DNA from: Scytonematopsis contorta HA4267-MV1 | GTDB taxonomy: Bacteria > Cyanobacteriota > Cyanobacteriia > Cyanobacteriales > Nostocaceae | Direction: 5' to 3' | NCBI GenBank assembly: GCA_019359035.1 | Contig: JAHHIC010000035.1 | Coordinates: 1 to 64,000 of the forward strand | Length of the DNA stretch: 64,000 nucleotides | Shown here: piece by piece, positions 1 to 64,000 of the stretch | Numbering within the stretch: position 1 is the stretch's first letter | Layout of the letters: every line of letters starts with the position of its first letter | Notes under the pieces: model-generated | Databases searched by the model: none | Told to the model about the DNA's origin: nothing | The model's input: the letters and a program-made list of their open reading frames with translations, nothing else | Made by a program: the position numbers and the translations under genes

Positions 1-89
1 TAGGAATTTTTCTTAAGGCGTTGTGGGATACCACCTTCATTCAAAGCTTGTCTGAGAATGATGTTGTATTCAGGCTGTCCAATGATGTC
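1..89 (-). pseudogene. possible coding fragment at left edge
   Basis: On the minus strand an open frame runs off the left edge, with a stop codon (TAA at 90-92) directly upstream of it. It reads DIIGQPEYNIILRQ and continues with ALNEGGIPQRLKKNS. No start codon is visible. It could be a decayed gene remnant or chance coding. I do not recognise the family. Confidence 0.18.
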
Positions 90-172
90 TTAGATGTCGT
101 TGGTTGTCTGGATTAAAAGTATCAGTAGAGAACTACCTATGCTAGCTTTTTTAATTTAATATTTTTGAGTAA

Positions 173-533
173 CGGGACTGGCCAGGTTCGAACCGGCGGC
201 CTAGCGCTTCTGATTTGTGTGAGTTTCCCCACTCTCCGGACTATATCTTCACCTTAGGCTACTTTTAGTCCCTTAGGTGGTGGCTGTTTAGTCTCTACAC
301 CTTCCGTTCATTGTTTTCAGTTTGTTGCACTTAGTCTTACGTAAACAACAAAAGACTAATCATCAATTACCAAAAATCAATTTTCGGCTTGGCTCGGTAT
401 TGCCATGAAGTCTAAAGATAACCTTTTTACTTTTTAGGGTTCACCGAATTTAACCACATTCACTTACAAGGTTTCCCTTATAGTGCCCAATTTTTCAGGA
501 GGCGCTCGCTCTATCCAGCTGAGCTACAGCCCC
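173..533 (-). tRNA. trnR(CCU): tRNA-Arg(CCU), interrupted by a group I intron
   Basis: The two exons are 497-533 and 173-209 on the minus strand and join to a 74-nt cloverleaf. The acceptor arm GGGGCTG pairs with CAGTCCC (one G-U). The D stem is GCTC/GAGC, the anticodon stem is AGCGC/GCGCT, and the T arm carries GGTTCGAACC. The seven-base anticodon loop after splicing is CTCCTAA, so the anticodon is CCU. The interruption falls between anticodon base 36 and base 37, the site used by known tRNA-Arg(CCU) group I introns. CCA is not encoded. Confidence 0.93.
210..496 (-). ncRNA. group I self-splicing intron in tRNA-Arg(CCU)
   Basis: The 287-nt insertion starts after the U of the anticodon and ends in G, as group I introns do. 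Core elements are recognisable: a GGG guide element near the 5' end that can pair with the CCU of exon 1 (P1), a P4-P6 segment with GCAATACCGAGCCAAGCC close to the cyanobacterial tRNA intron consensus, and the P3/P8/P7 segment GAAGATATAGTCC near the 3' end. No homing endonuclease is encoded. The subgroup is probably IC3 by resemblance. Confidence 0.88.
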
Positions 534-564
534 AATAAGTTCCATTTTAATATTATAGCAAGGT

Positions 565-1662
<1,098 letters not shown>

Positions 1663-1711
1663 TTATCCGGAAAAGGTTAACATTGATTTACATTACTACC
1701 TTTTTCCCCCT

Positions 1712-2407
1712 ATGCGCGAACGCCCTGATGTATATCATGCCTACTCTATCTTAGGTTTGAGTATAGGCGCGTCACAGGATGAAATTAAACAGGCTTATCG
1801 CGATTTGGTGAAAATTTGGCATCCAGATAGGTTTACGGATGTTGAGCAAAAGTTACAAGCAGAAGAAAAAATTAAGCAAATTAATGCTGCTTATGAAAAG
1901 CTGAAATCTATTGAGGTTGATTCTTCCATAAAATCAGACCCAGTTCCTGAACCTGTGACTGAACCTTCGAGAAAGGAACCATCAAATCCAGGAAATTCTA
2001 CCAAGCAGGCAAATCCAGAGCCATTTCGTACCAAAATTTCTTCCAGACCTAATAATCCCGAAACTTTTTATAATTTCGGCGTCGAAAAAATCAAACTGGG
2101 TGAATACGAAGAGGCGATCGCCCATTTTACTCGTGCGATACGCTTGAAGCCAGATTATATAGAAGCGTATAAATCCCGTGGGTTTGCCTGTTCGGTGCTG
2201 GGGTATGAAAATCGAGCAGCATCGGATTTAAATAAAGCCGCACAGATGGAACGGGAGCTAAAAAAAAACTCAGGTGAAGGGTACTCAACAAGAAAATCAT
2301 CAGCACGTGCAAAACAAAAGACTAAAGGTGTAACGTCTCTACTTAAGGGTATTTTAGGAAGATTGTGCCGGATTCTCAAGAGTGTGCTGATGCTCAATCA
2401 GAAATGA
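1712..2407 (+). CDS. J-domain protein with TPR repeats
   Basis: A 231-residue DnaJ-like co-chaperone. The J domain covers residues about 7-65 and has an intact HPD tripeptide in KIWHPDRF, so it should stimulate an Hsp70 ATPase. A Pro/Ser/Glu-rich linker (about 70-110) leads to two TPR-like helical hairpins (about 117-182). The C-terminus is basic. There is no zinc-finger or DnaJ C-terminal substrate domain, so this is a class C J protein, with the TPRs probably choosing the client. A HIP1 octamer (GCGATCGC) lies inside the gene at 2114. The Hsp70 partner is unknown; a second J protein is encoded at 33.3 kb. Confidence 0.85.
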   Translation: MRERPDVYHAYSILGLSIGASQDEIKQAYRDLVKIWHPDRFTDVEQKLQAEEKIKQINAAYEKLKSIEVDSSIKSDPVPEPVTEPSRKEPSNPGNSTKQANPEPFRTKISSRPNNPETFYNFGVEKIKLGEYEEAIAHFTRAIRLKPDYIEAYKSRGFACSVLGYENRAASDLNKAAQMERELKKNSGEGYSTRKSSARAKQKTKGVTSLLKGILGRLCRILKSVLMLNQK

Positions 2408-2565
2408 AGAATAAGTAGGGAGTAGGGAGTCGTAGGTTGGGTCGAGGAACGAGACCCAACAATCCTAGAGCAAGCGATTTCCGGCAATGTTGGGTTTCGT
2501 CCCTCAACCCAACCTACAAACCTACCGTTCCCCCAATGTAGAGACGTTACATGTAACGTCTATTA
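2408..2565. repeat. foldback element and small palindromes
   Basis: After a short GGGAGTA heptamer run, 2432-2517 forms a strong inverted repeat beginning GTAGGTTGGGTCGAGG and ending CCTCAACCCAACCTAC. This belongs to a dispersed family with copies near 6420, 25545 and 32591. A second palindrome, AGACGTTACATGTAACGTCT, follows at about 2541-2560. The element could act as a transcription terminator between the flanking genes. Confidence 0.75.
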
Positions 2566-4650
2566 ATGTTGGGACGACTAGTTTTATTTATGAGCAAAAG
2601 TAACTCCCTAGAAATACTCGAATATCTTTCCCTCGCTTTATCTTTTCTTGGAAGCGTTGCTGCGATGCTGACTCAACAAGTAGTTTATGCTGCAGCACCG
2701 CTATCTGTTAGTGTTGGACTAAATTTATTTAGCCGACAACGGTTAGAACAAATACAACAGGAACAACACCAAGCAGCGCTAAACCAAACCAAGGAACTGA
2801 TAGACCCGGTGCAATTGCGTCTAACTCAGCTTGATAATTTGAACCAACAAATAGGTACAACTAAAAAGCAAATAGACGAATTGGGACGAATGCAGGGGGA
2901 TGTTAATATTGATGTTTTGCGTCAACGTCTTATCCAACTGGATAACTTTACTCAGCAGTTAACCCGAAACACAAACCAACGAGTGGAGGAATTTCAACAA
3001 CAGCAACAACAACAATTAGATGGGGTTCGTGGGTCACTGTCACAGTTGGAAGCTTTGATGCAACAGTTGAGTACAAGCATTGGACAACGAGTAGAAGAGT
3101 TGCAGCAAAGTCAGCAAATTCATTTGAATAATTTTCACCAACAACTAACCCAGCTTGATGGTTTGACGCAACAGTTAAATACAAGCACCGAACAACGATT
3201 AGAAGAATTACAAAAAAATCAATTACAACACATTGATACATTGCGTCAAAATCTGACGCAACTAGATGCTTTTACGCAGCAGTTGAGTACAACTTCTCAC
3301 CAACGTATCGAACAATTACAGCATAACCAACAACATCATATTGAAGCTTTACGTCAACACTTATCGCAGTTAGATGGTTTGACAAAGCAGCTAAGTACTA
3401 CTTCTAATCAACGTATCGAACAGTTACAGCAAAACCAACAACATCATATTGACGCATTACGTCAACACTTATTGCAGTTAGATGGTTTTACACAGCAGTT
3501 AAGCGAAACAACTCAAAATGATATTTCTGAATTAAAAAATAGCCTTACCCAAGTTCAAGTCAAGGTAGGGGAACTTTCTGAGTCGGAACCAATTCAAGCT
3601 CGCTTTAAACCCCAACCTCAAATTCAACCTCAACCTCAAATTCAACCCCAACCTCAACCTCAAATTCAACCCCAACCTCAACCTCAAATTCAACCCCAAC
3701 CGATAGCATCCACTCCGACTGTATTTACAAATCCATCAAGCGAGACTAAAATCCAAGATTTTAAATTTATCCGCACCCTAAAAGGTCATACAGATAAAGT
3801 AAACTCTGTTGTTTTTAGCCCTGATGGACAGACGTTAGCTAGTGGTAGCGATGATGGGACTATCAAAATTTGGCATGTAGCGGGTGCAGAACTTTACAGC
3901 ATCAACGGACACCAAAATAAAGTAAATTCTGTTGCTTTTAGTCCAGACAACAAAACTTTAGTTAGCGGTAGTAATGACAAAACCGTCAGACTGTGGGATG
4001 TACGTAATGGTAGAGAAATTAACAAATATTCTGGGCACGAACAAGAAGTTTGTTGCGTGGCTTTGAGTCCTAACGGTAATTGGTTAGCCAGTGGTAGCCA
4101 AGATAAAACTGTTAAAGTTTGGTCAGTAGATACAGGTAAAGAAATTTATACACTCCGTGGGCATTCGGATGATGTTTTATGTGTTGCTTTTAGCCCTGAC
4201 GGAGAAATATTAGCCAGTGGTGGTGCTGGTAACGATAAAACTATCAAAATTTGGTATTTAAATCAAAATAAATTCTTGACTCTTAGGGGACATTCCGACT
4301 TCTTTGGTGGAGTTAATTCTCTTGCTTTCAGTCCCGATGGCAGAATTTTAGCTAGCGGTAGTCAAGATGAAACAATTAAATTTTGGCAATTAGATAATGG
4401 TCAAGATGTCCACACGTTAACTGGTCATAGCGACCATGTATGTGCGGTTGCTTTTAGTCCGGATGGTAAAACTTTCGCTAGTGCAAGCAAAGATAAAACT
4501 ATAAAACTTTGGCAAGCACAGACGGGAGAACTCATCCGAACTCTGGCTGAACATCAGGACTCTGTTTATAGTATCGCTTTTAGTCCTGATGGGAAAACTT
4601 TGGCTACTGCTGGGGCTGATAAGGCGATTATGCTTTTGCCTGTTGAGTAG
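2566..4650 (+). CDS. membrane-anchored coiled-coil protein with WD40 beta-propeller
   Basis: A protein of about 690 residues in three parts. Residues about 20-60 form one or two hydrophobic segments. Residues about 65-345 are a Gln-rich coiled coil built from repeats of about 36 residues around QLDGLTQQLSTT and NQRIEQLQ. A Pro-Gln linker (repeated QPQPQIQP) leads to seven WD repeats (about 400-694) with typical GH, FSPDG, LASGS and IW/LW signatures, enough for one closed propeller. The coil repeats are conserved at DNA level with a 108-bp period, pointing to recent duplication. The internal ATG at 2590 (MSKSNS) is an equally likely start because 2566 abuts a repeat. Probably a membrane-bound scaffold; its partner is unknown. 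Confidence 0.85.
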   Translation: MLGRLVLFMSKSNSLEILEYLSLALSFLGSVAAMLTQQVVYAAAPLSVSVGLNLFSRQRLEQIQQEQHQAALNQTKELIDPVQLRLTQLDNLNQQIGTTKKQIDELGRMQGDVNIDVLRQRLIQLDNFTQQLTRNTNQRVEEFQQQQQQQLDGVRGSLSQLEALMQQLSTSIGQRVEELQQSQQIHLNNFHQQLTQLDGLTQQLNTSTEQRLEELQKNQLQHIDTLRQNLTQLDAFTQQLSTTSHQRIEQLQHNQQHHIEALRQHLSQLDGLTKQLSTTSNQRIEQLQQNQQHHIDALRQHLLQLDGFTQQLSETTQNDISELKNSLTQVQVKVGELSESEPIQARFKPQPQIQPQPQIQPQPQPQIQPQPQPQIQPQPIASTPTVFTNPSSETKIQDFKFIRTLKGHTDKVNSVVFSPDGQTLASGSDDGTIKIWHVAGAELYSINGHQNKVNSVAFSPDNKTLVSGSNDKTVRLWDVRNGREINKYSGHEQEVCCVALSPNGNWLASGSQDKTVKVWSVDTGKEIYTLRGHSDDVLCVAFSPDGEILASGGAGNDKTIKIWYLNQNKFLTLRGHSDFFGGVNSLAFSPDGRILASGSQDETIKFWQLDNGQDVHTLTGHSDHVCAVAFSPDGKTFASASKDKTIKLWQAQTGELIRTLAEHQDSVYSIAFSPDGKTLATAGADKAIMLLPVE

Positions 4651-4700
4651 AGAGTGGGGAGTAGAGAGTGGGGAGTGGGGAGTGGGGAGTGGGGAGTGGT
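4651..4700. repeat. STRR heptamer array, GGGGAGT type
   Basis: About six units of GGGGAGT with single-base variants follow immediately after the stop codon of the WD40 gene. Confidence 0.85.
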
Positions 4701-4751
4701 CTGGGGGCTACGAAAAAATATTAAACAAGAATGACAAAATCTTGCCGCAAT

Positions 4752-4779
4752 GTAGAGACGCGATTAATCGCGTCTCTAC
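4752..4779. repeat. 28-bp perfect palindrome
   Basis: GTAGAGACGCGATT followed by its exact reverse complement. The same palindrome or close variants recur at 13104, 19801 and 30241-30470, and a half-site is amplified at 58351. Confidence 0.85.
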
Positions 4780-5205
4780 TGGGTGACACTGCAATAAAGT
4801 TAACGCTAGTTTATGAAATATTAAGGAAAGTAAATGGCTGTCACGTTTGGTAAAAACACGGTTCCTTTTTCTAAAAGGGTGCTAACTTATAAATAAGGCA
4901 CGGAAGAGAGATAAAAAACCTTCCTTCCACTAAACCTTTCAGATTAGAGCCAGTGCCTCCCGCTCTGAATCTTTTGCAACTAAAAGCTTTGTAGCATCCA
5001 TAAAGTTAATTGTTTTCGCCTTAAATATCGTAAAGTTATTTTGGAGGTGTGTGAAAGCAAAGCCAAAAATGCCTGAAAGCGCGTAAATGTATATGTAGGA
5101 TGCACAATCTTTTGACATTGAAGTAAAAGTTGCAAATCGAGTCCACCTTATTTAGAGCCAATTTTTCTGATAAATTCACTATTCCAATTTACTTGTAGCA
5201 TCATT

Positions 5206-5258
5206 AAAAATAACCGCCTCTAGCTACCGATACTTACCGAAAGTAGCTTCAGGCGGTT
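5206..5258 (-). terminator. probable terminator of the metallophosphoesterase gene
   Basis: Arms AACCGCCT and AGGCGGTT enclose an inner AGCTAC/GTAGCT stem. On the minus strand the hairpin is followed by ATTTTTAAT. It lies downstream of the metallophosphoesterase gene, beyond the heptamer array. Confidence 0.55.
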
Positions 5259-5264
5259 AAATTT

Positions 5265-5410
5265 ATGAATTATGAATTATGAATTATTGAAACCAAAAAA
5301 TAATAGTTATCAGTCAACAGTCAACAATCAACAGTCAACAATCAACAATCAACAGTCAACAGTCAACAGTCAACAGTCAACAATCAACAATCAACAGTCA
5401 ACAATCAACA
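5265..5410. repeat. STRR arrays, ATGAATT then GTCAACA/ATCAACA
   Basis: Three ATGAATT units (5265-5288) are followed by about fourteen heptamers of AGTCAAC/AATCAAC type (about 5307-5410). The array reaches into the last codons of the metallophosphoesterase gene, whose TGA stop lies in a TTGTTGATTG segment of the array. Confidence 0.88.
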
Positions 5411-6235
5411 AACAAGAGTAATCACAGTAATTTCTGGTGGACAAAAAAGTCTTCCTGGGAAATAAGTTCCTAAACCCCGATTAACATATAGTTGATTTTT
5501 TCCTACTTTGTGAAATCCCTGCGACCATTCCCAGTGTTTGACTACTTTTACGCATTCTCCTCGTAAAAATGGAATTGAACGACGTAATTGTTTAGGCATT
5601 TTTTTCAGAAGTTTTTCATAATAGACGACCGCAGGTCCAAAACCCGGAATCACGATATGACCACCGTGAGTATGACCAGATAATTGTAAATCCACCCGCC
5701 ATTTTTTTAGTATTTCGGCTGTATCTGGGTTATGAGATAAAACTATTCGAGGTGTTGCAGGGTCTAATTGGTTCATTACTGATGGGGGTTTGAATGCTCC
5801 TGACCAATAATCTGCTAGTCCTACTAGGGGTAACTGTTTTCCTAAAGGGTAAGCAATTTCGTTCCAAAGTACTTGAATATCAACACTGGTAAATGCATTT
5901 GTAATTTCCGATTGGGAATGACTGTAGTATATGTCATGATTTCCCAGTACAGCGTAGATACCCAATCTACTTTGCACACTTTTAAGCCGCAAGGCTAGTT
6001 GACGAATTGGGGTTGGGTCATCTGTTACGTAGTCTCCGGTTAAAACAACTAAATCGGGTTCCGCTTCGTTACAAAGGATGATAGCTTCTTCTAGCATTTC
6101 CTCTGATATTCTGAAACCATCGTAATGGAAATCAGACATTTGTACGATTGTTGTACCCTCTAATGAAGCAGGTAAATTATCGATTTTAACCTTTAATTTA
6201 TCTACTCTTAACTTGCCTGTGAACAAATAACGCAT
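5405..6235 (-). CDS. metallophosphoesterase (YkuE/calcineurin-like), copy 1
   Basis: A 276-residue metallophosphoesterase with the two-metal-site motifs in order: DFHYDG (a GDxH variant), TGDYVTD, GNHDIY, LSHNPD and SGHTHGG. It lacks a signal peptide. Homologues act on phosphodiester or UDP-lipid-type substrates; the substrate here is not known. I use the ATG at 6235 because the paralogue at 12.1 kb starts at the aligned position and an AAGGAG lies 12 bases upstream; a TTG at 6247 is possible. The C-terminus runs into a heptamer repeat that supplies the stop codon. Confidence 0.85.
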   Translation of the reverse strand: MRYLFTGKLRVDKLKVKIDNLPASLEGTTIVQMSDFHYDGFRISEEMLEEAIILCNEAEPDLVVLTGDYVTDDPTPIRQLALRLKSVQSRLGIYAVLGNHDIYYSHSQSEITNAFTSVDIQVLWNEIAYPLGKQLPLVGLADYWSGAFKPPSVMNQLDPATPRIVLSHNPDTAEILKKWRVDLQLSGHTHGGHIVIPGFGPAVVYYEKLLKKMPKQLRRSIPFLRGECVKVVKHWEWSQGFHKVGKNQLYVNRGLGTYFPGRLFCPPEITVITLVC

Positions 6236-7132
6236 ACAGCTGACCAACTCCTTATATCAGCGTTTATAGCTTACCAAAAATAATTGTCTTACAGTAGTAA
6301 CCGCAATTACTACTTATTGAAAATTATGACTATTAAAGTTTATACAGCAGTACTAAATGATTCATATTCATAGTATCGGTTGCAATACTGCTCGGTTAAG
6401 AAAATTTGTAGCTGCAAATGTTGGGTTTCGCAAAGCCTCAACCCAACCTACGTATTGTCTACTTTTTAAGCTTAACCGAGCAGCCCTAACCCATCACTTT
6501 TGTAGACTTAATATTTACTTTATATATGACCTGTGAAACGTTTTACACAAAAACATGTAACGTTTTTATACAAAATCATGTGACGTTTTTTACCCAAAAG
6601 CATGTAACGTTCTTACACAAAAGCATGTAACGTTCTTACACAAAAGCATGTAACGTTCTTACACAAAAGCATTTAACGTTTTTACACAAAAGCGGGCAAG
6701 ATGCCCGCACTACGTTTTGATGCTATTCTTTTATGAAAGGTAATAAGTATAATTAATCATTAAATATTTTATCTTTGTGATAAATATTTAATTGATGAAA
6801 ACTTTATAATTTTGATTTATTTTATTAGTGAGAATATTCATATTAACTGTATCTCTAATATAGAATGATATGTAAATCCTTATTCAGAAACTTAAATGTA
6901 TTTTCTGAAGGTAGTATATATATCATTTCTAATTCATCAGTGGTGAAAAAAAGATTGCGAAATCAATATTTTTATTAGGGAAATTTTGATTTTTATCGTA
7001 ATCATTAAAATATCAAAATCTATTGTCTAGATAAATAGATTTTATAAGTTTTCTCACTTTTGATAAAGTATTCAAGCATCTATCTTGAATGCTAGTCTTC
7101 GTATGTCTAAAAATTAGTTACTAGGGGAATAA
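6236..7132. other. gene-free interval with tandem repeats
   Basis: 6420-6453 is a GTTGGGTTTCG...AACCCAACCTAC foldback element. 6530-6700 holds 23-bp tandem repeats. From 6720 to 7130 the sequence is very AT-rich and probably includes the promoter and long leader of the CsgG-like gene; I see no further gene. Confidence 0.65.
6530..6700 (+). repeat. 23-bp tandem repeat array
   Basis: About six to seven units of ACACAAAAGCATGTAACGTT plus CTT, degenerating towards both ends. Each unit carries CATGTAACGTT, which resembles the palindrome arm at 2541-2560. Confidence 0.82.
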
Positions 7133-7810
7133 ATGAAAAATACCATGAAAACATCCAAATATAATTGGATAAATAACTATGGATGTTTGCCTATTGCTGC
7201 TTCATTTTTAGTATTTAGTTTGGGTTATTTCGCTATTTTACCAGCAAGCGCATTAGACAAAAATGTAAGCAAAATCGCTCAAATAAATATTGCATCACTG
7301 CCTGCACAAAAAGTTCGGGTTGCTGTTTTAGATTTTGACTTTAGTAGTATTAGCAACCCAAGCGTTTTATCAATCGTTGAGGGAGGAGGTCGAGGAGTTA
7401 GCGACCAATTGGTAAATAGATTAGTAAGAGATGGTCAATATAGTGTAATTGAGCGTAGCAAACTCGATGCTATTTTAAGAGAGCAGAATCTCGGTGCATC
7501 TGGAAGAGTAGATGCATCGACCGCAGCACAAATTGGTCGTATTTTAGGTGTGGATGCGGTGATAATTGGCTCTGTAACTCAATTTGATTTGCAGCAACGG
7601 GAATCTGGTGGTGGATTTTTTGGAATTGGAGCGAGAGTTACTGATACAGATGCATATGTGAAATTAAATATCCGACTTGTGAGTACCACAACAGCGGAGA
7701 TTCTCGCAGTTTCTGAAGGTAATGGTAATGCCAGTCAGTCAGATAGCCAAGTCAATATCTTTGGTATTGGTGGTGGTTCTGCAACTAGTAATCAAGGAAG
7801 TGTTGTATAG
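7133..7810 (+). CDS. CsgG-family protein, C-terminally truncated
   Basis: A 225-residue protein with an N-terminal hydrophobic export segment (about 15-38) and a CsgG-like domain. Typical blocks are VRVAVLDFDF, QYSVIERSKLDAILREQNLG, AAQIGRILGVDAVIIGSVTQFDL and VKLNIRLVSTTTAEILA. CsgG relatives form outer-membrane secretion channels or periplasmic assemblies. Cyanobacterial homologues normally continue about 25 residues beyond the point where this ends (NQGSVV), with a final amphipathic helix. The 3' end overlaps by 26 bp the equally shortened 3' end of the kinase on the other strand. The start has a good upstream AGGGGAA. It may be non-functional. Confidence 0.75.
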   Translation: MKNTMKTSKYNWINNYGCLPIAASFLVFSLGYFAILPASALDKNVSKIAQINIASLPAQKVRVAVLDFDFSSISNPSVLSIVEGGGRGVSDQLVNRLVRDGQYSVIERSKLDAILREQNLGASGRVDASTAAQIGRILGVDAVIIGSVTQFDLQQRESGGGFFGIGARVTDTDAYVKLNIRLVSTTTAEILAVSEGNGNASQSDSQVNIFGIGGGSATSNQGSVV

Positions 7811-9719
7811 AAAATTCTTGTAGTGCCTCAATGGCATTACTGATAATATTCATAAACACTTGGTTTAGTTGACCTGCATAACATTCAACTTTGGGCAACT
7901 CTCCATATTCTTTAATTACCTCGATAGCTGGATGCTCGCTATTAGCTTTGATTCGGTTGTGCAAAATAACTAGCGTGCTATCAATACCTTCGTGAATATC
8001 CACAGACTTCATTTCCCCTTCATCCAATCTGGAAAAGTTGCGTAATGTCAGTACAATTTCACGGATACGGTCAGCTCCCATGTGCATTGAAGATAGCAAC
8101 TTAGGCAAATCTTCTATTAGGTAGTAAAAATCCATCTTCTGAATCATTTGAATAATTTTAGAGTCAGGATTAGGATAATGCTGTTGATAAAGTAAAATTA
8201 AAGCTACTAAATCGTCAAAGCACTGATTTGCATGAGGGATGTTACCATAGATAAAGTTAACGGGATTATTAATTTCGTGGGCAATACCTGCGACCATTTG
8301 ACCAAGGCTAGACATTTTTTCTGTTTGGATTAATTGCCCCTGGGTGTGCTGTAATTCTAACAAAGCTAGACTCAATTTTTTCGCTTGACTCTCTGCAACT
8401 AGTGCTGCATCTCGACTTTTACAGTATAGTTCTGCCTGGTCTATAGCAATAGCTAACTGGTTGGCTACAGATTGCAACAGTTCAACATCATCATCATCCC
8501 ATGTGCGAGGTTGATTGTAATGTTCGCAAACAATAACACCGATTTGACCGGAACGTGTACGCAAAAAAACAATTAAGAGTGAAGTAATTCCTAAATAAGT
8601 TAATAGTCCTTGACTTTTGTTATCAAGCTGCTTATCAGTAGAAACATTATCTACCCGTAAAAGTTCTAAATTCCGGAGGTGTTCCCCCAGAGTTTGCATT
8701 TGCCAAATTGTATCATCATGGCTCATGCTATTAGACTTGTCGCAAATACAAGCTTCGTGACAAAGTTGAAATTGAGGCTGCTGCTCTTCATTCATCGAAC
8801 ACCAAAGAAATTTACAACGAGCAATATCAAATAAATTGCGAATTTCCTCAACTGCGGTTTCCAGAACTTTTTCTAATTCCAAAGAATTACGAATTTGGCT
8901 AGCTAGATAATTAACTAATTCTCTACGTTCTGCGACTAGTTGTAATTGGTGTTGATTTCGTTGGATTTTTTCTGCCATTTGGTCGAAGGCAATTGAAATA
9001 TGAGCTAATTCATCCGAACCTTTTAATCTACTACGTTCATCAAAATTACCTTTAGCAATAGTGTTACTGGCTTTTACTAATAAGACTGCACGGTTTGTAA
9101 GAGTTTTTTCAAAAAATATCCACACCAAAAGACAAGAGATAGCTAACACTCCAGTGGCTTCGATGGAGCGTTGCAATGCATCAGCATTAGCTCTCTGCTT
9201 AAATTTAGAAATATCATACTCCAGCAAAATAACACCCACTTTGCTGGGACGAACTTCACCAGGTTTAGAACCTAAGACTACAGGATAAATTGCCTGGACA
9301 GTTTGTTTATCAGAGGTCATTTTCACGTGTCCGGACATGTTGTACCGAACCTTTTCCATATCTGATAAGTATTTTCCTGCTTCCGTATTAATAATTTTGC
9401 TATTACGGAGTTCATAGCGCGTTGCTAAAATAATTTCATTATCTTGATTGCCGAGAATTGCCAGTCGTAATACCGGGTCTCCTCCAAGCTTACTAACGAC
9501 CAACTGCGCTCCTTCAATATCACCTTTGCGAAACAGATATTCCAGCATTCCTGAAATTTGGTCTCCAGAAAAGCGTGCTTTTTTTGTAGCAATTTCTTCT
9601 GCTCGTTCAAATGAAAGAGATATATCTCTGGCAAAAGAGAATCCACTTAATATAGTACCAAATAATAATAAAATAATTGGGATAGAAAAGCGTAGAGGAA
9701 AAGGAATATTTTTCATCAT
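7785..9719 (-). CDS. sensor histidine kinase lacking most of its ATPase domain
   Basis: A 644-residue membrane sensor. TM1 is about 8-30, followed by a periplasmic domain, TM2 (about 187-205), a HAMP segment (about 206-258), a GAF domain (about 275-435) and a HisKA domain with phospho-acceptor His481 in GIAHEINNP. The ATPase domain stops just after the N box (NIISNAIEAL). The G1, F and G2 boxes are absent and the last residues (SIQHFLDY) are read from the antisense of the CsgG-like gene, so kinase activity is unlikely. The substrate-binding protein gene lies 62 bp upstream on the same strand, suggesting an operon in which that lipoprotein feeds the sensor. Confidence 0.82.
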   Translation of the reverse strand: MMKNIPFPLRFSIPIILLLFGTILSGFSFARDISLSFERAEEIATKKARFSGDQISGMLEYLFRKGDIEGAQLVVSKLGGDPVLRLAILGNQDNEIILATRYELRNSKIINTEAGKYLSDMEKVRYNMSGHVKMTSDKQTVQAIYPVVLGSKPGEVRPSKVGVILLEYDISKFKQRANADALQRSIEATGVLAISCLLVWIFFEKTLTNRAVLLVKASNTIAKGNFDERSRLKGSDELAHISIAFDQMAEKIQRNQHQLQLVAERRELVNYLASQIRNSLELEKVLETAVEEIRNLFDIARCKFLWCSMNEEQQPQFQLCHEACICDKSNSMSHDDTIWQMQTLGEHLRNLELLRVDNVSTDKQLDNKSQGLLTYLGITSLLIVFLRTRSGQIGVIVCEHYNQPRTWDDDDVELLQSVANQLAIAIDQAELYCKSRDAALVAESQAKKLSLALLELQHTQGQLIQTEKMSSLGQMVAGIAHEINNPVNFIYGNIPHANQCFDDLVALILLYQQHYPNPDSKIIQMIQKMDFYYLIEDLPKLLSSMHMGADRIREIVLTLRNFSRLDEGEMKSVDIHEGIDSTLVILHNRIKANSEHPAIEVIKEYGELPKVECYAGQLNQVFMNIISNAIEALQEFSIQHFLDY

Positions 9720-9781
9720 ATCTCATCGTTATTTTGTCGCCTTTAATCAGTATTAATAGCAAATTAATTTTATTAAATAAG

Positions 9782-10819
9782 TTATTTATGTTCATCTTGT
9801 ATATCGACTTTTTTGATTATTGAATCGTCAAAGAGAGATGTGGGGTCTATATATTTATTCAATAATTTATTATCAACCATAAATGTAGCAACATCTTTGA
9901 TTCGGTTAAGTGGTACAGTATCAATTTTGCTCAACAGGTTTTGGTTTTCTTGTAGTTCGGGAAGATGAATACCTTCTAATGATTTGAGAAACTGCTCTGG
10001 TGTCACTCCTTCACGAGGAGCGATTCTAAGAGCTGCATCTTGAGGATTTGTCTTTAAGTAATTTAAGGCACGAAAATAGCCATTAATTAAAGTCTGAGTC
10101 TCAGACTGACGCTTGCTTAAAAGATTTTGCCGCACTACAAGAACATCCAAAATTTCACCTGGAATTTGGCTACTGTCAAACAACAAATTAGCACCTGCTG
10201 CTAGCAAATTTGAACGAGTAGGTTCAAAAGTGACAACTGCGTCCACATTTCCTTGTTTGTATGCTTTTTCATGCTCTGATACTCCTAAAGAAACAATTTG
10301 AACATCTTTAGGTTTAAGTGCAACTTGTTCTAAGGCTCTCGTCACCACAAAAGCTCCCAAAGCGCCAGATTCTACCCCGAGACGCTTTCCTTTTATCCCT
10401 TGCAAGGTTTTAATCTCCGGTTTACCCAGAACCACATCTGCACCATTAGAGCTATCTATAATCAACACGATTCTGGCATCTGGCTGGGTTTCAGCAACTA
10501 ATAAAGCTTCATATAAGGTTAGGGTCACCGCTTCCAAATCTCTATTGCGGAAAGCACGGATTAATTCTGAAGCTGAGGGATAGTCAACTAAACGGATGGA
10601 CGAATCTTGGTAGTAACCTAAATCACGAGCCAAATACAAGCTTTCATAACCAGGCCACACAAGAAAACCAACCCTTAAATGGTCTGGGGGCTTCTGGATA
10701 CAACCTGTTAGGCTAAACGCAAGAAATATTCCAACAGCCATCACAAAAGTAAAATTTTTAAGGAGTTTTCTAATCCATTTCAGAAAAGATTTGCTCAATA
10801 TATATTTGTGAAATTTCAT
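9782..10819 (-). CDS. NitT/TauT-type substrate-binding lipoprotein
   Basis: A 345-residue periplasmic binding protein of the SsuA/NMT1/nitrate-sulfonate-bicarbonate class. A hydrophobic segment (about 23-40) ends in the lipobox LTGC, so it is probably a lipoprotein. The mature part begins DHLRVGFLVWPGYESLYLAR and includes KGKRLGVESGALGAF and AVVTFEP, typical of the family. No permease or ATPase gene is nearby. The next gene downstream is a membrane sensor kinase, so I infer a ligand-sensing rather than transport role. The ligand is unknown. Confidence 0.82.
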   Translation of the reverse strand: MKFHKYILSKSFLKWIRKLLKNFTFVMAVGIFLAFSLTGCIQKPPDHLRVGFLVWPGYESLYLARDLGYYQDSSIRLVDYPSASELIRAFRNRDLEAVTLTLYEALLVAETQPDARIVLIIDSSNGADVVLGKPEIKTLQGIKGKRLGVESGALGAFVVTRALEQVALKPKDVQIVSLGVSEHEKAYKQGNVDAVVTFEPTRSNLLAAGANLLFDSSQIPGEILDVLVVRQNLLSKRQSETQTLINGYFRALNYLKTNPQDAALRIAPREGVTPEQFLKSLEGIHLPELQENQNLLSKIDTVPLNRIKDVATFMVDNKLLNKYIDPTSLFDDSIIKKVDIQDEHK

Positions 10820-10958
10820 AATTACTGTGATGCACTCTGTAGTTTAACCTACTATTTTCATACTTTTGAACTGAAAGTTAAGCCGATTAAGCCGAATAAT
10901 ATGAAACCCATGCTTAAAAAAATAGTATTTTTTTCCACAAATTCTAACTCGCAAATAA

Positions 10959-11888
10959 TTATGCAATCAGACTTTTTTCTTCTTGTTTTAAGACTTGCAA
11001 GCATTCTTGTCGCAATTCTTGAAAAAGGGCTTGTTGTATTTGTACGAAAATCCTAAATCCTTCAAACACCAAACTACGGGTTTTCTCTTGCGGATATGGA
11101 GAATATTGAACAGCTAAATCTAATGCTTCCAAAGCAGCTTTATAATGTTCTTTTTCTACACCTGATTCTTGAAAACTTCCATGAATAGCTATCCAATACC
11201 AAGCACTGAACTGCTTACCATCCAATTCAACTTTACCGTGAACATCTTTAAGGTATTTATCAAAACCTGTACCTGATTTTTCGTGACGAACTACTTTATC
11301 TATAACAGTGTATTCACTGTCTGCCAGCATTTCTGAAGCAGCATGAAATCCCATTGCTTTAATTAATTCTTCGAGGTTGCCAGGTACTCCTTCGTAAGCG
11401 CTGACAGCATCAGTTAGTAATGAAGTAAGCCAATCAGGAATCTTCGCAAATTCATTTCTTTCTGACACGCTCAAACTAGCATAGTCAGCAACCGCTTTGA
11501 GAGTTGCCTGTGCAAGATTCCGATGAGTAAAACCTTTATAGCGTTTATCAGAATGTTCCTCTATGGTTGCAGAAATGACTCTGGCCGCAACTTTCAGTCC
11601 TCGGTCTGCTTCATCCAGAACATTACAGTTTTTATCTTTAAAAAGGTCACGTGATAAACCAATAGAGCTTGCAAGTCTTGCCACCAAAGGTCCTGCTGCA
11701 CCATTAAAATGGGTATAGCGCTGCATAAAAAGATAAAAGGCTTTGGGATTTTGAGTCGCAATTCGACAGCAATCCTCGACAGTTTGATTAATGGTAGAAA
11801 AATTAAAAATTTGGTCAAACTCTTTTTCAGTAAATAAATTGCTTTCCCCTAATGGGTATGCAAATTCTTGAAGAGGATAATTGGACAT
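10959..11888 (-). CDS. conserved hypothetical all-helical protein
   Basis: A 309-residue protein without signal peptide or membrane segment. I do not recognise the family. Predicted helices dominate. His residues sit in RYTHFNGAAGPLVARLA and GFHAASEMLADSEY, the latter followed by acidic residues, which is vaguely reminiscent of heme-oxygenase-like di-iron folds; this is only a hint. It stands alone, with AT-rich flanks on both sides. Confidence 0.6.
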   Translation of the reverse strand: MSNYPLQEFAYPLGESNLFTEKEFDQIFNFSTINQTVEDCCRIATQNPKAFYLFMQRYTHFNGAAGPLVARLASSIGLSRDLFKDKNCNVLDEADRGLKVAARVISATIEEHSDKRYKGFTHRNLAQATLKAVADYASLSVSERNEFAKIPDWLTSLLTDAVSAYEGVPGNLEELIKAMGFHAASEMLADSEYTVIDKVVRHEKSGTGFDKYLKDVHGKVELDGKQFSAWYWIAIHGSFQESGVEKEHYKAALEALDLAVQYSPYPQEKTRSLVFEGFRIFVQIQQALFQELRQECLQVLKQEEKSLIA

Positions 11889-12011
11889 GTGAATATCTTA
11901 TAATGAATTTTTACATTTACTGCATCACATTATGGTTAAAAAAAAGTATCAAATGTAACCGAAATTATACGTCTTTTTCGTTTAAAGAATAAAAATAGGC
12001 GCTAAGTATAC

Positions 12012-12052
12012 TGAGTGTTGACTGTTGGCTGTTGACTGTTGACTGTTGACGG
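12012..12052. repeat. STRR heptamer array, GTTGACT type
   Basis: Five GTTGACT/GTTGGCT units lie downstream of the second metallophosphoesterase gene. Confidence 0.82.
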
Positions 12053-12133
12053 AAAAGTATTCTCATTTTTCTCATTTCCATATTCTGCACAACAAGAACG
12101 AGAATTAATTTCATTTTACATAATCATATTCAG

Positions 12134-12979
12134 TCAACCGTCAACCGTCAACGTAATTACAGTCACTTCTGGGGGACAACATAGACGTCCAGGTGCATAA
12201 GTTCCCAACCCACGATTGACATATAATTGATTACTTCCCACTTGGTGATAGCCTTGTAGCCATTGCAAATTTTTTATACTTCCAGTTAAATCTTTTGCCA
12301 TAAATGGAATAAATCGTCGTAGTTTGTGGGGAATTCTGCGACGAATCTGACTTTGAAGTGTTATTAATTTAGTTATCGAACCAAAATAGGGAATATTAAT
12401 TTGACCCCCGTGGGTGTGACCCGAAAGCTGTAAATCTACCCGCCATTTTTTTAAAATTTCAGCACCATCTGGGTTGTGGCATAAAACTATACAGGGAATT
12501 TTGGGGTCTAGCTGGTTCATTACTGGTGTAGGATTAAAGTCCCGTGAACGATAATCATTTAGTCCTACTATTGGTAATTCTTTTCCTAATGGATAGGCTA
12601 TTTGATTACAAAGAACATGAATCCCAATATTAGTTAAAGCTGTCGCAACTTCCCCACTTACTCCTCTTTGATAATGTTCGTGGTTACCCAATACAGCATA
12701 AATACCGTAACGACTTTCTAGATGCTTGAGTTTTTCTGTTAGTTGATAAATATGTGTGGGTTTTCTGGTTATGAAATCACCTGTGAGAAAAACTAAATCG
12801 GGTTCTGCTTCATTACTTTCGATAATGGCTTTGTTTAATAACTCGTCACTTAAGCGCACACCATCATAGTGAAAATCCGACATTTGTACCAGTTTTATTC
12901 CTTGTAGTGATGCTGGCAAATCTGGTATTTCTACTGTCAATTTTTCAATACTTAATGGTCCGGTTAATAACCAATGCAT
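12134..12979 (-). CDS. metallophosphoesterase (YkuE/calcineurin-like), copy 2
   Basis: A 281-residue paralogue of the 5.4-kb protein, with the motifs DFHYDG, TGDFITR, GNHEHY, LCHNPD and SGHTHGGQI. The second metal motif has GNHE in place of GNHD. An AGGAG precedes the ATG by 11 bases. The last codons (TVDG and the TGA stop) lie in GTTGACG heptamers, so this paralogue also ends in a repeat array. The two copies are about 6 kb apart in the same orientation with unrelated genes between, consistent with an old duplication. Confidence 0.86.
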   Translation of the reverse strand: MHWLLTGPLSIEKLTVEIPDLPASLQGIKLVQMSDFHYDGVRLSDELLNKAIIESNEAEPDLVFLTGDFITRKPTHIYQLTEKLKHLESRYGIYAVLGNHEHYQRGVSGEVATALTNIGIHVLCNQIAYPLGKELPIVGLNDYRSRDFNPTPVMNQLDPKIPCIVLCHNPDGAEILKKWRVDLQLSGHTHGGQINIPYFGSITKLITLQSQIRRRIPHKLRRFIPFMAKDLTGSIKNLQWLQGYHQVGSNQLYVNRGLGTYAPGRLCCPPEVTVITLTVDG

Positions 12980-13086
12980 GACAAGTTTTTGCTCCTAGTA
13001 TCGTCGCGCTTATAGCTTAACCAATATTCATCGACTTAAATGCTTATCAGTATCTTTTAGAAAAAAATTATTGAAAACTTCATATT

Positions 13087-13131
13087 GTAGAGACGCGATT
13101 ATTGTAGAGACGCGATTAATCGCGTCTCTAC
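13087..13131. repeat. 28-bp palindrome plus an extra half-site
   Basis: GTAGAGACGCGATTATT is followed by the perfect palindrome at 13104-13131. It lies between the helicase and metallophosphoesterase genes. Confidence 0.82.
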
Positions 13132-13161
13132 AGGTTTTGGACATTCATTAGCAAAATTTTA

Positions 13162-15336
13162 TTAACCCAACCAGGTTGCTACTTGTTGTCTCAGTTCTTC
13201 TAAGTCTAAATAATCACTAGCATAAGCTTTACGTAAAAGCTGGTATGGTATAAATTTATCGTATTTTTGCATTTCTGGTGCTTCTGCGTCGCTTAATAAA
13301 TCCTCAGCGCTGATTCGTTGGTCGCATAAAGAAATAATTTCCAGTTCCAGATATTTAGATTTATCTTTTGCTAGTTTTACGATTAAATAATAAGGATTAT
13401 CACCACCGATACTAGTTATTCCTAAGGGTTCGCGACAAAATGTATTGAGTAATCTTTCTAAGGTTCTAAAAGCAACTGTTCCTACCCAAGGAAAGATACA
13501 GCATTTGCCTTTTTCTATTAAAACAATATTATTTTTATCTAATTGATATTTACGTGCCAGTTCTCTAACTATCCGCAATCGCTGCAAAGCATTTGTTTGT
13601 AAATAACTATATTCGACATCCTCAAATAAAATCTGTCGCATTTTTTGTAGAACTTTGGAATGAATTGAACCACTTCCACCACGCCAAAATATACTGGCTT
13701 TACCTTCGACTGGTTTAACAGATACTACTTTTTTCTTGAAATCTATTTCTAAAACTTCCCAAGTTCTACCGGCTAAAGAAAATTGCTTTCCTATTGTTGG
13801 AGGTAAAGATATGCTGCCAATTTCTGTAGTTGTCTGTTTGACTGCATATTCTACATTTTCCGGAAATACTGCATAAAATTGAAATTTATTGACTATTCTT
13901 TCTCCCGTTAAGCCAATAATTAATTTACCTTCTTCTGTTTTTTGGATATGATTAATATCAATTAAATAACACAGTAATAATTTATATTCTTCTTGAGTAA
14001 TTTCTTTAAAAACAGGTAAATTTAAAACTTGTTGAGCCAAAGTTGCGGGTGAAATTTCTGTTGTTGCTGCTAAAATGCTCATTGTTTGATGATAAAGCAA
14101 ACTTAATGGATATTTAATAGGCTTTATCGGTTCAATCCAACGCCCTTCTAAATATAGTTGAATAATGGCGATACTTTGCAACAGTTGCCAAGGAAATTGC
14201 TCTGGTAGCGGTGCTTCTTCTGAGACTTTTTCTTCTGCACAAACGAAACGCATATCCGCTGCAACTCCCCGTCTACCTGTACGTCCTAGTCTTTGTAGAA
14301 AACTAGCGACTGATGGGGGTGATTCTAATTGAATTACTCGCTCTAGTTGACCGATATCCACACCAACTTCTAAAGTTAAAGTCGCTGCTGTTACGGCTGG
14401 TTTATTTGGCTCTCGCATCGCATTTTCTGCTGAAGAACGTAAACTGGCTGATATACTTCCGTGATGTACGTGGTATATATCTGGTTCTCCTTCTTTGGCT
14501 GCTATTTGTCGTAACGATGCGATAATTTCTTCGGTTTGAGTTTTATTGTTGGCAAATATTAGGCATTTACGAGATTTTGTCAGGTTGTAAATATATTTAT
14601 CACGGACAGTTGCTTCTGAGTCGTCTAGTTCGTCTTGAATATAAAAATGTTCTATTGCGAGTTTGATTTGCCGTTTTACTCCTTCGACATTGGGAATAAT
14701 TACCTCTTTACCTGTTCCTGAACTCAACCAGTCTGCTGCTAAGGAATAATCCCCTAATGTTGCTGATAAACCTATACGACGGGGTTGATTTTTGGTGATA
14801 TTCTCTAATCTTGCTAGTTGACAAAGTATTTGGCAACCTCTTTCTGTGCCCATAAAAGCGTGAATTTCATCTATAACGACAAACTGCAATTGACCAAATA
14901 AACGCATTAGGTCATTGTGTTTATTTATTAATAAGCCTTCTAATGATTCTGGTGTAATTTGTAGAATGCCTTTAGGATTTTTTATTGCTTGTTTTTTTCT
15001 ACTTTGGGATACGTCTCCGTGCCAATGCCATACGGGAATATCAGCTTGTCTTAGTAAATCATTTAAGCGTTCAAATTGGTCGTTGATTAATGCTTTTATC
15101 GGACCGATGTATATTGCACCAATTGTTTGAGGTGGTTTTTCGTATAGCTGTGTCAAGACTGGTAGAAAAGCTGCTTCTGTTTTTCCGGATGCTGTTCCTG
15201 CTGCTACTAGTAAGTGGGCGTCTGTGTCGAATATTACTCTACAAGCTTCGATTTGGACTGGTCGTAATTCTGACCAGTTACTACTGTAGATGTATTCCTG
15301 GATGAAAGGTGCTAGTCGAGTAAATGTGTCGCTCAT
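13162..15336 (-). CDS. DEAD/DEAH-box helicase, Lhr-like
   Basis: A 724-residue superfamily 2 helicase. A Q-motif-like RPVQIEA precedes motif I GTASGKTEA (about 47-55). Then come motif II DEIH in VVIDEIHAF, motif III SATLG and motif VI QRLGRTGRRG. The C-terminal half carries further family-specific domains, with no nuclease motif I can see. The layout resembles Lhr-type or DUF1998-less bacterial helicases that remodel DNA or RNA-DNA hybrids. It is divergent from the ATPase/DUF4276-like pair, with 274 bp between, so it could belong to the same putative defence locus, but nothing proves that. Confidence 0.85.
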   Translation of the reverse strand: MSDTFTRLAPFIQEYIYSSNWSELRPVQIEACRVIFDTDAHLLVAAGTASGKTEAAFLPVLTQLYEKPPQTIGAIYIGPIKALINDQFERLNDLLRQADIPVWHWHGDVSQSRKKQAIKNPKGILQITPESLEGLLINKHNDLMRLFGQLQFVVIDEIHAFMGTERGCQILCQLARLENITKNQPRRIGLSATLGDYSLAADWLSSGTGKEVIIPNVEGVKRQIKLAIEHFYIQDELDDSEATVRDKYIYNLTKSRKCLIFANNKTQTEEIIASLRQIAAKEGEPDIYHVHHGSISASLRSSAENAMREPNKPAVTAATLTLEVGVDIGQLERVIQLESPPSVASFLQRLGRTGRRGVAADMRFVCAEEKVSEEAPLPEQFPWQLLQSIAIIQLYLEGRWIEPIKPIKYPLSLLYHQTMSILAATTEISPATLAQQVLNLPVFKEITQEEYKLLLCYLIDINHIQKTEEGKLIIGLTGERIVNKFQFYAVFPENVEYAVKQTTTEIGSISLPPTIGKQFSLAGRTWEVLEIDFKKKVVSVKPVEGKASIFWRGGSGSIHSKVLQKMRQILFEDVEYSYLQTNALQRLRIVRELARKYQLDKNNIVLIEKGKCCIFPWVGTVAFRTLERLLNTFCREPLGITSIGGDNPYYLIVKLAKDKSKYLELEIISLCDQRISAEDLLSDAEAPEMQKYDKFIPYQLLRKAYASDYLDLEELRQQVATWLG

Positions 15337-15345
15337 TGGCCTAAC

Positions 15346-15382
15346 TGTTAACTGATGACTGTTGACTGTTGACTGATGACTC
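15346..15382. repeat. STRR heptamer array, GTTGACT/GATGACT type
   Basis: Five heptamers just upstream of the helicase start, in the divergent intergenic region. Confidence 0.8.
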
Positions 15383-15610
15383 CTTTACCCCGAAATAATA
15401 TTTATTATGTATTTTAAAAGAAGAGCCATAGCTAAAATTTATCTGAAAATTGGTGTAAGCTTTAGATTGAGATAAGGTGAAATTTTTGTGAAGGCAAGTA
15501 ACTGGTATCCTTCCCTTACAGAATACTCCTCACCCCAAGTAAATATTGAGTAAAATCTTATCACGGTCTATGGATGAGGTTTTTGAAGTTGAGGTGAGTA
15601 TTGATAAATT

Positions 15611-17134
15611 ATGTTAACCCGATTAAAAGTTTCTGGTTTCAAAAACCTCGTCGATGTTGATGTCAGATTTGCTCCCTTTACTTGTATCGCTGGTGCAAAT
15701 GGTGTAGGCAAATCTAACTTATTTGATGCTATTAGATTTTTAAGCGCAATTGCAGACCGTCCTCTCATAGAAGCGGCTTTATCTATCCGTGATGAAAGGG
15801 GTCGCACATCCGATGTACGAAGTTTATTCCAAAGGGTTGGTGATGAATATGCTAACGAAATTTCTTTTGAGGCAGAAATGATTGTCCCTCATGAAGGGGT
15901 AGATGATTTAGGACAGAAAGCAACGGCTAGTATAACTTTCCTTCGCTATTCTATAATTATTTTGTATAAAGATGAGGACAACGTAAGGTCTTCAGGAACA
16001 CTACAAATCCTCAAAGAAGAATTAGTTCATATTAACCAAAGTGAGGCTACAAAACATTTACTGTTTACTCACAAGCCTAGTTGGCGAAAATCGGCAATAT
16101 TGGGACGACGTACATCGCCTTTTATTTCGACTGGAGAAAAAGAAGGTAATCGAGTAATTGAATTACACCAAGATGGAAGCAAAGGAAGACCATTATCTCG
16201 TTTAGCAGCTAGTTTGCCAAGAACAGTACTTTCCGTCGCAAATGCTGCCGAAAGTCCAACTGTACTACTAGCTCGTCGAGAAATGCAATCTTGGCGTCTG
16301 TTACAATTAGAACCTACAGCTTTACGTCAACCATCAGAGTTGACAGCTCCTACTAAGCTGGGAATGGATGGAGCTAATCTTCCCGCAACACTTTATTCCC
16401 TAGCAAGATTTAATAAAGAAGACTTGGAAAATGGTAAATTGCCTAATGAAGTGGAAGCACAGGTTTATAGCCAAATAGCTAATCGCTTAGCAGAACTTAT
16501 TGAAGATGTAAAAGAAGTAGGGGTTGACCGAGATGACAGACGCGAACTTTTAACCTTGATGGTTACAGGTCGTGATGGCACATCTCATCCAGCACGTTCC
16601 CTCTCTGATGGGACTTTGCGCTTTTTAGCTCTAGCGGTCTTAGCCAGCGACCCAGAAGCACAAGGTATTTTATGTTTGGAGGAACCCGAAAACGGTATAC
16701 ATCCAGAGCGCATTCCGGCTATGTTAAAACTTCTTCAAGATATTGCTACTGATGTTAATGAACCTCTCAGTCCAGATAATCCCCTTCGTCAAGTGATTAT
16801 TAATACCCACTCACCAGCTGTTGTTAGTCAAGTACCTGATGATAGTTTATTAGTTGCTGAATTAAAACAAACTGTCCGTTTTGGTCAAAGATTTAAACGT
16901 GTATGTTTTAGCCCCTTGAGTGACACATGGAGAGAGAAAGATTCTTCTGCTGTCAGCATAGCTTCTCGTGGCAAACTATTAGCCTACCTTAATCCTGTTA
17001 CATCTGAAAAATTGCAAACTGATGCGGACAAATACACTTCAAGCAAGCAAAATTCCAAGCATACGCAATATAAAGAACGTCGAGTAATTGACAGAGAGGA
17101 TGTTCAAGAACTTCTGTTATTTCCTACAGAATAA
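15611..17134 (+). CDS. AAA/OLD-like ATPase of a two-gene cassette
   Basis: A 507-residue ATPase of the RecF/OLD-like AAA type. Walker A is GANGVGKSN (about 28-36). An ABC-like signature region is RSLSDGTLRFLALAVL and Walker B is ILCLEEPENG (about 353), followed by a His switch region NTHSPAVV. There is no fused TOPRIM domain, unlike GajA. The stop codon overlaps the start of the next gene (TAATG), so translation is coupled. Such stand-alone ATPases paired with a TOPRIM-like protein occur in phage-defence cassettes (AbiL- or PARIS-like layouts). Confidence 0.85.
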   Translation: MLTRLKVSGFKNLVDVDVRFAPFTCIAGANGVGKSNLFDAIRFLSAIADRPLIEAALSIRDERGRTSDVRSLFQRVGDEYANEISFEAEMIVPHEGVDDLGQKATASITFLRYSIIILYKDEDNVRSSGTLQILKEELVHINQSEATKHLLFTHKPSWRKSAILGRRTSPFISTGEKEGNRVIELHQDGSKGRPLSRLAASLPRTVLSVANAAESPTVLLARREMQSWRLLQLEPTALRQPSELTAPTKLGMDGANLPATLYSLARFNKEDLENGKLPNEVEAQVYSQIANRLAELIEDVKEVGVDRDDRRELLTLMVTGRDGTSHPARSLSDGTLRFLALAVLASDPEAQGILCLEEPENGIHPERIPAMLKLLQDIATDVNEPLSPDNPLRQVIINTHSPAVVSQVPDDSLLVAELKQTVRFGQRFKRVCFSPLSDTWREKDSSAVSIASRGKLLAYLNPVTSEKLQTDADKYTSSKQNSKHTQYKERRVIDREDVQELLLFPTE

Positions 17135-17778
17135 TGATGAAAGAGTTACGCTATACTTTGTTGTCTGATGGTAGTTCAGACAGAGCATTAATACCTTTAC
17201 TTACATGGTTATTGCAAGAACTCCTTGCTGATTACGCTATCCAGTCAGAGTGGGCAGATTTGGGAAGATTACGTAATCGACCTAAAAATTTGGTGGGACG
17301 AATAAAAACGACTCTTGATTTATACCCTTGTGACTTATTATTTATTCATAGAGATGCAGAAAGGGAACCTCGGAATCGTCGTGTGGATGAAATTGGTAAT
17401 GCTATCGAAGAAGTTGTTAAATCAGTAGATGTGCCGCCTTTTGTGTGTGTTGTGCCAGTACGTATGTTGGAAGCTTGGTTATTATTTGATGAAGCGGCTT
17501 TACGTAGAGCTTCTGGAAATCCAAGCGGAAAAAATCCGTTACAACTACCAAATATTTCTAAACTAGAAGCTGAAGCAGACCCAAAAGAAGTTTTATTTCA
17601 AATATTACGTCAAGCTAGTGGTTTACCTAGTAGACGACAGCAAAAACTGCCGGTTCACCAATTGGTTCACCGTGTTGCTGAACTAATTGATGATTTTTCT
17701 CCATTACGTTGCTTACCTGCTTTTATTGCAATGGAAACTGAGATTCAAAATGTTATTAAAGAGTATGGTTGGTTGTAA
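17134..17778 (+). CDS. DUF4276-like (TOPRIM-related) partner protein
   Basis: A 214-residue protein resembling DUF4276/RloB-AbiLii-type proteins. It has an N-terminal LLSDGSSDRALIPLL, where TOPRIM relatives usually have EGxxD, an acidic motif LLFIHRDAE (about 69), and VPVRMLEAWLLFDEAAL, which is typical of the family. It overlaps the ATPase gene by one base. In related cassettes the TOPRIM-like protein is the toxic effector released by the ATPase on infection; that role is inferred here. The usual first acidic residue is Asp, not Glu, which may affect metal binding. Confidence 0.7.
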   Translation: MMKELRYTLLSDGSSDRALIPLLTWLLQELLADYAIQSEWADLGRLRNRPKNLVGRIKTTLDLYPCDLLFIHRDAEREPRNRRVDEIGNAIEEVVKSVDVPPFVCVVPVRMLEAWLLFDEAALRRASGNPSGKNPLQLPNISKLEAEADPKEVLFQILRQASGLPSRRQQKLPVHQLVHRVAELIDDFSPLRCLPAFIAMETEIQNVIKEYGWL

Positions 17779-17842
17779 AAGACTTTCAAATAAAAAATCC
17801 TAATTTCTCACTTTAATTAAATGAGCTATTAATAAGCAATTA

Positions 17843-17873
17843 ATGGGCGGGCAAGGATGCCCACCCCACAAGA
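17843..17873. repeat. GGGTGGGCATCC-family repeat
   Basis: One copy of GGGCGGGCAAGGATGCCCAC plus CCCACAAG. It can fold on itself. Other copies are at 36619, 40660, 42991, 54418 and 62299. Confidence 0.8.
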
Positions 17874-17894
17874 GAATTTAGTCCATTTATCTAG

Positions 17895-19115
17895 TTACGA
17901 ATTTTGCTCTTGCAATTGTCCCGTACGTATAGAGAGTTGCTGTGTTTGGCTTCCTCGTTGTACTTTGACTTGTAAGGATTGACCAACCTTGCTATCTTCT
18001 ACAATATTTTGTAACTGTTCCGCAGTGGTGACTTTTTGCCCATCGATTTGCAAAATTATATCTCCACGACGAATACCCGCACTTGCTGCTGGGGAGTTAG
18101 GTAATACTCGCATTACCAACACACCATTTACTTCTGGTATTTGGATTTGAGAATTGGGGTCACTATTGTTTTGTTTCGCTAACTCTGGTGTCAAACTAAC
18201 CATTTGTACACCTAAGTAGGGGTGAGCGACCCTTCCATCACGTTGTAGTTGAGAAGCTATTGACTTAGCTTTGTCGATAGGAATCGCAAATCCGATACCC
18301 ATACCATCTGCACGAATAGCTGTATTTATACCTATTACTTCCCCTTGAGCATTTAGTAACGGCCCACCAGAGTTACCGGGGTTGATTGCTGCGTCAGTTT
18401 GAATAAAGTCTAAGCGTTTGTCAGAAATACCTACTTGGGAACTCGGACGCTTTAATGTGCTGACGATTCCCAAAGTCACCGTATTATCCAACCCTAAAGG
18501 ATTTCCTACTGCGATCGCCCAGTCACCAACTTGTACATTAGCAGAGGAACCAAGGGGAGCAACAGGTAAATCACCTTTAGCGTTAATCTTAACTACAGCC
18601 AAATCAGTAACTTCGTCAGCACCTTGAACTTTACCCTCAAAAGTGCGTCCATCCTTGAAACGTACAGTTACTCTATCAGCTTTATCAACCACGTGAGCAT
18701 TAGTTAAAATTAAGCCACTTTTATCAATAATAAAACCAGAACCTAAGCCACGCTGCTGCTGACTGGGTAACTGTTGCGGCATATCCCCAAAAAATCTTCT
18801 AAAAACGGGGTCATCAAAGAATGGGTCCATACGGCGGGTCACTGTACGCTCTGTATCAATACGCACAACCGCAGCCCCAACACGATTAACTGCTGCTGTC
18901 ACAAAACTACTGTTCCCGACTGCTGCGGTTGCGGCTGATGGTCTTTGGGCGACTAGCTGAGGTGTATCAATAATTGCAGAACTGGGTGCAGGTTCGGCTT
19001 GAGAAGGTAATACCCTTAAGGAGCTAACAGCTAGCAAAGCTCCTAAAAATATTGCCAAAGCATGTGTACTGAGTTGACGTATAGACCGGGGTAATCTGGA
19101 GAGTCGCATAACCAC
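17895..19115 (-). CDS. HtrA/Deg-family serine protease
   Basis: A 406-residue periplasmic or membrane-anchored protease. Residues about 15-40 form the export segment. The trypsin-like domain has the triad His in [11 protein letters not shown], Asp in VTDLAVVK and Ser in [10 protein letters not shown]. One PDZ domain follows (about 295-395: [24 protein letters not shown]). Length and single PDZ match the cyanobacterial HtrA/HhoA/HhoB group, which degrades damaged envelope proteins and protects against light and heat stress. A HIP1 site lies at 18511. Which of the three paralogues this is cannot be settled from sequence alone. Confidence 0.93.
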
Positions 19116-19277
19116 AACCTACATTTTTGAGTTTAATTAGTAAATTTCGTTATGAAATAATTTCTACTGTCTATTTTTACGGATTTGAGGATGTTTCCTC
19201 AGGATTGACGTGAGTTTTCGCCATAAGGTTTCAACTTTTATCGATAATGCTCCTAAATGCAGGTTAGCACAGACTAA

Positions 19278-19318
19278 GTGGGGAGTGGAGAGTTGGGAGT
19301 TGGGAGTTGGGAGTGGGG
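19278..19318. repeat. STRR heptamer array, GGGAGTT/GGGAGTG type
   Basis: About five heptamers upstream of the CsoR-like gene. An open frame extends into this array (GTG at 19307), which would give a false early start. Confidence 0.82.
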
Positions 19319-19387
19319 GATTATGAGGATGAGGGGGTTAAAAGCAGGTGTAAAATTAATGTATTGTTAAAGTTGTTATATCTATTG

Positions 19388-19795
19388 ATGAGCAAATCAA
19401 AAAAGAAGATAGCAAACGAACCGTTGGGAAATTCCCTATTTGAAGAAAATTTATTTGATAATAGTGATTTAGAAAATACGGAAGAAGTTCATAAACATAC
19501 TCATACTCATACAGGACATCCTCATGTACATAGCGAAGAGTCTTTAAGACGATTAGTTAATCGTTTATCGCGAATTGAAGGACATGTTCGCGGTATTAAA
19601 ACAATGGTGCAGCAAAATAGCCCTTGTCCAGAGGTTTTGTTGCAAATCGCAGCTGTTAGGGGTGCTTTGGATAGGGTTGCGAGAATAGTTTTGGACGAAC
19701 ACCTAACAGAATGTATTGCAAGAGCTGCAAAAGAAGGAGATATCGAAGAAGAATTGGAACATTTGAAAGCAGCTTTGGATAGATTTTTGCCATAG
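19388..19795 (+). CDS. CsoR/RcnR-family metal-sensing repressor, InrS-like
   Basis: A 135-residue DUF156 regulator. After a variable N-terminus with a His-rich stretch (HKHTHTHTGHPHVH) comes the helical core with RIEGHVRGIKTMV. Possible metal ligands are Cys in SPCPEV, His in DEHL and Cys in TECIA, the Cys-His-Cys set of Cu(I)- and Ni(II)-sensing members. The Synechocystis InrS protein, which represses nickel export, has a similar layout. No metal exporter gene is adjacent, so target and metal are open. I chose ATG 19388 (MSKSKK) because the longer frame starts inside a repeat. Confidence 0.83.
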   Translation: MSKSKKKIANEPLGNSLFEENLFDNSDLENTEEVHKHTHTHTGHPHVHSEESLRRLVNRLSRIEGHVRGIKTMVQQNSPCPEVLLQIAAVRGALDRVARIVLDEHLTECIARAAKEGDIEEELEHLKAALDRFLP

Positions 19796-19800
19796 GAAGT

Positions 19801-19824
19801 AGAGACGCGATTTATCGCGTCTCT
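19801..19824. repeat. palindrome AGAGACGCGATT type
   Basis: AGAGACGCGATTTATCGCGTCTCT, given here in two halves: AGAGACGCGATT and TATCGCGTCTCT. It lies 5 bp after the CsoR-like stop codon and could serve as its terminator. Confidence 0.75.
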
Positions 19825-19853
19825 AATAAGTGGGAGATAGGGAGATAAGGGAG

Positions 19854-20660
19854 ATGGATAATATAGTTTTTAATTATTGTTTTCAAGTTAATCCAGATAA
19901 ACCATTAATTGTTTTTTTACATGGCTTTATGGGAAATATTCATGAATTTGATGAAGCAATAGAATTGTTATCTGATGATTTTTCTTATCTAACTATAGAC
20001 TTACCTGGACATGGAGAAACTAAAATTTTGGGTGATGATGAATTTTATAATATGCAAAATACAGCCCAAGCTTTGATTGAATTACTAGGTAAACTTAATA
20101 TCTCCAAATGCTTTTTAGTCGGCTACTCTATGGGTGGTAGACTAGCCTTGTATTTGGCTTTAAATTTCCCCGAACGTTTTGCAAAACTTATTCTGGAATC
20201 AGCATCACCAGGGTTAGTAACAGAATTAGAAAGGTTAGAGCGAGTTAAAAAAGACGAACAAATTGCCAGAAAGTTAATCAGAACTTTGGAAGTAGGTGAT
20301 TTTATAAATTTTCTTACATACTGGTATGAACAACCAATTTTTAGCTCAATTAAAAGTCATCCAGCATATAGCCAAATGATACAAATGCGATTAAAAAATA
20401 ATCCCAGCGAATTGGCTAAATCTTTAAGATTTATGGGGACAGGATGTCAGCCTTCTTTGTGGGAGAAGCTTAAAAATAATAAAAAACCTTTATATTTACT
20501 GGTTGGTGAAAAAGATGAAAAATTTGTTGCTATTAATATAGAGATGACTAAGACCTGCGATTTTTGCCAATTAAATATTATTAGTAATGCTGGTCATAAT
20601 ATTCATTTTGAAAAAACTTATGAGTTTGTGAATCAGATTAAAAACTTTCTCATGAGTTAA
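19854..20660 (+). CDS. menH: MenH, SHCHC synthase
   Basis: A 268-residue alpha/beta hydrolase. The oxyanion region is VFLHGFMGN, the nucleophile elbow is VGYSMGGRLAL (Ser nucleophile, SMGGR typical of MenH), and the catalytic His lies in NAGHNIHFE. MenH eliminates pyruvate from SEPHCHC to give SHCHC in menaquinone/phylloquinone synthesis, which in cyanobacteria supplies the photosystem I quinone. ATG 19854 follows GATAAGGGAG; an upstream in-frame GTG (19830) lies in repeat-like sequence and is less likely. No other men gene is in the window. Confidence 0.85.
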   Translation: MDNIVFNYCFQVNPDKPLIVFLHGFMGNIHEFDEAIELLSDDFSYLTIDLPGHGETKILGDDEFYNMQNTAQALIELLGKLNISKCFLVGYSMGGRLALYLALNFPERFAKLILESASPGLVTELERLERVKKDEQIARKLIRTLEVGDFINFLTYWYEQPIFSSIKSHPAYSQMIQMRLKNNPSELAKSLRFMGTGCQPSLWEKLKNNKKPLYLLVGEKDEKFVAINIEMTKTCDFCQLNIISNAGHNIHFEKTYEFVNQIKNFLMS

Positions 20661-20688
20661 TTTATTCAAATAAAAACATAAATTTATT

Positions 20689-21375
20689 TCACGTTGGTTT
20701 ATTAGCAGCTTGTAATTCTTCCTGCAAAACTTTTTGGTAAATTTGTGGTAAATTTCCACTCATAGAATTAGTTTCGATACCATATCCCAAACTAGTCCAA
20801 GTCGGAGACAATAACCGTAAAACACTAGTTACATTACCCTGACGCAACTGTTGAGAAATATCTACTCTCCAAACTTTAGGGTCTTTTAACCAACGGTGAA
20901 CAACTACATCTTGGTATTCTGGCTCAAAACTATAAGACTTCCAATTGAAAAAAACACTTGGTTTTGGATGATACTTAGGGGCAATTTTGTACCATGTTGT
21001 ATTAATAATTTGATACCTACCTGCTGCTGTAGAGCAATTACCCTTATTTGGTCCAACGGGGATAGTCACACAGACCTGAGGATGTTTACTTAAATCACGA
21101 AACTGTTGTCCTCCGTATAAAACTGAATAAGGACGACTAGTGTTGGCTTCGCTTGCGGTGATGGTTCGCATTAAAGCACGAATATAAGGGTCACCCCCTT
21201 TCATAACCAAAGGTGGCTGTTGCTGGGAAAAAAATGGGCTGGAACGTGGTTCGATGATGTACCACTGTACCAAATAGATAAAGCCCAAAAGCGCGGCTAT
21301 CGGTGGGACTATCTTATGTATATCTTTCAGAGTGGGACTCCTTAAGCTTTCTAGAACTCGCTCACTATAATACAT
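20689..21375 (-). CDS. GH104 lysozyme-like muramidase, membrane anchored
   Basis: A 228-residue protein related to the lambda endolysin (GH104, lytic transglycosylase-like) family. A single membrane segment lies near the N-terminus (IAALLGFIYLVQWYII). The catalytic domain has the expected Glu in TITASEAN, then YSVLYGG, AAGRYQI and LSPTWTSLGYG. It probably cuts peptidoglycan from the periplasmic side. I use ATG 21375; the frame extends upstream to a GTG (21447) in a G-rich repeat. The convergent menH gene ends 28 bp away. Confidence 0.8.
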   Translation of the reverse strand: MYYSERVLESLRSPTLKDIHKIVPPIAALLGFIYLVQWYIIEPRSSPFFSQQQPPLVMKGGDPYIRALMRTITASEANTSRPYSVLYGGQQFRDLSKHPQVCVTIPVGPNKGNCSTAAGRYQIINTTWYKIAPKYHPKPSVFFNWKSYSFEPEYQDVVVHRWLKDPKVWRVDISQQLRQGNVTSVLRLLSPTWTSLGYGIETNSMSGNLPQIYQKVLQEELQAANKPT

Positions 21376-21419
21376 AACAATATTTAGCACACTTTTTCCG
21401 GGTAGGTTTTGTGCGGTTA

Positions 21420-21580
21420 TCCCTCTATATAAGAAACCCACCCCCAACCCCTCTCCACTTGCAGGGAGGGGCTAGGAAAAATAACAAAAATAGTGTTGAT
21501 TTTTAATTTTTGAGAATATTTATGATTAATCGTAGCCCCCTCCCCGTAAACGGGGAGTCACCGTTGGGGGTGGGGTTTGT
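21420..21580. repeat. C/G-run foldback sequences
   Basis: CCCACCCCCAACCCCTCTCC at 21439 and, about 100 bp on, the hairpin CCCCGTAAACGGGG (21542-21555) followed by GTTGGGGGTGGGG (about 21563-21575). The two ends are complementary in part. Related elements lie near 26880, 46706 and 57430. Confidence 0.65.
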
Positions 21581-21584
21581 TTTA

Positions 21585-22781
21585 TCAAGAAAGCGCTTTT
21601 ATAATCTCATCCCAAGTCTCTTTAGTGTACCAATAAGCCCCATGAGATTCCGGAAAAGGTTGCTTATTATCCACCCTTACATCTGTGACTTTACCCGGAA
21701 ATATACCAGGTACATTACCAAGATAACTGAGAATATCTCGCAGGTCATAAATATTTAACCACTTGGGAAAACGTTCCGGTAAAGGTTCACCATAAGCTAA
21801 AGTTTGTAATGAATCAATTTCATATAAAAACGGTGCTTGAGAACCAACAGTAATTAGTAACTCAACCTGTGGTAATTGCCGTTCAATTAGCAACTCAAAA
21901 CAAGCAATACCTCCCAAACTGTGACCCAAAAGAACTACAGGAGGTTCTGCATTCTTCATTTCCTCGTAAATAAAATCGCGAATTTTTTTTCCTTTGGCTT
22001 GATAAAATAAAATATCTCCAGCAAATGGATAAAACGAATCAGTTAAAGCTCCTCTTTCTCTTTCTATTTTCTGAGTTCCCTTATATTTCACAAAATGTGT
22101 AACCTGGCTTTTCACAAAATCGGTAACTATTCCTCTTTCAGCACCGCTTGTTAATTCGTTATTAATATCATTGACAATTTCGTCTCGTAAGTCAGCATCG
22201 TAGATAATAGCTTTATATTTGTCTTTTTCCTTGCACAAAAATATCGTCTGAGCAACTATAGCTCTGGAAATAGCGATATACTCATCTTCCAAGGGTCGAG
22301 TAGCTCTTTCTAATAATCTTGCATAAGCAGTAGTTGTCGTTAGCTCGTCAATAGCCGAATAAAATTCTTCCGTAATTCCTAGCTCTTCAAATTTGCTAAG
22401 TAAAAGTGAAGAATTCTTTAACTCATTAACTTGATTCGCAATTTCCTGGGATGGTGCGATTTTCTTGGAGACAGTGCTACTTTGGGGAAGTGGTTTAAAT
22501 GATAACAAGCGAATTTCATACCAGGGGTCTTTATATAACTCTTGCCAAAGCTTAATAAAGTCAATTTCGTTTTGAGAATTAGCACCCCCCTTGGTATCGT
22601 TATAATTGGGAATCGAAGCACCACGAGCATTTAATTTTGTACCCAATACTTCACCCCAAAGACAGGGAATTAATTTGGCTGTTGATTTGCGTTGACTCAA
22701 AGCGCTCTCGATTGTTCTAAACGCTTGTACGTATGCTTCTTTTCTGTTGCCAGTCCCGTGAACAAAAATTATGGTGGCCAT
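21585..22781 (-). CDS. alpha/beta hydrolase of unknown substrate
   Basis: A 398-residue protein that begins TIIFVHGTGNRKEAY and has a nucleophile elbow LLGHSLGGIACFELL (about 280-295). Between them is a long, mostly helical insertion rich in charged residues. A candidate catalytic His lies near the end in ESHGAYW. No signal peptide is seen. Relatives are annotated only as large cyanobacterial hydrolases. ATG 22781 (MATII) is preferred because the HGTG strand usually starts the protein; the frame extends 13 codons further upstream. Confidence 0.75.
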   Translation of the reverse strand: MATIIFVHGTGNRKEAYVQAFRTIESALSQRKSTAKLIPCLWGEVLGTKLNARGASIPNYNDTKGGANSQNEIDFIKLWQELYKDPWYEIRLLSFKPLPQSSTVSKKIAPSQEIANQVNELKNSSLLLSKFEELGITEEFYSAIDELTTTTAYARLLERATRPLEDEYIAISRAIVAQTIFLCKEKDKYKAIIYDADLRDEIVNDINNELTSGAERGIVTDFVKSQVTHFVKYKGTQKIERERGALTDSFYPFAGDILFYQAKGKKIRDFIYEEMKNAEPPVVLLGHSLGGIACFELLIERQLPQVELLITVGSQAPFLYEIDSLQTLAYGEPLPERFPKWLNIYDLRDILSYLGNVPGIFPGKVTDVRVDNKQPFPESHGAYWYTKETWDEIIKALS

Positions 22782-22905
22782 GCTTTGAACTAAAAAATAT
22801 ACTCCTTTAATGCAAGTCATTTTAAATACTCAAAGCATGGGAAGAACAATCACGTAACTTTACTTAATTTTTGTCACATTTTCTGTACTAATATTTCTTT
22901 CCTTC

Positions 22906-23027
22906 GGTTCGTAGTTGGGCTTTAGCCCTAAATTTTACAAATCAATAATAAATAGCGCTGTACACGAAGTGTTCCCGCAAAGTAGCCCAACTACGAACCT
23001 AGAGCGCTAAAGCGCAACTACGAACCT
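22906..23027. repeat. foldback element GGTTCGTAGTTGGGC
   Basis: GGTTCGTAGTTGGGCTTTAG at the left is complementary to GCCCAACTACGAACC at 22984-22998, and a second copy of the right end lies at 23013-23027, next to the radA stop codon. Confidence 0.75.
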
Positions 23028-23028
23028 G

Positions 23029-24600
23029 TTATTCCTCGTCTGGCATTAAATCCTCCTCCGTCACACTTTGGGGTGGTATCGCAGCAATAATGGCATCTAT
23101 CACCTTGGCTACAGGTAATATTTCAATATCCAGTTCCGGGAATTTTTGACCTTTAGGAACAATCGCTCTTTTGAAGCCTAACTTCGCAGCCTCTTTCAGT
23201 CGTAGTTCCATTTGCGACACAGGACGAACCTGTCCCCCTAAACCGACTTCACCAATTAAAACGGTTCCAGGGTCTACTATACGGTCACGGAAAGAAGCAA
23301 CTACAGCAATTGCTACTCCTAAATCTACAGCAGGTTCTTCCACGTTCAGTCCTCCCACGGAAGCAACATAGGAATCTAATTTCGACATGGGAATCCCCAC
23401 TCGTTTTTCCAATACCGCAAGAATTTGTACCAAGCGGTTATAGTCTACCCCAGTGGTAGAACGACGAGGAGAAGCATAACTAGTCGGGCTAACCAAAGCT
23501 TGTAATTCCACGACAATCGGACGAGTTCCTTCACAAGCTACAACAATAGCGCTACCTGGTGAAGGTTCATCCCGATTCCCCAAAAATAATTCCGAAGGAT
23601 TGGGTACTTCCCGTAAACCATGTGTCACCATTTCAAAGATACCAATTTCGTGAGTAGCTCCAAATCGGTTTTTGACTGTTCGTAATAATCTATGGGAAGC
23701 AAAACGGTCACCTTCAAAATACAGCACGGTATCTACCAAGTGTTCTAAAACTTTTGGACCTGCGATTGCTCCTTCTTTGGTTACGTGACCTACAATTAGC
23801 ATGGTGATATCTTCGCGTTTTGCCGTCTGCATTAACGCTGAAGTACATTCACGCACCTGCGCTACAGAACCAGGTGCTGATGTTAATGAAGGAAAAAATA
23901 CGGTTTGGATACTATCAATTACCGCTAAATTTGGTTTCAGCGAGTCTATTTCCCGTAAAATTTCTTCCAAGTCTGTTTCTGGTAGAACATATAAGTTAGC
24001 ACCCACTCCATCAGATAATATGAACTTTTGTTTCGGTTCTGGAGCTGCTTTACCATTCTCATCATCAGATTCATTATCAGGTTCACCATCAGATTCATCA
24101 CCAGATTTATCACCAGATGTCAGTTGTTTTGCTACCACACCTAAGCGGGAACCTCGTAATTTTACCTGCTGAGCAGATTCTTCTCCAGATACATAAAGAA
24201 CGCGGAAATTTTGTGATAATTGATTACAAACTTGTAACAAAAGTGTAGATTTCCCAATTCCTGGGTCACCACCAATAAGTACCATTGAACCAGGAACCAC
24301 ACCCCCACCAAGCACTCTATCCAATTCCCCATAACCTGAATCCCAGCGTGCAACCTGTCGGTCGGTAATTTGGTCGAATGTTTGGGAAGCTCTGGGTTTA
24401 GCTGGTTTGTTTGCAGTTGATTTGCCGTTGGTTTGCGTGTTTTGCCGACCAACTCCACGACTCGGTAAATCTGTTGATGATTGAACTGCGACTTCTTCTT
24501 CAAGGGAATTATAAGTCCCACAACCCGGACATCGACCATACCATTGTGGTGATTCATATCCGCATTCGTGGCAAACGTAAATTGTACGAGGCTTTGGCAT
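23029..24600 (-). CDS. radA: DNA repair protein RadA with acidic insertion
   Basis: A 523-residue RadA/Sms protein. The zinc finger is CHECGYESPQWYGRCPGCG (residues 10-28). Walker A is GGDPGIGKST, the RadA-specific motif is KNRFG, and the C-terminus has the Lon-like domain (GLNVEEPAVDLGVAIAV). RadA is a branch-migration helicase acting with RecA. The protein is longer than the usual 450-odd residues, in part because of an insertion at about 160-190 made of acidic repeats (SGDKSGDESDGEPDNESDDE) coded by imperfect CATCAGATT repeats. Divergent from rpaB, 169 bp apart. Confidence 0.95.
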   Translation of the reverse strand: MPKPRTIYVCHECGYESPQWYGRCPGCGTYNSLEEEVAVQSSTDLPSRGVGRQNTQTNGKSTANKPAKPRASQTFDQITDRQVARWDSGYGELDRVLGGGVVPGSMVLIGGDPGIGKSTLLLQVCNQLSQNFRVLYVSGEESAQQVKLRGSRLGVVAKQLTSGDKSGDESDGEPDNESDDENGKAAPEPKQKFILSDGVGANLYVLPETDLEEILREIDSLKPNLAVIDSIQTVFFPSLTSAPGSVAQVRECTSALMQTAKREDITMLIVGHVTKEGAIAGPKVLEHLVDTVLYFEGDRFASHRLLRTVKNRFGATHEIGIFEMVTHGLREVPNPSELFLGNRDEPSPGSAIVVACEGTRPIVVELQALVSPTSYASPRRSTTGVDYNRLVQILAVLEKRVGIPMSKLDSYVASVGGLNVEEPAVDLGVAIAVVASFRDRIVDPGTVLIGEVGLGGQVRPVSQMELRLKEAAKLGFKRAIVPKGQKFPELDIEILPVAKVIDAIIAAIPPQSVTEEDLMPDEE

Positions 24601-24769
24601 TTTTATCTTCTTAAATAATCTTAAGCTTTCCTTAATTTTTGGAATAATCTAAAAGTCAATAAAGATGCTGATTACAGCCTTTTCCAAATTAATTAAAGGA
24701 ATGATATCTTAATAATATGGTAGTAAAAAATTAAGCAAGAAAAATTTAAGTTAAGGAGCATTACGAATT

Positions 24770-25498
24770 TTGGAAAGTCATAAAGAAAAAATCCTGGTTG
24801 TTGACGACGAGGCTAGCATTCGTCGGATATTAGAAACACGCTTGTCCATGATTGGCTATGATGTAGTCACAGCAGGTGATGGGGAAGAAGCTTTGGAAAC
24901 TTTTCGCAAAGCTGAGCCAGATTTAGTCGTTCTGGACGTAATGATGCCAAAACTGGACGGCTACGGTGTTTGCCAAGAATTACGTAAAGAATCGGATGTG
25001 CCGATAATTATGTTAACAGCTTTGGGCGACGTAGCAGACCGTATTACTGGGTTGGAATTGGGTGCTGATGATTACGTAGTCAAACCTTTTTCTCCCAAAG
25101 AACTCGAAGCTAGAATTCGCTCAGTCTTACGTCGTGTGGATAAGACAGGTGCTTCAGGAATTCCTAGCTCTGGTGTAATTCATGTCGCAAATATAAAAAT
25201 TGACACAAATAAACGACAAGTATATAAAGGTGATGAGCGTATTCGCTTGACAGGTATGGAATTTAGCTTACTTGAGTTGTTGGTAAGTCGCTCTGGTGAA
25301 GCTTTTTCTCGTTCGGAAATTTTACAGGAAGTTTGGGGGTATACTCCTGAACGTCATGTTGATACTCGTGTGGTAGATGTACACATCTCCCGTTTACGAG
25401 CGAAATTGGAAGATGACCCCAGTAATCCCGAATTGATACTGACAGCACGGGGTACTGGTTATTTGTTTCAACGTATCCTGGATGCGGACGACGAATAA
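24770..25498 (+). CDS. rpaB: RpaB response regulator (Ycf27)
   Basis: A 242-residue OmpR/PhoB-type regulator. The receiver domain carries the phospho-acceptor Asp in VVLDVMMPKLDGYG and the acidic pair in LVVDDEAS. The DNA-binding winged helix is at about 140-235, ending LTARGTGYLFQRI. The sequence is nearly that of cyanobacterial RpaB, the essential regulator of high-light genes and photosystem balance, phosphorylated by NblS. The start codon is TTG: it is preceded by TTAAGGAGCATTACGAATT and the family begins at this residue. I see no clear HLR1 box in the upstream 170 bp. Confidence 0.95.
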   Translation: MESHKEKILVVDDEASIRRILETRLSMIGYDVVTAGDGEEALETFRKAEPDLVVLDVMMPKLDGYGVCQELRKESDVPIIMLTALGDVADRITGLELGADDYVVKPFSPKELEARIRSVLRRVDKTGASGIPSSGVIHVANIKIDTNKRQVYKGDERIRLTGMEFSLLELLVSRSGEAFSRSEILQEVWGYTPERHVDTRVVDVHISRLRAKLEDDPSNPELILTARGTGYLFQRILDADDE

Positions 25499-25540
25499 AA
25501 TTCAGACAAGTAAAATTTAGAACGAAACTCCACAATTACC

Positions 25541-25598
25541 TGATATGTTGGGTTTATGTTGGGTTTATGTTGGGTTTCGTTCCTCAACCCAACCTACG
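25541..25598. repeat. GTTGGGTTTCGTTCC foldback element
   Basis: Two TTGGGTTTATG repeats run into GTTGGGTTTCGTTCCTCAAC and CCAACCTAC. It belongs to the family of 2432-2517 and lies directly upstream of the CCB gene start. Confidence 0.78.
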
Positions 25599-25603
25599 GT
25601 ATT

Positions 25604-26242
25604 ATGACGAAATCAGACCCTAATGTAGTTATTAGGCGTCTGCCCATTATTGTTGGTGGGTTAGGCGCTATACTTTTATTTATTAATCGTATTTTTACAC
25701 CGCAATTGACTAATTCCCAATCACGTACTGATGTTTTGGGTGTTATTCTTAGCGTGTTCTTGATGTTGACTGGCTTCCTTTGGCAGCAAGTACAAGCGCG
25801 TATTCCAGATTCAGTGGAGCTAATTGGGGAAGAAGGTTTTGAACTGGCTCCCGATTTATCTGAAGCTTTAAAAACAGAACTAGCTTGGGCGTCTCATATA
25901 TTATTAACCAATACCGTGACTAAAACCCTTGTGGTTTACTATGACGGTAGAGTATTGTTACGACGTGGAATTTTAGCCGAAAAATCAGAACTGACTCCGG
26001 GAGCAATAGTCAAAAGGGTTCTGGAAAAACAAAAAGCTGTCTACTTGGTAGATTTAAAAGTGTACCCAGGGAGGATTGAATTTGACTATCTGCCGAGTAA
26101 TACTCAAGGTGTAATTTGTCAACCAATCGGAGATAAAGGAGTAATGGTTTTAGGAGCAAACGCACCTCGCAGTTACACCAAGCAAGACGAAAATTGGATT
26201 GCGGCAATTGCGAATAAGTTAGCGGTGACGGTTGACGGCTAA
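25604..26242 (+). CDS. cofactor assembly of complex C subunit B (CCB2/CCB4 family)
   Basis: A 212-residue membrane protein with two TM helices near the N-terminus (about 12-32 and 42-62) and a C-terminal GAF-like domain. It matches the cyanobacterial CCB2/CCB4 (DUF2930) family, needed for covalent attachment of heme ci to cytochrome b6. ATG 25604 is chosen because the longer frame starts inside a repeat element. The last codons (VTVDG and the TAA stop) merge into a TTGGTAA heptamer array. It follows rpaB by 105 bp on the same strand. Confidence 0.8.
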   Translation: MTKSDPNVVIRRLPIIVGGLGAILLFINRIFTPQLTNSQSRTDVLGVILSVFLMLTGFLWQQVQARIPDSVELIGEEGFELAPDLSEALKTELAWASHILLTNTVTKTLVVYYDGRVLLRRGILAEKSELTPGAIVKRVLEKQKAVYLVDLKVYPGRIEFDYLPSNTQGVICQPIGDKGVMVLGANAPRSYTKQDENWIAAIANKLAVTVDG

Positions 26243-26272
26243 TTGGTAATTGGTAATTGGTAATTGGTAATT
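26241..26272. repeat. STRR heptamer array, TTGGTAA type
   Basis: Four TTGGTAA units; the first overlaps the stop codon of the CCB gene. Confidence 0.85.
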
Positions 26273-26342
26273 GCTTGGTGTGTAACATTTAGACCTAGCA
26301 TTCCTTAAAAAATGGTTAAATCCTAACAATATTTAAATTTAT

Positions 26343-26867
26343 ATGCAAATTCAAATTGTTTACTGGTTGGTAATTACCTTAATGATTGTAGGTGTAGTTG
26401 GTGCTGTAATTCCGGCACTACCGGGAAGCAGTTTAATTTTAATTGCAATTATTGCTTGGGGATTTATTAAAGGTTCCTTTGATGCAATTAGTACACCATT
26501 AATCGTCACTGTGATAGTTTTACTACTTAGTGTCGGGGTTGATTTTTTAGGTGGATATATAGGAGCAAAAAAAGCTGGTGCTAGTAACTGGGGACAAATC
26601 GGTGCTTTAGTCGGTTTGGTGCTGGGATTTTTTGGATTATTACCTGCTTTACCATTTGGTGGTCCTTTAATTGGGATGTTATTTGGACCGCTTTTGGGTG
26701 CAATTATTGGTGAGTATCTTTACCAAAAAGACTTCGGTATAGCAGTTAAAGCTGGTGTAGGAATTATTGTTGGCTCTTTGCTAGGAAATTTAATTCAAGG
26801 TTTGTTAGCGCTAGCAGCAGTAATTGTTTTTATTATTACAACTTGGTCGCAAGTTTACGGAGGATAA
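26343..26867 (+). CDS. DUF456-family membrane protein
   Basis: A 174-residue hydrophobic protein with about four to five TM segments and Gly-rich turns such as GAVIPALPGSSLIL, VDFLGGYIGAKKAGAS and LLPALPFGGPLIGMLFGPLLGAIIGE. This is the pattern of the DUF456 family, whose function is unknown. It ends 73 bp before the convergent argB gene, with a strong hairpin between them. Confidence 0.85.
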   Translation: MQIQIVYWLVITLMIVGVVGAVIPALPGSSLILIAIIAWGFIKGSFDAISTPLIVTVIVLLLSVGVDFLGGYIGAKKAGASNWGQIGALVGLVLGFFGLLPALPFGGPLIGMLFGPLLGAIIGEYLYQKDFGIAVKAGVGIIVGSLLGNLIQGLLALAAVIVFIITTWSQVYGG

Positions 26868-26935
26868 AAAGAACTCCACCACCAACCCCTAAAGAACCCC
26901 ACCCCCAGTTCCTTTGCGGGGTGGAGTTTCTTTGA
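26864..26935. terminator. bidirectional terminator between DUF456 and argB genes
   Basis: Arms AACTCCACC (26872-26880) and GGTGGAGTT (26920-26928). T-rich sequence follows on the plus strand (TCTTTGATT) and on the minus strand (CTTTTTATCC). Confidence 0.7.
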
Positions 26936-26939
26936 TTAA

Positions 26940-27830
26940 TTACATAAATTGAGAGCCAATAATCATCGTCCCAATACCAACATCAGTAAAAATTTCCAGC
27001 AGCAAAGCATGAGGAATACGACCGTCCACTATATGTGCGGCTTTAACTCCCTGAGCAAGAGAACGGACACAACAATTAACTTTTGGTATCATTCCCCCAG
27101 AAACTATACCCGTTGATATCAAATCACGAGCTTCAGAAATATCAACTTTGGGAACCAAGGTAGAAGGGTCTTTATAATCTTTTAAAATGCCTCTTGTATC
27201 TGTCAAAAGTATTAGCTTTTCCGCTCCTAGAGCAGCAGCAATTTCTCCTGCGACAGTATCGGCATTAATATTGTAAGCCTGCCCAGTTTCGTCCGCAGCA
27301 ACACTTGAGACTACCGGAATATAACCATTTGTTGCCAAGGTGTTCAGAATTTTGACATCTATACCGCTAACTTCTCCAACAAAACCGATACCCTCATCAC
27401 CTTGGGGACGAGCCATGATTAAGTTACCATCTTTACCACAAAGTCCCACAGCTTTACCACCAGCTTGGTTAATTAAGGCGACAATTTCTTTATTTACTCG
27501 TCCAACTAACACCATTTCCACCACATCCATTGTGGCAGCGTCGGTAACTCGCAGACCATTTTTAAACTGAGCTTCGATGCCAAGTTTATCTAACCAACTG
27601 TTAATTTCTGGTCCACCACCATGTACTAGAATTGGTCGCAAGCCGACGCAAGATAAAAATACAACGTCACGAATGACTTTATCTTTGAGGTCGCTGTCTT
27701 TCATGGCTGCACCACCATATTTAACCACGATGGTGCGTCCGCTAAATTGTTGAATGTAAGGTAAAGCTTCGCTGAGTACTTTTACGCGAGTAGCTTCGTC
27801 TTGCCGAATATATTCTGTATCTTTGAGCAT
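26940..27830 (-). CDS. argB: acetylglutamate kinase
   Basis: A 296-residue amino-acid kinase for the second step of arginine synthesis. Seen are [11 protein letters not shown] (phosphate binding), [10 protein letters not shown] (substrate loop), [10 protein letters not shown] and the C-terminal SGGMIPKV. The length from ATG 27830 ([16 protein letters not shown]) agrees with cyanobacterial ArgB, so I prefer it over the frame's extension to 27896. In cyanobacteria ArgB is the target of PII, which relieves arginine inhibition; the long N-terminal helix typical of feedback-inhibited enzymes is present. Confidence 0.95.
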
Positions 27831-28088
27831 TGTGGGGAGTCGTTGACAGTGAAAACTGACGTTTGTAAGTTTAGAAGAGTTTGACACTACCAACAATGTT
27901 TAACAATTAGTTCCAACCCCTGAATATAGCTAAGATGTTTGTTTTTACTGGGGATTTGCCAATAGTAAAGAATTTTTAAGAGTTTTTTTGATATCCTTGA
28001 TGTGCTTTACTTTACCAGTATCAAATCATAACTTGTTCTTCTCAATCAAATCAGTAATACTACAGGTGATACTTACTTTAAATATGAT

Positions 28089-29495
28089 ATGAAAACAAAA
28101 AAAGAAACTACTGTTTTACTATTATCTTTTCTGTTTACTGGCGCTTTACTATTGCTTGGTTACCTGCTATACGATAAGTTCTCTGGAAAAAATCCAACTG
28201 AATCTACATCTGATAATACACCTAAAAGTATAACTAACCCAGACAAAGCAACTAGAGTTAGTCGTGGGGAACAAATTTTAGTAACAGTTGACACTAACCC
28301 CGATAAGCAAGCAGGGGTAGAAGCGTTTGCGAAAGGTGATTTTGATGACGCACAAGCTATATTCAAAACATCACTGAAAAAAAATCGCAATGACCCAGAA
28401 GCTTTAATTTATCTTAATAATTCTCTAGCAGCAAAGGGTAACCCGATAAAAATCGCTGTTAGCGTTCCTATTGGTGGTAATGTGAACGTTGCGAAAGAGA
28501 TATTACGGGGTGTTGCTCAAGCTCAAGACGAAGTAAATCGCAACGGTGGTATTAATAATAGATTATTACAAGTTGTAATAGGTAATGATGATAACGAACC
28601 AAGTTTCGCATCACAGGTAGCGAAAGAGTTTGTTAAAGATGAGAAAATTATGGCAGTAGTAGGACACAATGCGAGTAATGCTTCCTTAGCTGCTGCACCA
28701 GAGTATCAATCTGGGGGTCTAGTTATGATATCTCCTACAAGTTTTTCCCAAAACTTATCGGGATTTGGTGGTTATATATTTAGAACTGTTCCCAGTATTG
28801 ATAAAATAACGGAAACTTTGGCTAATCATATTATTAAAAAAGCTTTGAAAACCAACATCGCAATTTGTGAGGATTCGAGGTCAATTGATAACCGAAAAGA
28901 TATATTTGCTAAAGCAATAGAAACTGCTGGGGGAAAAGTTAATCCTACAAATTGCGACCTTGCAGCTGATAATTTTAACCCTAACACCGTAATTTCTCAA
29001 CTTATTAGCAGTGGTGCAGACGCCTTGATGTTAGCACCTCATATTGACAGAATTGATAAAGCAATTGAACTCGCACGAGCAAATAAAGGAAAATTACCAC
29101 TTTTCAGCAGTCCCACAATGTATACTAACCAAACCTTGAAGACGGGACGAGCTGATGTAAATGGTATGGTATTACCAACTCCTTGGCATCCAACAGCAAT
29201 TCCAGGCAACTCCTTTCCAGAAAATGCCCGCAAGATGTGGGGAGGAAATGTCAGCTGGCGCACCGCTATGGCTTATGATGCGACAATGGTAATAAGTAAA
29301 GGTTTACAACAGGCTAAAACTCGACAGGAATTACAAAAAGTTCTGCGAAGCGAAAACTTTTCTTTTGATGGTGCTAGCGGAAAAGTTCAGTTTCTACCGT
29401 TGTCGGGTGACAGAAAAAGCGATGTTACTTTAATCAAAGTAGAACCAAGTAGCCAATCTCTCACTGGCTATGATTTTGCTCCCTTGGGTAAATAG
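28089..29495 (+). CDS. branched-chain-type substrate-binding protein with membrane anchor
   Basis: A 468-residue protein. An N-terminal TM helix (about 8-27) is followed by a short TPR-like helical pair (about 76-110, GVEAFAKGDFDDAQAIF), then a Leu/Ile/Val-binding-protein fold (about 118-460) beginning KIAVSVPIGGN, with VVGHNASNASLAAAPEYQ as the ligand region. Such TPR-plus-binding-protein hybrids occur in cyanobacteria, sometimes fused to Ser/Thr kinases. No transporter genes are adjacent, so a sensing role is more likely than uptake. Confidence 0.82.
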   Translation: MKTKKETTVLLLSFLFTGALLLLGYLLYDKFSGKNPTESTSDNTPKSITNPDKATRVSRGEQILVTVDTNPDKQAGVEAFAKGDFDDAQAIFKTSLKKNRNDPEALIYLNNSLAAKGNPIKIAVSVPIGGNVNVAKEILRGVAQAQDEVNRNGGINNRLLQVVIGNDDNEPSFASQVAKEFVKDEKIMAVVGHNASNASLAAAPEYQSGGLVMISPTSFSQNLSGFGGYIFRTVPSIDKITETLANHIIKKALKTNIAICEDSRSIDNRKDIFAKAIETAGGKVNPTNCDLAADNFNPNTVISQLISSGADALMLAPHIDRIDKAIELARANKGKLPLFSSPTMYTNQTLKTGRADVNGMVLPTPWHPTAIPGNSFPENARKMWGGNVSWRTAMAYDATMVISKGLQQAKTRQELQKVLRSENFSFDGASGKVQFLPLSGDRKSDVTLIKVEPSSQSLTGYDFAPLGK

Positions 29496-29566
29496 GGGAG
29501 TGGGGAATTGTCCGTGATGGGAGTGGGGAATTGTCCGTGATGGGAATTGGGAATTGAGAGTGGAAA
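29496..29566. repeat. short tandem repeats GGGAGTGGGGAATTGTCCGTGA
   Basis: Two copies of a unit of about 25 bp plus GGGAATT heptamer-like copies, directly after the stop codon. Confidence 0.7.
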
Positions 29567-29777
29567 TTAATTATTTACCACGTGAAACCTTTTTCGGGAA
29601 ATATCTCTTAATGTCTACGTCTAATTACTTATATATTGAAAATTATGTGAATTAATAGAAACTTTGTTGACACTGAGGAATAAAGGATGTCAATGTATAA
29701 AAAGCTTCGGCAAAATAAAAATAATTTCATAAATTGAAATTGTTCAGCTTTTTATACCAAGGAAAACAGGATTCTTC

Positions 29778-30242
29778 ATGATTATAAAAAATGTGTTTCG
29801 GACTTTTTTACTATCAAATTTAGTGCTTGCTGGCTTAATGGTAACTAACTTTCCAGCTACAGCGGCTAGAGTTAATGCTAATAATGTATCCAATAATTCT
29901 TCAAATTCAGGCTTACTATTAGCACAAGTTAACACCAAATTTGTACGAGAAGCCGACCAACATATAGAAAATGCGTTAAATTCAATGAACGCAGCCGCAG
30001 AATCGAAAAATGGTTCCCATGCAATTAAATCTTTTACTGCTGCATTAGATTATTTTGAGAAAGCTTCAAAGTCATTAAAAAAAGCTGGAATGCATGATTC
30101 TGCAGAAAAAATGGACAAATGTATTCAAGCTTTAGGTGCAGCGATTGATACAGCATCCGAGGAAGAAGGAGATAAGTTAGTTGATACAGCAGTTAAATAT
30201 CTTGAGGAAATAGCTGTTGATATAGAAAAAGCCCTAATCTAA
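29778..30242 (+). CDS. small secreted helical protein
   Basis: A 154-residue protein with a signal peptide (about 1-31, ending in FPATAA) and a mature part of amphipathic helices, e.g. DQHIENALNSMNAAAES and SFTAALDYFEKASKSLKKAGM. It has a single Cys and scattered His. I do not recognise the family; the four-helix style and Ala-rich periodicity recall small periplasmic metal-binding or filament-type proteins. The 3' end abuts a 46-bp tandem repeat. Confidence 0.7.
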   Translation: MIIKNVFRTFLLSNLVLAGLMVTNFPATAARVNANNVSNNSSNSGLLLAQVNTKFVREADQHIENALNSMNAAAESKNGSHAIKSFTAALDYFEKASKSLKKAGMHDSAEKMDKCIQALGAAIDTASEEEGDKLVDTAVKYLEEIAVDIEKALI

Positions 30243-30470
30243 AAACGTCACATAATGTAGAGACGCGATTAATCGCGTCTTAATCCAAAAACGTCACATA
30301 ATGTAGAGACGCGATTAATCGCGTCTTAATCCAAAAACGTCACATAATGTAGAGACGCGATTAATCGCGTCTTAATCCAAAAACGTCACATAATGTAGAG
30401 ACGCGATTAATCGCGTCTTAATCTAAAAACGTCACATAATGTAGAGACGCGATTAATCGCGTCTCTACAA
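30241..30470. repeat. five 46-bp tandem units carrying the AGACGCGATT palindrome
   Basis: The spacing is exactly 46 bp. Each unit is AAAACGTCACATAATGTAG followed by AGACGCGATTAATCGCGTCT and a short tail. The units differ by only a few bases, so the amplification is recent. It lies between the stops of two convergent genes. Confidence 0.9.
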
Positions 30471-30496
30471 TCGTGGTTTCGCGTAAAATTTACTGA

Positions 30497-31369
30497 CTAT
30501 GCAACTAAAGGAATGGGGGTCGGAATATTACCAACCCCCATTTCTTCTGCAATAATTCGTCCAACTGCTACTGCTATAGGTTTTAAACTATCTACCAATG
30601 TGACGATATCTTCTAAAGATAGTGCTTGTCTGGCATCAGATACCGACTGTTCTGGTTGCGGGTGACATTCAATAATCAAGCCGTCTGCACCACAAGCTAC
30701 GGCCGCTCTTGACATTGAGGCTACTAGTTCCCGCTTACCAACTGCATGAGATGGGTCTACAATCACTGGTAGATGGGTTATTTGCTTTAGTGCAGCCACT
30801 GCGGCTAAATCCAATACGTTGCGGGTGTAATTATCGAAGCTGCGGATACCTCGTTCGCACAACACAACATTTGGATTTCCATGACTTAAAATATATTCAG
30901 CAGCCATGACAAACTCTTCAATTGTTGCTGCTAAGCCACGTTTAAGTAATATTGGTTTACCTGCACTTCCTAATGCTTTCAACAAATCAAAGTTTTGCAT
31001 ATTGCGGCTACCTACTTGCAGCATATCAACATGCTCCGCTATGACTTCTATTTGAGAAATACACATTACCTCTGTGACGACTGGCATGTTGTAACGCTGT
31101 CGAACTTGTTTTAAAACTTTCAGTCCAATTTCTCCCGTTCCTTGGAAAGCGTAAGGTGAAGTTCTAGGTTTGTAGACTCCACCACGCAAGGCTTGTATGG
31201 GAGTTTTGTAAAGTTTTTTGGCTACCGTCTCCATTTGTTCGGCACTTTCCACCGCACAAGGACCAGCGATAATTACTAGCTCTTTGCCACCGAAGGCTAC
31301 TGTTTCAGAAATTTCAACGATTGTTTGATGATTTGCATGGGTTTGTCCGACTAGTTTGGCGTTTATCAT
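30497..31369 (-). CDS. aroF: 3-deoxy-7-phosphoheptulonate (DAHP) synthase
   Basis: A 290-residue class I-beta DAHP synthase (AroF/KDO8PS-like). Seen are IIAGPCAVES, LRGGVYKPRTSPYAFQG, QVGSRNMQNF, LLKRG and VDPSHAVGKRELV with active-site residues. It condenses phosphoenolpyruvate and erythrose 4-phosphate in the first step of aromatic amino acid synthesis. There is no fused ferredoxin-like or chorismate mutase regulatory domain, so allosteric control may be weak. The ATG follows AAAGGAGAATCGAACC. Upstream are two aromatic leader peptides with terminators, which should control expression by attenuation. Confidence 0.95.
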   Translation of the reverse strand: MINAKLVGQTHANHQTIVEISETVAFGGKELVIIAGPCAVESAEQMETVAKKLYKTPIQALRGGVYKPRTSPYAFQGTGEIGLKVLKQVRQRYNMPVVTEVMCISQIEVIAEHVDMLQVGSRNMQNFDLLKALGSAGKPILLKRGLAATIEEFVMAAEYILSHGNPNVVLCERGIRSFDNYTRNVLDLAAVAALKQITHLPVIVDPSHAVGKRELVASMSRAAVACGADGLIIECHPQPEQSVSDARQALSLEDIVTLVDSLKPIAVAVGRIIAEEMGVGNIPTPIPLVA

Positions 31370-31389
31370 GGTTCGATTCTCCTTTAATT

Positions 31390-31425
31390 TTGGATTTTGG
31401 ATTTTAGATTTTTGATTTTTGATTT
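31390..31425. repeat. STRR heptamer array, TTTTGGA/TTTTTGA type
   Basis: Five to six heptamers lie in the aroF leader between attenuator terminator B and the ribosome-binding site. Confidence 0.72.
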
Positions 31426-31443
31426 TCGGTAAGACTTCCCAAC

Positions 31444-31478
31444 AAAAAACCCGGAACTTTGTTTTTGAGTTCCGGGTT
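31444..31478 (-). terminator. attenuator B intrinsic terminator
   Basis: A perfect 11-bp stem (AACCCGGAACT with AGTTCCGGGTT), a 9-nt loop, then TTTTTTG on the minus strand. It lies 75 bp upstream of the aroF start codon. Confidence 0.88.
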
Positions 31479-31522
31479 CGTCAGTGTTGGTTTTTAGCCA
31501 TGACGGTATTTACCCAGAACTC
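31467..31522 (-). promoter_or_regulatory. attenuator B antiterminator
   Basis: The mRNA arm GAGTTCTGGGT (from 31522 to 31512, the last leader B codons plus the first stop base) pairs with ACCCGGAACTC (31477 to 31467): 11 bp with one G-U. The second arm covers 10 of the 11 bases of the terminator 5' arm, so the two structures exclude each other. Confidence 0.75.
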
Positions 31523-31575
31523 CCTTGGGACCACCAAAAGTAAAAACCATAAAACCAACTACTGAAATGTGTCAT
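31510..31575 (-). CDS. aromatic leader peptide B of the aroF attenuator
   Basis: A 21-codon frame, ATG to TAA. Nine of 21 residues are aromatic, with the run WFYGFYFWW at positions 7-15. It ends SQGSSG, where the last codons form the antiterminator arm. Its position just before an intrinsic terminator and a DAHP synthase gene fits ribosome-stalling attenuation sensing Phe, Tyr and Trp. The Shine-Dalgarno is weak. Confidence 0.8.
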   Translation of the reverse strand: MTHFSSWFYGFYFWWSQGSSG

Positions 31576-31600
31576 GACGATTAATTATCCGAATAACCTT

Positions 31601-31636
31601 AAAAAACAAAAACCGCAGAGTTTGCTCTCTGCGGTT
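31601..31636 (-). terminator. attenuator A intrinsic terminator
   Basis: A perfect 10-bp stem (AACCGCAGAG with CTCTGCGGTT), a 6-nt loop, then TTTGTTTTTT on the minus strand. Confidence 0.88.
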
Positions 31637-31684
31637 CACTGGGCGATTTCCAATCGGAAATTTGACTCACTCCCAGTGAACCGC
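31631..31684 (-). promoter_or_regulatory. attenuator A antiterminator
   Basis: The mRNA arm GCGGTTCACTGGG (31684 to 31672, the last codons of leader A) pairs perfectly with CCCAGTGAACCGC (31643 to 31631), 13 bp. The second arm takes up six bases of the terminator 5' arm. A ribosome at the leader stop codon would cover the first arm and free the terminator. Confidence 0.75.
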
Positions 31685-31726
31685 CTTAAACCAATAAAAA
31701 TAAAATTTGCTGCTTCTGCTAAACAT
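31667..31726 (-). CDS. aromatic leader peptide A of the aroF attenuator
   Basis: A 19-codon frame, ATG to TGA, with eight aromatic residues, including FYFYWF at positions 8-13 and a Trp near the end. AAGAG lies 9 bases upstream of the ATG. It stands before its own terminator and upstream of the second leader module, on the same strand as aroF. Confidence 0.78.
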   Translation of the reverse strand: MFSRSSKFYFYWFKAVHWE

Positions 31727-31789
31727 ATTGAAAATCTCTTGAGTACTTGCTGAAAGTTTGTTAAACTGATGGTTTACTGGAAACTTTTA

Positions 31790-31860
31790 CTAGAAAAGTA
31801 TATATATACATTTCTATACCAGTTAGGGTAACAAAGATTGTTTAAATCGTCAACACCCTC
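31790..31860 (-). promoter_or_regulatory. candidate promoter region of the aroF leader transcript
   Basis: On the minus strand, TTGTTACCC is followed by GTATAGAAATGTATATATATAC about 60-80 bases upstream of leader A. Several -10-like hexamers overlap and no pair has ideal spacing, so the exact start cannot be fixed. Confidence 0.35.
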
Positions 31861-32053
31861 ACAAAACTAAAAAAAAGAGGTATAATTTTGGCAATTTTGT
31901 CCTTAAAAACTTGTTTCCGCTTCAAAAAGAAAATCTTTACAATTATTTAGAAGTCTGCTTGGGCAATAAGAAGTAAAAATGTAAAAAGAAGTTTATCTAC
32001 CCCTTAACCCTTTTACGTCGTAATCAAACCAGTCCAGCACTTACGTTTAACTG

Positions 32054-32584
32054 ATGAAATTTTTACAAACATCTGATTTTAGTATGCCAAGTACGAAAAT
32101 CTTAACTACATCATTAGAGTATCATGGAGCCTATCCTTGTCCGGTTTGTCATGTAGGCAAAATTAGTCAGATGCCGATGATGGAAGCTATGGCTTGTGAT
32201 TTTTGTCACCAAATTTTTACAGTTGATATCGAAAAACAACAACTGCAAATGCCGGCACGAGAACCTGCTTTAGTTTGGCGTTGGAATGGTTTTGATTGGA
32301 CTGAAGCTCAGTTAGAAGGTGTGGAACTGGGGTGGGGCTATTTGTGTGGAGCAATAGCTTTTATACTTCTTCCTACTGTTGTAATTGGTATTGTTGCTTA
32401 TAGTTTTCCACCAACAACTGGTAATTTATTTTCCTGGATTCCTTATCTTTGGACTTGTTTAACCTTTTTGTCTCATTTGTCGATTATTGTTTGGCTTTTA
32501 ATTGAAATTTATCAAATTCCAATTTTCGCTTATATCCGAGCTATCGTCAGGCTAAAAGATAGATTCCAAAGAAGACGACGATAA
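32054..32584 (+). CDS. zinc-ribbon membrane protein, hypothetical
   Basis: A 176-residue protein. Two CxxC-type pairs (PCPVC and CDFCH) form a zinc ribbon near residues 28-54. Two TM helices follow (about 94-118 and 130-158), then a very basic tail ending RFQRRRR. It looks like a conserved cyanobacterial protein, but I do not know a function. An internal ATG at 32084 (MPSTKI) is another possible start. It is divergent from the aroF leader. Confidence 0.7.
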   Translation: MKFLQTSDFSMPSTKILTTSLEYHGAYPCPVCHVGKISQMPMMEAMACDFCHQIFTVDIEKQQLQMPAREPALVWRWNGFDWTEAQLEGVELGWGYLCGAIAFILLPTVVIGIVAYSFPPTTGNLFSWIPYLWTCLTFLSHLSIIVWLLIEIYQIPIFAYIRAIVRLKDRFQRRRR

Positions 32585-32590
32585 TCTTTG

Positions 32591-32800
32591 TAGGTTGGGT
32601 TGAGGCACGAACGCGAGTGCGTCCGATAAAGGATAACCCAACAAATCTTTGTAAATGCTGGGTCAACTCCTTGTAAATGTTGGGTCAACTCCTTGTAAAT
32701 GTTGGGTTTAGCGCTCCGCTCCACTTCGTGTAAGCGCTCCGCTCCACTGCGTGAACGCGCCAGCGTCCGCTTACGGATACGCAAAGCCTCAACCCAACCT
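32591..32800. repeat. 210-bp foldback element of the GTAGGTTGGGTTGAGG family
   Basis: The ends GTAGGTTGGGTTGAGGC and GCCTCAACCCAACCTAC are exact complements. The interior carries short repeats (CTCCTTGTAAATG, GCGCTCCGCTCCAC). It is the longest copy of the family and a likely MITE-like element; it has no coding capacity. Confidence 0.8.
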
Positions 32801-33298
32801 ACTGACCCATAGGTCAAATCCGTCGTCACCTATAGAAATATTGTTTATAATTGCTTTTTTGCTACAGAATACTCTCTGTACTTTAGTCTCATAAACTTTT
32901 GTAAACAAAGTTACCAACGAAAATTGTTACAATAATTAATAAGACATACATAGGGAGTAAATAGGCAAAAGTACCTGATATAAAGGGCAGCTTTTTTCTA
33001 GAGTAATCTAATACTGTTCCATTTGGCAGTAGTGTGTATTAAGAGAGAATCACTAGTATATATATAAAATTTCGCTTCCCAGTGGTAGTTGAGTTCAGTT
33101 TACTACTGCTTAGGAGAGATTTTTTGCCAATAAGGTTGTGTGAGGTGCTAATACTTTAATAAATATTACGGTTTAAATGTCATTAAATATGACGATTTAC
33201 TGAATTTTATTAGGCAAGTGCAAGATTTGAACGAAAATTTGGTCAGTGGACTGTTTAGATAACGAATAATTCAATTTGGTTAGTATATCTTTAGTTTT
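32801..33298. other. gene-free AT-rich interval
   Basis: About 500 bp upstream of the J-domain/pentapeptide gene. There is a dyad TTTGTAAACAAA at about 32900 and AT-rich stretches that may include the promoter. No gene is seen. Confidence 0.5.
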
Positions 33299-34426
33299 AT
33301 GAGCGAGCTGGAGCGTTATTATCGAGTTTTAGAATTGGAGCCAGGAGCGACACTTGAAGAAGTTAACCAGGCTTACAAAGATTTGGCTTTTATTTGGCAC
33401 CCAGACCGCATTCCCCTAGAGAATCAGCGATTACAGCAAAAAGCGCAAAGAAAGCTACAAGAAATAAACGAAGCTCGCGAAAAATTGCGCTCGCACAAAA
33501 CGAAGTTTACTAGACCCACGGTTAACGGGTCGTCTCAAACTAGAAAGCCAGCCCAAAAAAGTTATTATCAACCAAAGTCTTACTACACTTACACTCAGTC
33601 AGAATCCGATACCTACACTCAGTCAAAACATCGTAACGACACTGAACCTCAGCCTCAGCCAAATACTTATAGTCGGTCGCATTACGACTCTAGTTACACT
33701 TCACAAAAGTCTAACTCTAGTCATAATTCTTCAAAATCTGAGTCTAGCTATAGTCCACCAAAATCTGAGTCTAGCTATAGTCCACCAAAATCTGAGTCTA
33801 GCTATAGTCCACCAAAATCTGAGTCTAGCTATAGCCCACCAAAATCTGAGTCTAGCTATAGTCCACCAAAATCTGAGTCTAGCTATAGTCCACCAAAATC
33901 TGAGTCTAGCTATAGTCCACCAAAATCTGAGTCTAGCTATAGTCCATCAAAACCTGAGTCTAGCTATAGTCCATCAAAACCTGAGTCTAGCTATAGTCCA
34001 CCACAGTACGACTCCAGTTATACTTCGTCGAGTTCTAACACTTATACTCGACCACAGCAAAATTCGGACTTAAGCGGAAAAGACTTTAGTAATGCCAATT
34101 TTAAGGGCAAAGATTTATCCAGCCGAAATTTGAGTCACGCTAACTTAAGCGGTACTAATCTCAGCGATACTTTTATGCACAAAGCCAATCTTCAGGGTGC
34201 TAATTTGTCCGACGCTAATTTGTTTAGAGCAAATTTACTATTAGCCGACTTGAGAGAAGCTAATTTGCGTGGTGCTAATTTAATCGGAGCTGACCTGAGT
34301 GGTGCTGATTTACGCGGTGCTGACCTGACTGGTGCAAGAGTTCGTTCGGGCGATCGCCTTTTAGTAAAATTAGTGGGAGCGAAATTGAGTGGTGCGATTA
34401 TGCCCGATGGTACACTTTATGCCTAG
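33299..34426 (+). CDS. J-domain protein with nonapeptide repeats and pentapeptide repeats
   Basis: A 375-residue protein in three parts. The J domain (1-67) has an intact HPD in FIWHPDRI. The middle (about 80-255) is Ser/Tyr/Pro-rich and includes about ten near-identical nonapeptides (SESSYSPPK). The C-terminal pentapeptide repeats (about 258-370, A(N/D)LxxANL pattern) form a right-handed beta-helix. The nonapeptides are coded by 27-bp units almost identical at DNA level, so copy number probably varies by slippage. It probably recruits an Hsp70 to a site recognised by the beta-helix. A HIP1 site lies at 34350. Confidence 0.88.
   Translation: MSELERYYRVLELEPGATLEEVNQAYKDLAFIWHPDRIPLENQRLQQKAQRKLQEINEAREKLRSHKTKFTRPTVNGSSQTRKPAQKSYYQPKSYYTYTQSESDTYTQSKHRNDTEPQPQPNTYSRSHYDSSYTSQKSNSSHNSSKSESSYSPPKSESSYSPPKSESSYSPPKSESSYSPPKSESSYSPPKSESSYSPPKSESSYSPPKSESSYSPSKPESSYSPSKPESSYSPPQYDSSYTSSSSNTYTRPQQNSDLSGKDFSNANFKGKDLSSRNLSHANLSGTNLSDTFMHKANLQGANLSDANLFRANLLLADLREANLRGANLIGADLSGADLRGADLTGARVRSGDRLLVKLVGAKLSGAIMPDGTLYA
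33725..34005 (+). repeat. 27-bp coding minisatellite
   Basis: About ten units of TCTGAGTCTAGCTATAGTCC plus ACCAAAA, in frame within the J-domain gene. Confidence 0.9.
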
Positions 34427-34480
34427 ACGGGCACTGAATATGGGAAACTGAGAAATGGTGCCTAGAAATTAAGAGGAACA

Positions 34481-34966
34481 ATGAGTATTACAGTCTCTGA
34501 CATTAAGGTAAAAACTATCAAAGGTGATGAAAGGAAGCTTTCTGAATACTTGGGTAGCGTATTGTTAATTGTGAACGTGGCTTCTTACTGTGGTTACACG
34601 GGACAATATGAATCCTTGGAAAAGTTGAACCAAAAGTATGGGGACAAGGGATTAAAGGTGTTAGGTTTCCCCTGTAATGATTTTGGGGCACAGGAACCAG
34701 GAACTAATGAAGAAATTATGCAATTTTGCGACCGTAGCTATGGTGTAAGCTTTGAGATGTTTGACAAAGTTCATGCGAAAGGCTTTGAACAACATCCTCT
34801 TTACGCAGCATTAACCAAAGCAGTAGAGCCAACAGGAGATGTAGCTTGGAATTTTGAGAAATTTATCGTCAATAAAAAAGGTGAGGTCGTAGCTCGATTT
34901 AAGAGTAGTGTTAGACCAGACTCATCGGAAATTATTGCCGTTATTGAAGCTGAGTTAGCTAAATAA
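34481..34966 (+). CDS. glutathione peroxidase family (thiol peroxidase)
   Basis: A 161-residue protein with the peroxidatic Cys in VASYCGYTGQYESL, then FPCNDFGAQEPGTNEEI and WNFEKFIVNKKGEV. Cys replaces selenocysteine, as in bacterial and plant enzymes that use thioredoxin or NADPH-linked donors. It reduces lipid or alkyl hydroperoxides. The gene follows the J-domain gene by 54 bp on the same strand. Confidence 0.92.
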   Translation: MSITVSDIKVKTIKGDERKLSEYLGSVLLIVNVASYCGYTGQYESLEKLNQKYGDKGLKVLGFPCNDFGAQEPGTNEEIMQFCDRSYGVSFEMFDKVHAKGFEQHPLYAALTKAVEPTGDVAWNFEKFIVNKKGEVVARFKSSVRPDSSEIIAVIEAELAK

Positions 34967-34969
34967 TGA

Positions 34970-35045
34970 TAACTGTTGACTGTTGACTGTTGACTGTTGG
35001 CTTTTGGCTGTTAACTGTTGGCTGTTAACTGTTAACTGTTAACTA
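34970..35045. repeat. STRR heptamer array, GTTGACT/GTTAACT type
   Basis: About ten heptamers, starting just after the peroxidase stop codon and ending 17 bp before the next start codon. Confidence 0.85.
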
Positions 35046-35061
35046 AATAAATAACAAATTT

Positions 35062-35883
35062 ATGGATATTGCAATCATCGGGTGTGGATACGTGGGGCTT
35101 GCTGCTGCTAAATTTTGGCAACAAAAGATGACTATAATGGTCACAGCAACAACAACAACCCCAGAACGTTTATTTGATTTAAAAACAGTAGTTCAAAAGG
35201 TAGAAGTTGTTCGAGGGGATGATGCATCAGGTTTAAAAAAAGTTCTCAAAGGTCAAGATATTATACTTTTGAGTATTGGTCGAAAACGCAACAGTTCTTA
35301 TCAAGAAACTTATTTAGACACAGCTAAAACTTTTGTTGATGTCCTAAAAAATTCCTCCGTAAAGCAAGTGATTTACACGAGTAGTTGTTCTGTTTATGGG
35401 AATCAGAATGGAGCTTTGGTAAATGAAGAAACTGCTGTGACACCGATTAGCGAGGGTGAAGAAATTCTGAAGCAAACAGAAGATGTGTTACTTGCTGCTG
35501 CAAATAAAGACTTACAGGTTTGTATTTTACGTTTAGGAGGAATTTATGGTCCAGATAGAGAATTACTGAAAATTTATAGTCGAGTTGCGGGTACAACTTT
35601 GCCTGGGGATGGTAATGAACCAGCTAATTGGATTCATCTAGATGATATCGTTGGAGCGGTGGAGTTTGCTAGATTGCATCGACTACAAGGAATTTACAAT
35701 GTTGTGAATGATGCAAATTTATTGAGAAGAGAAATTATTGATAAAGTATGTGAAACCCATCATTTGCCTAAAGTAACATGGGACTCTTCCCAACAAAGTA
35801 CCCGCTTGTTTAATGCAAAAGTTTCTAATCAGAAAATCAAAGATGCAGGATTTAAATTGATTCGTCCAGAAATGATTTTTTAG
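35062..35883 (+). CDS. NAD(P)-dependent epimerase/SDR, YeeZ-like
   Basis: A 273-residue atypical SDR with an N-terminal nucleotide-binding GCGYVGLAAA, then YTSSCSVYGNQNG and LRLGGIYGPDREL. The usual YxxxK pair is not intact (Tyr followed by GNQ), as in YeeZ-type proteins. The substrate is unknown. It ends 40 bp before a TTGGTAA array. Confidence 0.8.
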   Translation: MDIAIIGCGYVGLAAAKFWQQKMTIMVTATTTTPERLFDLKTVVQKVEVVRGDDASGLKKVLKGQDIILLSIGRKRNSSYQETYLDTAKTFVDVLKNSSVKQVIYTSSCSVYGNQNGALVNEETAVTPISEGEEILKQTEDVLLAAANKDLQVCILRLGGIYGPDRELLKIYSRVAGTTLPGDGNEPANWIHLDDIVGAVEFARLHRLQGIYNVVNDANLLRREIIDKVCETHHLPKVTWDSSQQSTRLFNAKVSNQKIKDAGFKLIRPEMIF

Positions 35884-35916
35884 AAGAAATACCTCTTTGT
35901 TTTATGATTACCCTGG

Positions 35917-35977
35917 CTAATTGGTAATTGGTAATTGGTAATTGGTAATTGGTAATTGGTAATTGGTAATTGGTAAT
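35917..35977. repeat. STRR heptamer array, TTGGTAA type
   Basis: Eight uninterrupted TTGGTAA units. Confidence 0.9.
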
Positions 35978-36085
35978 AGAAGAATGGCTAATGCAAACCT
36001 AAAAACTCCCAATAAGTTAAACTAGATATGTATCATCAGCGTATTTGCTGGTAATTTAGATTACTTTCGTGGGATACTCATATCT

Positions 36086-36604
36086 ATGGACGCGATTTAT
36101 ATTCCGCAACTGACCAAAGCTCCTGAGCATACAGAAGAGATTGAAGTAAAAGAGTTTCTTCCTGGTCTAGAGACTTTGACCCCTATTCGTGGTCATATCC
36201 GCGTCCAGCACTGCGGTAATTACTTGGAAGTATCTGCTCAGGTAGAAGCAATTGTTACTTTGACTTGTTACCGTTGTTTGCAACAGTATAATCATCGCTT
36301 ACGAGTTGCTCCCAAAGAAGTTATTTGGTTGGATGCAAAGGCAAATTTTGTGGATGACCTCCCTTTGGAGAGAGAAGTCTTGATGGATGATTTGGTCGAA
36401 AGTCTTCCACCGGATGGATATTTTAGCCCCGGTGAATGGCTTTATGAACAAATGTGTTTGGAAATTCCTCAACGTCAACTTTGCAATAGTAAGTGCGAGG
36501 GTATTGATTTAAATGCTGTTGAATCCGATTCTCCTTCAACTTCTACAGCACAAGATAAACGTTGGGCTTCGTTAGAAGCTCTAAAAAATAAACTTTCTAG
36601 TTAA
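36086..36604 (+). CDS. YceD/DUF177 protein (23S rRNA accumulation)
   Basis: A 172-residue DUF177 protein with the conserved Cys pairs CYRCLQQY and CNSKCEGI and an acidic middle. In bacteria YceD is linked to large-subunit rRNA accumulation and in chloroplasts to 23S maturation. In many cyanobacteria it lies in the rnpA-yidC-jag cluster; here it does not, being flanked by an SDR gene and an HDM-family gene. Confidence 0.85.
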   Translation: MDAIYIPQLTKAPEHTEEIEVKEFLPGLETLTPIRGHIRVQHCGNYLEVSAQVEAIVTLTCYRCLQQYNHRLRVAPKEVIWLDAKANFVDDLPLEREVLMDDLVESLPPDGYFSPGEWLYEQMCLEIPQRQLCNSKCEGIDLNAVESDSPSTSTAQDKRWASLEALKNKLSS

Positions 36605-36618
36605 TTGCTACTCTATTA

Positions 36619-36649
36619 TTGTGGGGTGGGCATCCCTGCCCGCCCATTG
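36619..36649. repeat. GGGTGGGCATCC-family repeat
   Basis: GTGGGGTGGGCATCCCTGCC plus CGCCCATT, followed by ATACC-rich repeats. Confidence 0.78.
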
Positions 36650-36759
36650 TCATGCCATACCTGTCATGCTATGCCTACTATACCCGCTATACCGACCATA
36701 CCTAAAAATGCATAAGTAACATTTAAAATACTTTATAGAAGCATTAGGGGAGATTCTTT

Positions 36760-37719
36760 GTGTTTTATTTCCCGTTATCTAATGGACGCTATGAAGTTAA
36801 ACCGGGGATGATACCTTTGGGGTTTAACTTCGGTGCTGGTGAGTTTGATACTAAGGTATTCCAGATAGATAGCAATTTTGGGGAGTACCGGAAAATTAAG
36901 TTGTTAGCTCGTCGAGAAAACTTGGCTAAGTATTATCAGACCTGTAATTTTTCAAGGGAAGTCCAATCAGCTATAACTAATTTAATTATCAATCGTTTAA
37001 CACAAGAGTACCCGCAGTATTTTGGCTTTGAGCGCTTAACAGATAATAAGTACAAGTTTCATAGTCAACTAACGGGAGAAATTTTTTATCTAAATAATGA
37101 TTTGCAGTTACAAGCAGTTGAAGCTTCGTCGGTTTTTCCGCAATATATCGATACTATTGATGCTTTAGCTTTACAAATACAGGAAGATTTAACCGTTATT
37201 CGTCGCGATGATGCTAAAAATTGGTTAGCGGTAGTGCATTTATGTTATCCCAACCATTGGTCAGCAGCAGAGAAGGTTGGTAAAGATTTTTCGACGATAC
37301 ATTCACCTGTTGCGGGTATGGAAAAAATTAATCGTCGTGGTGATGGGATAGTAAATACAATGATATCTGGCAAACCGATGGTCAGGTTCGCTTGGGGTCT
37401 GAGTACCGATACACGACTGAATCATCATCCGGAAGCTCCAATGGGGGTTTTACCGGATGAGTGGGAAGGGAGATGTTTTGACCCAGAAAATCCTCGGCTT
37501 TTTTTGCGAATTGAGCGTCAGGTGATTTGGGGATTATCTGAAGTTGATGCTGCGTTGTTTACGATTCGTACCTATTTTCGCGATTGTGTGGAGATTAAAC
37601 AAGACCCTGTTTTAAGGTCTAATTTGTGCAGCGCTATTAATTCTATGACTCCGGATTCTTTGGTTTATAAGGGTTTGCTGGAGAGTAAGAATAATATTTT
37701 GGCTTGGTTGGAAAGGTAG
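36760..37719 (+). CDS. heme-dependent oxidative N-demethylase family (DUF3445)
   Basis: A 319-residue protein of the DUF3445/HDM family, with LCYPNHWSAAEKVGK, the following IHSPVAGM and LFLRIERQVIWGL as typical blocks. In the known enzyme (dimethylamine monooxygenase subunit) this family binds heme. The cyanobacterial substrate is unknown. The start codon is GTG, preceded by GGGGAG. A 165-bp inverted repeat begins 21 bp after its stop. Confidence 0.82.
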   Translation: MFYFPLSNGRYEVKPGMIPLGFNFGAGEFDTKVFQIDSNFGEYRKIKLLARRENLAKYYQTCNFSREVQSAITNLIINRLTQEYPQYFGFERLTDNKYKFHSQLTGEIFYLNNDLQLQAVEASSVFPQYIDTIDALALQIQEDLTVIRRDDAKNWLAVVHLCYPNHWSAAEKVGKDFSTIHSPVAGMEKINRRGDGIVNTMISGKPMVRFAWGLSTDTRLNHHPEAPMGVLPDEWEGRCFDPENPRLFLRIERQVIWGLSEVDAALFTIRTYFRDCVEIKQDPVLRSNLCSAINSMTPDSLVYKGLLESKNNILAWLER

Positions 37720-37740
37720 ATAGTAGCCAAGTAGCTAAGT

Positions 37741-37905
37741 AGCCAGGGAATAAATTCCCTGTCTCAAAGCTGAAGTCCTCTTCAGAGGACTAAAATAATA
37801 TCTTAATAAAAGATATTTTGACAAAATTAGGATGTTCGTCAAAATTTTCTTATTAGTCCTCTTCAGAGGACTTTAGCTTTGAGACAGGGAATTTATTCCC
37901 TGGCT
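37741..37905. repeat. 165-bp foldback (MITE-like) inverted repeat
   Basis: The left arm begins AGCCAGGGAATAAATTCCCT, then GTCTCAAAGC and AGTCCTCTTCAGAGGACTA. The right arm is its near-complete reverse complement, ending AGGGAATTTATTCCCTGGCT (ends in CTGGCT). Each arm contains two smaller palindromes (AGGGAATAAATTCCCT and AGTCCTCTTCAGAGGACT). It separates the convergent HDM and membrane-protein genes and may double as a terminator. Confidence 0.85.
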
Positions 37906-37946
37906 TTGAATATGACTATGTTTCTTTCTTTAACAGTCTCTACATT

Positions 37947-38414
37947 TTAGTGTAAATCGCGCTGCAAGTCGTAAATCACTTTTTCCATACACCAATCAAT
38001 GGATTTAGAAGGATGTTTTTGTGCTTGGAATGCTAACAGCCTGTTAGCTGCTTGCACATCATTATGTAGCAATCTAAGTAACTGCTTTCGCTGTTTGGGG
38101 TTTGCTTGATTGAGGTAAATAGAGTTATTTTCTGGCTGTTTCGACCTGGAAGTATTATTGCCAAAATTTTGAAAACTTAAAACCAGACCAGCAGCACCTG
38201 CACCAATAGCTAATAACAGCAATGGTGTTTTATTATCTTGTTCTACAGAGGGTAATGTTGGAGCTTCTAGTTGAGCAATTTGTGCTTGGTTTACGTCTAT
38301 TTGCTGTATCCTAGAGGGTACAAAATTAATAGCCAAAACAGTTGCGGTAGTCGCAGCAAACCATAAGGGAAAGGATTTAACGGTTTTATTAATAGAAGGT
38401 ATAGTTGACATCAT
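37947..38414 (-). CDS. small membrane protein, hypothetical
   Basis: A 155-residue protein with two hydrophobic segments (about 16-33 and 64-82) and a basic C-terminal tail ending MEKVIYDLQRDLH. I do not recognise it. The tail (KQRKQLLRLLHNDVQAANRL) looks like a conserved cytoplasmic helix-turn-helix-like segment, also seen at the ends of other cyanobacterial proteins. Confidence 0.65.
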   Translation of the reverse strand: MMSTIPSINKTVKSFPLWFAATTATVLAINFVPSRIQQIDVNQAQIAQLEAPTLPSVEQDNKTPLLLLAIGAGAAGLVLSFQNFGNNTSRSKQPENNSIYLNQANPKQRKQLLRLLHNDVQAANRLLAFQAQKHPSKSIDWCMEKVIYDLQRDLH

Positions 38415-38574
38415 AGATTTGTAGAATTATTTGGAAGTATTTTCGCTTAAACCTATACTTATCTTTAATATGATGGAAAAATGTGACAAAAATATGTCAA
38501 ACAATTTGGGGTTTTGGGTATTAAGCTAATTGATTAGTTTTGATTTTTAAAAGATAAAATGCTATCATATATTA

Positions 38575-39234
38575 ATGTTATTGCATCTTCAACCGCTCAC
38601 TCCTCAAACTATCGACTTGGGAGTACAAGAGCTTACCCAACGCGACAGCGATTTAGCTTTTATTATTGAAAAATTTGGGAATCCACCAAATTGGCAATGC
38701 GAGGTGGGTTTTCCTGGACTGGTGCGGATAATTATTGGACAACAAGTTTCTGTTGCTTCTGCGAATGCAATTTTTAACCGATTATCGAGTCTTGTTATTC
38801 CTATGACTCCGGAGAATTTGTTGCAGCTTGATGAGATGGAACTGCAAAAGGTGGGGTTGAGTCGGCAGAAAATTTCCTATTGTCGGGGTTTAGCTCAAAC
38901 TATCACTCGTAATGAACTTGATTTAGATTATTTGGCAACTGCTGAAGAAACAATTTTGCGCTCTCATTTAAAACGCATCAAAGGAATCGGTGATTGGACG
39001 GTGGATGTTTATTTGTTGATGTCCCTACAGCGTCCAGATGTATTTCCTTCTGGTGATTTGGGGTTGCTGATTGCCTACCAAAAACTCAAGGGATTATCTA
39101 AACGTCCGACACCTAAAGAACTGGAAATAATCGCCGAAAAATGGCGACCGTGGCGTGCGGTTGCTACTCGTATACTTTGGCACTATTACTTGAGCGATAT
39201 GGTGGTAAATAAACAAGTGCGAAATATGAGTTAA
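38575..39234 (+). CDS. DNA-3-methyladenine glycosylase II (AlkA-like, HhH-GPD)
   Basis: A 219-residue base-excision enzyme. The helix-hairpin-helix is LKRIKGIGDWTVDVYLL, followed by the catalytic Asp in FPSGDLGLLIAYQ. IIGQQVSVASANAIF is typical of AlkA and yeast Mag1. It removes alkylated purines from DNA. The N-terminal AlkA beta domain is absent, as in the short Mag-type proteins. Confidence 0.88.
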   Translation: MLLHLQPLTPQTIDLGVQELTQRDSDLAFIIEKFGNPPNWQCEVGFPGLVRIIIGQQVSVASANAIFNRLSSLVIPMTPENLLQLDEMELQKVGLSRQKISYCRGLAQTITRNELDLDYLATAEETILRSHLKRIKGIGDWTVDVYLLMSLQRPDVFPSGDLGLLIAYQKLKGLSKRPTPKELEIIAEKWRPWRAVATRILWHYYLSDMVVNKQVRNMS

Positions 39235-39291
39235 CAAAGATTGACCTATTTTGCAGCATTTTAGTACTTTTGTACTGACATGTTGTGAGCT

Positions 39292-39486
39292 TCAGGAATA
39301 TTTCTTTCGCAACTCAGAAAAGATTTTATCTGATGGCTCAGCAACAGCTTTTCCAGTCTGAAAATCTTCTAACCTTTTGGCTAATTCCGTATCCCATTGT
39401 CTATTCCAAAAAAAATTATGGTAAATTTCCTTGATGAAAAACACAAATATTTGTTTGATAAAGTTCATATAGTAGATATTTATCAA
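39292..39486 (-). pseudogene. addiction-module antitoxin remnant
   Basis: The last 34 residues of this 64-codon frame (ending AEPSDKIFSELRKKYS) resemble the C-terminus of addiction-module antitoxins (PF09720 type). The first 30 residues are hydrophobic and unlike the family, and no toxin gene follows. It is probably a decayed toxin-antitoxin fragment at the edge of the LRV island. Confidence 0.35.
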
Positions 39487-39535
39487 GGTGACAAATCTTA
39501 TTGTATAGCTATTTAATACATTTAATGTAAAAATT

Positions 39536-40591
39536 TTAAATAGTAAAATTGGGATTATTAGCTACTCTAGCCCTAACTTCATAATGTTTATCTTTTGCTA
39601 ATTTTTCTAAAACGTGTTTCGGAGTATTAGAATTTCCTGCAAGCATTATCCGAACAGAATCATCTTTATCTGTAGCTAACTTTTCTAAAATGTGGTCGGG
39701 TGTTTTAGAGTTATCTGCGACTCTAGCACGGACTTGACTACATTTATCTTGAGATAATATTTCTAAAATATGCTCTGAAATTCCAGTATTAATTGCTAAC
39801 ATTCTACGAAGATAATCATTTTCATCTGTGGCAAACTTTTCTAAAATGTGATTGGGTACCGAGGTATCTACTGCTAATGCAACACGAATATCAATTTCTT
39901 TATCTTTAGCTAATTCTTCTAAAAGATAAATAGGGGTATTGTAATTACGTACCACCTTTTCGCGAACATAAAATGATTTATCTTTAGTTAATAGTTCTAA
40001 AATATAATCAGGAGTTATGCTACTTTCTGCAACGACACCTCGAACTTCATAAGATATATCCTGAGATAATAATTTTAGAGTTTGCTCTTTTGTATTAGGA
40101 TTATAAGCGATATTCCCGCGTACATATATATCTTTGTCTATAGATAACTTGTCCAAAATATGATTAGGTATTTTAGGATTTAATGCGATTAAACGGCGAA
40201 TCTCAGTGCTTTTATCTTTAGCTAATAGCTCTAAAATAAACTCAGGAATATTCTCACTACTTGCTACAGCTAAACGAATATACTCATCTGGTTGATTAAT
40301 CGCCCATTGGATAAAAAATAAAGGGATATCCTCATAAGAAAAAACTTTATTATTAGCTTCATAGAGTTCCGCAAAAAAATTAGGATTTTCTAAAATCAAA
40401 AACTCTAATATAGGATTATTTAAAACATGAGTTGGGAAATAATAAAATAAGTCTAAAAGTATATCTGGTGGTGTATTGGGATGTGTCGCAACGGCTTTCA
40501 AAACAGATTCATCGCCACTCCTAGCCAACTCCCGCAAGCGCTCCGCATTTGTATTTTCATTTAGTGCTTCTTGTAATAAATTACTTTCCAT
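39536..40591 (-). CDS. LRV-repeat protein B1
   Basis: A 351-residue protein made of leucine-rich-repeat-variant units of about 24 residues (pattern VRxxVAxNPNTPxxxLExLAxDK). It begins like the B2 and B3 proteins (NLLQEALNENT, AERLRELA). After the first repeat it has the shared module LF-x5-VLNNPIL-LILENPNFF. LRV repeats form a curved helical solenoid that binds protein or nucleic acid; the ligand is unknown. The gene is the last of a four-gene LRV run on the minus strand. It is shorter than B2, lacking the second half. Confidence 0.88.
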   Translation of the reverse strand: MESNLLQEALNENTNAERLRELARSGDESVLKAVATHPNTPPDILLDLFYYFPTHVLNNPILEFLILENPNFFAELYEANNKVFSYEDIPLFFIQWAINQPDEYIRLAVASSENIPEFILELLAKDKSTEIRRLIALNPKIPNHILDKLSIDKDIYVRGNIAYNPNTKEQTLKLLSQDISYEVRGVVAESSITPDYILELLTKDKSFYVREKVVRNYNTPIYLLEELAKDKEIDIRVALAVDTSVPNHILEKFATDENDYLRRMLAINTGISEHILEILSQDKCSQVRARVADNSKTPDHILEKLATDKDDSVRIMLAGNSNTPKHVLEKLAKDKHYEVRARVANNPNFTI

Positions 40592-40659
40592 AAATCAGCG
40601 ACTATTTTCAGATATAGCGGTTCTCTGTTGAGTGAGGTATCAAGAAAAAGTAATACTCT

Positions 40660-40686
40660 TGTGGGGTGGGCATCCTTGCCCGCCCT
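40660..40686. repeat. GGGTGGGCATCC-family repeat between LRV genes
   Basis: CTTGTGGGGTGGGCATCCTT plus GCCCGCC. It lies in the A1-B1 gap (121 bp), in a position parallel to the copy at 42991. Confidence 0.82.
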
Positions 40687-40712
40687 TATACATTTCACCG
40701 GACTCAGAAGCA

Positions 40713-42902
40713 CTATAAATAACTTTTAGCCCCTGCTCGCACAATACGATTTGCATCCTCAGCAAGACGTTGACGAATATGCACTGGAGTATTAGGATTT
40801 GTCGCAATCGCGTAACGTTCCAACCAAGACCATGAGCGAAAATACTTTACTAACACATCGCTTGGTGTTAACGGATGCAGCAATACAAAAAAGCCCGATA
40901 ATGAGGGACATGGATGTTGCCAGATATAATTATCTAAATCCAAAATATCGGATTCAGGGTATTGCTTTATCAAGGTTTTTACGGCAGCTAAATGTATAGG
41001 TTCATTACAAAAATTAGTATCAGCTAATTCTTCCAGAATATCAATTGGGGTATGAGGATTTTTGGCAACTGCGATTCTTACAGCTTGGTTTTTGTCAACT
41101 ATAAGTTTTTCAATCAGAGTAGCAGGAATGTTAGTTTTATCGTCTTTTTTTGCGGGTTTATCTAGCTGATAAATTATCATTGCCGCTTTCGGATGCTGAG
41201 CTACGGCTTCACGGATAAGTACCCACTTACTTTGTGCTAATTTTGCTAAGGTTTCGTCTGGGGTATTAACGTTTTGTGCCATATTCCATTGTTGCCAAAA
41301 ATTATTCAAATCTTTATCGCGACGAGCTAAAGGATTTTTTTGCAATGCTATTAGTACTGCTTGTCTAATTTTATAATTATTATTATTTAACAGTTTTTTT
41401 AACAAATTTATAGGTAAATTTTGATTTTGTGTTAGCAATTGACGTAGACGAGGTGAGCGACTTTTCATCAATTGTTCAAAAATTGATTCTGATATTTTGG
41501 GATGTCGCGCTAAAGCTGTTTGCAAATCAATACTGTGAGTCAAAGCGCAACGGTCAAGAAAAGTATCTGAAATATCTAAGTCAAGAGCAATTTTCTGGCA
41601 AAGGTGATTAATTATCTGTGGAGGTATATACTTATTTTTACTTCCCACAATATTTTGTAAATCGTCAAGATATAACTCGCATTTTTTTTCTAAATAAACA
41701 TAATCCGTTTGAATATCTTTTGTATTATTCAGCTTTCTTTTGAGAGTTTTACTTGATTCTTCTCTTACAGTTTTAATATTATCCTGTTGTAATATTGCTA
41801 ATATATCGTCAGAGATGTTGCTATTTTTGGCAACAGCAAGGCGCATTTTCCAAGACTTATTTGTTGCGAGTTTTAATAACACTTCTTTTGGGGTATTTGG
41901 GTGAGATGCAACACCTTTAGAAATATGCATCCACTCATTAGTTGGAATTCGCATCAGTTCTTCAGGGCTTGTATTAGTATTTCCAATTGCTCTTTCATAT
42001 TCTTGAAAGCGTTGAAAAATTACGTTAGGAGTATTAGGATTTAGAAATACATTCCGACGCACCCTTTTATTTTCATCACCCGCAAGTTCTTCTAAAAGAT
42101 GGACAGGTGTATTCAAATTACTGGCAATTGCAACACGAACTTTATTAATAGCTGCTCTGGGATTTTTCAACAGCGCTTGTAAAATATATCCAGGGGTTTC
42201 CGGATGTTGTGCAATTTTCGTAATGGTTTTAAAATCTAAGGTCGTCAAAAAAGACTCAGGTATGACACCAATTTGCCATAAAGAATATTCAGATAATTCT
42301 TTGTGTACAATTCTGTCTTTATACAGTTGACGCTTCTGCACTACTTCCAAGGCTGCTTCTTCCCATCCCCACTCCATTTCACCAGACCAATTTACATGAA
42401 GTTTCGCGACTTGTTGTATTTGCTCAGAATTCCAATGCCTTTGAAATTTATTGATTAATTTCTGCAAATCTTCTTTACTAACTTTTGGATTCATAGTTAT
42501 AAAAAATAAGATTTGCGGTTCGTTGCTGCTGTTAAGTACCCATTGCAAAAACGAATCAGGTATCGATGGCAATTTTATAAGATTCACGAGTGTGGCTTCG
42601 GGTATATCCTGCATGAAATTAGGATTTTCCAACAATAGTAAGGAAAATACCGGGTTATCAAGCAACTCTTGTGGAAATTCCTCTCCTAATTTAAATAAAA
42701 CATCCGTTGGTGTGTTTGGGTTAGCAGCAACAGCTTGACGTATTTGTTCATCTTCGCTCGTGCTTAATTCTTGCAGCAGTTCAGGTGATGTATTTTCGTT
42801 ATTAGCAATGACTGCTGCTAGCTCTGGACTTTTTTGCAGCAACTCATTCAACCGTTCTGGTGAAGTATTTGTGTTAGCTGCTTCTAATTCTGGTGTAAGC
42901 AT
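40713..42902 (-). CDS. LRV-repeat protein A1
   Basis: The largest LRV protein in the window (729 residues). It begins LTPELEAANTNTSPERLNEL, as does A2. It carries the module EEFPQELLDNPVFSLLLLENPNF at about 75-97, then LRV units interrupted by a Trp-rich helical segment (about 165-215) and a second LRV block to the C-terminus (ends HIRQRLAEDANRIVRAGAKS). There is no signal peptide. A1 and A2 are paralogues along their whole length; A1 has an extra section in the middle. Confidence 0.88.
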   Translation of the reverse strand: MLTPELEAANTNTSPERLNELLQKSPELAAVIANNENTSPELLQELSTSEDEQIRQAVAANPNTPTDVLFKLGEEFPQELLDNPVFSLLLLENPNFMQDIPEATLVNLIKLPSIPDSFLQWVLNSSNEPQILFFITMNPKVSKEDLQKLINKFQRHWNSEQIQQVAKLHVNWSGEMEWGWEEAALEVVQKRQLYKDRIVHKELSEYSLWQIGVIPESFLTTLDFKTITKIAQHPETPGYILQALLKNPRAAINKVRVAIASNLNTPVHLLEELAGDENKRVRRNVFLNPNTPNVIFQRFQEYERAIGNTNTSPEELMRIPTNEWMHISKGVASHPNTPKEVLLKLATNKSWKMRLAVAKNSNISDDILAILQQDNIKTVREESSKTLKRKLNNTKDIQTDYVYLEKKCELYLDDLQNIVGSKNKYIPPQIINHLCQKIALDLDISDTFLDRCALTHSIDLQTALARHPKISESIFEQLMKSRSPRLRQLLTQNQNLPINLLKKLLNNNNYKIRQAVLIALQKNPLARRDKDLNNFWQQWNMAQNVNTPDETLAKLAQSKWVLIREAVAQHPKAAMIIYQLDKPAKKDDKTNIPATLIEKLIVDKNQAVRIAVAKNPHTPIDILEELADTNFCNEPIHLAAVKTLIKQYPESDILDLDNYIWQHPCPSLSGFFVLLHPLTPSDVLVKYFRSWSWLERYAIATNPNTPVHIRQRLAEDANRIVRAGAKSYL

Positions 42903-42990
42903 GGTACGAAGAAATTAAGCAAAGAGAGGAAAATATGGCAGTTACAGCACTTTATAGCTAAATTAGGTACACCTATTCAATACAATAACT

Positions 42991-43017
42991 CTTGTGGGGT
43001 GGGCATCCTTGCCCGCC
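42991..43017. repeat. GGGTGGGCATCC-family repeat between LRV genes
   Basis: CTTGTGGGGTGGGCATCCTT plus GCCCGCC, in the B2-A1 gap of 212 bp. Confidence 0.82.
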
Positions 43018-43114
43018 TGGTTGTACTTCACTAACTTGAAATCCGCTATATTTACCAAAATGTCATAGAATCGCCAAAATTGTCCTTTGTATTTTCACGG
43101 AAAAAATATTATTT

Positions 43115-44638
43115 TTATTTCCTGAGTCGCTTAGTCAATTTATTTACTGCAACGCGACGAACTATTGAATTTGTATCATTAACTAGTTCTTGGAGAGTAG
43201 TTTGCAGAGTATTTTGGTTAATAGCCACAGCTAACCGCACATCATCACATTGATGTTTAGCCAACTTTTCTAAAGAATAGAAATGCGTATTTTTATGTCC
43301 AGCAACTAATTTACAAATCAAAGCAATTTCATCATCAGCAAGATATTCTAGAGCACTAGCAGGAGAATATTTATTTTCAGCAACAGCAGTTCTAACATCT
43401 ACACAAGCATCTTTTGCCAATTTTAAGAAAATAAATTCTGATGCGTATTTAGATTTCGCTATTAATTTACGTACAATACTAGATTCATCATCCACAATTT
43501 TTTTTAGACAAGACTCCGGAATATAATTATAACCTGATAATACTGCAATACGTACATTAACATCCGAGTGTCGTATGCCCCATTCTATAACATATAATGG
43601 TAAATTTACTTTGCGAAAAATATCTCCATTCGCCTGGTATAGTTGATATAAAAAGTCACTATTTTGGGCGGTAATTAATTTAATCCCAGGGTTTTTGAAA
43701 ATTTTAATCCCAAATTCTTTGAACAAAACTAGCAGTGTTTCCTGTGAAGTATTAGCATGTTTAGCAACAGATTCTCTTATCTTTACATTATCGCTTGTAG
43801 CAAGTTTATCTAAAATGTTACTTGATGTATTAGGATTTTCTGCTACACCTTGTTTTACATGATTACCCTTATCTTCAGCTAATTTTTCCAACAAATAAAC
43901 TGGGGTGTTGGAATTACATGCGACCATTTTGCGAACATAAAATAATTTATCTTTGGTTAAATTTTCGAAAATATAATGGGGAGTTATGCTACTTCCTGCA
44001 ACTGCACCTCGAACTTCATAAGATTTATCCTGAGATAATAATTTTAGAGTATCCTCTTTTGTATTAAGATTATAAGGTACATGACGACGTACATCTTTAT
44101 TTTTATCTATGGCTAAAATATCTAAAATGTGATTGGATATTTGGTAATTACCTGCAACACTTGCTCGAACATATTTATCTTCATCTATAGCTAATTTTTC
44201 CAAAATATGGTTAGGTGTTTTAGGATTGGTTGCGACTCTAGAACGAACCTCCATTTTTTTATCTTCAGCTAATAGTTCTAAAATTAATTCAGGAAGTTTA
44301 TCACTACCTGCTATATCTAAATGAATATATTTGTCTGGTTGATTAATCGCCCATTTTAGAAAAAATAAAGGTACATCAGGGCAATCAAAAACGCTATTAT
44401 TTTCTTCATAGAGTTCAGCAAAAAAGTTAGGGTTTTCTAAAATTATAAAATCTAGTATGGGATTATTTAAAACATCGACCGGGAAATCATAGAATAGTTC
44501 TAGCAGTACATCAGGTGGTGTATTTGGATTTTTAGCAATAGCGATACAGACAGACTCATCAGAACTTTTAACTAACTCTCGTAAACGTTCCGCAGTTGTA
44601 TTTTCGTTCAGTACTTCTTGTAATAAATTATCTTGCAT
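43115..44638 (-). CDS. LRV-repeat protein B2
   Basis: A 507-residue LRV protein. The N-terminus (NLLQEVLNENTTAERLREL) and first 290 residues follow B1. The rest repeats the plan: a second LF-x5-module (VLFKEFGIKIFKNPGIKL, about 310) and further LRV units. Its ATG lies 13 bp after the A2 stop, so A2 and B2 are almost certainly co-transcribed. Confidence 0.88.
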   Translation of the reverse strand: MQDNLLQEVLNENTTAERLRELVKSSDESVCIAIAKNPNTPPDVLLELFYDFPVDVLNNPILDFIILENPNFFAELYEENNSVFDCPDVPLFFLKWAINQPDKYIHLDIAGSDKLPELILELLAEDKKMEVRSRVATNPKTPNHILEKLAIDEDKYVRASVAGNYQISNHILDILAIDKNKDVRRHVPYNLNTKEDTLKLLSQDKSYEVRGAVAGSSITPHYIFENLTKDKLFYVRKMVACNSNTPVYLLEKLAEDKGNHVKQGVAENPNTSSNILDKLATSDNVKIRESVAKHANTSQETLLVLFKEFGIKIFKNPGIKLITAQNSDFLYQLYQANGDIFRKVNLPLYVIEWGIRHSDVNVRIAVLSGYNYIPESCLKKIVDDESSIVRKLIAKSKYASEFIFLKLAKDACVDVRTAVAENKYSPASALEYLADDEIALICKLVAGHKNTHFYSLEKLAKHQCDDVRLAVAINQNTLQTTLQELVNDTNSIVRRVAVNKLTKRLRK

Positions 44639-44651
44639 AAATCAACGATTA

Positions 44652-46583
44652 TTATTTAGATAAATAACTTTTAGCAGCAGCTCGCACAATTCTATTTGCA
44701 TCTTCTGCGAGACGTTGACGAATATATACTGGGGTGTTGGGATTTGTAGCAATAGCATAACGTTCCAGCCACGACGATGAGCGAAAATGCTTTGCTAACA
44801 TTTTGCTAGATATAAAAGGATGTATCAACACAAAAAAACGTGAAAATGAAGGTTCTGGAGAATCCTTGGTACAATTTTCTATATAAATAGCTGCGCGTTC
44901 TGGGTGTCGCTGCAACAAATTTTTTACGGCAGCTATATGTATCGGATGTCTATAAAAAATGTTGTTTGCTAGTTGTTCCAGAATATTTATTGGAGTATTA
45001 GGGTTTTTAGCAACTGCTACTCTTACTACTGGGTTTTTGTCTAACAAGAGTTTTTCAATTAGAGTTGCGGGAATATTCGTTTTATCAGTACTTTTTGCTT
45101 TTTTCTTTGTCTTATAAACAATCATTGCCGTTTTGGGATTCAAAGCTACGGCTTCCCGAATAAGTACCCATTGACTTTGTGCTAATTCAAGTAGAGTCTC
45201 TGCTGGAGTCTCAACATTTTGTGCCATTTCCCAATGTTGCCAAAATTTTTCTAATGTTTCATGGCTACTACGAACTGAAGGATTTTTATGTAAAGCTAAC
45301 ACCCCTGTTTTACGAGTTTTCCAGTTCTTATCTTTTAACAGTTTGATTAATAGATTTGCAGGGAAATTAGGATTTTGGGGTACTAATGTACGTAAACGAA
45401 ATGAGGAGCTTTGGAAAAATGTTTCCAGAATTGATATTGGTGTTTTAGGATGTCGTGCTAAAGCTATTTTCAAATCAATGTTATCAATTAAAGCACAACG
45501 TATAAGATATTTATCCGATATATCTAAGTCTAGAGTAATTTTTCTACATAGCTTTTCTATATAATGACTACTCTCATAATAATTTTCCTCCTGATTTATT
45601 TCGATGATTTGAAGTAAAGTTTCAATAGATAAATCAGAGTCAGTTGTAACAGGTGTTTGCGAATTTTCATTTGATGCTTCATGTTTTTGGTATCGTTGAA
45701 AAACGGCATCCGGCATTTGAGGATTGAGGAAAGCATTTTGACGAACGGTTATGTTTTTATCATCCGCAAGTTTTTCTAAAATATGAGCAGGTGTGCTTAA
45801 ATTATTAGCAATAGCAATACGAAATTTTTTGGTAGCTGTTTTGCGATTTTTTAACAGTGTTTGTAAGATATGTCCTGGAGTATCCGGATGTTGAGCTATT
45901 TGTAGTAAAATATCTGGGTCTAGTGCGGTGATGAAAGATTCCGGAATAACACCCATTTGCCATAAACTAAATTCAGAAAGTAGTTCGTTTCTAATTGTAT
46001 CTTTAAATATTTGCTGTTTTCTTACTACCGAAAGTGCAGCTTCTTCCCACCCTGACCTCATCTCGGATGACCAATTTACGTGGAGTTTCGTTATGTTTGA
46101 TATTTGCTGTGACCACCAATAGAATTGAGAATTATTAATTAATTTCTGCAAATCATCTTTATTAATTTTGGGGTTCATTACCACAGCAAACAATATTGAT
46201 GCTCGTTTGCTCTGGATTGCCCATTGTAAATAAGAATCAGGTATTGATGGTGATTTCAGAAGACTGACTAGTGTAGATTCAGGGATATCTTCTATTAAAT
46301 TAGGATTTTCCAACAACAGCAGTGAAAATACTGGGTTATCAAACAACTCTTGCGGAAATTCCTCTCCTAATTTAAATAAAATATCTGTTGGTGTATTAGG
46401 GTTACTGCAAACAGCTTGACGAATTAGTTCATCCTCGCTTACCGATAATTCCTGCAACAACTCAGCTGGTGCATTTTCGTTACTTGCCACAATTATTCCC
46501 AGTTTAGGACTGTGAAGCCACAACTCCTTTAAGCGCTCTGGTGAAGTGTGCGTATTAGCTGCTTCCTGTGCTGGGGTTGGCAT
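44652..46583 (-). CDS. LRV-repeat protein A2
   Basis: A 643-residue LRV protein paralogous to A1, with the start PTPAQEAANTHTSPERLKEL, module EEFPQELFDNPVFSLLLLENPN, Trp-rich segment and C-terminal LRV block (ends RQRLAEDANRIVRAAAKSYL). It is the first gene of the A2-B2-A1-B1 run. It is separated from the vWA gene upstream by 271 bp with two G/C hairpins. Confidence 0.88.
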   Translation of the reverse strand: MPTPAQEAANTHTSPERLKELWLHSPKLGIIVASNENAPAELLQELSVSEDELIRQAVCSNPNTPTDILFKLGEEFPQELFDNPVFSLLLLENPNLIEDIPESTLVSLLKSPSIPDSYLQWAIQSKRASILFAVVMNPKINKDDLQKLINNSQFYWWSQQISNITKLHVNWSSEMRSGWEEAALSVVRKQQIFKDTIRNELLSEFSLWQMGVIPESFITALDPDILLQIAQHPDTPGHILQTLLKNRKTATKKFRIAIANNLSTPAHILEKLADDKNITVRQNAFLNPQMPDAVFQRYQKHEASNENSQTPVTTDSDLSIETLLQIIEINQEENYYESSHYIEKLCRKITLDLDISDKYLIRCALIDNIDLKIALARHPKTPISILETFFQSSSFRLRTLVPQNPNFPANLLIKLLKDKNWKTRKTGVLALHKNPSVRSSHETLEKFWQHWEMAQNVETPAETLLELAQSQWVLIREAVALNPKTAMIVYKTKKKAKSTDKTNIPATLIEKLLLDKNPVVRVAVAKNPNTPINILEQLANNIFYRHPIHIAAVKNLLQRHPERAAIYIENCTKDSPEPSFSRFFVLIHPFISSKMLAKHFRSSSWLERYAIATNPNTPVYIRQRLAEDANRIVRAAAKSYLSK

Positions 46584-46705
46584 GATACAAAATGGTTATA
46601 GGAGGGTTAGAAACAAACTTTCGGGTAGTTTCCACCAACATGTCATAAGCTTACTAAAATTGTCCTTTGTGTTTTTACCGAAAAACATCTTTACACGCAG
46701 ACCTA

Positions 46706-46842
46706 ACCCCCCTTCCCCCCTTCCCTACAAGGGAAGGGGGGGAATTAAAACTTATCCCCGTCTCTTTTTAAACTTGATACAAACAAAATATTGTCTTTAT
46801 ATTTCCCCCCTTCCCTCATAGGGAAGGGGGGGTAGGGGGGGT
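46706..46842. repeat. two CCCCTTCCCT hairpins
   Basis: CCCCCCTTCCCT-loop-AGGGAAGGGGGG occurs at about 46711-46741 and again at 46805-46836. They lie between the vWA gene and A2 and may terminate transcription from either side. Confidence 0.75.
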
Positions 46843-46854
46843 TAGGTTCTTGGT

Positions 46855-48021
46855 TTACACCGACAACAATCGTACCGCTTCCCCAAAAGGAAACTCCTCC
46901 AACCCCAACCCCCCAGGAGTTACAACCCACAAAACAGGTAACTCTGGTTTTTCAAATGGAAAATCGCCATATCCATCCGTCAGGTAAATACATACCCCTT
47001 GAGTATACCCATCCCAACTAGCAGCCACCTTCTTAAAAAACGGCACAAAAGAAGTACCACCACCACCTTGAGCTTTCGGTAAAACACTATTTGAGTCAAG
47101 CTGATAAGGCCCATAAGCTTCCGCATCAGCATAATAAAGCTCACACTTAAGATGTGGATAAGAACTTAAAATCCCACTCACCTCACTCAAAAACATCTGT
47201 AATTCTTCCCCATCAACCGAGCCACTCGTATCTACCGCAACGTAAACTAGAACAGATTCTCCTTGTAAAGTCTCCAAGTATAATTTGCGTCCAATAAAAC
47301 GACGGTCAAAACCGGAAAAATCTGTAGGAGTCTGCACCAAATACCGCCAGAGATAAGCACGCCAATCAATCTGTGCTGACGTTAACACCCCCAATTCCCT
47401 ATCCATCCCAGCAGGAACCGTACCTTGACTAGTAGTACGCGAAATTACTAATGCTTGTTGTAGTGCATCGCGCCAGTGTGCATTTAAGGCAGCTTTGCGT
47501 GCTTCCGAGAGATTATCATCTCCATCACCACAATCACCACTACAACTAGAATCCCCATCACCTTCCAGCAAATCAGCATCAAATCCATCCGCACAAATCA
47601 TTTGATACTTCTCTGCGTCTTTGAGCAATATCTCGTAAATCTCCTCCACACTCAGCTTTTCCAAATCGCGATCGCAAATTCCACCGGGGGGTAATTCAAA
47701 CAGATTTTGCTGCAAAATTATACCGTTCGTCACAATATCAGCAGCATAGTTCCACAAAATCGCCTCTCGCACACCCCGACGAGGAACATGTAAAAGCGCA
47801 GCATGTAAAACCTCATGCAGCAACAACCCATCTTGTTGAGGAGTCGTCAAAGAAAGCAAATAATCTGGGTTAAAAAAAACATCTTTGCCATTAGTAGCAG
47901 CAGTAGTAATTTTTTCGCTCGCAATAAAGCGAGCAAATAAAGCCAGAGTCGCAAAAAACGGCGACTTCATCCGCAAGCGTAACAAAGAAGCACTAATTAT
48001 CTTTTGGGTTTGTTCAATCAT
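46855..48021 (-). CDS. vWA-like/putative metallopeptidase protein (DUF2201)
   Basis: A 388-residue DUF2201 protein. The N-terminal domain has an HExxH-type motif in LLHEVLHAALLHV, as in predicted metallopeptidases, and an acidic Cys-containing loop GDSSCSGDCGDGDD. The C-terminal vWA-like domain has the MIDAS start VAVDTSGSVDGEE. Such proteins pair with MoxR ATPases, as here (MoxR gene 136 bp upstream, same strand), to remodel or activate targets. ATG 48021 (MIEQTQK) is chosen; a longer frame to 48168 would add 49 Arg/Lys-rich residues read from a repeat and overlap the MoxR gene. A HIP1 site lies at 47668. Confidence 0.85.
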   Translation of the reverse strand: MIEQTQKIISASLLRLRMKSPFFATLALFARFIASEKITTAATNGKDVFFNPDYLLSLTTPQQDGLLLHEVLHAALLHVPRRGVREAILWNYAADIVTNGIILQQNLFELPPGGICDRDLEKLSVEEIYEILLKDAEKYQMICADGFDADLLEGDGDSSCSGDCGDGDDNLSEARKAALNAHWRDALQQALVISRTTSQGTVPAGMDRELGVLTSAQIDWRAYLWRYLVQTPTDFSGFDRRFIGRKLYLETLQGESVLVYVAVDTSGSVDGEELQMFLSEVSGILSSYPHLKCELYYADAEAYGPYQLDSNSVLPKAQGGGGTSFVPFFKKVAASWDGYTQGVCIYLTDGYGDFPFEKPELPVLWVVTPGGLGLEEFPFGEAVRLLSV

Positions 48022-48039
48022 TGGTCGGTTGTCGGTTGT

Positions 48040-48157
48040 TACGTAGTGCGTTCGCGTAGCGTGCCGCTTCGGCTTGCGTCCCGCTCGCTTTTTTCGTGTA
48101 GCGCAAGCGTCCCGCTCGCTTCTTTCACGTCCAGCTCGCTTTCTAATATCAGTCAAA
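48040..48157. repeat. repeat block CGTCCCGCTCGCT between MoxR and vWA genes
   Basis: Several copies of GCGTCCCGCTCGCTT(T) and GTAGCG(C/T), a common type of small cyanobacterial intergenic repeat. It splits an otherwise close gene pair. Confidence 0.7.
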
Positions 48158-49159
48158 TTAAATCCCAATCAATTGCTGATAATCTTGCAAAAACTTCTGA
48201 AGAGCCGGGTCTTTCTTTATCAATTTAGCCAACACACCCATTTGTCCACGACTTCGCATAACCCGGAATAAATCCGCAGCAAATAACTGCACCCACTCAG
48301 CCGTAGCAACTTTGTTTAACCAGGTAAAACCGTTATAAGCCTGATTAGCATCAACCGCACGCACCGTCAAACCAATAACCGTAGCATAGCGCGTACTTGG
48401 TTCAGAAGAAAAAGGCACTTTATCCCCATTACCTTCCAAAATCGGCATTAAATCCGGCAAAGTCTCATAAAGCTTAATAAACGCATCAAACTCAGCCTTA
48501 GTACCACCCCCTACCGCAGGAGCAATATCAAGTCCCGCATAATGTAACTTACTCCCCATAACCCAAGAACGTGGAGATGGCCAAGCTGGTTGTTGAGGGT
48601 CAATTTTGTGTAGCAAACTAGACCGGAACGAAAGGAAAGCAATAATTTGCTCATGCACTCCTGTTTCCAAAGCAAAAGCTTTAAAACTATCAAAATCAGG
48701 TTGCACTTCCAAATGCAAAAACCTATTTGCAAGAGGAGAAGGCATATCAAAAACAGCAGCGCGGTCTTCTTTTCGGTTTCCCGCAGCCCAAACAAACCAA
48801 CCAGAGGGCACAGCATAAGAACCTACACGACGGTCTAAAATCAACTGTTGGGCAACACCTTGCATCGCAGGGGGAGCCATATTCAGTTCATCTAAAAACA
48901 AAATCCCTTTCCCAGCACGAGGTAAAAATTCTGGTGGATACCATTTGGAAATGCCATCTTCCGCAACAGGTAAACCTCGTAAATCAGTAGGTGCTAATTG
49001 AGACAAGCGAATATCAACAAAATCGATGTTTTGCTCTTGGGCAATTTGCGCCACAATACTGGATTTGCCAATACCAGGAGAACCCCAAATCATTGTGCTG
49101 ATTTGCAAGTTTTTACGGATAAGGTGGTCTAAATAATCTTTCAACTCAGAAGGAGTCAT
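48158..49159 (-). CDS. MoxR-type AAA+ ATPase
   Basis: A 333-residue AAA+ protein with Walker A WGSPGIGKSS (about 25-34), DLRGLP, Walker B ILFLDELNMAP, sensor I WAAGNR and an arginine-finger region SPLANRFLHLEV. MoxR ATPases work with vWA proteins as chaperones or metal/cofactor inserters; the vWA partner gene follows. It is the first gene of the leftward part of the island and is divergent from the GrpE-like gene across 750 bp. Confidence 0.9.
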   Translation of the reverse strand: MTPSELKDYLDHLIRKNLQISTMIWGSPGIGKSSIVAQIAQEQNIDFVDIRLSQLAPTDLRGLPVAEDGISKWYPPEFLPRAGKGILFLDELNMAPPAMQGVAQQLILDRRVGSYAVPSGWFVWAAGNRKEDRAAVFDMPSPLANRFLHLEVQPDFDSFKAFALETGVHEQIIAFLSFRSSLLHKIDPQQPAWPSPRSWVMGSKLHYAGLDIAPAVGGGTKAEFDAFIKLYETLPDLMPILEGNGDKVPFSSEPSTRYATVIGLTVRAVDANQAYNGFTWLNKVATAEWVQLFAADLFRVMRSRGQMGVLAKLIKKDPALQKFLQDYQQLIGI

Positions 49160-49909
49160 GAAATTTGATGTTGTGAATTTATGGTTGCTACTCTGCTAGT
49201 ATTCCCCAATGTGAAAGCATAAATTGCTTTATAAAACGTAATTATATTTAATAGTACACATAGACTTATGAGACTTTACTAGCTTTCTGATTGTAAAGAT
49301 ATGTAAGCAATACAAACTTAACTCCAATATTAATTTCACGTCGTCATTGAACACCTTTACAAAATTAAACATAACAACTTCTAATAGTACCTAACCCACA
49401 TACAATCTGCTTGTTCACTGAAGTATCCGCAAAAATAAACCCCCTTCCGAGACAACGAACTCAACAAACCAGTGGCACAACCGGGGTGATATTTTTTATA
49501 ATTAAGTAAGTTAAGCGAACTTAAATATTTAGAGAGTACAGGAATAGCACGACAGTAAAAGATTATACCCAGGTAGTTTACTACTTGGTTATTTTTGGCT
49601 ACTAATTTTTCACCAAAATTGTTAATGATATGATTATTTATCCATAAATTAATAATAAATAGCTGTTGATTAATCTGTACTTTACACTTATCTAATTTTT
49701 ACGATTTAAAATTAATTATAAAACCGATATATTATTTTTCCACTTGTTTAATAACAAGGGTAATTTAGTAGTACCAATATTAAAAATCGCCTTCAAAGCT
49801 CACTTATTAAATTATTTATAATTAGCGGCTTAGCATCTATCCTATAAAACAAACTCCGGTTTATGCGTGAGACTCTTGATTCTATTGCAACCCGCTGTAA
49901 TTTCCAACC
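49160..49909. other. 750-bp divergent control region of the island
   Basis: AT-rich, with no gene seen. It contains the hairpin CCAGGTAGTTTACTACTTGG (8-bp stem, TTTA loop, about 49571-49590) and the dyad TAAGTTAAGCGAACTTA (about 49509). It is free of heptamer arrays, unlike most long gaps here. It should carry promoters for the MoxR side and for the GrpE/Hsp70 side. Confidence 0.6.
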
Positions 49910-51133
49910 ATGAATAGAAACATGCCAGAAAAACAACCAAATCCCCATGATTTACCCAAGAAAAAACCAAACCCACAGCAAAGATATAAACCGAATACAC
50001 CAGTAAATTCGGTGGAGGAAAAAGTACTCGAACCATCAAACTACCCACCAGAGTCATTACCCTGGATTAAACTAGTAACATATCTTAATGAATCTTACCA
50101 AGATTTTATTCCCCAAAATACTAAAAATCAAAAGTACCAAGAAAATAACAAACAGCTCCATCAAAGATGCGTCGAAGTCATCAGTGAAAATTCATTAGAT
50201 GATTGGCAAAAGATAATATCACAAAAATTTACAGAAAATGACCAGAAAGGAGCTAATAACTTTTATTTTCGGCTCTCCAATAGATATAGAGAATCACCAA
50301 ATAAATTCCGTCAAATCTTAAAAACCAACTTATATAGATTCGTCGAACTAATAGAATATGCTCTCACAGAATCAGAAAACCGTGATTTAGTCAGAATTAG
50401 TGAATTTGTTGACGTAATAAACTCCTTTGGTAACACATCGGAACAAACTTTCTTCTTCTTGTCAAAGCTTCCCTCTGTTCTTGATGAAGATATTCGCAAT
50501 ATTCTTCTACAGTCAATAGGTTATCAGCAAATTTTAAAATGGGGAGCTTCTCCCATGCTTCGCAAATTTGGGCTACAATTCCAAAGAAAATTTCGTCTAA
50601 CTCGCACTGCAATTAAAGATGAAGCAGCACAAAATTTAGCTCGTGAATTAGGTGAAACAGAGACAGTATTAACAAACCAGATAGAGCAGCTTATCGAAGA
50701 GAACGAAAGACTGCAAAATTCTTTAGAAACAGTTCATACCCAAGCATCACAAACAGCTATTTACAATTTGGCAAAACTTCTCCAAAGTCAAGCACAACCA
50801 GTTTTAGACCAAATTTTTACTTTGCACCAAAAATTAGAAAAAATGTCAGAAGCAGAAGATGGTTTATCAGTGACATCGAGCGAAGCTTTGAGTATTTTGA
50901 TTACTTTGGAATCTTTGTTAAAAGCATTTCATAGTCTAAATATTACAACATTTCCCAAAAATATAACTAAGCCATTTGAATTAGACAGCAATCAATTAGG
51001 GGAATACTCATATATTGAAGGTTCAACTTTTACCAATAACGATAATAAAAAGAAAGTATGTTGTGTTTTTCCTGGATGGAGAGTAGGGGAAGAAATAATC
51101 ACACCAGCACGAGTCAAAGAAGTTTCTGAGTAA
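49910..51133 (+). CDS. GrpE-like protein with long N-terminal extension
   Basis: A 407-residue protein. The N-terminus (1-45) is Pro/Lys/Asn-rich. Residues about 50-235 are helical and not recognised. A coiled coil follows (about 240-275, NQIEQLIEENERLQNSLE), then helices, and the last 25 residues (VCCVFPGWRVGEEIITPARV) resemble the GrpE beta domain (PGY..GD.VLRPA.V). I infer a nucleotide-exchange factor for the Hsp70 encoded 62 bp downstream on the same strand; the similarity is limited to the C-terminal third. Confidence 0.6.
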   Translation: MNRNMPEKQPNPHDLPKKKPNPQQRYKPNTPVNSVEEKVLEPSNYPPESLPWIKLVTYLNESYQDFIPQNTKNQKYQENNKQLHQRCVEVISENSLDDWQKIISQKFTENDQKGANNFYFRLSNRYRESPNKFRQILKTNLYRFVELIEYALTESENRDLVRISEFVDVINSFGNTSEQTFFFLSKLPSVLDEDIRNILLQSIGYQQILKWGASPMLRKFGLQFQRKFRLTRTAIKDEAAQNLARELGETETVLTNQIEQLIEENERLQNSLETVHTQASQTAIYNLAKLLQSQAQPVLDQIFTLHQKLEKMSEAEDGLSVTSSEALSILITLESLLKAFHSLNITTFPKNITKPFELDSNQLGEYSYIEGSTFTNNDNKKKVCCVFPGWRVGEEIITPARVKEVSE

Positions 51134-51195
51134 ATGCTTCCAAGGCTAAAAATTAAAAGTTAAACACTAAAAGTTAAACATAAAGGGGGAAAAGT

Positions 51196-54100
51196 ATGAG
51201 TATCGCTGTACTGTTGGATTTGGACAATATTAAGCCAAAACTTTCAGCCATAGAAAAACTTTGTCAGTCTTATGGTCAATTAATCGAACGTCGAGCTTTT
51301 TCTAATACACATGCTGTATTAACCGCATATGGTGGAGGCTTCCGAGAATTTGGTTATCGCTTTGAGTTAGCACCTGGTCTAAATCCTATGCCTCAAGAAG
51401 TCGATAACTTAATTGAAAGAACAGCCATAGAAATAGCAGGTAACTCAAATTTAGATGTAAAGATAATTGCAATTGTCAGCAACGACAACGATTATACAAG
51501 AGTTCTAAGAAATCTGAAAACACGAGGAATAAAAACATTAGTAATTGGTAATCAAATTGGCAATAGTCTTCGAGAAACGGCTGATTATATAGAAGTTCTC
51601 AGAGAAGTTATGCGTCCTACTTATGTAGGAATAGATTTGGGAACGACAAATACAGTCATGTCTTTAGCCAATATTAATATTATGCAGCAATGGGTCGCAA
51701 ATGCTATCGAAGTACCAGTCAAAAATGAACAAGGTGCTTTGGTGAACAAGCAGATAATACCCTCATCAGTACGTTTTAGTTCCCACACAGAAGCAGAAGT
51801 GGGAGAAAATATCAAAGCTCAAGCTTATGCTTTTCGTGACCAAACAATTTTGGCTTGGAAGCATGACATGGGGTGTTCTGAAGATGGTAAACCTTTTTAT
51901 TATCAGTTAACCGCAGGAAAAATTGCTCCAGAAGAAGCTGCTGCAAAGGTTCTGGCTTTTTGCCGAGAACGATTGTTGCAAAGATATGGAGAAGTGCAAG
52001 GTGCAGTTATCACTCATCCAGCATCCTATGAATCAGACGCGATTGAAGCAACCCGCAAAGCAGCAGTGATTGCGGGTTGGAAAGAGGAGGAAGTTGTATT
52101 GCTTGCTGAACCGCAAGCAGCGTTATACGACTTTCTTTTTCGATTGCAGAAGGGTGAGGTTTTGCCACCCTTTGAGATGACAGAACCATTCAACATACTT
52201 GTTTATGATTTGGGTGGTGGAACTCTAGATGTGACTCTGCATAAAGTGCAGTGGAATCCCACAGTCAATCGCTTTATCATTGGAGATATTGCGGTTGGTT
52301 CCCGTACTAGAGTTGGTGGGGATAAAGTTGATATATTGATTAGCGAATATATCTTGGAAAAACATCCCCACTGTCAAACACTCTCCGAAGCTGACCAAAA
52401 GAAATTGCGTTATGAACTGCCAATTTACGCAGAAAAATTTAAGAAATTGTGGGGTGCTGAGTATGCGGAATCCCAGGATAAAGAGAATTTTAAGTATTTA
52501 TTTCAAGGAAATTTTTTAGATTCACAATTCCCCATTCGTTATTACATCAGTGTTGAACGGATGCGAGAAATTCTTGCTCCTTTACTGTGCGAAAATTTAA
52601 ATTTGGGTTCTATAGAAAAAATGAACCCGGAAACAGCTTTTGATGAATCACCGTTTACCGATAATTTTAATACTTTTGTTGTACCTGTTTTAGAAGTACT
52701 TCTCAAAGCCAAACAAAGCAGTGGTCAAAATCCCAAAATAGATGCAGTTTTGTTAAATGGAGGAATGACATACTTCCCTCCTGTACGAGAATGTTTAGCT
52801 AAATTATTTGGTGATATTCCCATTTTAAATGATGGAAATCCTGATTTAGCAGTAGCTAGAGGAGCAGCATTATTTGCTTCTGGTGCTCTTAAACCTGGTG
52901 AGGGTGTGAACCCAACAAATATTTATCTAGAGGTAAATGAAAAAGATAAAAGTAAGTTACGTTTATTAGTCGCACAAGGACAAAAGTTTCCTTATCGCAC
53001 TATTTTAAAAGATTTTAGATTACCCGAAAAATATAACGGTTGTTTAGGATTTAAAGTTTGGGTGGGTATGGGTACTCAAGTACAACTTAACACTAACCTG
53101 CAACGATTGCGACAAGTCCCAATGGAGAAAATTATCCAAGCTAACTTAGAACCAGGTTGTCTGCTTGATTTAGAAGTTGAATATACATTTGATGAAAGAC
53201 TTTTACTCACATTAATTTCTCAAAATGATAATCAAAAACGTTTTCAGTTAGAAGTGACTTCAGAATCGCGCTATTTCGCGACAACTACTGCGACGACTAC
53301 TGTTACTACTAATAGTGCAACAGTCACAAAAACTGAAACTACACCATCTCCATCAATAAATATTCCTCCAATTCCCAGACAAAGAAAAGGAAAAGCAATT
53401 ACTCCAGGTGTAAGAATATCCTGGAATAAATGGGAAAGTATGGCTAAAAGCCTCAACGGGAGGTGGAGTAATTCTGCAATATTACATCAAGAACGTCGAG
53501 AATTAGAAAGCAAAACAGCAACTGCTGAAAATCGTTTAGACCTGATTAAAGAGTTTATGCGGTGGTTGGAAATTGGTGATAGAATCAATTCATCTATTGC
53601 TGAAGTGCAAACACATATTGCTGTCAAAGCATTAAACACAATTTTTCATTCTCTAGATACAAATGATATTACTTATGTAGGACTAGAGAAAAAATATCAA
53701 CAGTGGGTCAAAAATAAATTACAGCGTCACTCATTAGGAAAAATACCAAACCCATTACTAGATGATATTGCAAAAGCCCCTGGTAAGTTATTATGGACTG
53801 GTTTTGATGAAGACTTGATAAGAGCTTTTACTTTCCATGAACGACAAGCAATTGCTGAAATATTTTTAGAATCCTTAGCAAAGTGCGGTCATTTAACAGG
53901 CAATACTTTAAATTTACTAAATCGAGTCATTAAAAATAGCCCACACGTTGGACAAAAAGAAAGAGCAACTTGGGCTTTAGGAAGGTTAATTAGTCCCGCA
54001 CAACCTCAAGATTGGCAAGCGAAACGAACTTACGTAGAAAGTGTTGCTAAATTAGTGTTGGAACAATTACAAGTACACACAACTGACGCGAGATTGGCTT

Positions 54101-54360
54101 TAAGCCTTTTAGGGTGTTTAAGTCAATGTGTTGCTTGGCACACTACAGGGTTAAAACTCAGTGAAAATGTCTGTCAGCAGGTACAAAAATTACCGGGAAT
54201 GCGTCTTGCTGTTACTCCTTATTTAGCTGGTTATCCTCAGATTCAGAAAACTTTTGAAGAAAGGCTGCCGTTGTTACCGAAGATGCTGGAAATTGAGCGA
54301 GCTTCTTCTGAAGAAATAGCCCAGATGCAAGAGTGGCTTTTGGAATCTCTGAAAGGATAA
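51196..54360 (+). CDS. NYN (PIN-like nuclease)-Hsp70 fusion protein
   Basis: A 1054-residue fusion. Residues 1-138 are a NYN/LabA-like PIN domain: acidic residues in LLDLDN (Asp8, Asp10), EVDNLIE (Asp70) and SNDNDY (Asp97, Asp99) fit an active metal-dependent RNase. An Hsp70 ATPase domain begins at about 143 (VGIDLGTTNT), with LVYDLGGGTLDV (about 335) and VLLNGGMTYFPP (about 518). A beta-rich domain follows (about 575-690), a Thr-rich linker (about 695-720), and a helical C-terminal domain (about 735-1054) replacing the usual lid. Nuclease activity may be gated by the chaperone cycle (inference). A GrpE-like gene precedes it. Confidence 0.88.
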   Translation: MSIAVLLDLDNIKPKLSAIEKLCQSYGQLIERRAFSNTHAVLTAYGGGFREFGYRFELAPGLNPMPQEVDNLIERTAIEIAGNSNLDVKIIAIVSNDNDYTRVLRNLKTRGIKTLVIGNQIGNSLRETADYIEVLREVMRPTYVGIDLGTTNTVMSLANINIMQQWVANAIEVPVKNEQGALVNKQIIPSSVRFSSHTEAEVGENIKAQAYAFRDQTILAWKHDMGCSEDGKPFYYQLTAGKIAPEEAAAKVLAFCRERLLQRYGEVQGAVITHPASYESDAIEATRKAAVIAGWKEEEVVLLAEPQAALYDFLFRLQKGEVLPPFEMTEPFNILVYDLGGGTLDVTLHKVQWNPTVNRFIIGDIAVGSRTRVGGDKVDILISEYILEKHPHCQTLSEADQKKLRYELPIYAEKFKKLWGAEYAESQDKENFKYLFQGNFLDSQFPIRYYISVERMREILAPLLCENLNLGSIEKMNPETAFDESPFTDNFNTFVVPVLEVLLKAKQSSGQNPKIDAVLLNGGMTYFPPVRECLAKLFGDIPILNDGNPDLAVARGAALFASGALKPGEGVNPTNIYLEVNEKDKSKLRLLVAQGQKFPYRTILKDFRLPEKYNGCLGFKVWVGMGTQVQLNTNLQRLRQVPMEKIIQANLEPGCLLDLEVEYTFDERLLLTLISQNDNQKRFQLEVTSESRYFATTTATTTVTTNSATVTKTETTPSPSINIPPIPRQRKGKAITPGVRISWNKWESMAKSLNGRWSNSAILHQERRELESKTATAENRLDLIKEFMRWLEIGDRINSSIAEVQTHIAVKALNTIFHSLDTNDITYVGLEKKYQQWVKNKLQRHSLGKIPNPLLDDIAKAPGKLLWTGFDEDLIRAFTFHERQAIAEIFLESLAKCGHLTGNTLNLLNRVIKNSPHVGQKERATWALGRLISPAQPQDWQAKRTYVESVAKLVLEQLQVHTTDARLALSLLGCLSQCVAWHTTGLKLSENVCQQVQKLPGMRLAVTPYLAGYPQIQKTFEERLPLLPKMLEIERASSEEIAQMQEWLLESLKG

Positions 54361-54417
54361 AGGGTTTTTGCGGTATCAACAAATAAATTAAAGTAAATTT
54401 TGAGTTCATGAAGTAGG

Positions 54418-54447
54418 AGTGGGCGGGCAGGGATGCCCACCCCACAA
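54418..54447. repeat. GGGTGGGCATCC-family repeat
   Basis: AGTGGGCGGGCAGGGATGCC plus CACCCCACA, between the Hsp70 gene and the putative retron RNA. Confidence 0.8.
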
Positions 54448-54473
54448 TATTTTATATTTTTGCTTGCACCCCG

Positions 54474-54659
54474 CTCACTTGAAATTCTATGTATTTACGG
54501 GATTCTCAATCTAAAAATGCACTTGCATTTTGGAATGAGCTTGTAGCTCATTCATGTAAATGTCAGTGGTTCGGGATACTCTAGCTCAAATTTTTATCAG
54601 ATTTTAGGACATGTTACTGCCTGCTGTACAACTTTTGCTGTATTATTAGCCAGAGTGAG
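54474..54659 (+). ncRNA. candidate retron msr-msd RNA
   Basis: This 186-nt stretch ends 5 bp before the RT start. Its ends can pair (CTCACTT at 54474 with GAGTGAG at 54653, a possible a1/a2). Two msr-like stem-loops follow (AAAATGC/GCATTTT at 54514-54531; GAATGAGC/GCTCATTC at 54533-54553), then a longer imperfect hairpin (GTAAATGT with ACATGTTAC, 54556-54618) as a possible msd. A clear branching-G context is not seen near a1, so the assignment is tentative. Confidence 0.4.
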
Positions 54660-54664
54660 GACTA

Positions 54665-55522
54665 TTGATACCAGCAGCAAAAGTAAAATATTTATACAAG
54701 TCAATAAACTACATTTTTTTGAGAAAATTATCGCTCTTAGGCGTGTCTCAAAAAGAGTTAAAAAAATTAACTGTACCTAAAAATCTTTATATTGAAAGAG
54801 AAGAAAAGAAGTCTGGAAAAAAGCCGCGAATTATAGAAGAACCAAAGTTTCAACTCAAAAGAATACAAAAGAGGATAGCAAATCTCCTCAGCAGAATTGA
54901 AACACCTGGGTTTTTGTTCTGTCCTGCGAAGGGACGCTCAAACATTTGCAATGCAAGACAACACGCTAATCAAGCTGTTGTTCATAAACTTGATATCAAA
55001 ACATTTTTTGCATCATCATCAAAACGTGTATACTGGTTTTTCCATACAGTTATGCAGTGTGCGTCAGATATTGCTGGTATTTTAACAAAGTTATCTACTT
55101 TAAAAGGACATTTGCCTACAGGTAGTCCACTTAGTCCTATTCTTTCATACTACACCTATGTGGATATGTGGAATGCAATTGACAAGATAGTTCATGAAGC
55201 TAATTGTATACTCACAGTTTACATGGATGACCTAACAATATCAGGTTCAAAGGTTTCTCGTAAATTAATTTGGCAGATTAAAGAACAAATTTATCGTTGT
55301 GGGTTAAAGTATAGCAAGGAAAAGCGTTATACAGGAAAAAACCGTGAAATAACAGGAGTTATAATTGTAAATGGTAAATTGAAACTACCAAATCGCCAAC
55401 ATTTAAAAATGTACAAATTACGTGGTCAGATTCAACAGGAAAATCAAGCGGAGAAACTAAGTAAGTTGCGTCAAAAGCTTCAAGGTTTAGAAGCACAAGC
55501 AAGATTAATTCAAGAAGTTTGA
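54665..55522 (+). CDS. retron-type reverse transcriptase
   Basis: A 285-residue RT. The retron-specific NAxxH motif is NARQH (about 96). Motif A is LDIKTFF. CASDIAGILTKLST and LPTGSPLSP (about 149) are typical of retrons. The catalytic motif is YMDD (about 185; retrons usually have YADD or YVDD), and the VTG motif appears as ITGVIIV (about 228). There is no maturase or endonuclease domain, so it is not a group II intron RT. The start is TTG, preceded by GTGAGG. It should copy an adjacent RNA into msDNA. No standard retron effector is adjacent; candidates are the flanking NYN-Hsp70 or LRV proteins. Confidence 0.88.
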   Translation: MIPAAKVKYLYKSINYIFLRKLSLLGVSQKELKKLTVPKNLYIEREEKKSGKKPRIIEEPKFQLKRIQKRIANLLSRIETPGFLFCPAKGRSNICNARQHANQAVVHKLDIKTFFASSSKRVYWFFHTVMQCASDIAGILTKLSTLKGHLPTGSPLSPILSYYTYVDMWNAIDKIVHEANCILTVYMDDLTISGSKVSRKLIWQIKEQIYRCGLKYSKEKRYTGKNREITGVIIVNGKLKLPNRQHLKMYKLRGQIQQENQAEKLSKLRQKLQGLEAQARLIQEV

Positions 55523-55614
55523 ATAGGTATACTTTATTAGCTTCAATATTTCAGGGAGCTTTTGATTATTTAAATACTTGTGTGTACGCAGTAAGCTCGT
55601 TTACAGGGAGGGTA

Positions 55615-56850
55615 CTAAGACTCATCATGCATAGCTACAGTGGATTGTTCTTTTAAATTATTTAATGCAACACAGCGAACAATTTTACTTGTATCATTGG
55701 CTAAACATTGGAGAATTTCAGGTGATGTTTTACGGTTAATAGCAACAGCCAATCGTACTTCTTTACATTTATGTTGAGCTAACTTATATAAAATATAAGA
55801 AGTTACGTTATTATGTCTTGCGACTAATTTACAAATCATAGGTATTTCATCATCGACAAGAAGTTCCAAAGCATTAGCAGGAGACTTTTTATTTTGTACA
55901 ACTGCAGTTCTAACATCTGTACAAAAATCTCTTGCTAACTTGCATAAAATTTTAGTAGATGCCCATTGAGACTGTGCTATTAATGTACGTACAGCAGTAG
56001 CTTTATCATCTATATTTTCTTCTAAAATTTCAATCAAAAACTTTGGTGCGCTTTCTATAAGAAAAAGATTTTTATTTGCATAATATAATTGATATATAAA
56101 ATTGTGATTGCTTTGTATTAATAATCTAAGGCTAGGATTATTTAATACTTCTGAGCTAAATTCTTTAAACAAACTTAGTAATGCTTTTGATGATGTATTG
56201 CTATGCTTAGCAACAGCTTCTCTTACAGTCTTATCAAAACTTGTAGCTAGCCTATCTAAAATTTCAGTTGATGCGTTAGGGTTTTCTGCTACTCTCAATT
56301 GTACATATTCATCATCATCTTGAGCTAGTTTTTCTAAAATATGGATTTGAGTGCTGGAATTACGTGCAATAGACATTCGTATATACTCATTATCTTTTGT
56401 AGTCAAATTTTCTAAAATATGATTGGGTGTATTTGGATTTTCTGCTACTACAATAACAACTTCATCATCACTATTTTGTGCTAGTTTTTCCAAAATATAA
56501 TCAGGGGTACTAGGACTCCTTGCAACATATTCTTGAATAAATTGGCTTGGTTGTTTGATTGCCCATTCAATAAAAAATAGTGGAATATTTTCCTGAATAA
56601 AAACGCCTGGATAAGCTTCAAAAAGCTGACTAAAAAAATTAGGATTTTCTAAAACTAATAAACTTAGGATTGGATTATTTAAAACATGAAGTGAAAATTC
56701 GGGAAATAATTCTACCAATACATCTTGTGGTGTATTAGGGTTTTGAGCAACAGCTATACGGACGGATTCATCTTTGCTATTGCCTAGCTCTCTTAAACGT
56801 TCTGCTATTGTATTGTTATCCTGAGCTTCTTGTAACAAATTGTCTTGCAT
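55615..56850 (-). CDS. LRV-repeat protein B3
   Basis: A 411-residue LRV protein with the B-type start NLLQEAQDNNTIAERLREL and module LFPEFSLHVLNNPILSLL. It also carries the second module (SLFKEFSSEVLNNPSLRLL), like B2. It is convergent with the RT gene (92 bp between stops). It is a third B-type copy without an A partner, about 11 kb from B2. Confidence 0.88.
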   Translation of the reverse strand: MQDNLLQEAQDNNTIAERLRELGNSKDESVRIAVAQNPNTPQDVLVELFPEFSLHVLNNPILSLLVLENPNFFSQLFEAYPGVFIQENIPLFFIEWAIKQPSQFIQEYVARSPSTPDYILEKLAQNSDDEVVIVVAENPNTPNHILENLTTKDNEYIRMSIARNSSTQIHILEKLAQDDDEYVQLRVAENPNASTEILDRLATSFDKTVREAVAKHSNTSSKALLSLFKEFSSEVLNNPSLRLLIQSNHNFIYQLYYANKNLFLIESAPKFLIEILEENIDDKATAVRTLIAQSQWASTKILCKLARDFCTDVRTAVVQNKKSPANALELLVDDEIPMICKLVARHNNVTSYILYKLAQHKCKEVRLAVAINRKTSPEILQCLANDTSKIVRCVALNNLKEQSTVAMHDES

Positions 56851-56919
56851 AAGGATTTTTTATATAAGAGGTTTTTCTACTAGTATTCCCAGATTTCAAA
56901 GCTAAACAGTACCTCTTAG

Positions 56920-57330
56920 CTATCTTGACTCTCTACTGTAAGCGACAGCTAATGTCACCACACCGGGAAATCCTTCTAGCCGAAAAACTTGTTTAGGAAC
57001 AATCAAAGTAGGAGAAGAACAATAATCAAAAACCGCAAGCAAAGCAGCAGCTTCAGCCACACTTGTAGTTCCTATTTTCTCCCCCACTATCAACGAAGCA
57101 TTAGGCACAGAAACAGCAGATAGAGCATCAGCACTAAAAGTTTTTAAAGGTAGATTGCACGTGCGACAAAATTCAAGCAAACCTGTTTCCCCAGCTTTTC
57201 TGTCAATACTCGCAATACCCACAATCAAACTTTCAGGTAAACTGTAACTCTGAAAAACCTGCTTAATCCCAATTTCTATAACCTCTCGACAAGTACCCTT
57301 TTGACAACCAATTCCCACCCAAAATTGCAT
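56920..57330 (-). CDS. CobE/CbiG C-terminal family cobalamin protein
   Basis: A 136-residue protein of the CobE/CbiG-C fold: WVGIGCQKGTCREVIE, LPESLIVGIASIDRKAGE and GTTSVAEAAALLA are typical. In CbiG this domain helps open ring A lactone or scaffolds corrin-ring synthesis. As a free-standing protein it is probably CobE-like. No other cob gene is nearby. Confidence 0.82.
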   Translation of the reverse strand: MQFWVGIGCQKGTCREVIEIGIKQVFQSYSLPESLIVGIASIDRKAGETGLLEFCRTCNLPLKTFSADALSAVSVPNASLIVGEKIGTTSVAEAAALLAVFDYCSSPTLIVPKQVFRLEGFPGVVTLAVAYSRESR

Positions 57331-57687
57331 TTATATAACCGTAGAGAAAATTAACAAGTACCATCGCGTTTACACAAATTAGAAAAAAACTGTCATTACG
57401 CTGACGTAGTGATTAGATAAATCGTAGCCCCCTCCCCGTTTACGGGGGAATGTCGCTAAGAAATGCTCACATAATACCCCTGAACTAAAGTTCGGGCTGA
57501 AAGCTTAAACCCGTTAAAAACGGGTTGTAATATAAACATAATAGGGGTTTTAGTCCGTTTACCCTTCGGGATAACTTCGTTAACAACGGACTTTAGCTTT
57601 TAGCCCGAACTTTAGTTCAGGGGTATTGGGGGAGCTTTTCTTAGTGCCATTCGTTTACGGGGTTGGGGGTTGGGGGTGGGTTCTTGC
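57331..57687. repeat. nested foldback (MITE-like) element
   Basis: The inner inverted repeat 57473-57627 begins AATACCCCTGAACTAAAG, ends CTTTAGTTCAGGGGTATT and has small hairpins inside (AACCCGTTAAAAACGGGTT). The flanks show a second, looser inverted repeat (CCCCGTTTACGGGG side and CGTTTACGGGG side; CTAAGAAA/TTCTTAG), as if one element had inserted into another. The rest of the gap is featureless. Confidence 0.78.
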
Positions 57688-58287
57688 TCACCGACGAAAG
57701 AAATTCGTAACTTTTTCTCGCCACAATTTCGGGCTATCTTCTGGACGATATTTAACATCAAACATAGAAAGTAATAACGGCAAGCCTCCCACCTTGACAC
57801 TCATTAATAAATGTATAGCCAAAGCGAAAACAACAATAGCCCAAGCAATCAGATGCGCGTAATACCAAACATGATTTAGCTCTCCATTCGGCAACCAATT
57901 TTCATCTTGAAACTTGCCAGAAATTACAGCCAATATTCCAGCAATTAACATCGCTGTATTAGCAATTCTTTGTAAGGTATACCACCAAATAGGTTTACCC
58001 ACCTCAGAAAGTTTAGCTAAAGTATCACCTTGTATCAAGCGACTTTTCCCAGCACTAAAGCAGTAAATAACAAAAATAGGTAACGCAATAAAAAATATAA
58101 AAAAGCCAAAAGTACCGTGAATATCAATCAAATCACGGTTAGCTTTAGTCAAAGCAAGTTTTCCGAATCTTCCATCCCAACTGTCATAAACCAAAAATCC
58201 CGTAATTACAGCACCAATCACTAATAAAGCATTGACACCATGCAATAACCGCAACACTAGCGGCTGGTATGGTTTAGAACGAGGCAT
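57688..58287 (-). CDS. cytochrome b561/Ni-hydrogenase-type cytochrome b
   Basis: A 199-residue integral membrane protein with four TM helices and His pairs for heme in RLLHGVNALL, DIHGTFGFF, YYAHLIAW and AIHLLMS. The fold is the b561/HydC type, moving electrons across the membrane. The physiological partner is unknown. The charged tail ends in WREKVTNFFRR. Confidence 0.83.
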   Translation of the reverse strand: MPRSKPYQPLVLRLLHGVNALLVIGAVITGFLVYDSWDGRFGKLALTKANRDLIDIHGTFGFFIFFIALPIFVIYCFSAGKSRLIQGDTLAKLSEVGKPIWWYTLQRIANTAMLIAGILAVISGKFQDENWLPNGELNHVWYYAHLIAWAIVVFALAIHLLMSVKVGGLPLLLSMFDVKYRPEDSPKLWREKVTNFFRR

Positions 58288-58350
58288 AAATGTACTGTCC
58301 TAGGTCACATAATAGATATTGTTATTTGTACCAGAAACCTGTATCCGATA

Positions 58351-58575
58351 AATCAGAGACGCGATAAATTAGAGACGCGATAAATTAGAGACGCGATAAA
58401 TTAGAGACGCGATAAATTAGAGACGCGATAAATCAGAGACGCGATAAATTAGAGACGCGATAAATTAGAGACGCGATAAATTAGAGACGCGATAAATCAG
58501 AGACGCGATAAATTAGAGACGCGATAAATTAGAGACGCGATAAATTAGAGACGCGATAAATCGCCGTCTCTACGG
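58351..58575. repeat. thirteen 16-bp tandem units, AGAGACGCGATAAATT
   Basis: The spacing is 16 bp throughout, with one 2-bp insertion near 58499. The variants AAATTAG and AAATCAG alternate in blocks of about four units. The unit is a half-site of the dispersed 28-bp palindrome. The last unit runs into CGCCGTCTCTAC, which restores the right half. Confidence 0.92.
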
Positions 58576-58579
58576 GATG

Positions 58580-59863
58580 TTACTCTGAAGCCCCAGACTT
58601 CAGAAGAACTTTTACTACATCTTGGTAACCGTTAAATTCCGCAAGCATCTTCGCAGAATAACCACCTTGGTTCCTCAAATTTACATCAGCACCAGCTTTA
58701 ATTAATACATCTACAGCATCTGTATCACCACGAGACGCAGCCCACATCAAAGCAGTCCCAGAAGCAGAATCTTTAAAATTAACATCTGCACCTTTTGCTA
58801 CAAGCAACTGGATTACATCTACGTATTCCCCCTCAGCTGCTTTTATCAATGCACTTTTGCCATCAGAAGTCACAATATTGGGTTCAGCTCCTCCTTCTAA
58901 CAACACTTTTACAGTTTCCGCGTGTCCAGAAGAAGCCGACACAGTTAAAGGGGTCTCTCCCAAATTTCTAATATTTACATCTACCCCTTGCCTAACTAAA
59001 ACTTCAACAATTTCATCATGTCCTTGTACTGCTGCTACTAAAATTGGTGTATCTCCAAGTTTATTTTTTACCTGCAAATTAGCGCCTCTACTAAGTAAAA
59101 CCTCTACAATATCGATGTACCCTTCAACACAAGCTATATGCAAAGGCGTTTCCCCATCCTTATCTTGAGCGTTAACATCAGCACCCGCTTCCAACAACGC
59201 CACAACCACATCACAATGACCCGCAGCCACAGCCGCAGATAAAGCCGTACCTCCTTCGCGATTTTGGGAATTAACATTTGCGGACGAAGCCAACAAAGCC
59301 AATACAATTTCTAAACGCCCCAAATCAGCTGCTAGCATCAAGGCTGTCTCACCTTCTTCATCAGAATAGTTGACATCAGCGCCAAACTCTAGTATCGTTT
59401 GCACAATAACTTGATATCCTTGTTTGATAGCGACTTTAAGAGCCGTATCCTCGTCTCTATCTTTGACATTGACGTTGGCTCCAGCCCTTACAAGTTCTCG
59501 TACTACTTCGGGATGACCTTTCATAGCAGCAGCCATCAAAGCCGTACTGCCATCTTCATTAATTGAGTTGACATCCGCACCCCTATGAATTAGTAGCTTT
59601 ACAATATCAATTTTGTTAGCACTGACAGCCAACATCAAAGCCGTCAAACCATACCGTTTTCTGCGTAAATTGATATTTGCTCCCGCGTTCAGTAAAATAC
59701 GTACAACTTCTGTATATCCCAAATGAGCGGCAAACATTAAAGGTGTAGTTCCGTCTCCATCACTTACATCCACCTTAGTCGCATCGGTCAATAACTCTTG
59801 CACCTTCCTGATATCGCCCAACTTTGCAGCCGACAATAATAAGCCATCCTTATTTTTTATCAC
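58580..59863 (-). CDS. ankyrin-repeat protein
   Basis: A 427-residue protein made almost entirely of 13 ankyrin repeats of 33 residues (pattern DGxTALMxAAxxGHxEVVxxLLxxGADVN). There is no signal peptide, membrane segment or catalytic domain. It is a protein-binding solenoid with unknown partner. The regular repeats differ clearly in sequence, so this is not a recent expansion. Confidence 0.92.
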   Translation of the reverse strand: MIKNKDGLLLSAAKLGDIRKVQELLTDATKVDVSDGDGTTPLMFAAHLGYTEVVRILLNAGANINLRRKRYGLTALMLAVSANKIDIVKLLIHRGADVNSINEDGSTALMAAAMKGHPEVVRELVRAGANVNVKDRDEDTALKVAIKQGYQVIVQTILEFGADVNYSDEEGETALMLAADLGRLEIVLALLASSANVNSQNREGGTALSAAVAAGHCDVVVALLEAGADVNAQDKDGETPLHIACVEGYIDIVEVLLSRGANLQVKNKLGDTPILVAAVQGHDEIVEVLVRQGVDVNIRNLGETPLTVSASSGHAETVKVLLEGGAEPNIVTSDGKSALIKAAEGEYVDVIQLLVAKGADVNFKDSASGTALMWAASRGDTDAVDVLIKAGADVNLRNQGGYSAKMLAEFNGYQDVVKVLLKSGASE

Positions 59864-60129
59864 GATTACCCCCCGCTGTTATTTTAGAACACACCGACCT
59901 TAGAACTGAGTGACACAAAGGGTTTTTATCCTCTGCCATCTATTTTCTTTTGACTTACAAAGATTTGAAATTGCCCAACGACCACTATAAACCACAGTAG
60001 TCCGAATTTAAGTCTGAAGCGGTTTATGCTCTTTTGCAAGGGGGTAGGTATCAATTAATATTTCTCCGCTTTACAGAACTTTATGCTAATTTTTATAAAG
60101 ATTTTAGAATTGGGGAGACTGCTATTAAT

Positions 60130-60594
60130 ATGGAACTTTCACCATCCGTGAAGTATTGGCTGAACTTTTTTCACCCAGTAATGATGTGGTTATTATTTGC
60201 GCTTTCGTTTTACGCAGCTTACTTAGGACTCCAAGTACAGCGAACTAGAAGCGCTCAAGGGGATGAAAAGAAAGAACTGATTAAAGGTAAGTTTAATATC
60301 AGACACAACCAAATGGGTTCAATCCTCTTAGCCCTAATGGTGACAGGTTCGATTGGAGGTATGGCCGTCACATATATTAACAACGGAAAATTATTTGTCG
60401 GTCCCCACTTATTAGCAGGATTGGGGATGACAAGTTTAATAGCTTTCTCAGCTTCTCTGTCTCCATTTATGCAAAAAGGAGCAAATTGGGCACGTGTCAC
60501 CCATATTTTGATAAATTTCACTATTTTAGGACTATTTACTTGGCAGGCTATCACAGGCGTGCAAATTGTCCAAAAAATTCTGACTAATGCGTAG
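60130..60594 (+). CDS. DUF4079 membrane protein
   Basis: A 154-residue protein with four TM helices. HPVMMWLLFALSFYAAYLGL, FNIRHNQMGS and VGPHLLAGLGM carry His residues that could ligate heme, as in other cytochrome b561-like cyanobacterial DUF4079 proteins. ATG 60130 has GGGGAG upstream and starts at the conserved ELSPSVKYW; the frame extends 32 codons further without support. Confidence 0.82.
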   Translation: MELSPSVKYWLNFFHPVMMWLLFALSFYAAYLGLQVQRTRSAQGDEKKELIKGKFNIRHNQMGSILLALMVTGSIGGMAVTYINNGKLFVGPHLLAGLGMTSLIAFSASLSPFMQKGANWARVTHILINFTILGLFTWQAITGVQIVQKILTNA

Positions 60595-60597
60595 GTG

Positions 60598-60731
<134 letters not shown>

Positions 60732-60735
<4 letters not shown>

Positions 60736-61418
60736 CGCTTTTTCTTACAGTTAGCTGGAAATGGTATCCCTAAACTATTATGAAAATCTTCTTGTACTTT
60801 GCGGGTTAAACGTCTCGATACTTGACGTACTATTTGATTAAGTAATTTATCGCCTGTATTTTGAATTAAAGACTTTGGTAAGCGCTGAATAAATCTAGGA
60901 AAGTGAATGTAAACAATTAAATCCAATTCCCACTCCACATGGGTTACTTGGTCAACACCTAGGGGAGCATCTTCTGCTGTTCCCTCAACTAGTTGTAGGG
61001 ATGCGCGATAGTCAACATCGTAACCAGGTGCTTGATAACCGGGAATGGGAATAGTTCTAATACGCCAAACACCTTCATCCGGAGGGAGCAGTTCCAAACC
61101 AATTTTTGGCTCCACTTCATAACCAAAAGAACCGAAACGCCCAATCACCAGAGCGTAACCATTTTCCCCCAAGGGTTGTACTTTCATCGGTTCCGCACAA
61201 CGCGAAAACCACTGGGAATGTGTACTGAGATACTCAGCAACACTTTGTGCGGAAGCATACATTTTCATACAGTCCTGATAACGACCGTAAAACTGCTTCG
61301 GAGTCCCTTGTACTACCGAGAGGATTTCTTCCTCCGCTTCTGTTAAACCGGACGCCACAGGGGGGAACACCACTTCTGAAGCGTCAAGCGATTGATATTC
61401 GGTATTTTGTGAAAACAT
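60732..61418 (-). CDS. DUF1997-family protein
   Basis: A 228-residue protein found in cyanobacteria and plastids (DUF1997). A START/SRPBCC-like beta-rich core is suggested by GYALVIGRFGSFGYEVEPKI and VTHVEWELDLIVYIHFPRF. The basic tail is VSRRLTRKVQEDFHNSLG. The function is unknown. The convergent GGGAGTG array touches its stop codon. Confidence 0.82.
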
Positions 61419-61612
61419 AAATGTTATTCTATGTATTATTCTGGCGTTTGCCTATATTAATCATTCCCGTCTTGGTGGCGAGGTTTCGCACTAAGAGACA
61501 ATTTTGACCGAAAACTTAAATTTCTGCCATAAACTTTATACAAACTCTAAAATAGAAAACTGGAAAGTTGGTTGAAAAGCCAGATATATAAGTTTCCCGG
61601 ATAGGATTTATC

Positions 61613-62272
61613 ATGAAAGCAATTGTTATCGGGGCTACAGGTGAGACAGGACGTCGCATAGTACAAGAATTAATTTCGCGAAATATTCCCGTACGTTGTA
61701 TGGTTCGGGATATAGAAAAAGCAAGAAGTATTTTACCTCCAGAAGCTGAGTTGGTTGTAGGAGATGTTTTGCGACCAGAAACTCTCAGTTCAGCATTTGG
61801 AGATAGCACCGTACTTTTGTGTGCGACAGGGGCAAAACCCAGCTTTGACTTCACAGGTCCCTATCAAGTGGACTACGAAGGCACAAAAAATTTGGTCAAC
61901 GCAGCCAAAGAAAAAGGAATCGAGCATTTTGTCATAGTATCTTCGTTGTGTGTTTCTCAGTTCTTTCATCCTTTGAACTTATTCTTTTTAATTTTGGTTT
62001 GGAAGAAGCAAGCAGAAGAGTATTTACAAAAAAGTGGACTCACCTACACCATTGTGCGCCCAGGTGGGTTAAAAAATGAAGATAACTCGGATGCAATTGT
62101 CATGCAAAATGCCGATACATTATTTGAAGGTAGTATCCCTCGGCAAAAAGTAGCCCAAGTTTGTGTTGAATCGCTATATGACGAACAAGCGCGGAACAAA
62201 ATCCTAGAAATTGTCGCAAAAGAGGACGCTAACCCAAAAACTTTCAGTGAACTGTTCGCAAGCGTCGCTTAA
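61613..62272 (+). CDS. NAD(P)-binding SDR (NmrA/Ycf39-like)
   Basis: A 219-residue atypical SDR with the Rossmann start AIVIGATGETGRRIVQEL, VVGDVLRPETL and YTIVRPGGL. No YxxxK catalytic pair is evident. Relatives (Ycf39, Tic62, HCAR-like) bind NADPH and assist photosystem or pigment assembly. The role here is not determined. Confidence 0.82.
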   Translation: MKAIVIGATGETGRRIVQELISRNIPVRCMVRDIEKARSILPPEAELVVGDVLRPETLSSAFGDSTVLLCATGAKPSFDFTGPYQVDYEGTKNLVNAAKEKGIEHFVIVSSLCVSQFFHPLNLFFLILVWKKQAEEYLQKSGLTYTIVRPGGLKNEDNSDAIVMQNADTLFEGSIPRQKVAQVCVESLYDEQARNKILEIVAKEDANPKTFSELFASVA

Positions 62273-62298
62273 GGAAACTCTTCAATCTTATCTTACAA

Positions 62299-62440
62299 AT
62301 CTTGTGGGGTGGGCATCCTTGCCCGCCCGATTATATTTTCGGTGAGCATCCTTGCCCGCCCGATTATATTTTCGGTGAGCATCCTTGCCCGCCCGATTAT
62401 ATTTTCGGTGAGCATCCTTGCCCGCCCGGTTATATTTTAA
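62299..62440. repeat. 33-bp tandem array of the GGGTGGGCATCC family
   Basis: Four units of GGTGAGCATCCTTGCCCGCC followed by CGATTATATTTTC, the first being the standard GGGGTGGGCATCC form. Confidence 0.9.
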
Positions 62441-62802
62441 TGATTGTATTTCAATAGTAGCACTCTTACAAAAGTATAAAAAAAATAAAATGATTGTCCG
62501 TATTTAGAGAAAGTTTATATTACAGGAACAGTTGTTAAATCCTCGATAAACTTAAAGTCAATATCTAAGCTTCAGACTATAATCTTGCACTTTATCTACG
62601 GACAGCAATTAATCGAGTAATTACTTAAAGAAATAAAAGATAATCCTTAAAGCCTGTGTAAAACCCAACTAATTCTTGCGGATATCGATTAGAAATAATA
62701 CTAATAAGCAATATATATTTGCTACGCGAACTCAGAAAGTGTGCGTGTAAATTTTGCATACCAATTTTCCTAAGGGTTATCAATAGAAGCATCATAAAAT
62801 TA

Positions 62803-62876
62803 ACGGTCAACAGTCAACGGTCAACAGTCAACAGTCAACAGTCAACGGTCAACAGTCAACAGTCAACAGTCAACAA
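62803..62876. repeat. STRR heptamer array, GTCAACA/GTCAACG type
   Basis: About ten heptamers immediately upstream of the PA14-protein gene. Confidence 0.88.
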
Positions 62877-62890
62877 AAGGCAATCATTAA

Positions 62891-64000
62891 ATGAATAGTT
62901 TCACAAATCCTAATAGTAAATCACCTTTAGAACTTAATTTATCCAACACAGGGGTTTCAGCAGCCGTTAGCCCTTCACCATTGGAATCAAATGAAGCACA
63001 AGCAGCCACAACCCTTGCTAGAAGTAGCTCATCCGGTCTAATTTCTCCTATGAGTCTAGGTGGTGGAGACGGACTTAAAGGTGAATATTTTGACAATATA
63101 GATTTTACAAATCCAAAGTTAACACGTACCGACTCAACGGTGAACTTTAACTGGGGTAGTGGTTCCCCAAACCCATCATTGATTGCTCCTGATACATTCT
63201 CTGTACGTTGGACTGGTCAAGTAGAAGCGCTTTTTAACGAAACTTATACCTTCTCTACAACTACCGATGATGGTCTTAGGTTATGGGTGAACAATCAACT
63301 CATTATTGACAAATTCCAAAACCAAAGTTCTAGAGAATGGAACGGTAGCATTAATTTGCAAGCTGGTCAGCGCTACGATATTCGCATGGACTACTTTGAG
63401 AATACTGGGGGAGCAGTTTCTCGATTGTCTTGGTCAAGTGCTAGTCAAACCAAACAAATCATTCCTCAGTCACAACTGTTTAGCAGTATCCAGATACCAA
63501 ATGGTATCCCAGTTGCAAGACTGGAACTTCCTGATAATGTAACTAATGGCGGTGGAGATAGTTATACTTTCAGAGTTACTTATAGAGATGATACAGCTGT
63601 AAATGCAGCGTCTTTGGATAACAGCGATATTCGCGTCACTGGACCTGGTACTTTCAACCAATTAGCAACTTTAGTAAATGTAGATACCCCAGGTGATGGG
63701 ACTCCTCGTACTGCAACCTACCGTATCAATGCACCTGGAGGAACTTGGAATATTCCCGATAATGGTGTTTATACTATCGCATTAGAAGCAAACCAAGTCA
63801 GTGATACCAGTGGTAATTTTGTTGTTGCTAGTAACCTGGGAACTTTCCAAGCAAACATTGTTGGTACTGGAACCGGATTGACTGGACAGTACTATGACAA
63901 TCGGGATTTTACTGACCTAAAGCTAAAGCGTATTGACTCCACAGTAAACTTTAACTGGGGAAATGGTTCTCCTGACCCCACAATCGCTCCCGATACTTTT
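62891..64000 (+). CDS. PA14-domain surface protein (3' end beyond window)
   Basis: The frame is open for 370 codons to the window edge. After an unstructured Ser/Asn-rich N-terminus (1-60) comes a PA14 domain (about 62-205: GLKGEYFDNIDF, FSVRWTGQVEAL, YTFSTTTDDGLRLWVNNQLI). A beta-sandwich domain follows (about 210-325), and then a second PA14 domain starts (GLTGQYYDNRDF). PA14 domains bind carbohydrates. There is no classical signal peptide, so export by a type I-like C-terminal signal is likely but not visible here. It is probably a large adhesin or calcium-binding surface protein. Confidence 0.85.
   Translation, partial: MNSFTNPNSKSPLELNLSNTGVSAAVSPSPLESNEAQAATTLARSSSSGLISPMSLGGGDGLKGEYFDNIDFTNPKLTRTDSTVNFNWGSGSPNPSLIAPDTFSVRWTGQVEALFNETYTFSTTTDDGLRLWVNNQLIIDKFQNQSSREWNGSINLQAGQRYDIRMDYFENTGGAVSRLSWSSASQTKQIIPQSQLFSSIQIPNGIPVARLELPDNVTNGGGDSYTFRVTYRDDTAVNAASLDNSDIRVTGPGTFNQLATLVNVDTPGDGTPRTATYRINAPGGTWNIPDNGVYTIALEANQVSDTSGNFVVASNLGTFQANIVGTGTGLTGQYYDNRDFTDLKLKRIDSTVNFNWGNGSPDPTIAPDTF

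Follow-up and report, generated by a model that had tools for sequence, protein, structure and literature searches.

Two convergent genes of Scytonematopsis contorta HA4267-MV1, for a CsgG-family protein and a sensor histidine kinase, are truncated at a common junction

The locus and its two shortened genes

The window, meaning the whole 64,000-nucleotide stretch of DNA that was analyzed, corresponds to C35:1-64000 of a 10.66-Mb assembly that comprises 109 contigs and is 99.98% complete. It contains a CsgG-family gene and a sensor histidine kinase gene that converge, and the 26-bp overlap between them holds both stop codons (Table 1). A reading of the sequence alone had described this overlap, with each gene ending in the antisense of the other, and the two open reading frames bear it out; the last 8 or 9 residues of the kinase are read from the CsgG antisense strand or from the junction itself.

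Table 1. Coordinates of the features discussed (window positions unless a contig is named)
Feature	Position	Strand	Description	Basis
CsgG-family gene, 3'-truncated	7133..7810	+	225 aa	ORF, Pfam, orthologue alignments
Convergent overlap between two chance stop codons	7785..7810			ORF list, sequence
Junction interval	7798..7817		left edge, end of CsgG homology; right edge, end of kinase homology	
Sensor histidine kinase gene (HAMP-GAF-HisKA), 3'-truncated	7785..9719	-	644 aa	ORF, Pfam, orthologue alignments
NMT1/THI5-like substrate-binding protein gene	9782..10819	-	upstream partner of the kinase gene, intact; syntenic in G031 and G213	
Gene for a 309-aa protein	10959..11888	-	without Pfam match; syntenic upstream gene in G031 and G213	
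Orphan HATPase tail	C68:55173-55529 (L145:3173-3529)		no kinase body in the same frame	
Orphan HATPase tail	C41:22369-22635 (L146:2369-2635)		no kinase body in the same frame	
Orphan HATPase tail	about C37:70434-70598 (L147:3440-3595)		no kinase body in the same frame	

Two further features lie elsewhere in the window. Group I introns are known from cyanobacterial tRNA genes, and a match to one (RF00028, 72 bits, window 217-509, minus strand) apparently sits within a tRNA gene that spans about 165-540; no tRNA in the window was reported by ARAGORN. Also, the intergenic stretch at 6530-6690, upstream of the CsgG reading frame, carries short tandem-like repeats with the unit acgttcttacacaaaagcatgta.

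The CsgG product belongs to its family by a Pfam match of 158.6 bits (cut-off, 20.8), and the match covers only positions 4-178 of the 210 in the profile, versus 3-208 in the orthologue from G231. The kinase has HAMP and GAF domains and the start of a HisKA domain (PF00512, 33.2 bits against a cut-off of 26.9, profile positions 2-23 of 66), and the phospho-acceptor region AHEINNP is retained in orthologue alignments. The protein tracks its orthologues as far as ...NQVFMNIISNAIEALQE, so that the N box is present and the remainder is missing. The absent stretch carries D-N-G-x-G-I-P, F-x-P-F-F-T-T, and G-T-G-L-G-L-S in the orthologues, and Pfam found no HATPase_c match (PF02518) in the truncated kinase. 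The earlier claim that the G1, F, and G2 boxes are lacking thus stands. Judged from its domain content, the truncated kinase should be unable to form an ATP site and should not autophosphorylate, and the CsgG protein is without the end of its domain as well as the C-terminal extension.

Alignment with the orthologues places both losses at the same point. Resemblance to CsgG is clear up to about 7797 (TSNQG versus TSNEG), and resemblance to the kinase, coming from the opposite side, is clear up to about 7817 (ALQE versus ALRE). Between these two ends lie 18 to 20 bp that can be assigned to neither gene, and a few of them may be filler or common to both genes. Because homology itself gives out on either side no more than about 20 bp from a single point, the double truncation is not the work of chance stop codons; the 26-bp overlap as such is without meaning, given that each frame simply runs on to its first chance stop past the join.

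Orthologues and gene neighborhoods

Family-level protein searches covered 217 genomes (216 besides the own genome, which is the only one to represent its genus among those compared), and an order-level CsgG search and a kinase DNA search covered 60 genomes each, the own genome included. CsgG matches at E <= 1e-30 occurred in 20 of the 217 family genomes, counting our own, and in the other 19 they lie in open frames of 342 to 376 codons; the order-level search found matches in 13 of 60 genomes, again with our own. All six of the closest orthologues (G231, G225, G110, G237, G226, and G222) are full length at 340 to 348 aa, are 64 to 67% identical to the window protein over the shared part, and agree with one another throughout the C-terminal part that the window protein lacks. 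Relative to these cyanobacterial proteins, about 118 residues are missing (343 aa in G231 versus 225 aa), namely, the last part of the CsgG domain together with the C-terminal extension. The sequence-only reading was therefore right about the truncation and wrong about its extent, which it had put at about 25 residues. That figure fits only shorter, more distant members of the family, which occur in other families of the order in frames of 238 (G041) and 251 (G036) codons and still extend some 25 residues beyond the point where the window protein ends.

For the kinase, residues 1-440 matched proteins in 37 of the 217 family genomes at E <= 1e-40; near end-to-end coverage of the query was obtained, besides the own genome, only in G031 (74% identity), G213 (69%), and G220 (68%). 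All three of these orthologues are full length (749 aa in G031 and 766 aa each in G213 and G220), with identities to the truncated kinase of 76% up to residue 637 for G031 and 69 to 70% for the other two. Both of the orthologues that were scanned have a HATPase_c domain (92.3 bits in G031 and 90.4 bits in G213). In the DNA search, only G031 gave a long match beyond the own genome; it is 80% identical and stops at query base 1895, corresponding to window position 7825. Roughly 114 to 119 kinase codons have been lost.

According to the sequence-only reading, its explanation would be contradicted by orthologues whose ends are equally short and overlap in the same way. Such orthologues were sought, and the close orthologues of both genes are all full length, with the junction present in none. 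Nor are a CsgG gene and the kinase gene neighbors in any of the relatives examined, where each gene has different neighbors, and an ancestral arrangement of the pair was accordingly rejected. The neighbors of CsgG vary among the six genomes. Upstream of the kinase, G031 and G213 share the order 309-aa gene, SMR gene (a name checked in G031 only), NMT1-like gene, and kinase, and the contig of G220 runs out a short way upstream of the kinase. The gene after the kinase differs, being, to judge by the sequences, glgA in G031 and psbA in G213 and G220. The kinase of G031 (a genome inferred to be that of Nostocaceae cyanobacterium MO_167.B47) resembles the window kinase in its HAMP-GAF-HisKA body and its upstream NMT1-like gene but differs in retaining HATPase_c and in being followed by the presumed glgA rather than by CsgG. 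G031 also differs in the SMR gene between its 309-aa and NMT1-like genes: at window 10819-10959 this gene is missing while the other upstream genes are retained, and a tblastn search of the window and the following 20 kb gave no sign of it.

The missing 3' ends

Neither lost end was found in the own genome. For CsgG, two different full-length queries (L040 and L139) matched only the truncated copy; the single other match, to the L040 query, had an unconvincing E value of 0.914. For the kinase, the tail of G031, searched as DNA and as protein (with 150 of 197 first-look candidates scored in the protein search), returned only paralogues or diverged orphan tails, and neither the G213 DNA nor a tree of tails revealed a relocated copy. 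Because the tails of G031 and G213 share 63 of 86 to 88 residues (about 73%), a true lost tail should be about equally similar; the best tails in the own genome share 58 of 84 to 95 residues and belong to kinases with bodies of their own.

Each distinct tail that spanned 66 or more query residues entered the tree as a single row, and shorter orphan fragments were left out. The tree drew on part of the paralogue loci (62 loci matched) and comprised 57 rows, the three orthologues included. None of the own tails clusters convincingly with those of the orthologues in this tree, which has few columns and weak support. Only own_L094, with a branch of 1.41, fell near the orthologues, which otherwise form a group of their own; it is part of a kinase that also has a body, in a 441-codon frame, and we therefore read its placement as a long-branch effect. 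Another candidate, C109:25109-25263 (79% identical as DNA and 85% over 53 residues), belongs to a kinase frame of 961 codons that includes a body and groups with the kinase of another relative (support, 89/73).

The own genome does contain orphan HATPase tails (Table 1). The one on C37 is surrounded by other kinase pieces in other frames, with stops, and decay of kinase paralogues seems to be recurrent in this genome.

Substitutions give a further view of the kinase. With G213 as the outgroup, residue changes in the shared part number 57 on the own lineage and 37 on that of G031, a weak and borderline excess (nominal P = 0.0495) that two neighboring genes do not display (24:25 and 16:15). This pattern fits a recent loss of function. 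Moreover, no indels or stops have accumulated upstream of the junction and the dN/dS of the kinase relative to G031 is 0.15; therefore, either the event is recent or the stubs have been kept. The ratio would mostly reflect the time before the event.

Origin and meaning of the junction

We propose that about 0.7 kb or more, plus the intervening DNA, was probably deleted, which joined the middle of the CsgG gene to that of the ATPase domain in the convergent kinase gene and left two likely pseudogenes. A deletion that took both 3' ends and the DNA between them was also the explanation favored from the sequence alone, and it gains support from the full-length close orthologues and from the absence, as far as searched, of both lost ends from the assembly, which fits such an event. 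Against it weigh the separate positions of the two genes in every relative examined, the borderline rate signal, and reading frames that are otherwise undamaged. In the living strain, the deletion would have removed the kinase codons, roughly 118 CsgG codons, and the DNA between the genes, and illegitimate recombination at sites of little or no homology probably formed the join; the kinase would then have kept its phospho-acceptor histidine and N box without an ATP site. The flanks do not point to a particular route. Direct repeats shared by the 100-bp flanks of the join reach 6 bp at most, which suggests no mechanism, and a repeat-mediated deletion was rejected. An inverted repeat does span the join (17 nt, 82% complementary, 7725-7741 and 7824-7840), and by our own estimate a 9-nt exact match of the kind it includes is expected by chance about half the time between two 400-base stretches. 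Promoter-like and terminator-like matches were no better than those at shuffle level. In programmed excision of gene-interrupting elements of the nifD, fdxN, or hupL type, excision leaves an intact reading frame behind; here both frames end prematurely at the junction. The lost DNA, in which the site-specific recombinase gene of such an element would lie, was not found in the assembly.

A false join in the assembly, with both genes intact in the strain, is an unlikely alternative to deletion. The assembly is at the contig level, both reading frames are otherwise undamaged, and the genome is rich in similar kinase genes, all of which would suit such an error. Nevertheless, had two intact loci been misjoined, both 3' ends with their flanking DNA would be expected on other contigs, and neither was found in this nearly complete assembly; the window also has no run of N, and neither the junction nor the CsgG gene is repeated elsewhere in the genome. 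The same argument disfavors an inversion, since it too would leave the 3' ends elsewhere, and we regard any inversion, translocation, or insertion of a segment that moved both ends away as improbable. Some rearrangement must once have brought the two genes together, as evidenced by gene neighborhoods that differ in all relatives examined, and the orphan tails on C68, C41, and C37 might be thought to be the displaced end. However, identity to the G031 tail is just 50 to 57% along the C68 and C41 tails; for the C37 tail it is 75%, in a highly conserved stretch of 53 residues in which paralogues from the own genome attain 85%. No orphan tail groups with the orthologues in the tree, and neither full-length CsgG query found a CsgG tail anywhere in the own genome.

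It is very improbable that the short proteins are functional, with the kinase stub serving as a partner without ATPase or as a phosphate sink and the shortened CsgG being tolerated. Both frames are open up to the junction, AHEINNP and the N box are retained, the kinase dN/dS is low, and CsgG-family members in short frames exist in other families of the order. Yet that ratio mostly predates the event, change in the kinase is slightly faster on the own lineage, the cut passes through both the ATPase fold and the CsgG domain, and even the short CsgG relatives keep the additional residues noted above. Less probable still is a specific role in which a retained HAMP-GAF-HisKA protein, its gene still next to that of its NMT1-like partner, would act as a phosphotransfer or dominant-negative partner of other kinases in this kinase-rich genome, with the overlap coupling its expression to that of the short CsgG.

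Deletion-junction pseudogenes occur in bacterial genomes, and the present case is like them in having one join, two flanking 3' ends lost, and a lost segment without trace; there is no substantive difference, the convergent orientation being incidental. Within the partial coverage of our literature search, the junction is not mentioned. We infer that both genes have lost their function and are most likely pseudogenes, and that the event was most likely an ordinary pseudogenizing deletion, on which no general principle rests. For annotation, neither reading frame should be named a working histidine kinase or CsgG protein. The locus places one more decayed kinase on record in a cyanobacterial genome rich in kinase paralogues.

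Follow-up and report, generated by a model that had tools for sequence, protein, structure and literature searches.

The DAHP synthase locus and its leader region

The window, a stretch of 64,000 nt from the cyanobacterium Scytonematopsis contorta HA4267-MV1, carries on its minus strand an aroF-like gene encoding a type I-beta DAHP synthase of 290 amino acids; the gene is preceded by two short open reading frames, leader A and leader B, each associated with an intrinsic terminator (Table 1). The enzyme scores 366 bits with TIGR01361 and matches PRK08673 over profile positions 70-335 only, both above cut-off, in addition to a PF00793 match. It aligns nearly end to end with 1vs1 and 1zco, and with 1rzm only from residue 70; it thus lacks an N-terminal regulatory domain of the T. 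maritima type. Two full-length DAHP synthase paralogues from the genome of the window (363 and 351 aa) possess an N-terminal extension, and no such leader was found upstream of either; a third paralogue begins at a contig end and cannot be judged. It is conceivable that attenuation substitutes for allostery in the 290-residue isozyme, an idea that is inferred and not shown. A 12-bp terminator-like hairpin (30512-30542, minus strand) overlaps the final codons of the DAHP synthase gene, which suggests that the transcript is monocistronic and terminates at the stop codon. Elsewhere in the window, positions 33299-34426 of the plus strand encode a J-domain and pentapeptide-repeat-like protein whose middle part holds some ten tandem units of the SSYSPPKSE type.

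Table 1. Features of the aroF locus in the window, in order of transcription
Feature	Position	Strand	Description and basis
Promoter-like site, TTGACG-17-TACCCT	-35 31853-31848; -10 31830-31825	minus	8/12 consensus positions; read from sequence
Leader A, MFSRSSKFYFYWFKAVHWE	31726-31667	minus	19 codons; orthologous peptide at all 77 Nostocales loci and at most of the others
b(A), GCGGTTCACTGGG	31672-31684	minus	antiterminator 5' arm within the final leader A codons; 13-bp ungapped helix
Small conserved hairpin, ATTTCC-GATT-GGAAAT	31646-31661	minus	between leader A stop and b'(A); alignment
b'(A)	31631-31643	minus	shared segment; partner is b(A) or, via AACCGC, the terminator A 3' arm
Intrinsic terminator A	31599-31637	minus	stem 31637-31610 plus T-rich tail; terminator scanner
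Putative helix P1	31484-31583	minus	leader B start-codon region with segment after leader B stop; alignment
Leader B, MTHFSSWFYGFYFWWSQGSSG	31575-31510	minus	21 codons; recurs in orthologous loci
b(B)	31512-31522	minus	antiterminator 5' arm in the final leader B codons; 11-bp helix, one G-U; covariation
b'(B)	31467-31477	minus	shared segment, equal to terminator B 5' arm; alignment, covariation
Intrinsic terminator B, AACCCGGAAC ... GTTCCGGGTT	31478-31444	minus	stem 31478-31448, 10 bp; T run 31449-31444
DAHP synthase, aroF-like, type I-beta	31369-30497	minus	290 aa, no N-terminal regulatory domain; TIGR01361, PRK08673, PF00793

In both units the final leader codons contain a segment b able to pair with a downstream segment b', which is shared with the terminator. 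These pairings can be read directly, and a helix search recovers them at 13 and 11 bp. Folded against dinucleotide shuffles, module A (128 nt) reaches a z-score of -4.5 and module B (136 nt) one of -5.1, and terminators A (with its tail, -18.3 kcal/mol) and B (-18.2 kcal/mol) each have a z-score of -4.2 against shuffles. The loop of terminator B exceeds the limit of 8 set in the terminator scanner, but the hairpin folds at the energy just given; in the Nostocales alignment 94.5% of its cells are paired. The small hairpin between the leader A stop and b'(A) is paired in 99.5% of cells of that alignment, with a single double change. Short frames in which 6 of 9 residues are aromatic number only four in the 64 kb, both strands included, and two of them are leaders A and B. 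Given the fold z-scores, the rarity of such frames and the recurrence in Nostocales, the two modules are not a product of chance. The remaining two frames end near 41741 (plus strand) and 39096 (minus strand). Leader A lacks a clear Shine-Dalgarno sequence, a point against the attenuation model discussed below, and a scan of the region with Rfam release 15 returned nothing near gathering score, only sub-threshold chance matches.

The start-codon region of leader B may engage in a further helix, P1, in which 74% of alignment cells are paired. Its own partner surpasses shuffled ones in 77/77 Nostocales loci, and the signal is weak in other loci; P1 is no more than a possibility, with moderate support restricted to this lineage. 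An equivalent start-region helix in leader A was tested and is unsupported. The sequence-only reading that preceded this analysis had proposed two leader frames of 19 and 21 codons, their terminators and b:b' pairings of 13 and 11 bp, all upstream of the DAHP synthase gene aroF; these claims held, with coordinates exact to the base.

Distribution of the tandem leaders

Protein search yielded 80 orthologous loci of named Nostocales, 76 of which had sufficient upstream DNA and, together with the window, form a set of 77. Both leaders and both terminators are present in 77/77. Covariance models of module A (R1) and module B (R2), built on the leaders only and free of DAHP synthase coding sequence, were then used to scan 292 genomes of the phylum, of which 30 match R1 and 27 match R2. 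An orthologue of the DAHP synthase occurs in 29 of these genomes; R1 is found at the locus in 28 of the 29 (not in G143) and R2 in 27 (not in G116 and G174). Among the 263 genomes without the orthologue only G030 and G057 match R1. The G057 match is marginal (E 0.014) and is treated as spurious because neither leader nor DAHP synthase lies nearby. The match in G030 (reverse strand of L092, about 1520-1880) is a relic: a deletion has removed module B and the start of the gene, so that leader A with its antiterminator stem now continues into the interior of a DAHP synthase pseudogene that is truncated and damaged. The leader decays along with the gene. Across the 292 genomes the R1 and R2 searches never placed a unit away from a DAHP synthase gene. 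In the genome of the window itself, covariance model search returned a single R1 match and no second module B, the next-best R2 matches having E values of 3.4 and 5.1.

A further set, drawn from other families of the class, comprises the regions upstream of 80 orthologues. An automated scan detected at least one aromatic leader with a terminator in 80/80 and at least two in 66/80; relaxed inspection added seven tandems and left four regions with A only (all of family f46), two with B only and one on a contig too short to judge. Altogether 175 orthologous upstream regions could be assessed, a total that includes the Nostocales set, the other-family regions that could be judged, 18 other distant loci and L145, and that represents 17 families of the class by GTDB-level family labels. 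Both units are present in 167 of them, A alone in five (L099, L213 and L218-L220, all but the first belonging to f46) and B alone in three (L145, L208 and L217). The tandem arrangement is ancient and spans a cyanobacterial class.

Conservation of the leader peptides

The Nostocales consensus approximates MxxxNSYFYFWFRVVHRE for leader A and MTYFSSWFYGFYFWPRxSSG for leader B. In the leader frame, aromatic residues make up 0.74 of the core in A and 0.84 in B, vs 0.31/0.16 and 0.35/0.19 in the other two frames, and Phe, Tyr and Trp are all represented in 143/146 distinct A peptides and 136/142 distinct B peptides. In-frame indels and exchanges between Phe and Tyr or from Trp to Tyr preserve the aromatic character. 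The final codons of leader A drift (VHR, VHL, VRP, AHP and others), accompanied by compensating changes in b', and the aromatic core is held as amino acids. In Nostocales, leader B shows the order WFYGFYFWP with hardly any variation, the proline after the aromatic run included. Between families the aromatic residues are reshuffled (WFFGFYFW, YWFFSFFFF, WQFTFYFF, FYGFYFFW), and what persists is their density alone; the proline is missing from leader B of the window (FWWSQ) and from many distant loci.

As to codon choice, leader Phe is nearly always encoded by TTT (398 TTT vs 27 TTC in A, 443 vs 44 in B), in G+C-richer genomes as well, and both TAT and TAC are used freely for Tyr. The TTT preference might reflect slow decoding or merely a general codon bias.

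Covariation of the alternative stems

Some base pairs, A pairs 0-6 and B pairs 0-4, served to find the modules, and only the outer pairs are therefore counted as a test of covariation; the shuffle controls ignore shared ancestry. Within Nostocales alone the stems vary little, yet antiterminators A and B show double changes above shuffles; terminator A is nearly invariant there and, having barely any variation, carries no covariation. Over 83 distinct modules, b(A):b'(A) displays compensatory changes. With all loci included, the covariation becomes strong: A pair 7 is paired in 92% vs 71% when shuffled, A pair 8 in 82% vs 43%, with all six standard pair types occurring, and B pair 6 in 86% vs 69%.

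The changes extend to the third segment, c, with which b' pairs in the terminator. In module A, the b' change A to G is always accompanied by T to C in c, while pairing with b is kept by U-G or C-G (18/18 cells); in module B, C to T in b' is accompanied by G to A in c (3/3). Such a double constraint on b' is the signature expected of one segment with two alternative partners.

Geometry of the switch

Folding was computed with a model ribosome whose A site was set on each leader codon in turn, the RNA past its leading edge being allowed to fold; the edge was assumed to lie 12 nt beyond the first nucleotide of that codon. For leader A the antiterminator forms co-transcriptionally with a probability of 1.00 for stalls through the last Phe or Tyr before Trp; at Trp the value drops to 0.76, and over the final five codons it is 0. 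For leader B the values are 0.96-0.99 for stalls from W7 to W14, 0.69 at the following codon and 0 in the last four. Both aromatic runs thus end at the masking edge, where the antiterminator probability falls. Once the ribosome has reached the last codons or the stop, b is masked, and the probabilities are 1.00 for the terminator and 0 for the antiterminator in both units. In leader A the Trp codon and the last Phe codon lie at or just past this edge, so that this leader may sense mainly Phe and Tyr. In Nostocales module B without a ribosome, the model predicts a median terminator probability of 1.00; the putative P1 helix would make termination the default in the absence of translation.

At full-length equilibrium with a stalled ribosome, the terminator often wins: its median probability is 0.73-0.81 over the core of A and 0.63-0.89 over the core aromatics of B, and in unit B of the window it is near 1.0 except at F13 and W14. 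The switch would therefore need co-transcriptional kinetics. A kinetic decision is usual for attenuators.

A single promoter upstream of both units

The promoter-like site of the window lies 127 nt before leader A and scores below the threshold of the automatic scan. Over the 77 loci, a conserved TTGAC-type (sigma70-type) promoter is found 71-90 nt before leader A in 72, vs 4.7 in shuffles. In these loci no promoter was found in the interval separating the two leaders, nor between leader B and the gene; in the latter interval promoter-like sites fall below shuffle expectation. With the sole conserved promoter before leader A and none between or after the leaders, the two attenuators are arranged in series on one transcript. 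The transcript probably starts upstream of leader A, a conclusion that rests on comparison alone, no start site having been measured.

Proposed mechanism and alternatives

The aroF leader very likely contains two transcription attenuators of the classical ribosome-mediated type, placed in series along a single transcript and sensing all three aromatic amino acids, although no expression data are available. Four defining features of such an attenuator are present: codons for pathway products in the leader, an intrinsic terminator between leader and gene, an exclusive antiterminator masked at the stop codon and a promoter-like site upstream. The anatomy, conservation, covariation, single upstream promoter and geometry are shown; translation of the leaders, stalling, read-through (including its rise under aromatic limitation) and the series logic are inferred, there being no RNA-seq, Ribo-seq or reporter data, and the sensing of Phe, Tyr and Trp by each leader is inferred from its codons. 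In the proposed mechanism, the polymerase would transcribe a short leader frame rich in Phe, Tyr and Trp codons. With ample charged aromatic tRNAs, a ribosome at the stop codon would cover b, b' would pair with c and the intrinsic terminator would form. Should any aromatic tRNA become scarce, the ribosome would stall on the aromatic run, leaving b free to capture b' before c is made and allowing read-through. Polymerase would have to pass A and then B, and the two decisions would therefore multiply. The product under control would be an isoform of DAHP synthase that has no allosteric domain; this enzyme is the entry point of aromatic synthesis.

Several functional claims of the sequence-only reading can be weighed here. 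That a ribosome at the stop lets the terminator form and an earlier stall frees the arm is supported in the folding model, with the kinetic qualification given above. The proposal of a two-step sensor of the three aromatic amino acids is supported comparatively, sensing being inferred from codons and A perhaps responding mainly to Phe and Tyr. The reading had looked to an alignment of Nostocales for conserved leader peptides and covarying stems, and both were found, in its favour; the Nostocales scope was too narrow, as the system spans the class. It would have been refuted by an aroF transcript starting downstream of the leaders, and the absence of any conserved promoter downstream of leader A again speaks in its favour, on comparative grounds and without RNA data.

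A bolder reading, which is possible and no more, holds that A and B form a non-redundant serial logic gate with different inputs and defaults. Unit A would be prone to read-through without translation and would sense mainly Phe and Tyr, since its Trp codon sits at the masking edge; unit B, in Nostocales, would by default terminate without translation, P1 lying over its own start codon, and would sense Trp by two codons. Given these inputs and defaults, aroF would be expressed only in cells that are actively translating while short of aromatic tRNAs, and the transcriptional gate, if real, would replace the missing allosteric domain of the 290-residue isozyme.

Other explanations have been considered. 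The leaders could act by nascent-peptide arrest, in which the ribosome would respond to a specific peptide sequence within its exit tunnel, possibly with one of the free amino acids Trp, Phe or Tyr serving as ligand as in TnaC, and not to uncharged tRNA. The near-invariant leader B of Nostocales, proline included, argues for it; however, the order and identity of the aromatic residues vary between families, so that the invariant-residue criterion of TnaC-type arrest is not met, the proline is dispensed with in the window and in many distant loci, and stalling at high supply would have the wrong sign for a biosynthetic gene. This explanation is thus very improbable. Equally remote is the notion that the units are short RNAs or small peptides ended by terminators and acting in trans, with aroF expressed from a downstream promoter. 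Freed attenuator RNAs and leader peptides can indeed work in trans, as does peTrpL (PMC7298713), but the leader B-gene interval of the 77 loci is devoid of any promoter-like excess, the units never occur away from the DAHP synthase gene and selection maintains the b:b' helix together with the terminator.

The tandem might also consist of one regulatory unit and a decaying duplicate, as the few lineages with A only or B only could suggest. This is hardly tenable, since nearly all assessable loci retain A and B with their stems intact, and each of the two covaries and has kept its aromatic character.

Relation to known attenuators

The E. coli trp and pheA leaders (trpL and pheL) are controlled by ribosome-mediated transcription attenuation. 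The cyanobacterial system resembles them in its leader frame of regulated amino acids, its alternative b/b'/c helices, its intrinsic terminator and its biosynthetic target; it differs in having two full units in series, leaders with all three aromatics and DAHP synthase as target, and in lacking a clear 1:2 helix, save a possible one in Nostocales unit B. In Corynebacterium glutamicum, the Phe-Tyr-Phe peptide of the aroR leader upstream of aroF attenuates a DAHP synthase gene, with a reported response to Phe limitation and not to Tyr (PMC11802643, PMC4046766). In comparison with the cyanobacterial tandem, aroR is a single unit of another phylum, without Trp in the run and with no sequence relationship noted. 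The uORFC-13-1 motif upstream of Acholeplasma aroF is a candidate uORF with Phe codons before a terminator (PMC8632094); unlike the tandem, it is a single unit with no Tyr/Trp run described and is known from 24 representatives in Acholeplasma and environmental sequences. Two leader peptides, ermBL and ermBL2, do precede ermB (PMC8274638), but they mediate erythromycin-induced translational attenuation and are not amino-acid-sensing terminators.

For cyanobacteria, a 2016 study found no reliable data for leader-peptide attenuation (PMC4833913). No report of a serial pair of amino-acid-sensing leader-peptide terminators was found in the literature searched, which was open-access only; within the same limits, the earlier statement that no tandem version was known on a cyanobacterial DAHP synthase gene also met with no contrary report. 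Attenuation of this kind is classical; what is likely to be new is the tandem architecture, together with the mixed Phe/Tyr/Trp leaders and the class-wide occurrence in cyanobacteria.

Serial attenuation at aroF represents a well-supported case, class-wide in cyanobacteria, on the gene through which aromatic synthesis is entered. Tight coupling of transcription and translation at the aroF locus is implied, and the leaders may provide a ready reporter of aromatic tRNA charging as well as, for metabolic engineers, a defined element to remove for higher shikimate flux. Lineages that naturally carry A alone or B alone allow a direct test of what the tandem is for.

What the first reader, a model, noticed from the sequence alone, without database searches (positions are those of the whole stretch)
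51196..54360. NYN ribonuclease domain fused to an Hsp70
The N-terminal 138 residues keep the NYN/PIN acidic residues (Asp8, Asp10, Asp70, Asp97, Asp99) and run directly into a complete Hsp70 ATPase domain. The normal substrate lid is replaced by a long helical domain. Chaperone-gated RNase activity would be a new type of control.
Basis: partly seen in the sequence, partly recalled or inferred. Interest (0 to 1): 0.8.

Follow-up and report, generated by a model that had tools for sequence, protein, structure and literature searches.

The report
Ribonuclease domain fused to Hsp70 chaperone
Some cyanobacteria and a few other bacteria carry a two-gene unit in which an RNA-cutting type of domain is built into a heat-shock chaperone and travels with its own chaperone-resetting factor, hinting at an RNA cutter that is switched by a protein-folding machine.

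Summary
One 1054-residue ORF (51196-54360 +) joins an N-terminal NYN domain (Pfam above cut-off; model closest to MARF1 and VPA0982 NYN structures, Z 17-18) to an Hsp70 ATPase domain, a substrate-domain-like beta sandwich and, in place of the lid, a HEAT/ARM-like solenoid. The fusion is no accident: it recurs at 45-61% identity in scattered cyanobacteria (9 of 292 genomes sampled) and in one other phylum (3 of 149), and forms a single clade. At 23 of 23 loci a roughly 400-aa protein with a GrpE-like C-terminal half lies directly upstream on the same strand, while other neighbours differ. D8, D10, N11, D70 and D97 never vary; D99 does. On two plasmids a beta-CASP RNase, a protein with a weakly GrpE-like tail, an unfused Hsp70 and a HEAT protein are consecutive genes, a parallel arrangement. 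My searches of open full texts found no description of the fusion. The best reading is an endoribonuclease whose access to RNA is set by the Hsp70 ATP cycle and reset by a dedicated exchange factor. The anatomy is well supported; RNase activity and gating are inferred. A role in phage defence or stress mRNA decay is open.

The parts
51196..51600 (+). NYN domain, residues 1-135; predicted metal-binding residues D8, D70, D97, with D10 and N11
   Evidence: Pfam PF01936 above cut-off; VIA-align Z 18.0 to MARF1 NYN 5yaa and 17.4 to 2qip; residues invariant in 19 sequences
51622..52920 (+). Hsp70 nucleotide-binding domain, about residues 143-575
   Evidence: Pfam HSP70; profile hit to DnaK structures E 4.6e-26; D147, T150, T151, K222, E305, D338, GGGT 340-343 and GGD 374-376 invariant in 18 sequences
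52921..53265 (+). SBD-beta-like beta sandwich, residues 576-690
   Evidence: 8 strands in the model; Foldseek alignments of 580-615 columns to DnaK NBD+SBDbeta chains
53398..54357 (+). HEAT/ARM-like alpha solenoid, residues 735-1054, in place of the Hsp70 lid; fastest-changing part
   Evidence: model pLDDT mostly 80-95; armadillo/importin chains Z about 15-17; mean pairwise identity 0.426 against 0.64 for NYN
51196..54360 (+). whole NYN-Hsp70-solenoid gene
49910..51133 (+). partner gene, 407 aa: helical N-domain, long coiled coil, GrpE-like C-terminal half
   Evidence: Pfam GrpE 20.3 bits, below the 25.8 cut-off; Foldseek best hits GrpE, 1dkg_B E 3e-4; VIA-align Z 8.8-10.1 to six GrpE/GrpEL1 entries, next unrelated 5.9; upstream at 23 of 23 loci

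Best explanation
It is a two-gene unit: a dedicated GrpE-type nucleotide exchange factor followed by an NYN-Hsp70-solenoid protein. The NYN domain is most likely a Mn/Mg-dependent endoribonuclease. It sits directly on the N-terminus of the Hsp70 ATPase domain (about ten residues between them), so ATP binding, hydrolysis and docking of the beta sandwich can expose or cover its active site. The solenoid that replaces the lid recognises the trigger, a protein or ribonucleoprotein. Binding drives the ATPase into a state in which the NYN cuts nearby RNA, and the partner resets it by nucleotide exchange. Shown here: the domains (the solenoid and the GrpE fold by prediction), their order, invariant catalytic-type residues in both enzymes, one origin of the fusion, the constant partner, the fast-changing solenoid. 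Inferred: RNase activity, gating, trigger. The unit is patchily inherited and, given the parallel module with a different RNase, may be a stress- or invader-triggered RNA-cutting system.
For: Domain profiles and models. NYN acidic residues invariant in 19 sequences; D8/D70/D97 spacing (62, 27) resembles the published MARF1 set D358/D426/D452 (68, 26), and the equivalent first Asp of B. fragilis NYN is needed for RNA cleavage (passages of PMC11346440 and PMC6294520). Profile-profile match to LabA-like NYN proteins of the same genome, probability 92.7, E 4.3e-7, pairing D8, N11 and D97 with their counterparts. ATPase residues invariant in 18. Fused clade 100/100. Partner upstream at 23 of 23 loci while MoxR, vWA, RT and two LRV neighbours recur at 0 of 22 other loci. 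NYN is the best-conserved part (mean pairwise identity 0.64; NBD 0.618; SBD-beta 0.593; solenoid 0.426) with dN/dS 0.02-0.28 in eight pairs. Parallel module of beta-CASP RNase, protein with weakly GrpE-like tail, Hsp70 and HEAT protein on two plasmids.
Against: No RNase or gating measurement exists. The NYN match to LabA-like proteins is distant: one LabA-like sequence alone gave no match (probability 0.2), and in the profile alignment D70 falls three columns away from the LabA-like Asp. No PDB sequence matches the NYN by profile. The ATPase part of the model is poor (pLDDT under 50 for much of 139-373), so the geometry between NYN and NBD is unknown. The window partner scores below the Pfam GrpE cut-off. 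The solenoid's variation looks partly like recombination: pS rises with pN. The parallel beta-CASP module rests on two records; the GrpE-like tails there align weakly (probability 9.9 and 60.5).
Confidence: 0.5

Rival explanations
1. RNP remodeller: the Hsp70 engine, with its solenoid, takes proteins off RNA or a stalled ribosome, and the NYN, always active, then cuts the freed RNA. The ATPase feeds the nuclease rather than gates it, as helicases feed exonucleases in RNA decay machines.
For: Same anatomy; SBD-beta-like sandwich kept. An NYN enzyme, Rae1/YacP, is reported to act in ribosome-dependent mRNA decay (stated in the introduction passage of PMC11346440). HEAT proteins next to a beta-CASP RNase in the parallel module.
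Against: No RNA-binding or ribosome-binding domain recognised besides the NYN. A dedicated exchange factor suits a timed switch as well as an engine.
Confidence: 0.22
2. Targeting module: the NYN fold binds RNA or ribosomes to bring a specialised chaperone there, with little or no cutting.
For: D99, second Asp of the SxDxD-type motif, is Gly in 4 of 19.
Against: D8, D10, N11, D70, D97 invariant in 19 of 19 including a second phylum, and NYN better conserved than the rest; a mere RNA-binding role would not need them.
Confidence: 0.15
3. Conflict-system reading: an abortive, invader-sensing toxin-like RNase in which the solenoid senses phage or plasmid products. This is a role rather than a different mechanism, so its confidence overlaps with that of the best explanation.
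For: Patchy (9 of 292); window copy lies outside the 9-member Nostocales clade though its genome shares a family with some of those hosts; RNase type differs between fused and unfused modules; the unfused one is on plasmids, once near an integrase; solenoid hypervariable between close relatives; a bacterial immune protein is known to sense through DnaJ (abstract of PMC12169576); chaperone-based conflict systems and units with HSP70 and GrpE are described (passages of PMC7159879).
Against: No PADLOC model fits (best PDC-M61B, 13 bits, E 0.0074). None of five window neighbours recurs elsewhere; by eye many neighbours elsewhere are housekeeping genes. Absent from phage and viral collections searched.
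Confidence: 0.4
4. Frame or assembly artefact: two genes joined by error.
For: None; broken copies do exist in Hormoscilla.
Against: Same junction in independent genomes of two phyla, with purifying selection.
Confidence: 0.01

Closest known systems
NYN/PIN-like ribonucleases (MARF1 NYN, VPA0982, CRISPR-associated NYN, LabA-like proteins)
   Same: Fold (Z 17-18), invariant Asp set with MARF1-like spacing
   Different: Here fused to an Hsp70 ATPase; distant in sequence; TIGR00288 score 24.7 against a 178.45 cut-off
DnaK/Hsp70 chaperones
   Same: ATPase motifs and SBD-beta-like sandwich
   Different: No lid; HEAT/ARM-like solenoid instead; far below DnaK and HscA cut-offs (104.5 of 648 and 104 of 708.55 bits); no DnaK-like LLL linker seen (by eye, motif recalled)
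GrpE exchange factors
   Same: Coiled coil plus C-terminal beta head; nearest structures are GrpE and GrpEL1
   Different: Extra helical N-domain (47-227); below the Pfam cut-off in the window copy
Chaperone-based conflict systems of Kaur et al. 2020 (PMC7159879, passages read)
   Same: HSP70 and GrpE genes in about 14% of GAP1-N2 neighbourhoods
   Different: Those are GTPase-centred multigene systems; NYN does not occur in that text (0 hits) and no fusion to HSP70 showed in the passages
Unfused beta-CASP RNase / GrpE-like-tail / Hsp70 / HEAT cluster on plasmids pNCT2_2 and pNY3A
   Same: Similar four functions side by side
   Different: Separate genes, a metallo-beta-lactamase RNase instead of NYN, Hsp70 31% identical; HEAT part not alignable by BLAST

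Membership tests
NYN domain (PF01936) | Profile match above the curated cut-off | tested here: met
   28.8 bits against 24.2; 18 of 19 members match at E 0.01
NYN domain (PF01936) | PIN-like fold shared with solved NYN domains | tested here: met
   5yaa Z 18.0, rmsd 2.5 over 137; 6fdl 17.4; 2qip 17.4
NYN domain (PF01936) | Three active-site Asp equivalent to MARF1 D358, D426, D452 | tested here: inconclusive
   D8, D70, D97 invariant with similar spacing; D8 and D97 align with LabA-like Asp, D70 is three columns off
NYN domain (PF01936) | Metal-dependent RNase activity | not testable with these tools
   needs protein
TIGR00288 NYN family | Score above the equivalog cut-off | tested here: not met
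   24.7 against 178.45 bits
Hsp70 superfamily | ATPase domain with phosphate and catalytic residues | tested here: met
   Pfam 105 bits; named residues invariant in 18; which residues are catalytic is recalled
DnaK (orthologue) | Score above the DnaK equivalog cut-offs | tested here: not met
   104.5 of 648 (NF001413) and 100.8 of 822.55 (TIGR02350) bits
DnaK (orthologue) | Helical lid (SBD-alpha) | tested here: not met
   solenoid predicted in its place
GrpE (PF01025), partner gene | Profile match above cut-off | tested here: not met
   20.3 against 25.8 bits; the small GrpE-like protein of L091, related at E 1e-6, scores 30.8
GrpE (PF01025), partner gene | Coiled coil and beta-head fold of GrpE | tested here: met
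   Foldseek ranks 1-11 all GrpE/GrpEL1 chains; Z 8.8-10.1 for six entries, next unrelated 5.9, one further GrpE entry 5.4
DUF3731 Hsp70s (PF12531) | C-terminal domain match | tested here: inconclusive
   not among matches of 19 members at E 0.01; genome search rang in no control
PADLOC defence systems | Good match to a system model | tested here: not met
   only PDC-M61B, 13 bits, E 0.0074; no match up to E 0.1 for the partner
GAP1-N2 GTPase conflict systems (PMC7159879) | Linked GAP1-N2 GTPase gene | not tested
   no targeted search; Pfam scan of ten window proteins named no such GTPase

The most novel reading that the evidence does not exclude
A class of chaperone-switched ribonucleases: a set of non-DnaK Hsp70s with private GrpE-like exchange factors and HEAT-type sensors has acquired RNases at least twice, NYN by fusion and beta-CASP by linkage. 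It uses the Hsp70 ATP cycle as a sensor-timer that unleashes RNA cutting when the solenoid meets a misfolded, viral or foreign assembly.
Probability: 0.25. Interest if true: 0.9.

Novelty: new variant of a known kind. Interest (0 to 1): 0.7.

Why it matters
Hsp70s are known as folding engines served by J-proteins and exchange factors. A nuclease built into one, with a private exchange factor and a variable solenoid, would mean that the Hsp70 cycle can serve as a molecular switch for RNA destruction. The conserved two-gene unit makes this directly testable in vitro with two proteins.

Tried and rejected
Artefact of frame or assembly: rejected, the same junction recurs. Link to the nearby retron-type RT, the MoxR/vWA pair or the LRV genes: rejected as conserved partners, 0 of 22 other loci carry any of five neighbours tested by tblastn at 1e-8. 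Heat-shock CIRCE element: no match with up to 3 mismatches in the window. Rfam: nothing at E 0.5 in 48500-57500. Promoter and terminator scan: no more promoter-like sites than shuffles (18 against 18.4) and no terminator-like site on the + strand between the two genes. Single-protein scan of genome contigs: none of 44 pattern matches encodes a relative; the alignment scan found 17 loci, but its patterns came only from the NYN, so it could not find Hsp70s without NYN. To look for those I used the C-terminal part (10 of 194 genomes, namely nine fused proteins also found with the full protein, plus one weak hit in a frame with stops, L069) and the full profile. Plasmids: 102 records, Hsp70-type matches, none covering 80%. 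Phages: 19 records, none covering 80%, all ten listed matches confined to the Hsp70 part. Viral contigs: none. Profile searches of PDB sequences with the NYN and the partner gave no convincing relative. BLAST of the solenoid against the Priestia HEAT protein: E 0.60, so homology of the two solenoids is not shown. Near search of the beta-CASP cluster: 0 E. coli genomes, only its own plasmid record. Literature: searches; none of the listed titles, abstracts or passages I read describes the fusion. The original NYN paper (Anantharaman and Aravind 2006) is known to me only from reference lists; the Rae1 paper PMC5412759 is not held.

Full report
What is there. The window holds one ORF of 1054 codons at 51196-54360 +, with an in-frame stop at 51181 and a likely ribosome-binding site. 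Pfam finds an NYN domain at residues 3-132 and an HSP70 ATPase domain from 144, both above their cut-offs. A model built from 15 homologues is good for residues 1-135 and 743-1053 and poor for much of the ATPase domain. Its best structural matches are the NYN domains of mouse and human MARF1 and VPA0982 (Z 18.0, 17.4, 17.4; rmsd 2.5, 2.8, 2.3 over 137, 140 and 134 residues); the C-terminal region gives armadillo and importin-type solenoids at Z about 15-17, to be read with care since helical repeats match widely. Foldseek aligns 580-615 columns with lidless DnaK chains, and strands 576-687 look like SBD-beta. So the order is NYN, ATPase domain, beta sandwich, solenoid; the lid is gone.

The enzymes look intact. 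Published active sites are D358/D426/D452 of MARF1 and D13/D118/D143 of B. fragilis NYN, whose D13A mutant is dead (passages); D8/D70/D97 have a spacing close to that of MARF1. A profile comparison with eight LabA-like or other NYN proteins of the same genome pairs D8, N11 and D97 but leaves D70 three columns off, so that one equivalence is inferred. In 18 full sequences D147, T150, T151, K222, E305, D338, GGGT and GGD of the ATPase are invariant. Their equation with DnaK residues is from recall.

The partner. Directly upstream lies 49910-51133 +, 407 aa. Its Pfam GrpE score is below cut-off (20.3 of 25.8), but its model has GrpE and GrpEL1 chains as the eleven best Foldseek hits and Z 8.8-10.1 for six GrpE/GrpEL1 entries against 5.9 for the next unrelated chain; a seventh, Thermus GrpE, has 5.4. 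Five window neighbours recur at none of the other 22 loci.

Distribution and descent. Fusions: 9 of 148 genomes of the order (G127 in pieces, G133 with one stop), 9 of 292 of the phylum, both with the window genome. The contig scan found 17 loci in Prochloron, Geminocystis, Hormoscilla, Anabaena, Dolichospermum, Cuspidothrix, Anabaenopsis, Nodularia, Nostoc and others, plus three MAGs (L048, L049, L054). These three lie in one phylum, 3 of whose 149 genomes have the fusion (L054 is cut by its contig end), so the label Burkholderiales on L048 is doubtful. The Hsp70 tree gives one clade of 18 fused proteins, support 100/100. This points to transfer or loss; the unfused rows have long branches and their places are unsure.

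Evolution of the parts. Mean pairwise identity over 18 sequences is 0.64 for NYN, 0.618 for ATPase, 0.593 for the sandwich and 0.426 for the solenoid; dN/dS of the NYN is 0.02-0.28 in eight pairs, and the solenoid reaches 0.58 in one Anabaena-Dolichospermum pair. There pN and pS rise together in patches, which suggests recombination as much as selection.

A parallel. The best-ranked Hsp70 in plasmids (31% identity) is on Priestia plasmid pNCT2_2. Upstream are a 476-aa protein with a weakly GrpE-like tail (probability 9.9) and a beta-CASP metallo-beta-lactamase with RNA-specificity domain; downstream is a HEAT protein. A plasmid labelled Klebsiella grimontii has the same order after an integrase, with the Hsp70 in two frames (tail probability 60.5). 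Its stretch has 34.9% GC, so the host label should be checked. In the second phylum G406 has an unfused Hsp70 after a small GrpE-like gene (Pfam 30.8 bits). RNase, GrpE-like protein, Hsp70 and HEAT thus occur together in two unlike builds.

Mechanism. Most likely the NYN is an endoribonuclease whose access to RNA depends on the nucleotide state of the Hsp70, with the solenoid as sensor and the partner as reset. The short junction (NYN ends near 133, ATPase starts near 143) makes coupling plausible. None of this is measured. Feeding rather than gating, and a role in defence rather than stress decay, are open; no PADLOC model fits and the phage and viral collections searched lack the fusion.

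Novelty. Full-text searches returned no description of an NYN-Hsp70 fusion; I read passages of PMC7159879, PMC8195603, PMC3710099, PMC11346440 and PMC6294520 and the abstract of PMC12169576. Subscription papers are not covered. I rate it a new variant: known parts in a new, conserved arrangement with a constant partner.

Noticed in passing
54665-55522 +: Reverse transcriptase, best PADLOC match RT_VI (E 1.6e-89), 305 bases downstream of the Hsp70 gene; no Rfam match nearby and not found at the other 22 loci.
   Followed up: partly
39536-46583 - and 55615-56850 -: Five genes rich in leucine-rich-variant (LRV) repeats flank the region.
   Followed up: no
46855-49159 -: MoxR-like AAA ATPase and DUF2201 vWA/metallopeptidase-like pair divergent from the partner gene; not found at the other 22 loci.
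   Followed up: partly
L070 2648-9505; L071 2897-10506: Plasmid cluster of beta-CASP RNase, protein with weakly GrpE-like tail, Hsp70 and HEAT protein; L071 is labelled Klebsiella but is 34.9% GC.
   Followed up: partly
L040, L050, L051, L052 (Hormoscilla): The pair is duplicated and decaying: partner doubled to 616 aa in L040, two copies on one contig (L050, L051), gene split in L052.
   Followed up: no
L044, L045, L047, residues 663-785 and 966 to the end: Patches of high divergence in the C-terminal half between nearly identical genes, pN and pS raised together.
   Followed up: partly
own genome C46, C57, C64, C65, C66, C104, C109: Eight further NYN matches in the genome, most of LabA-like type by eye.
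   Followed up: no
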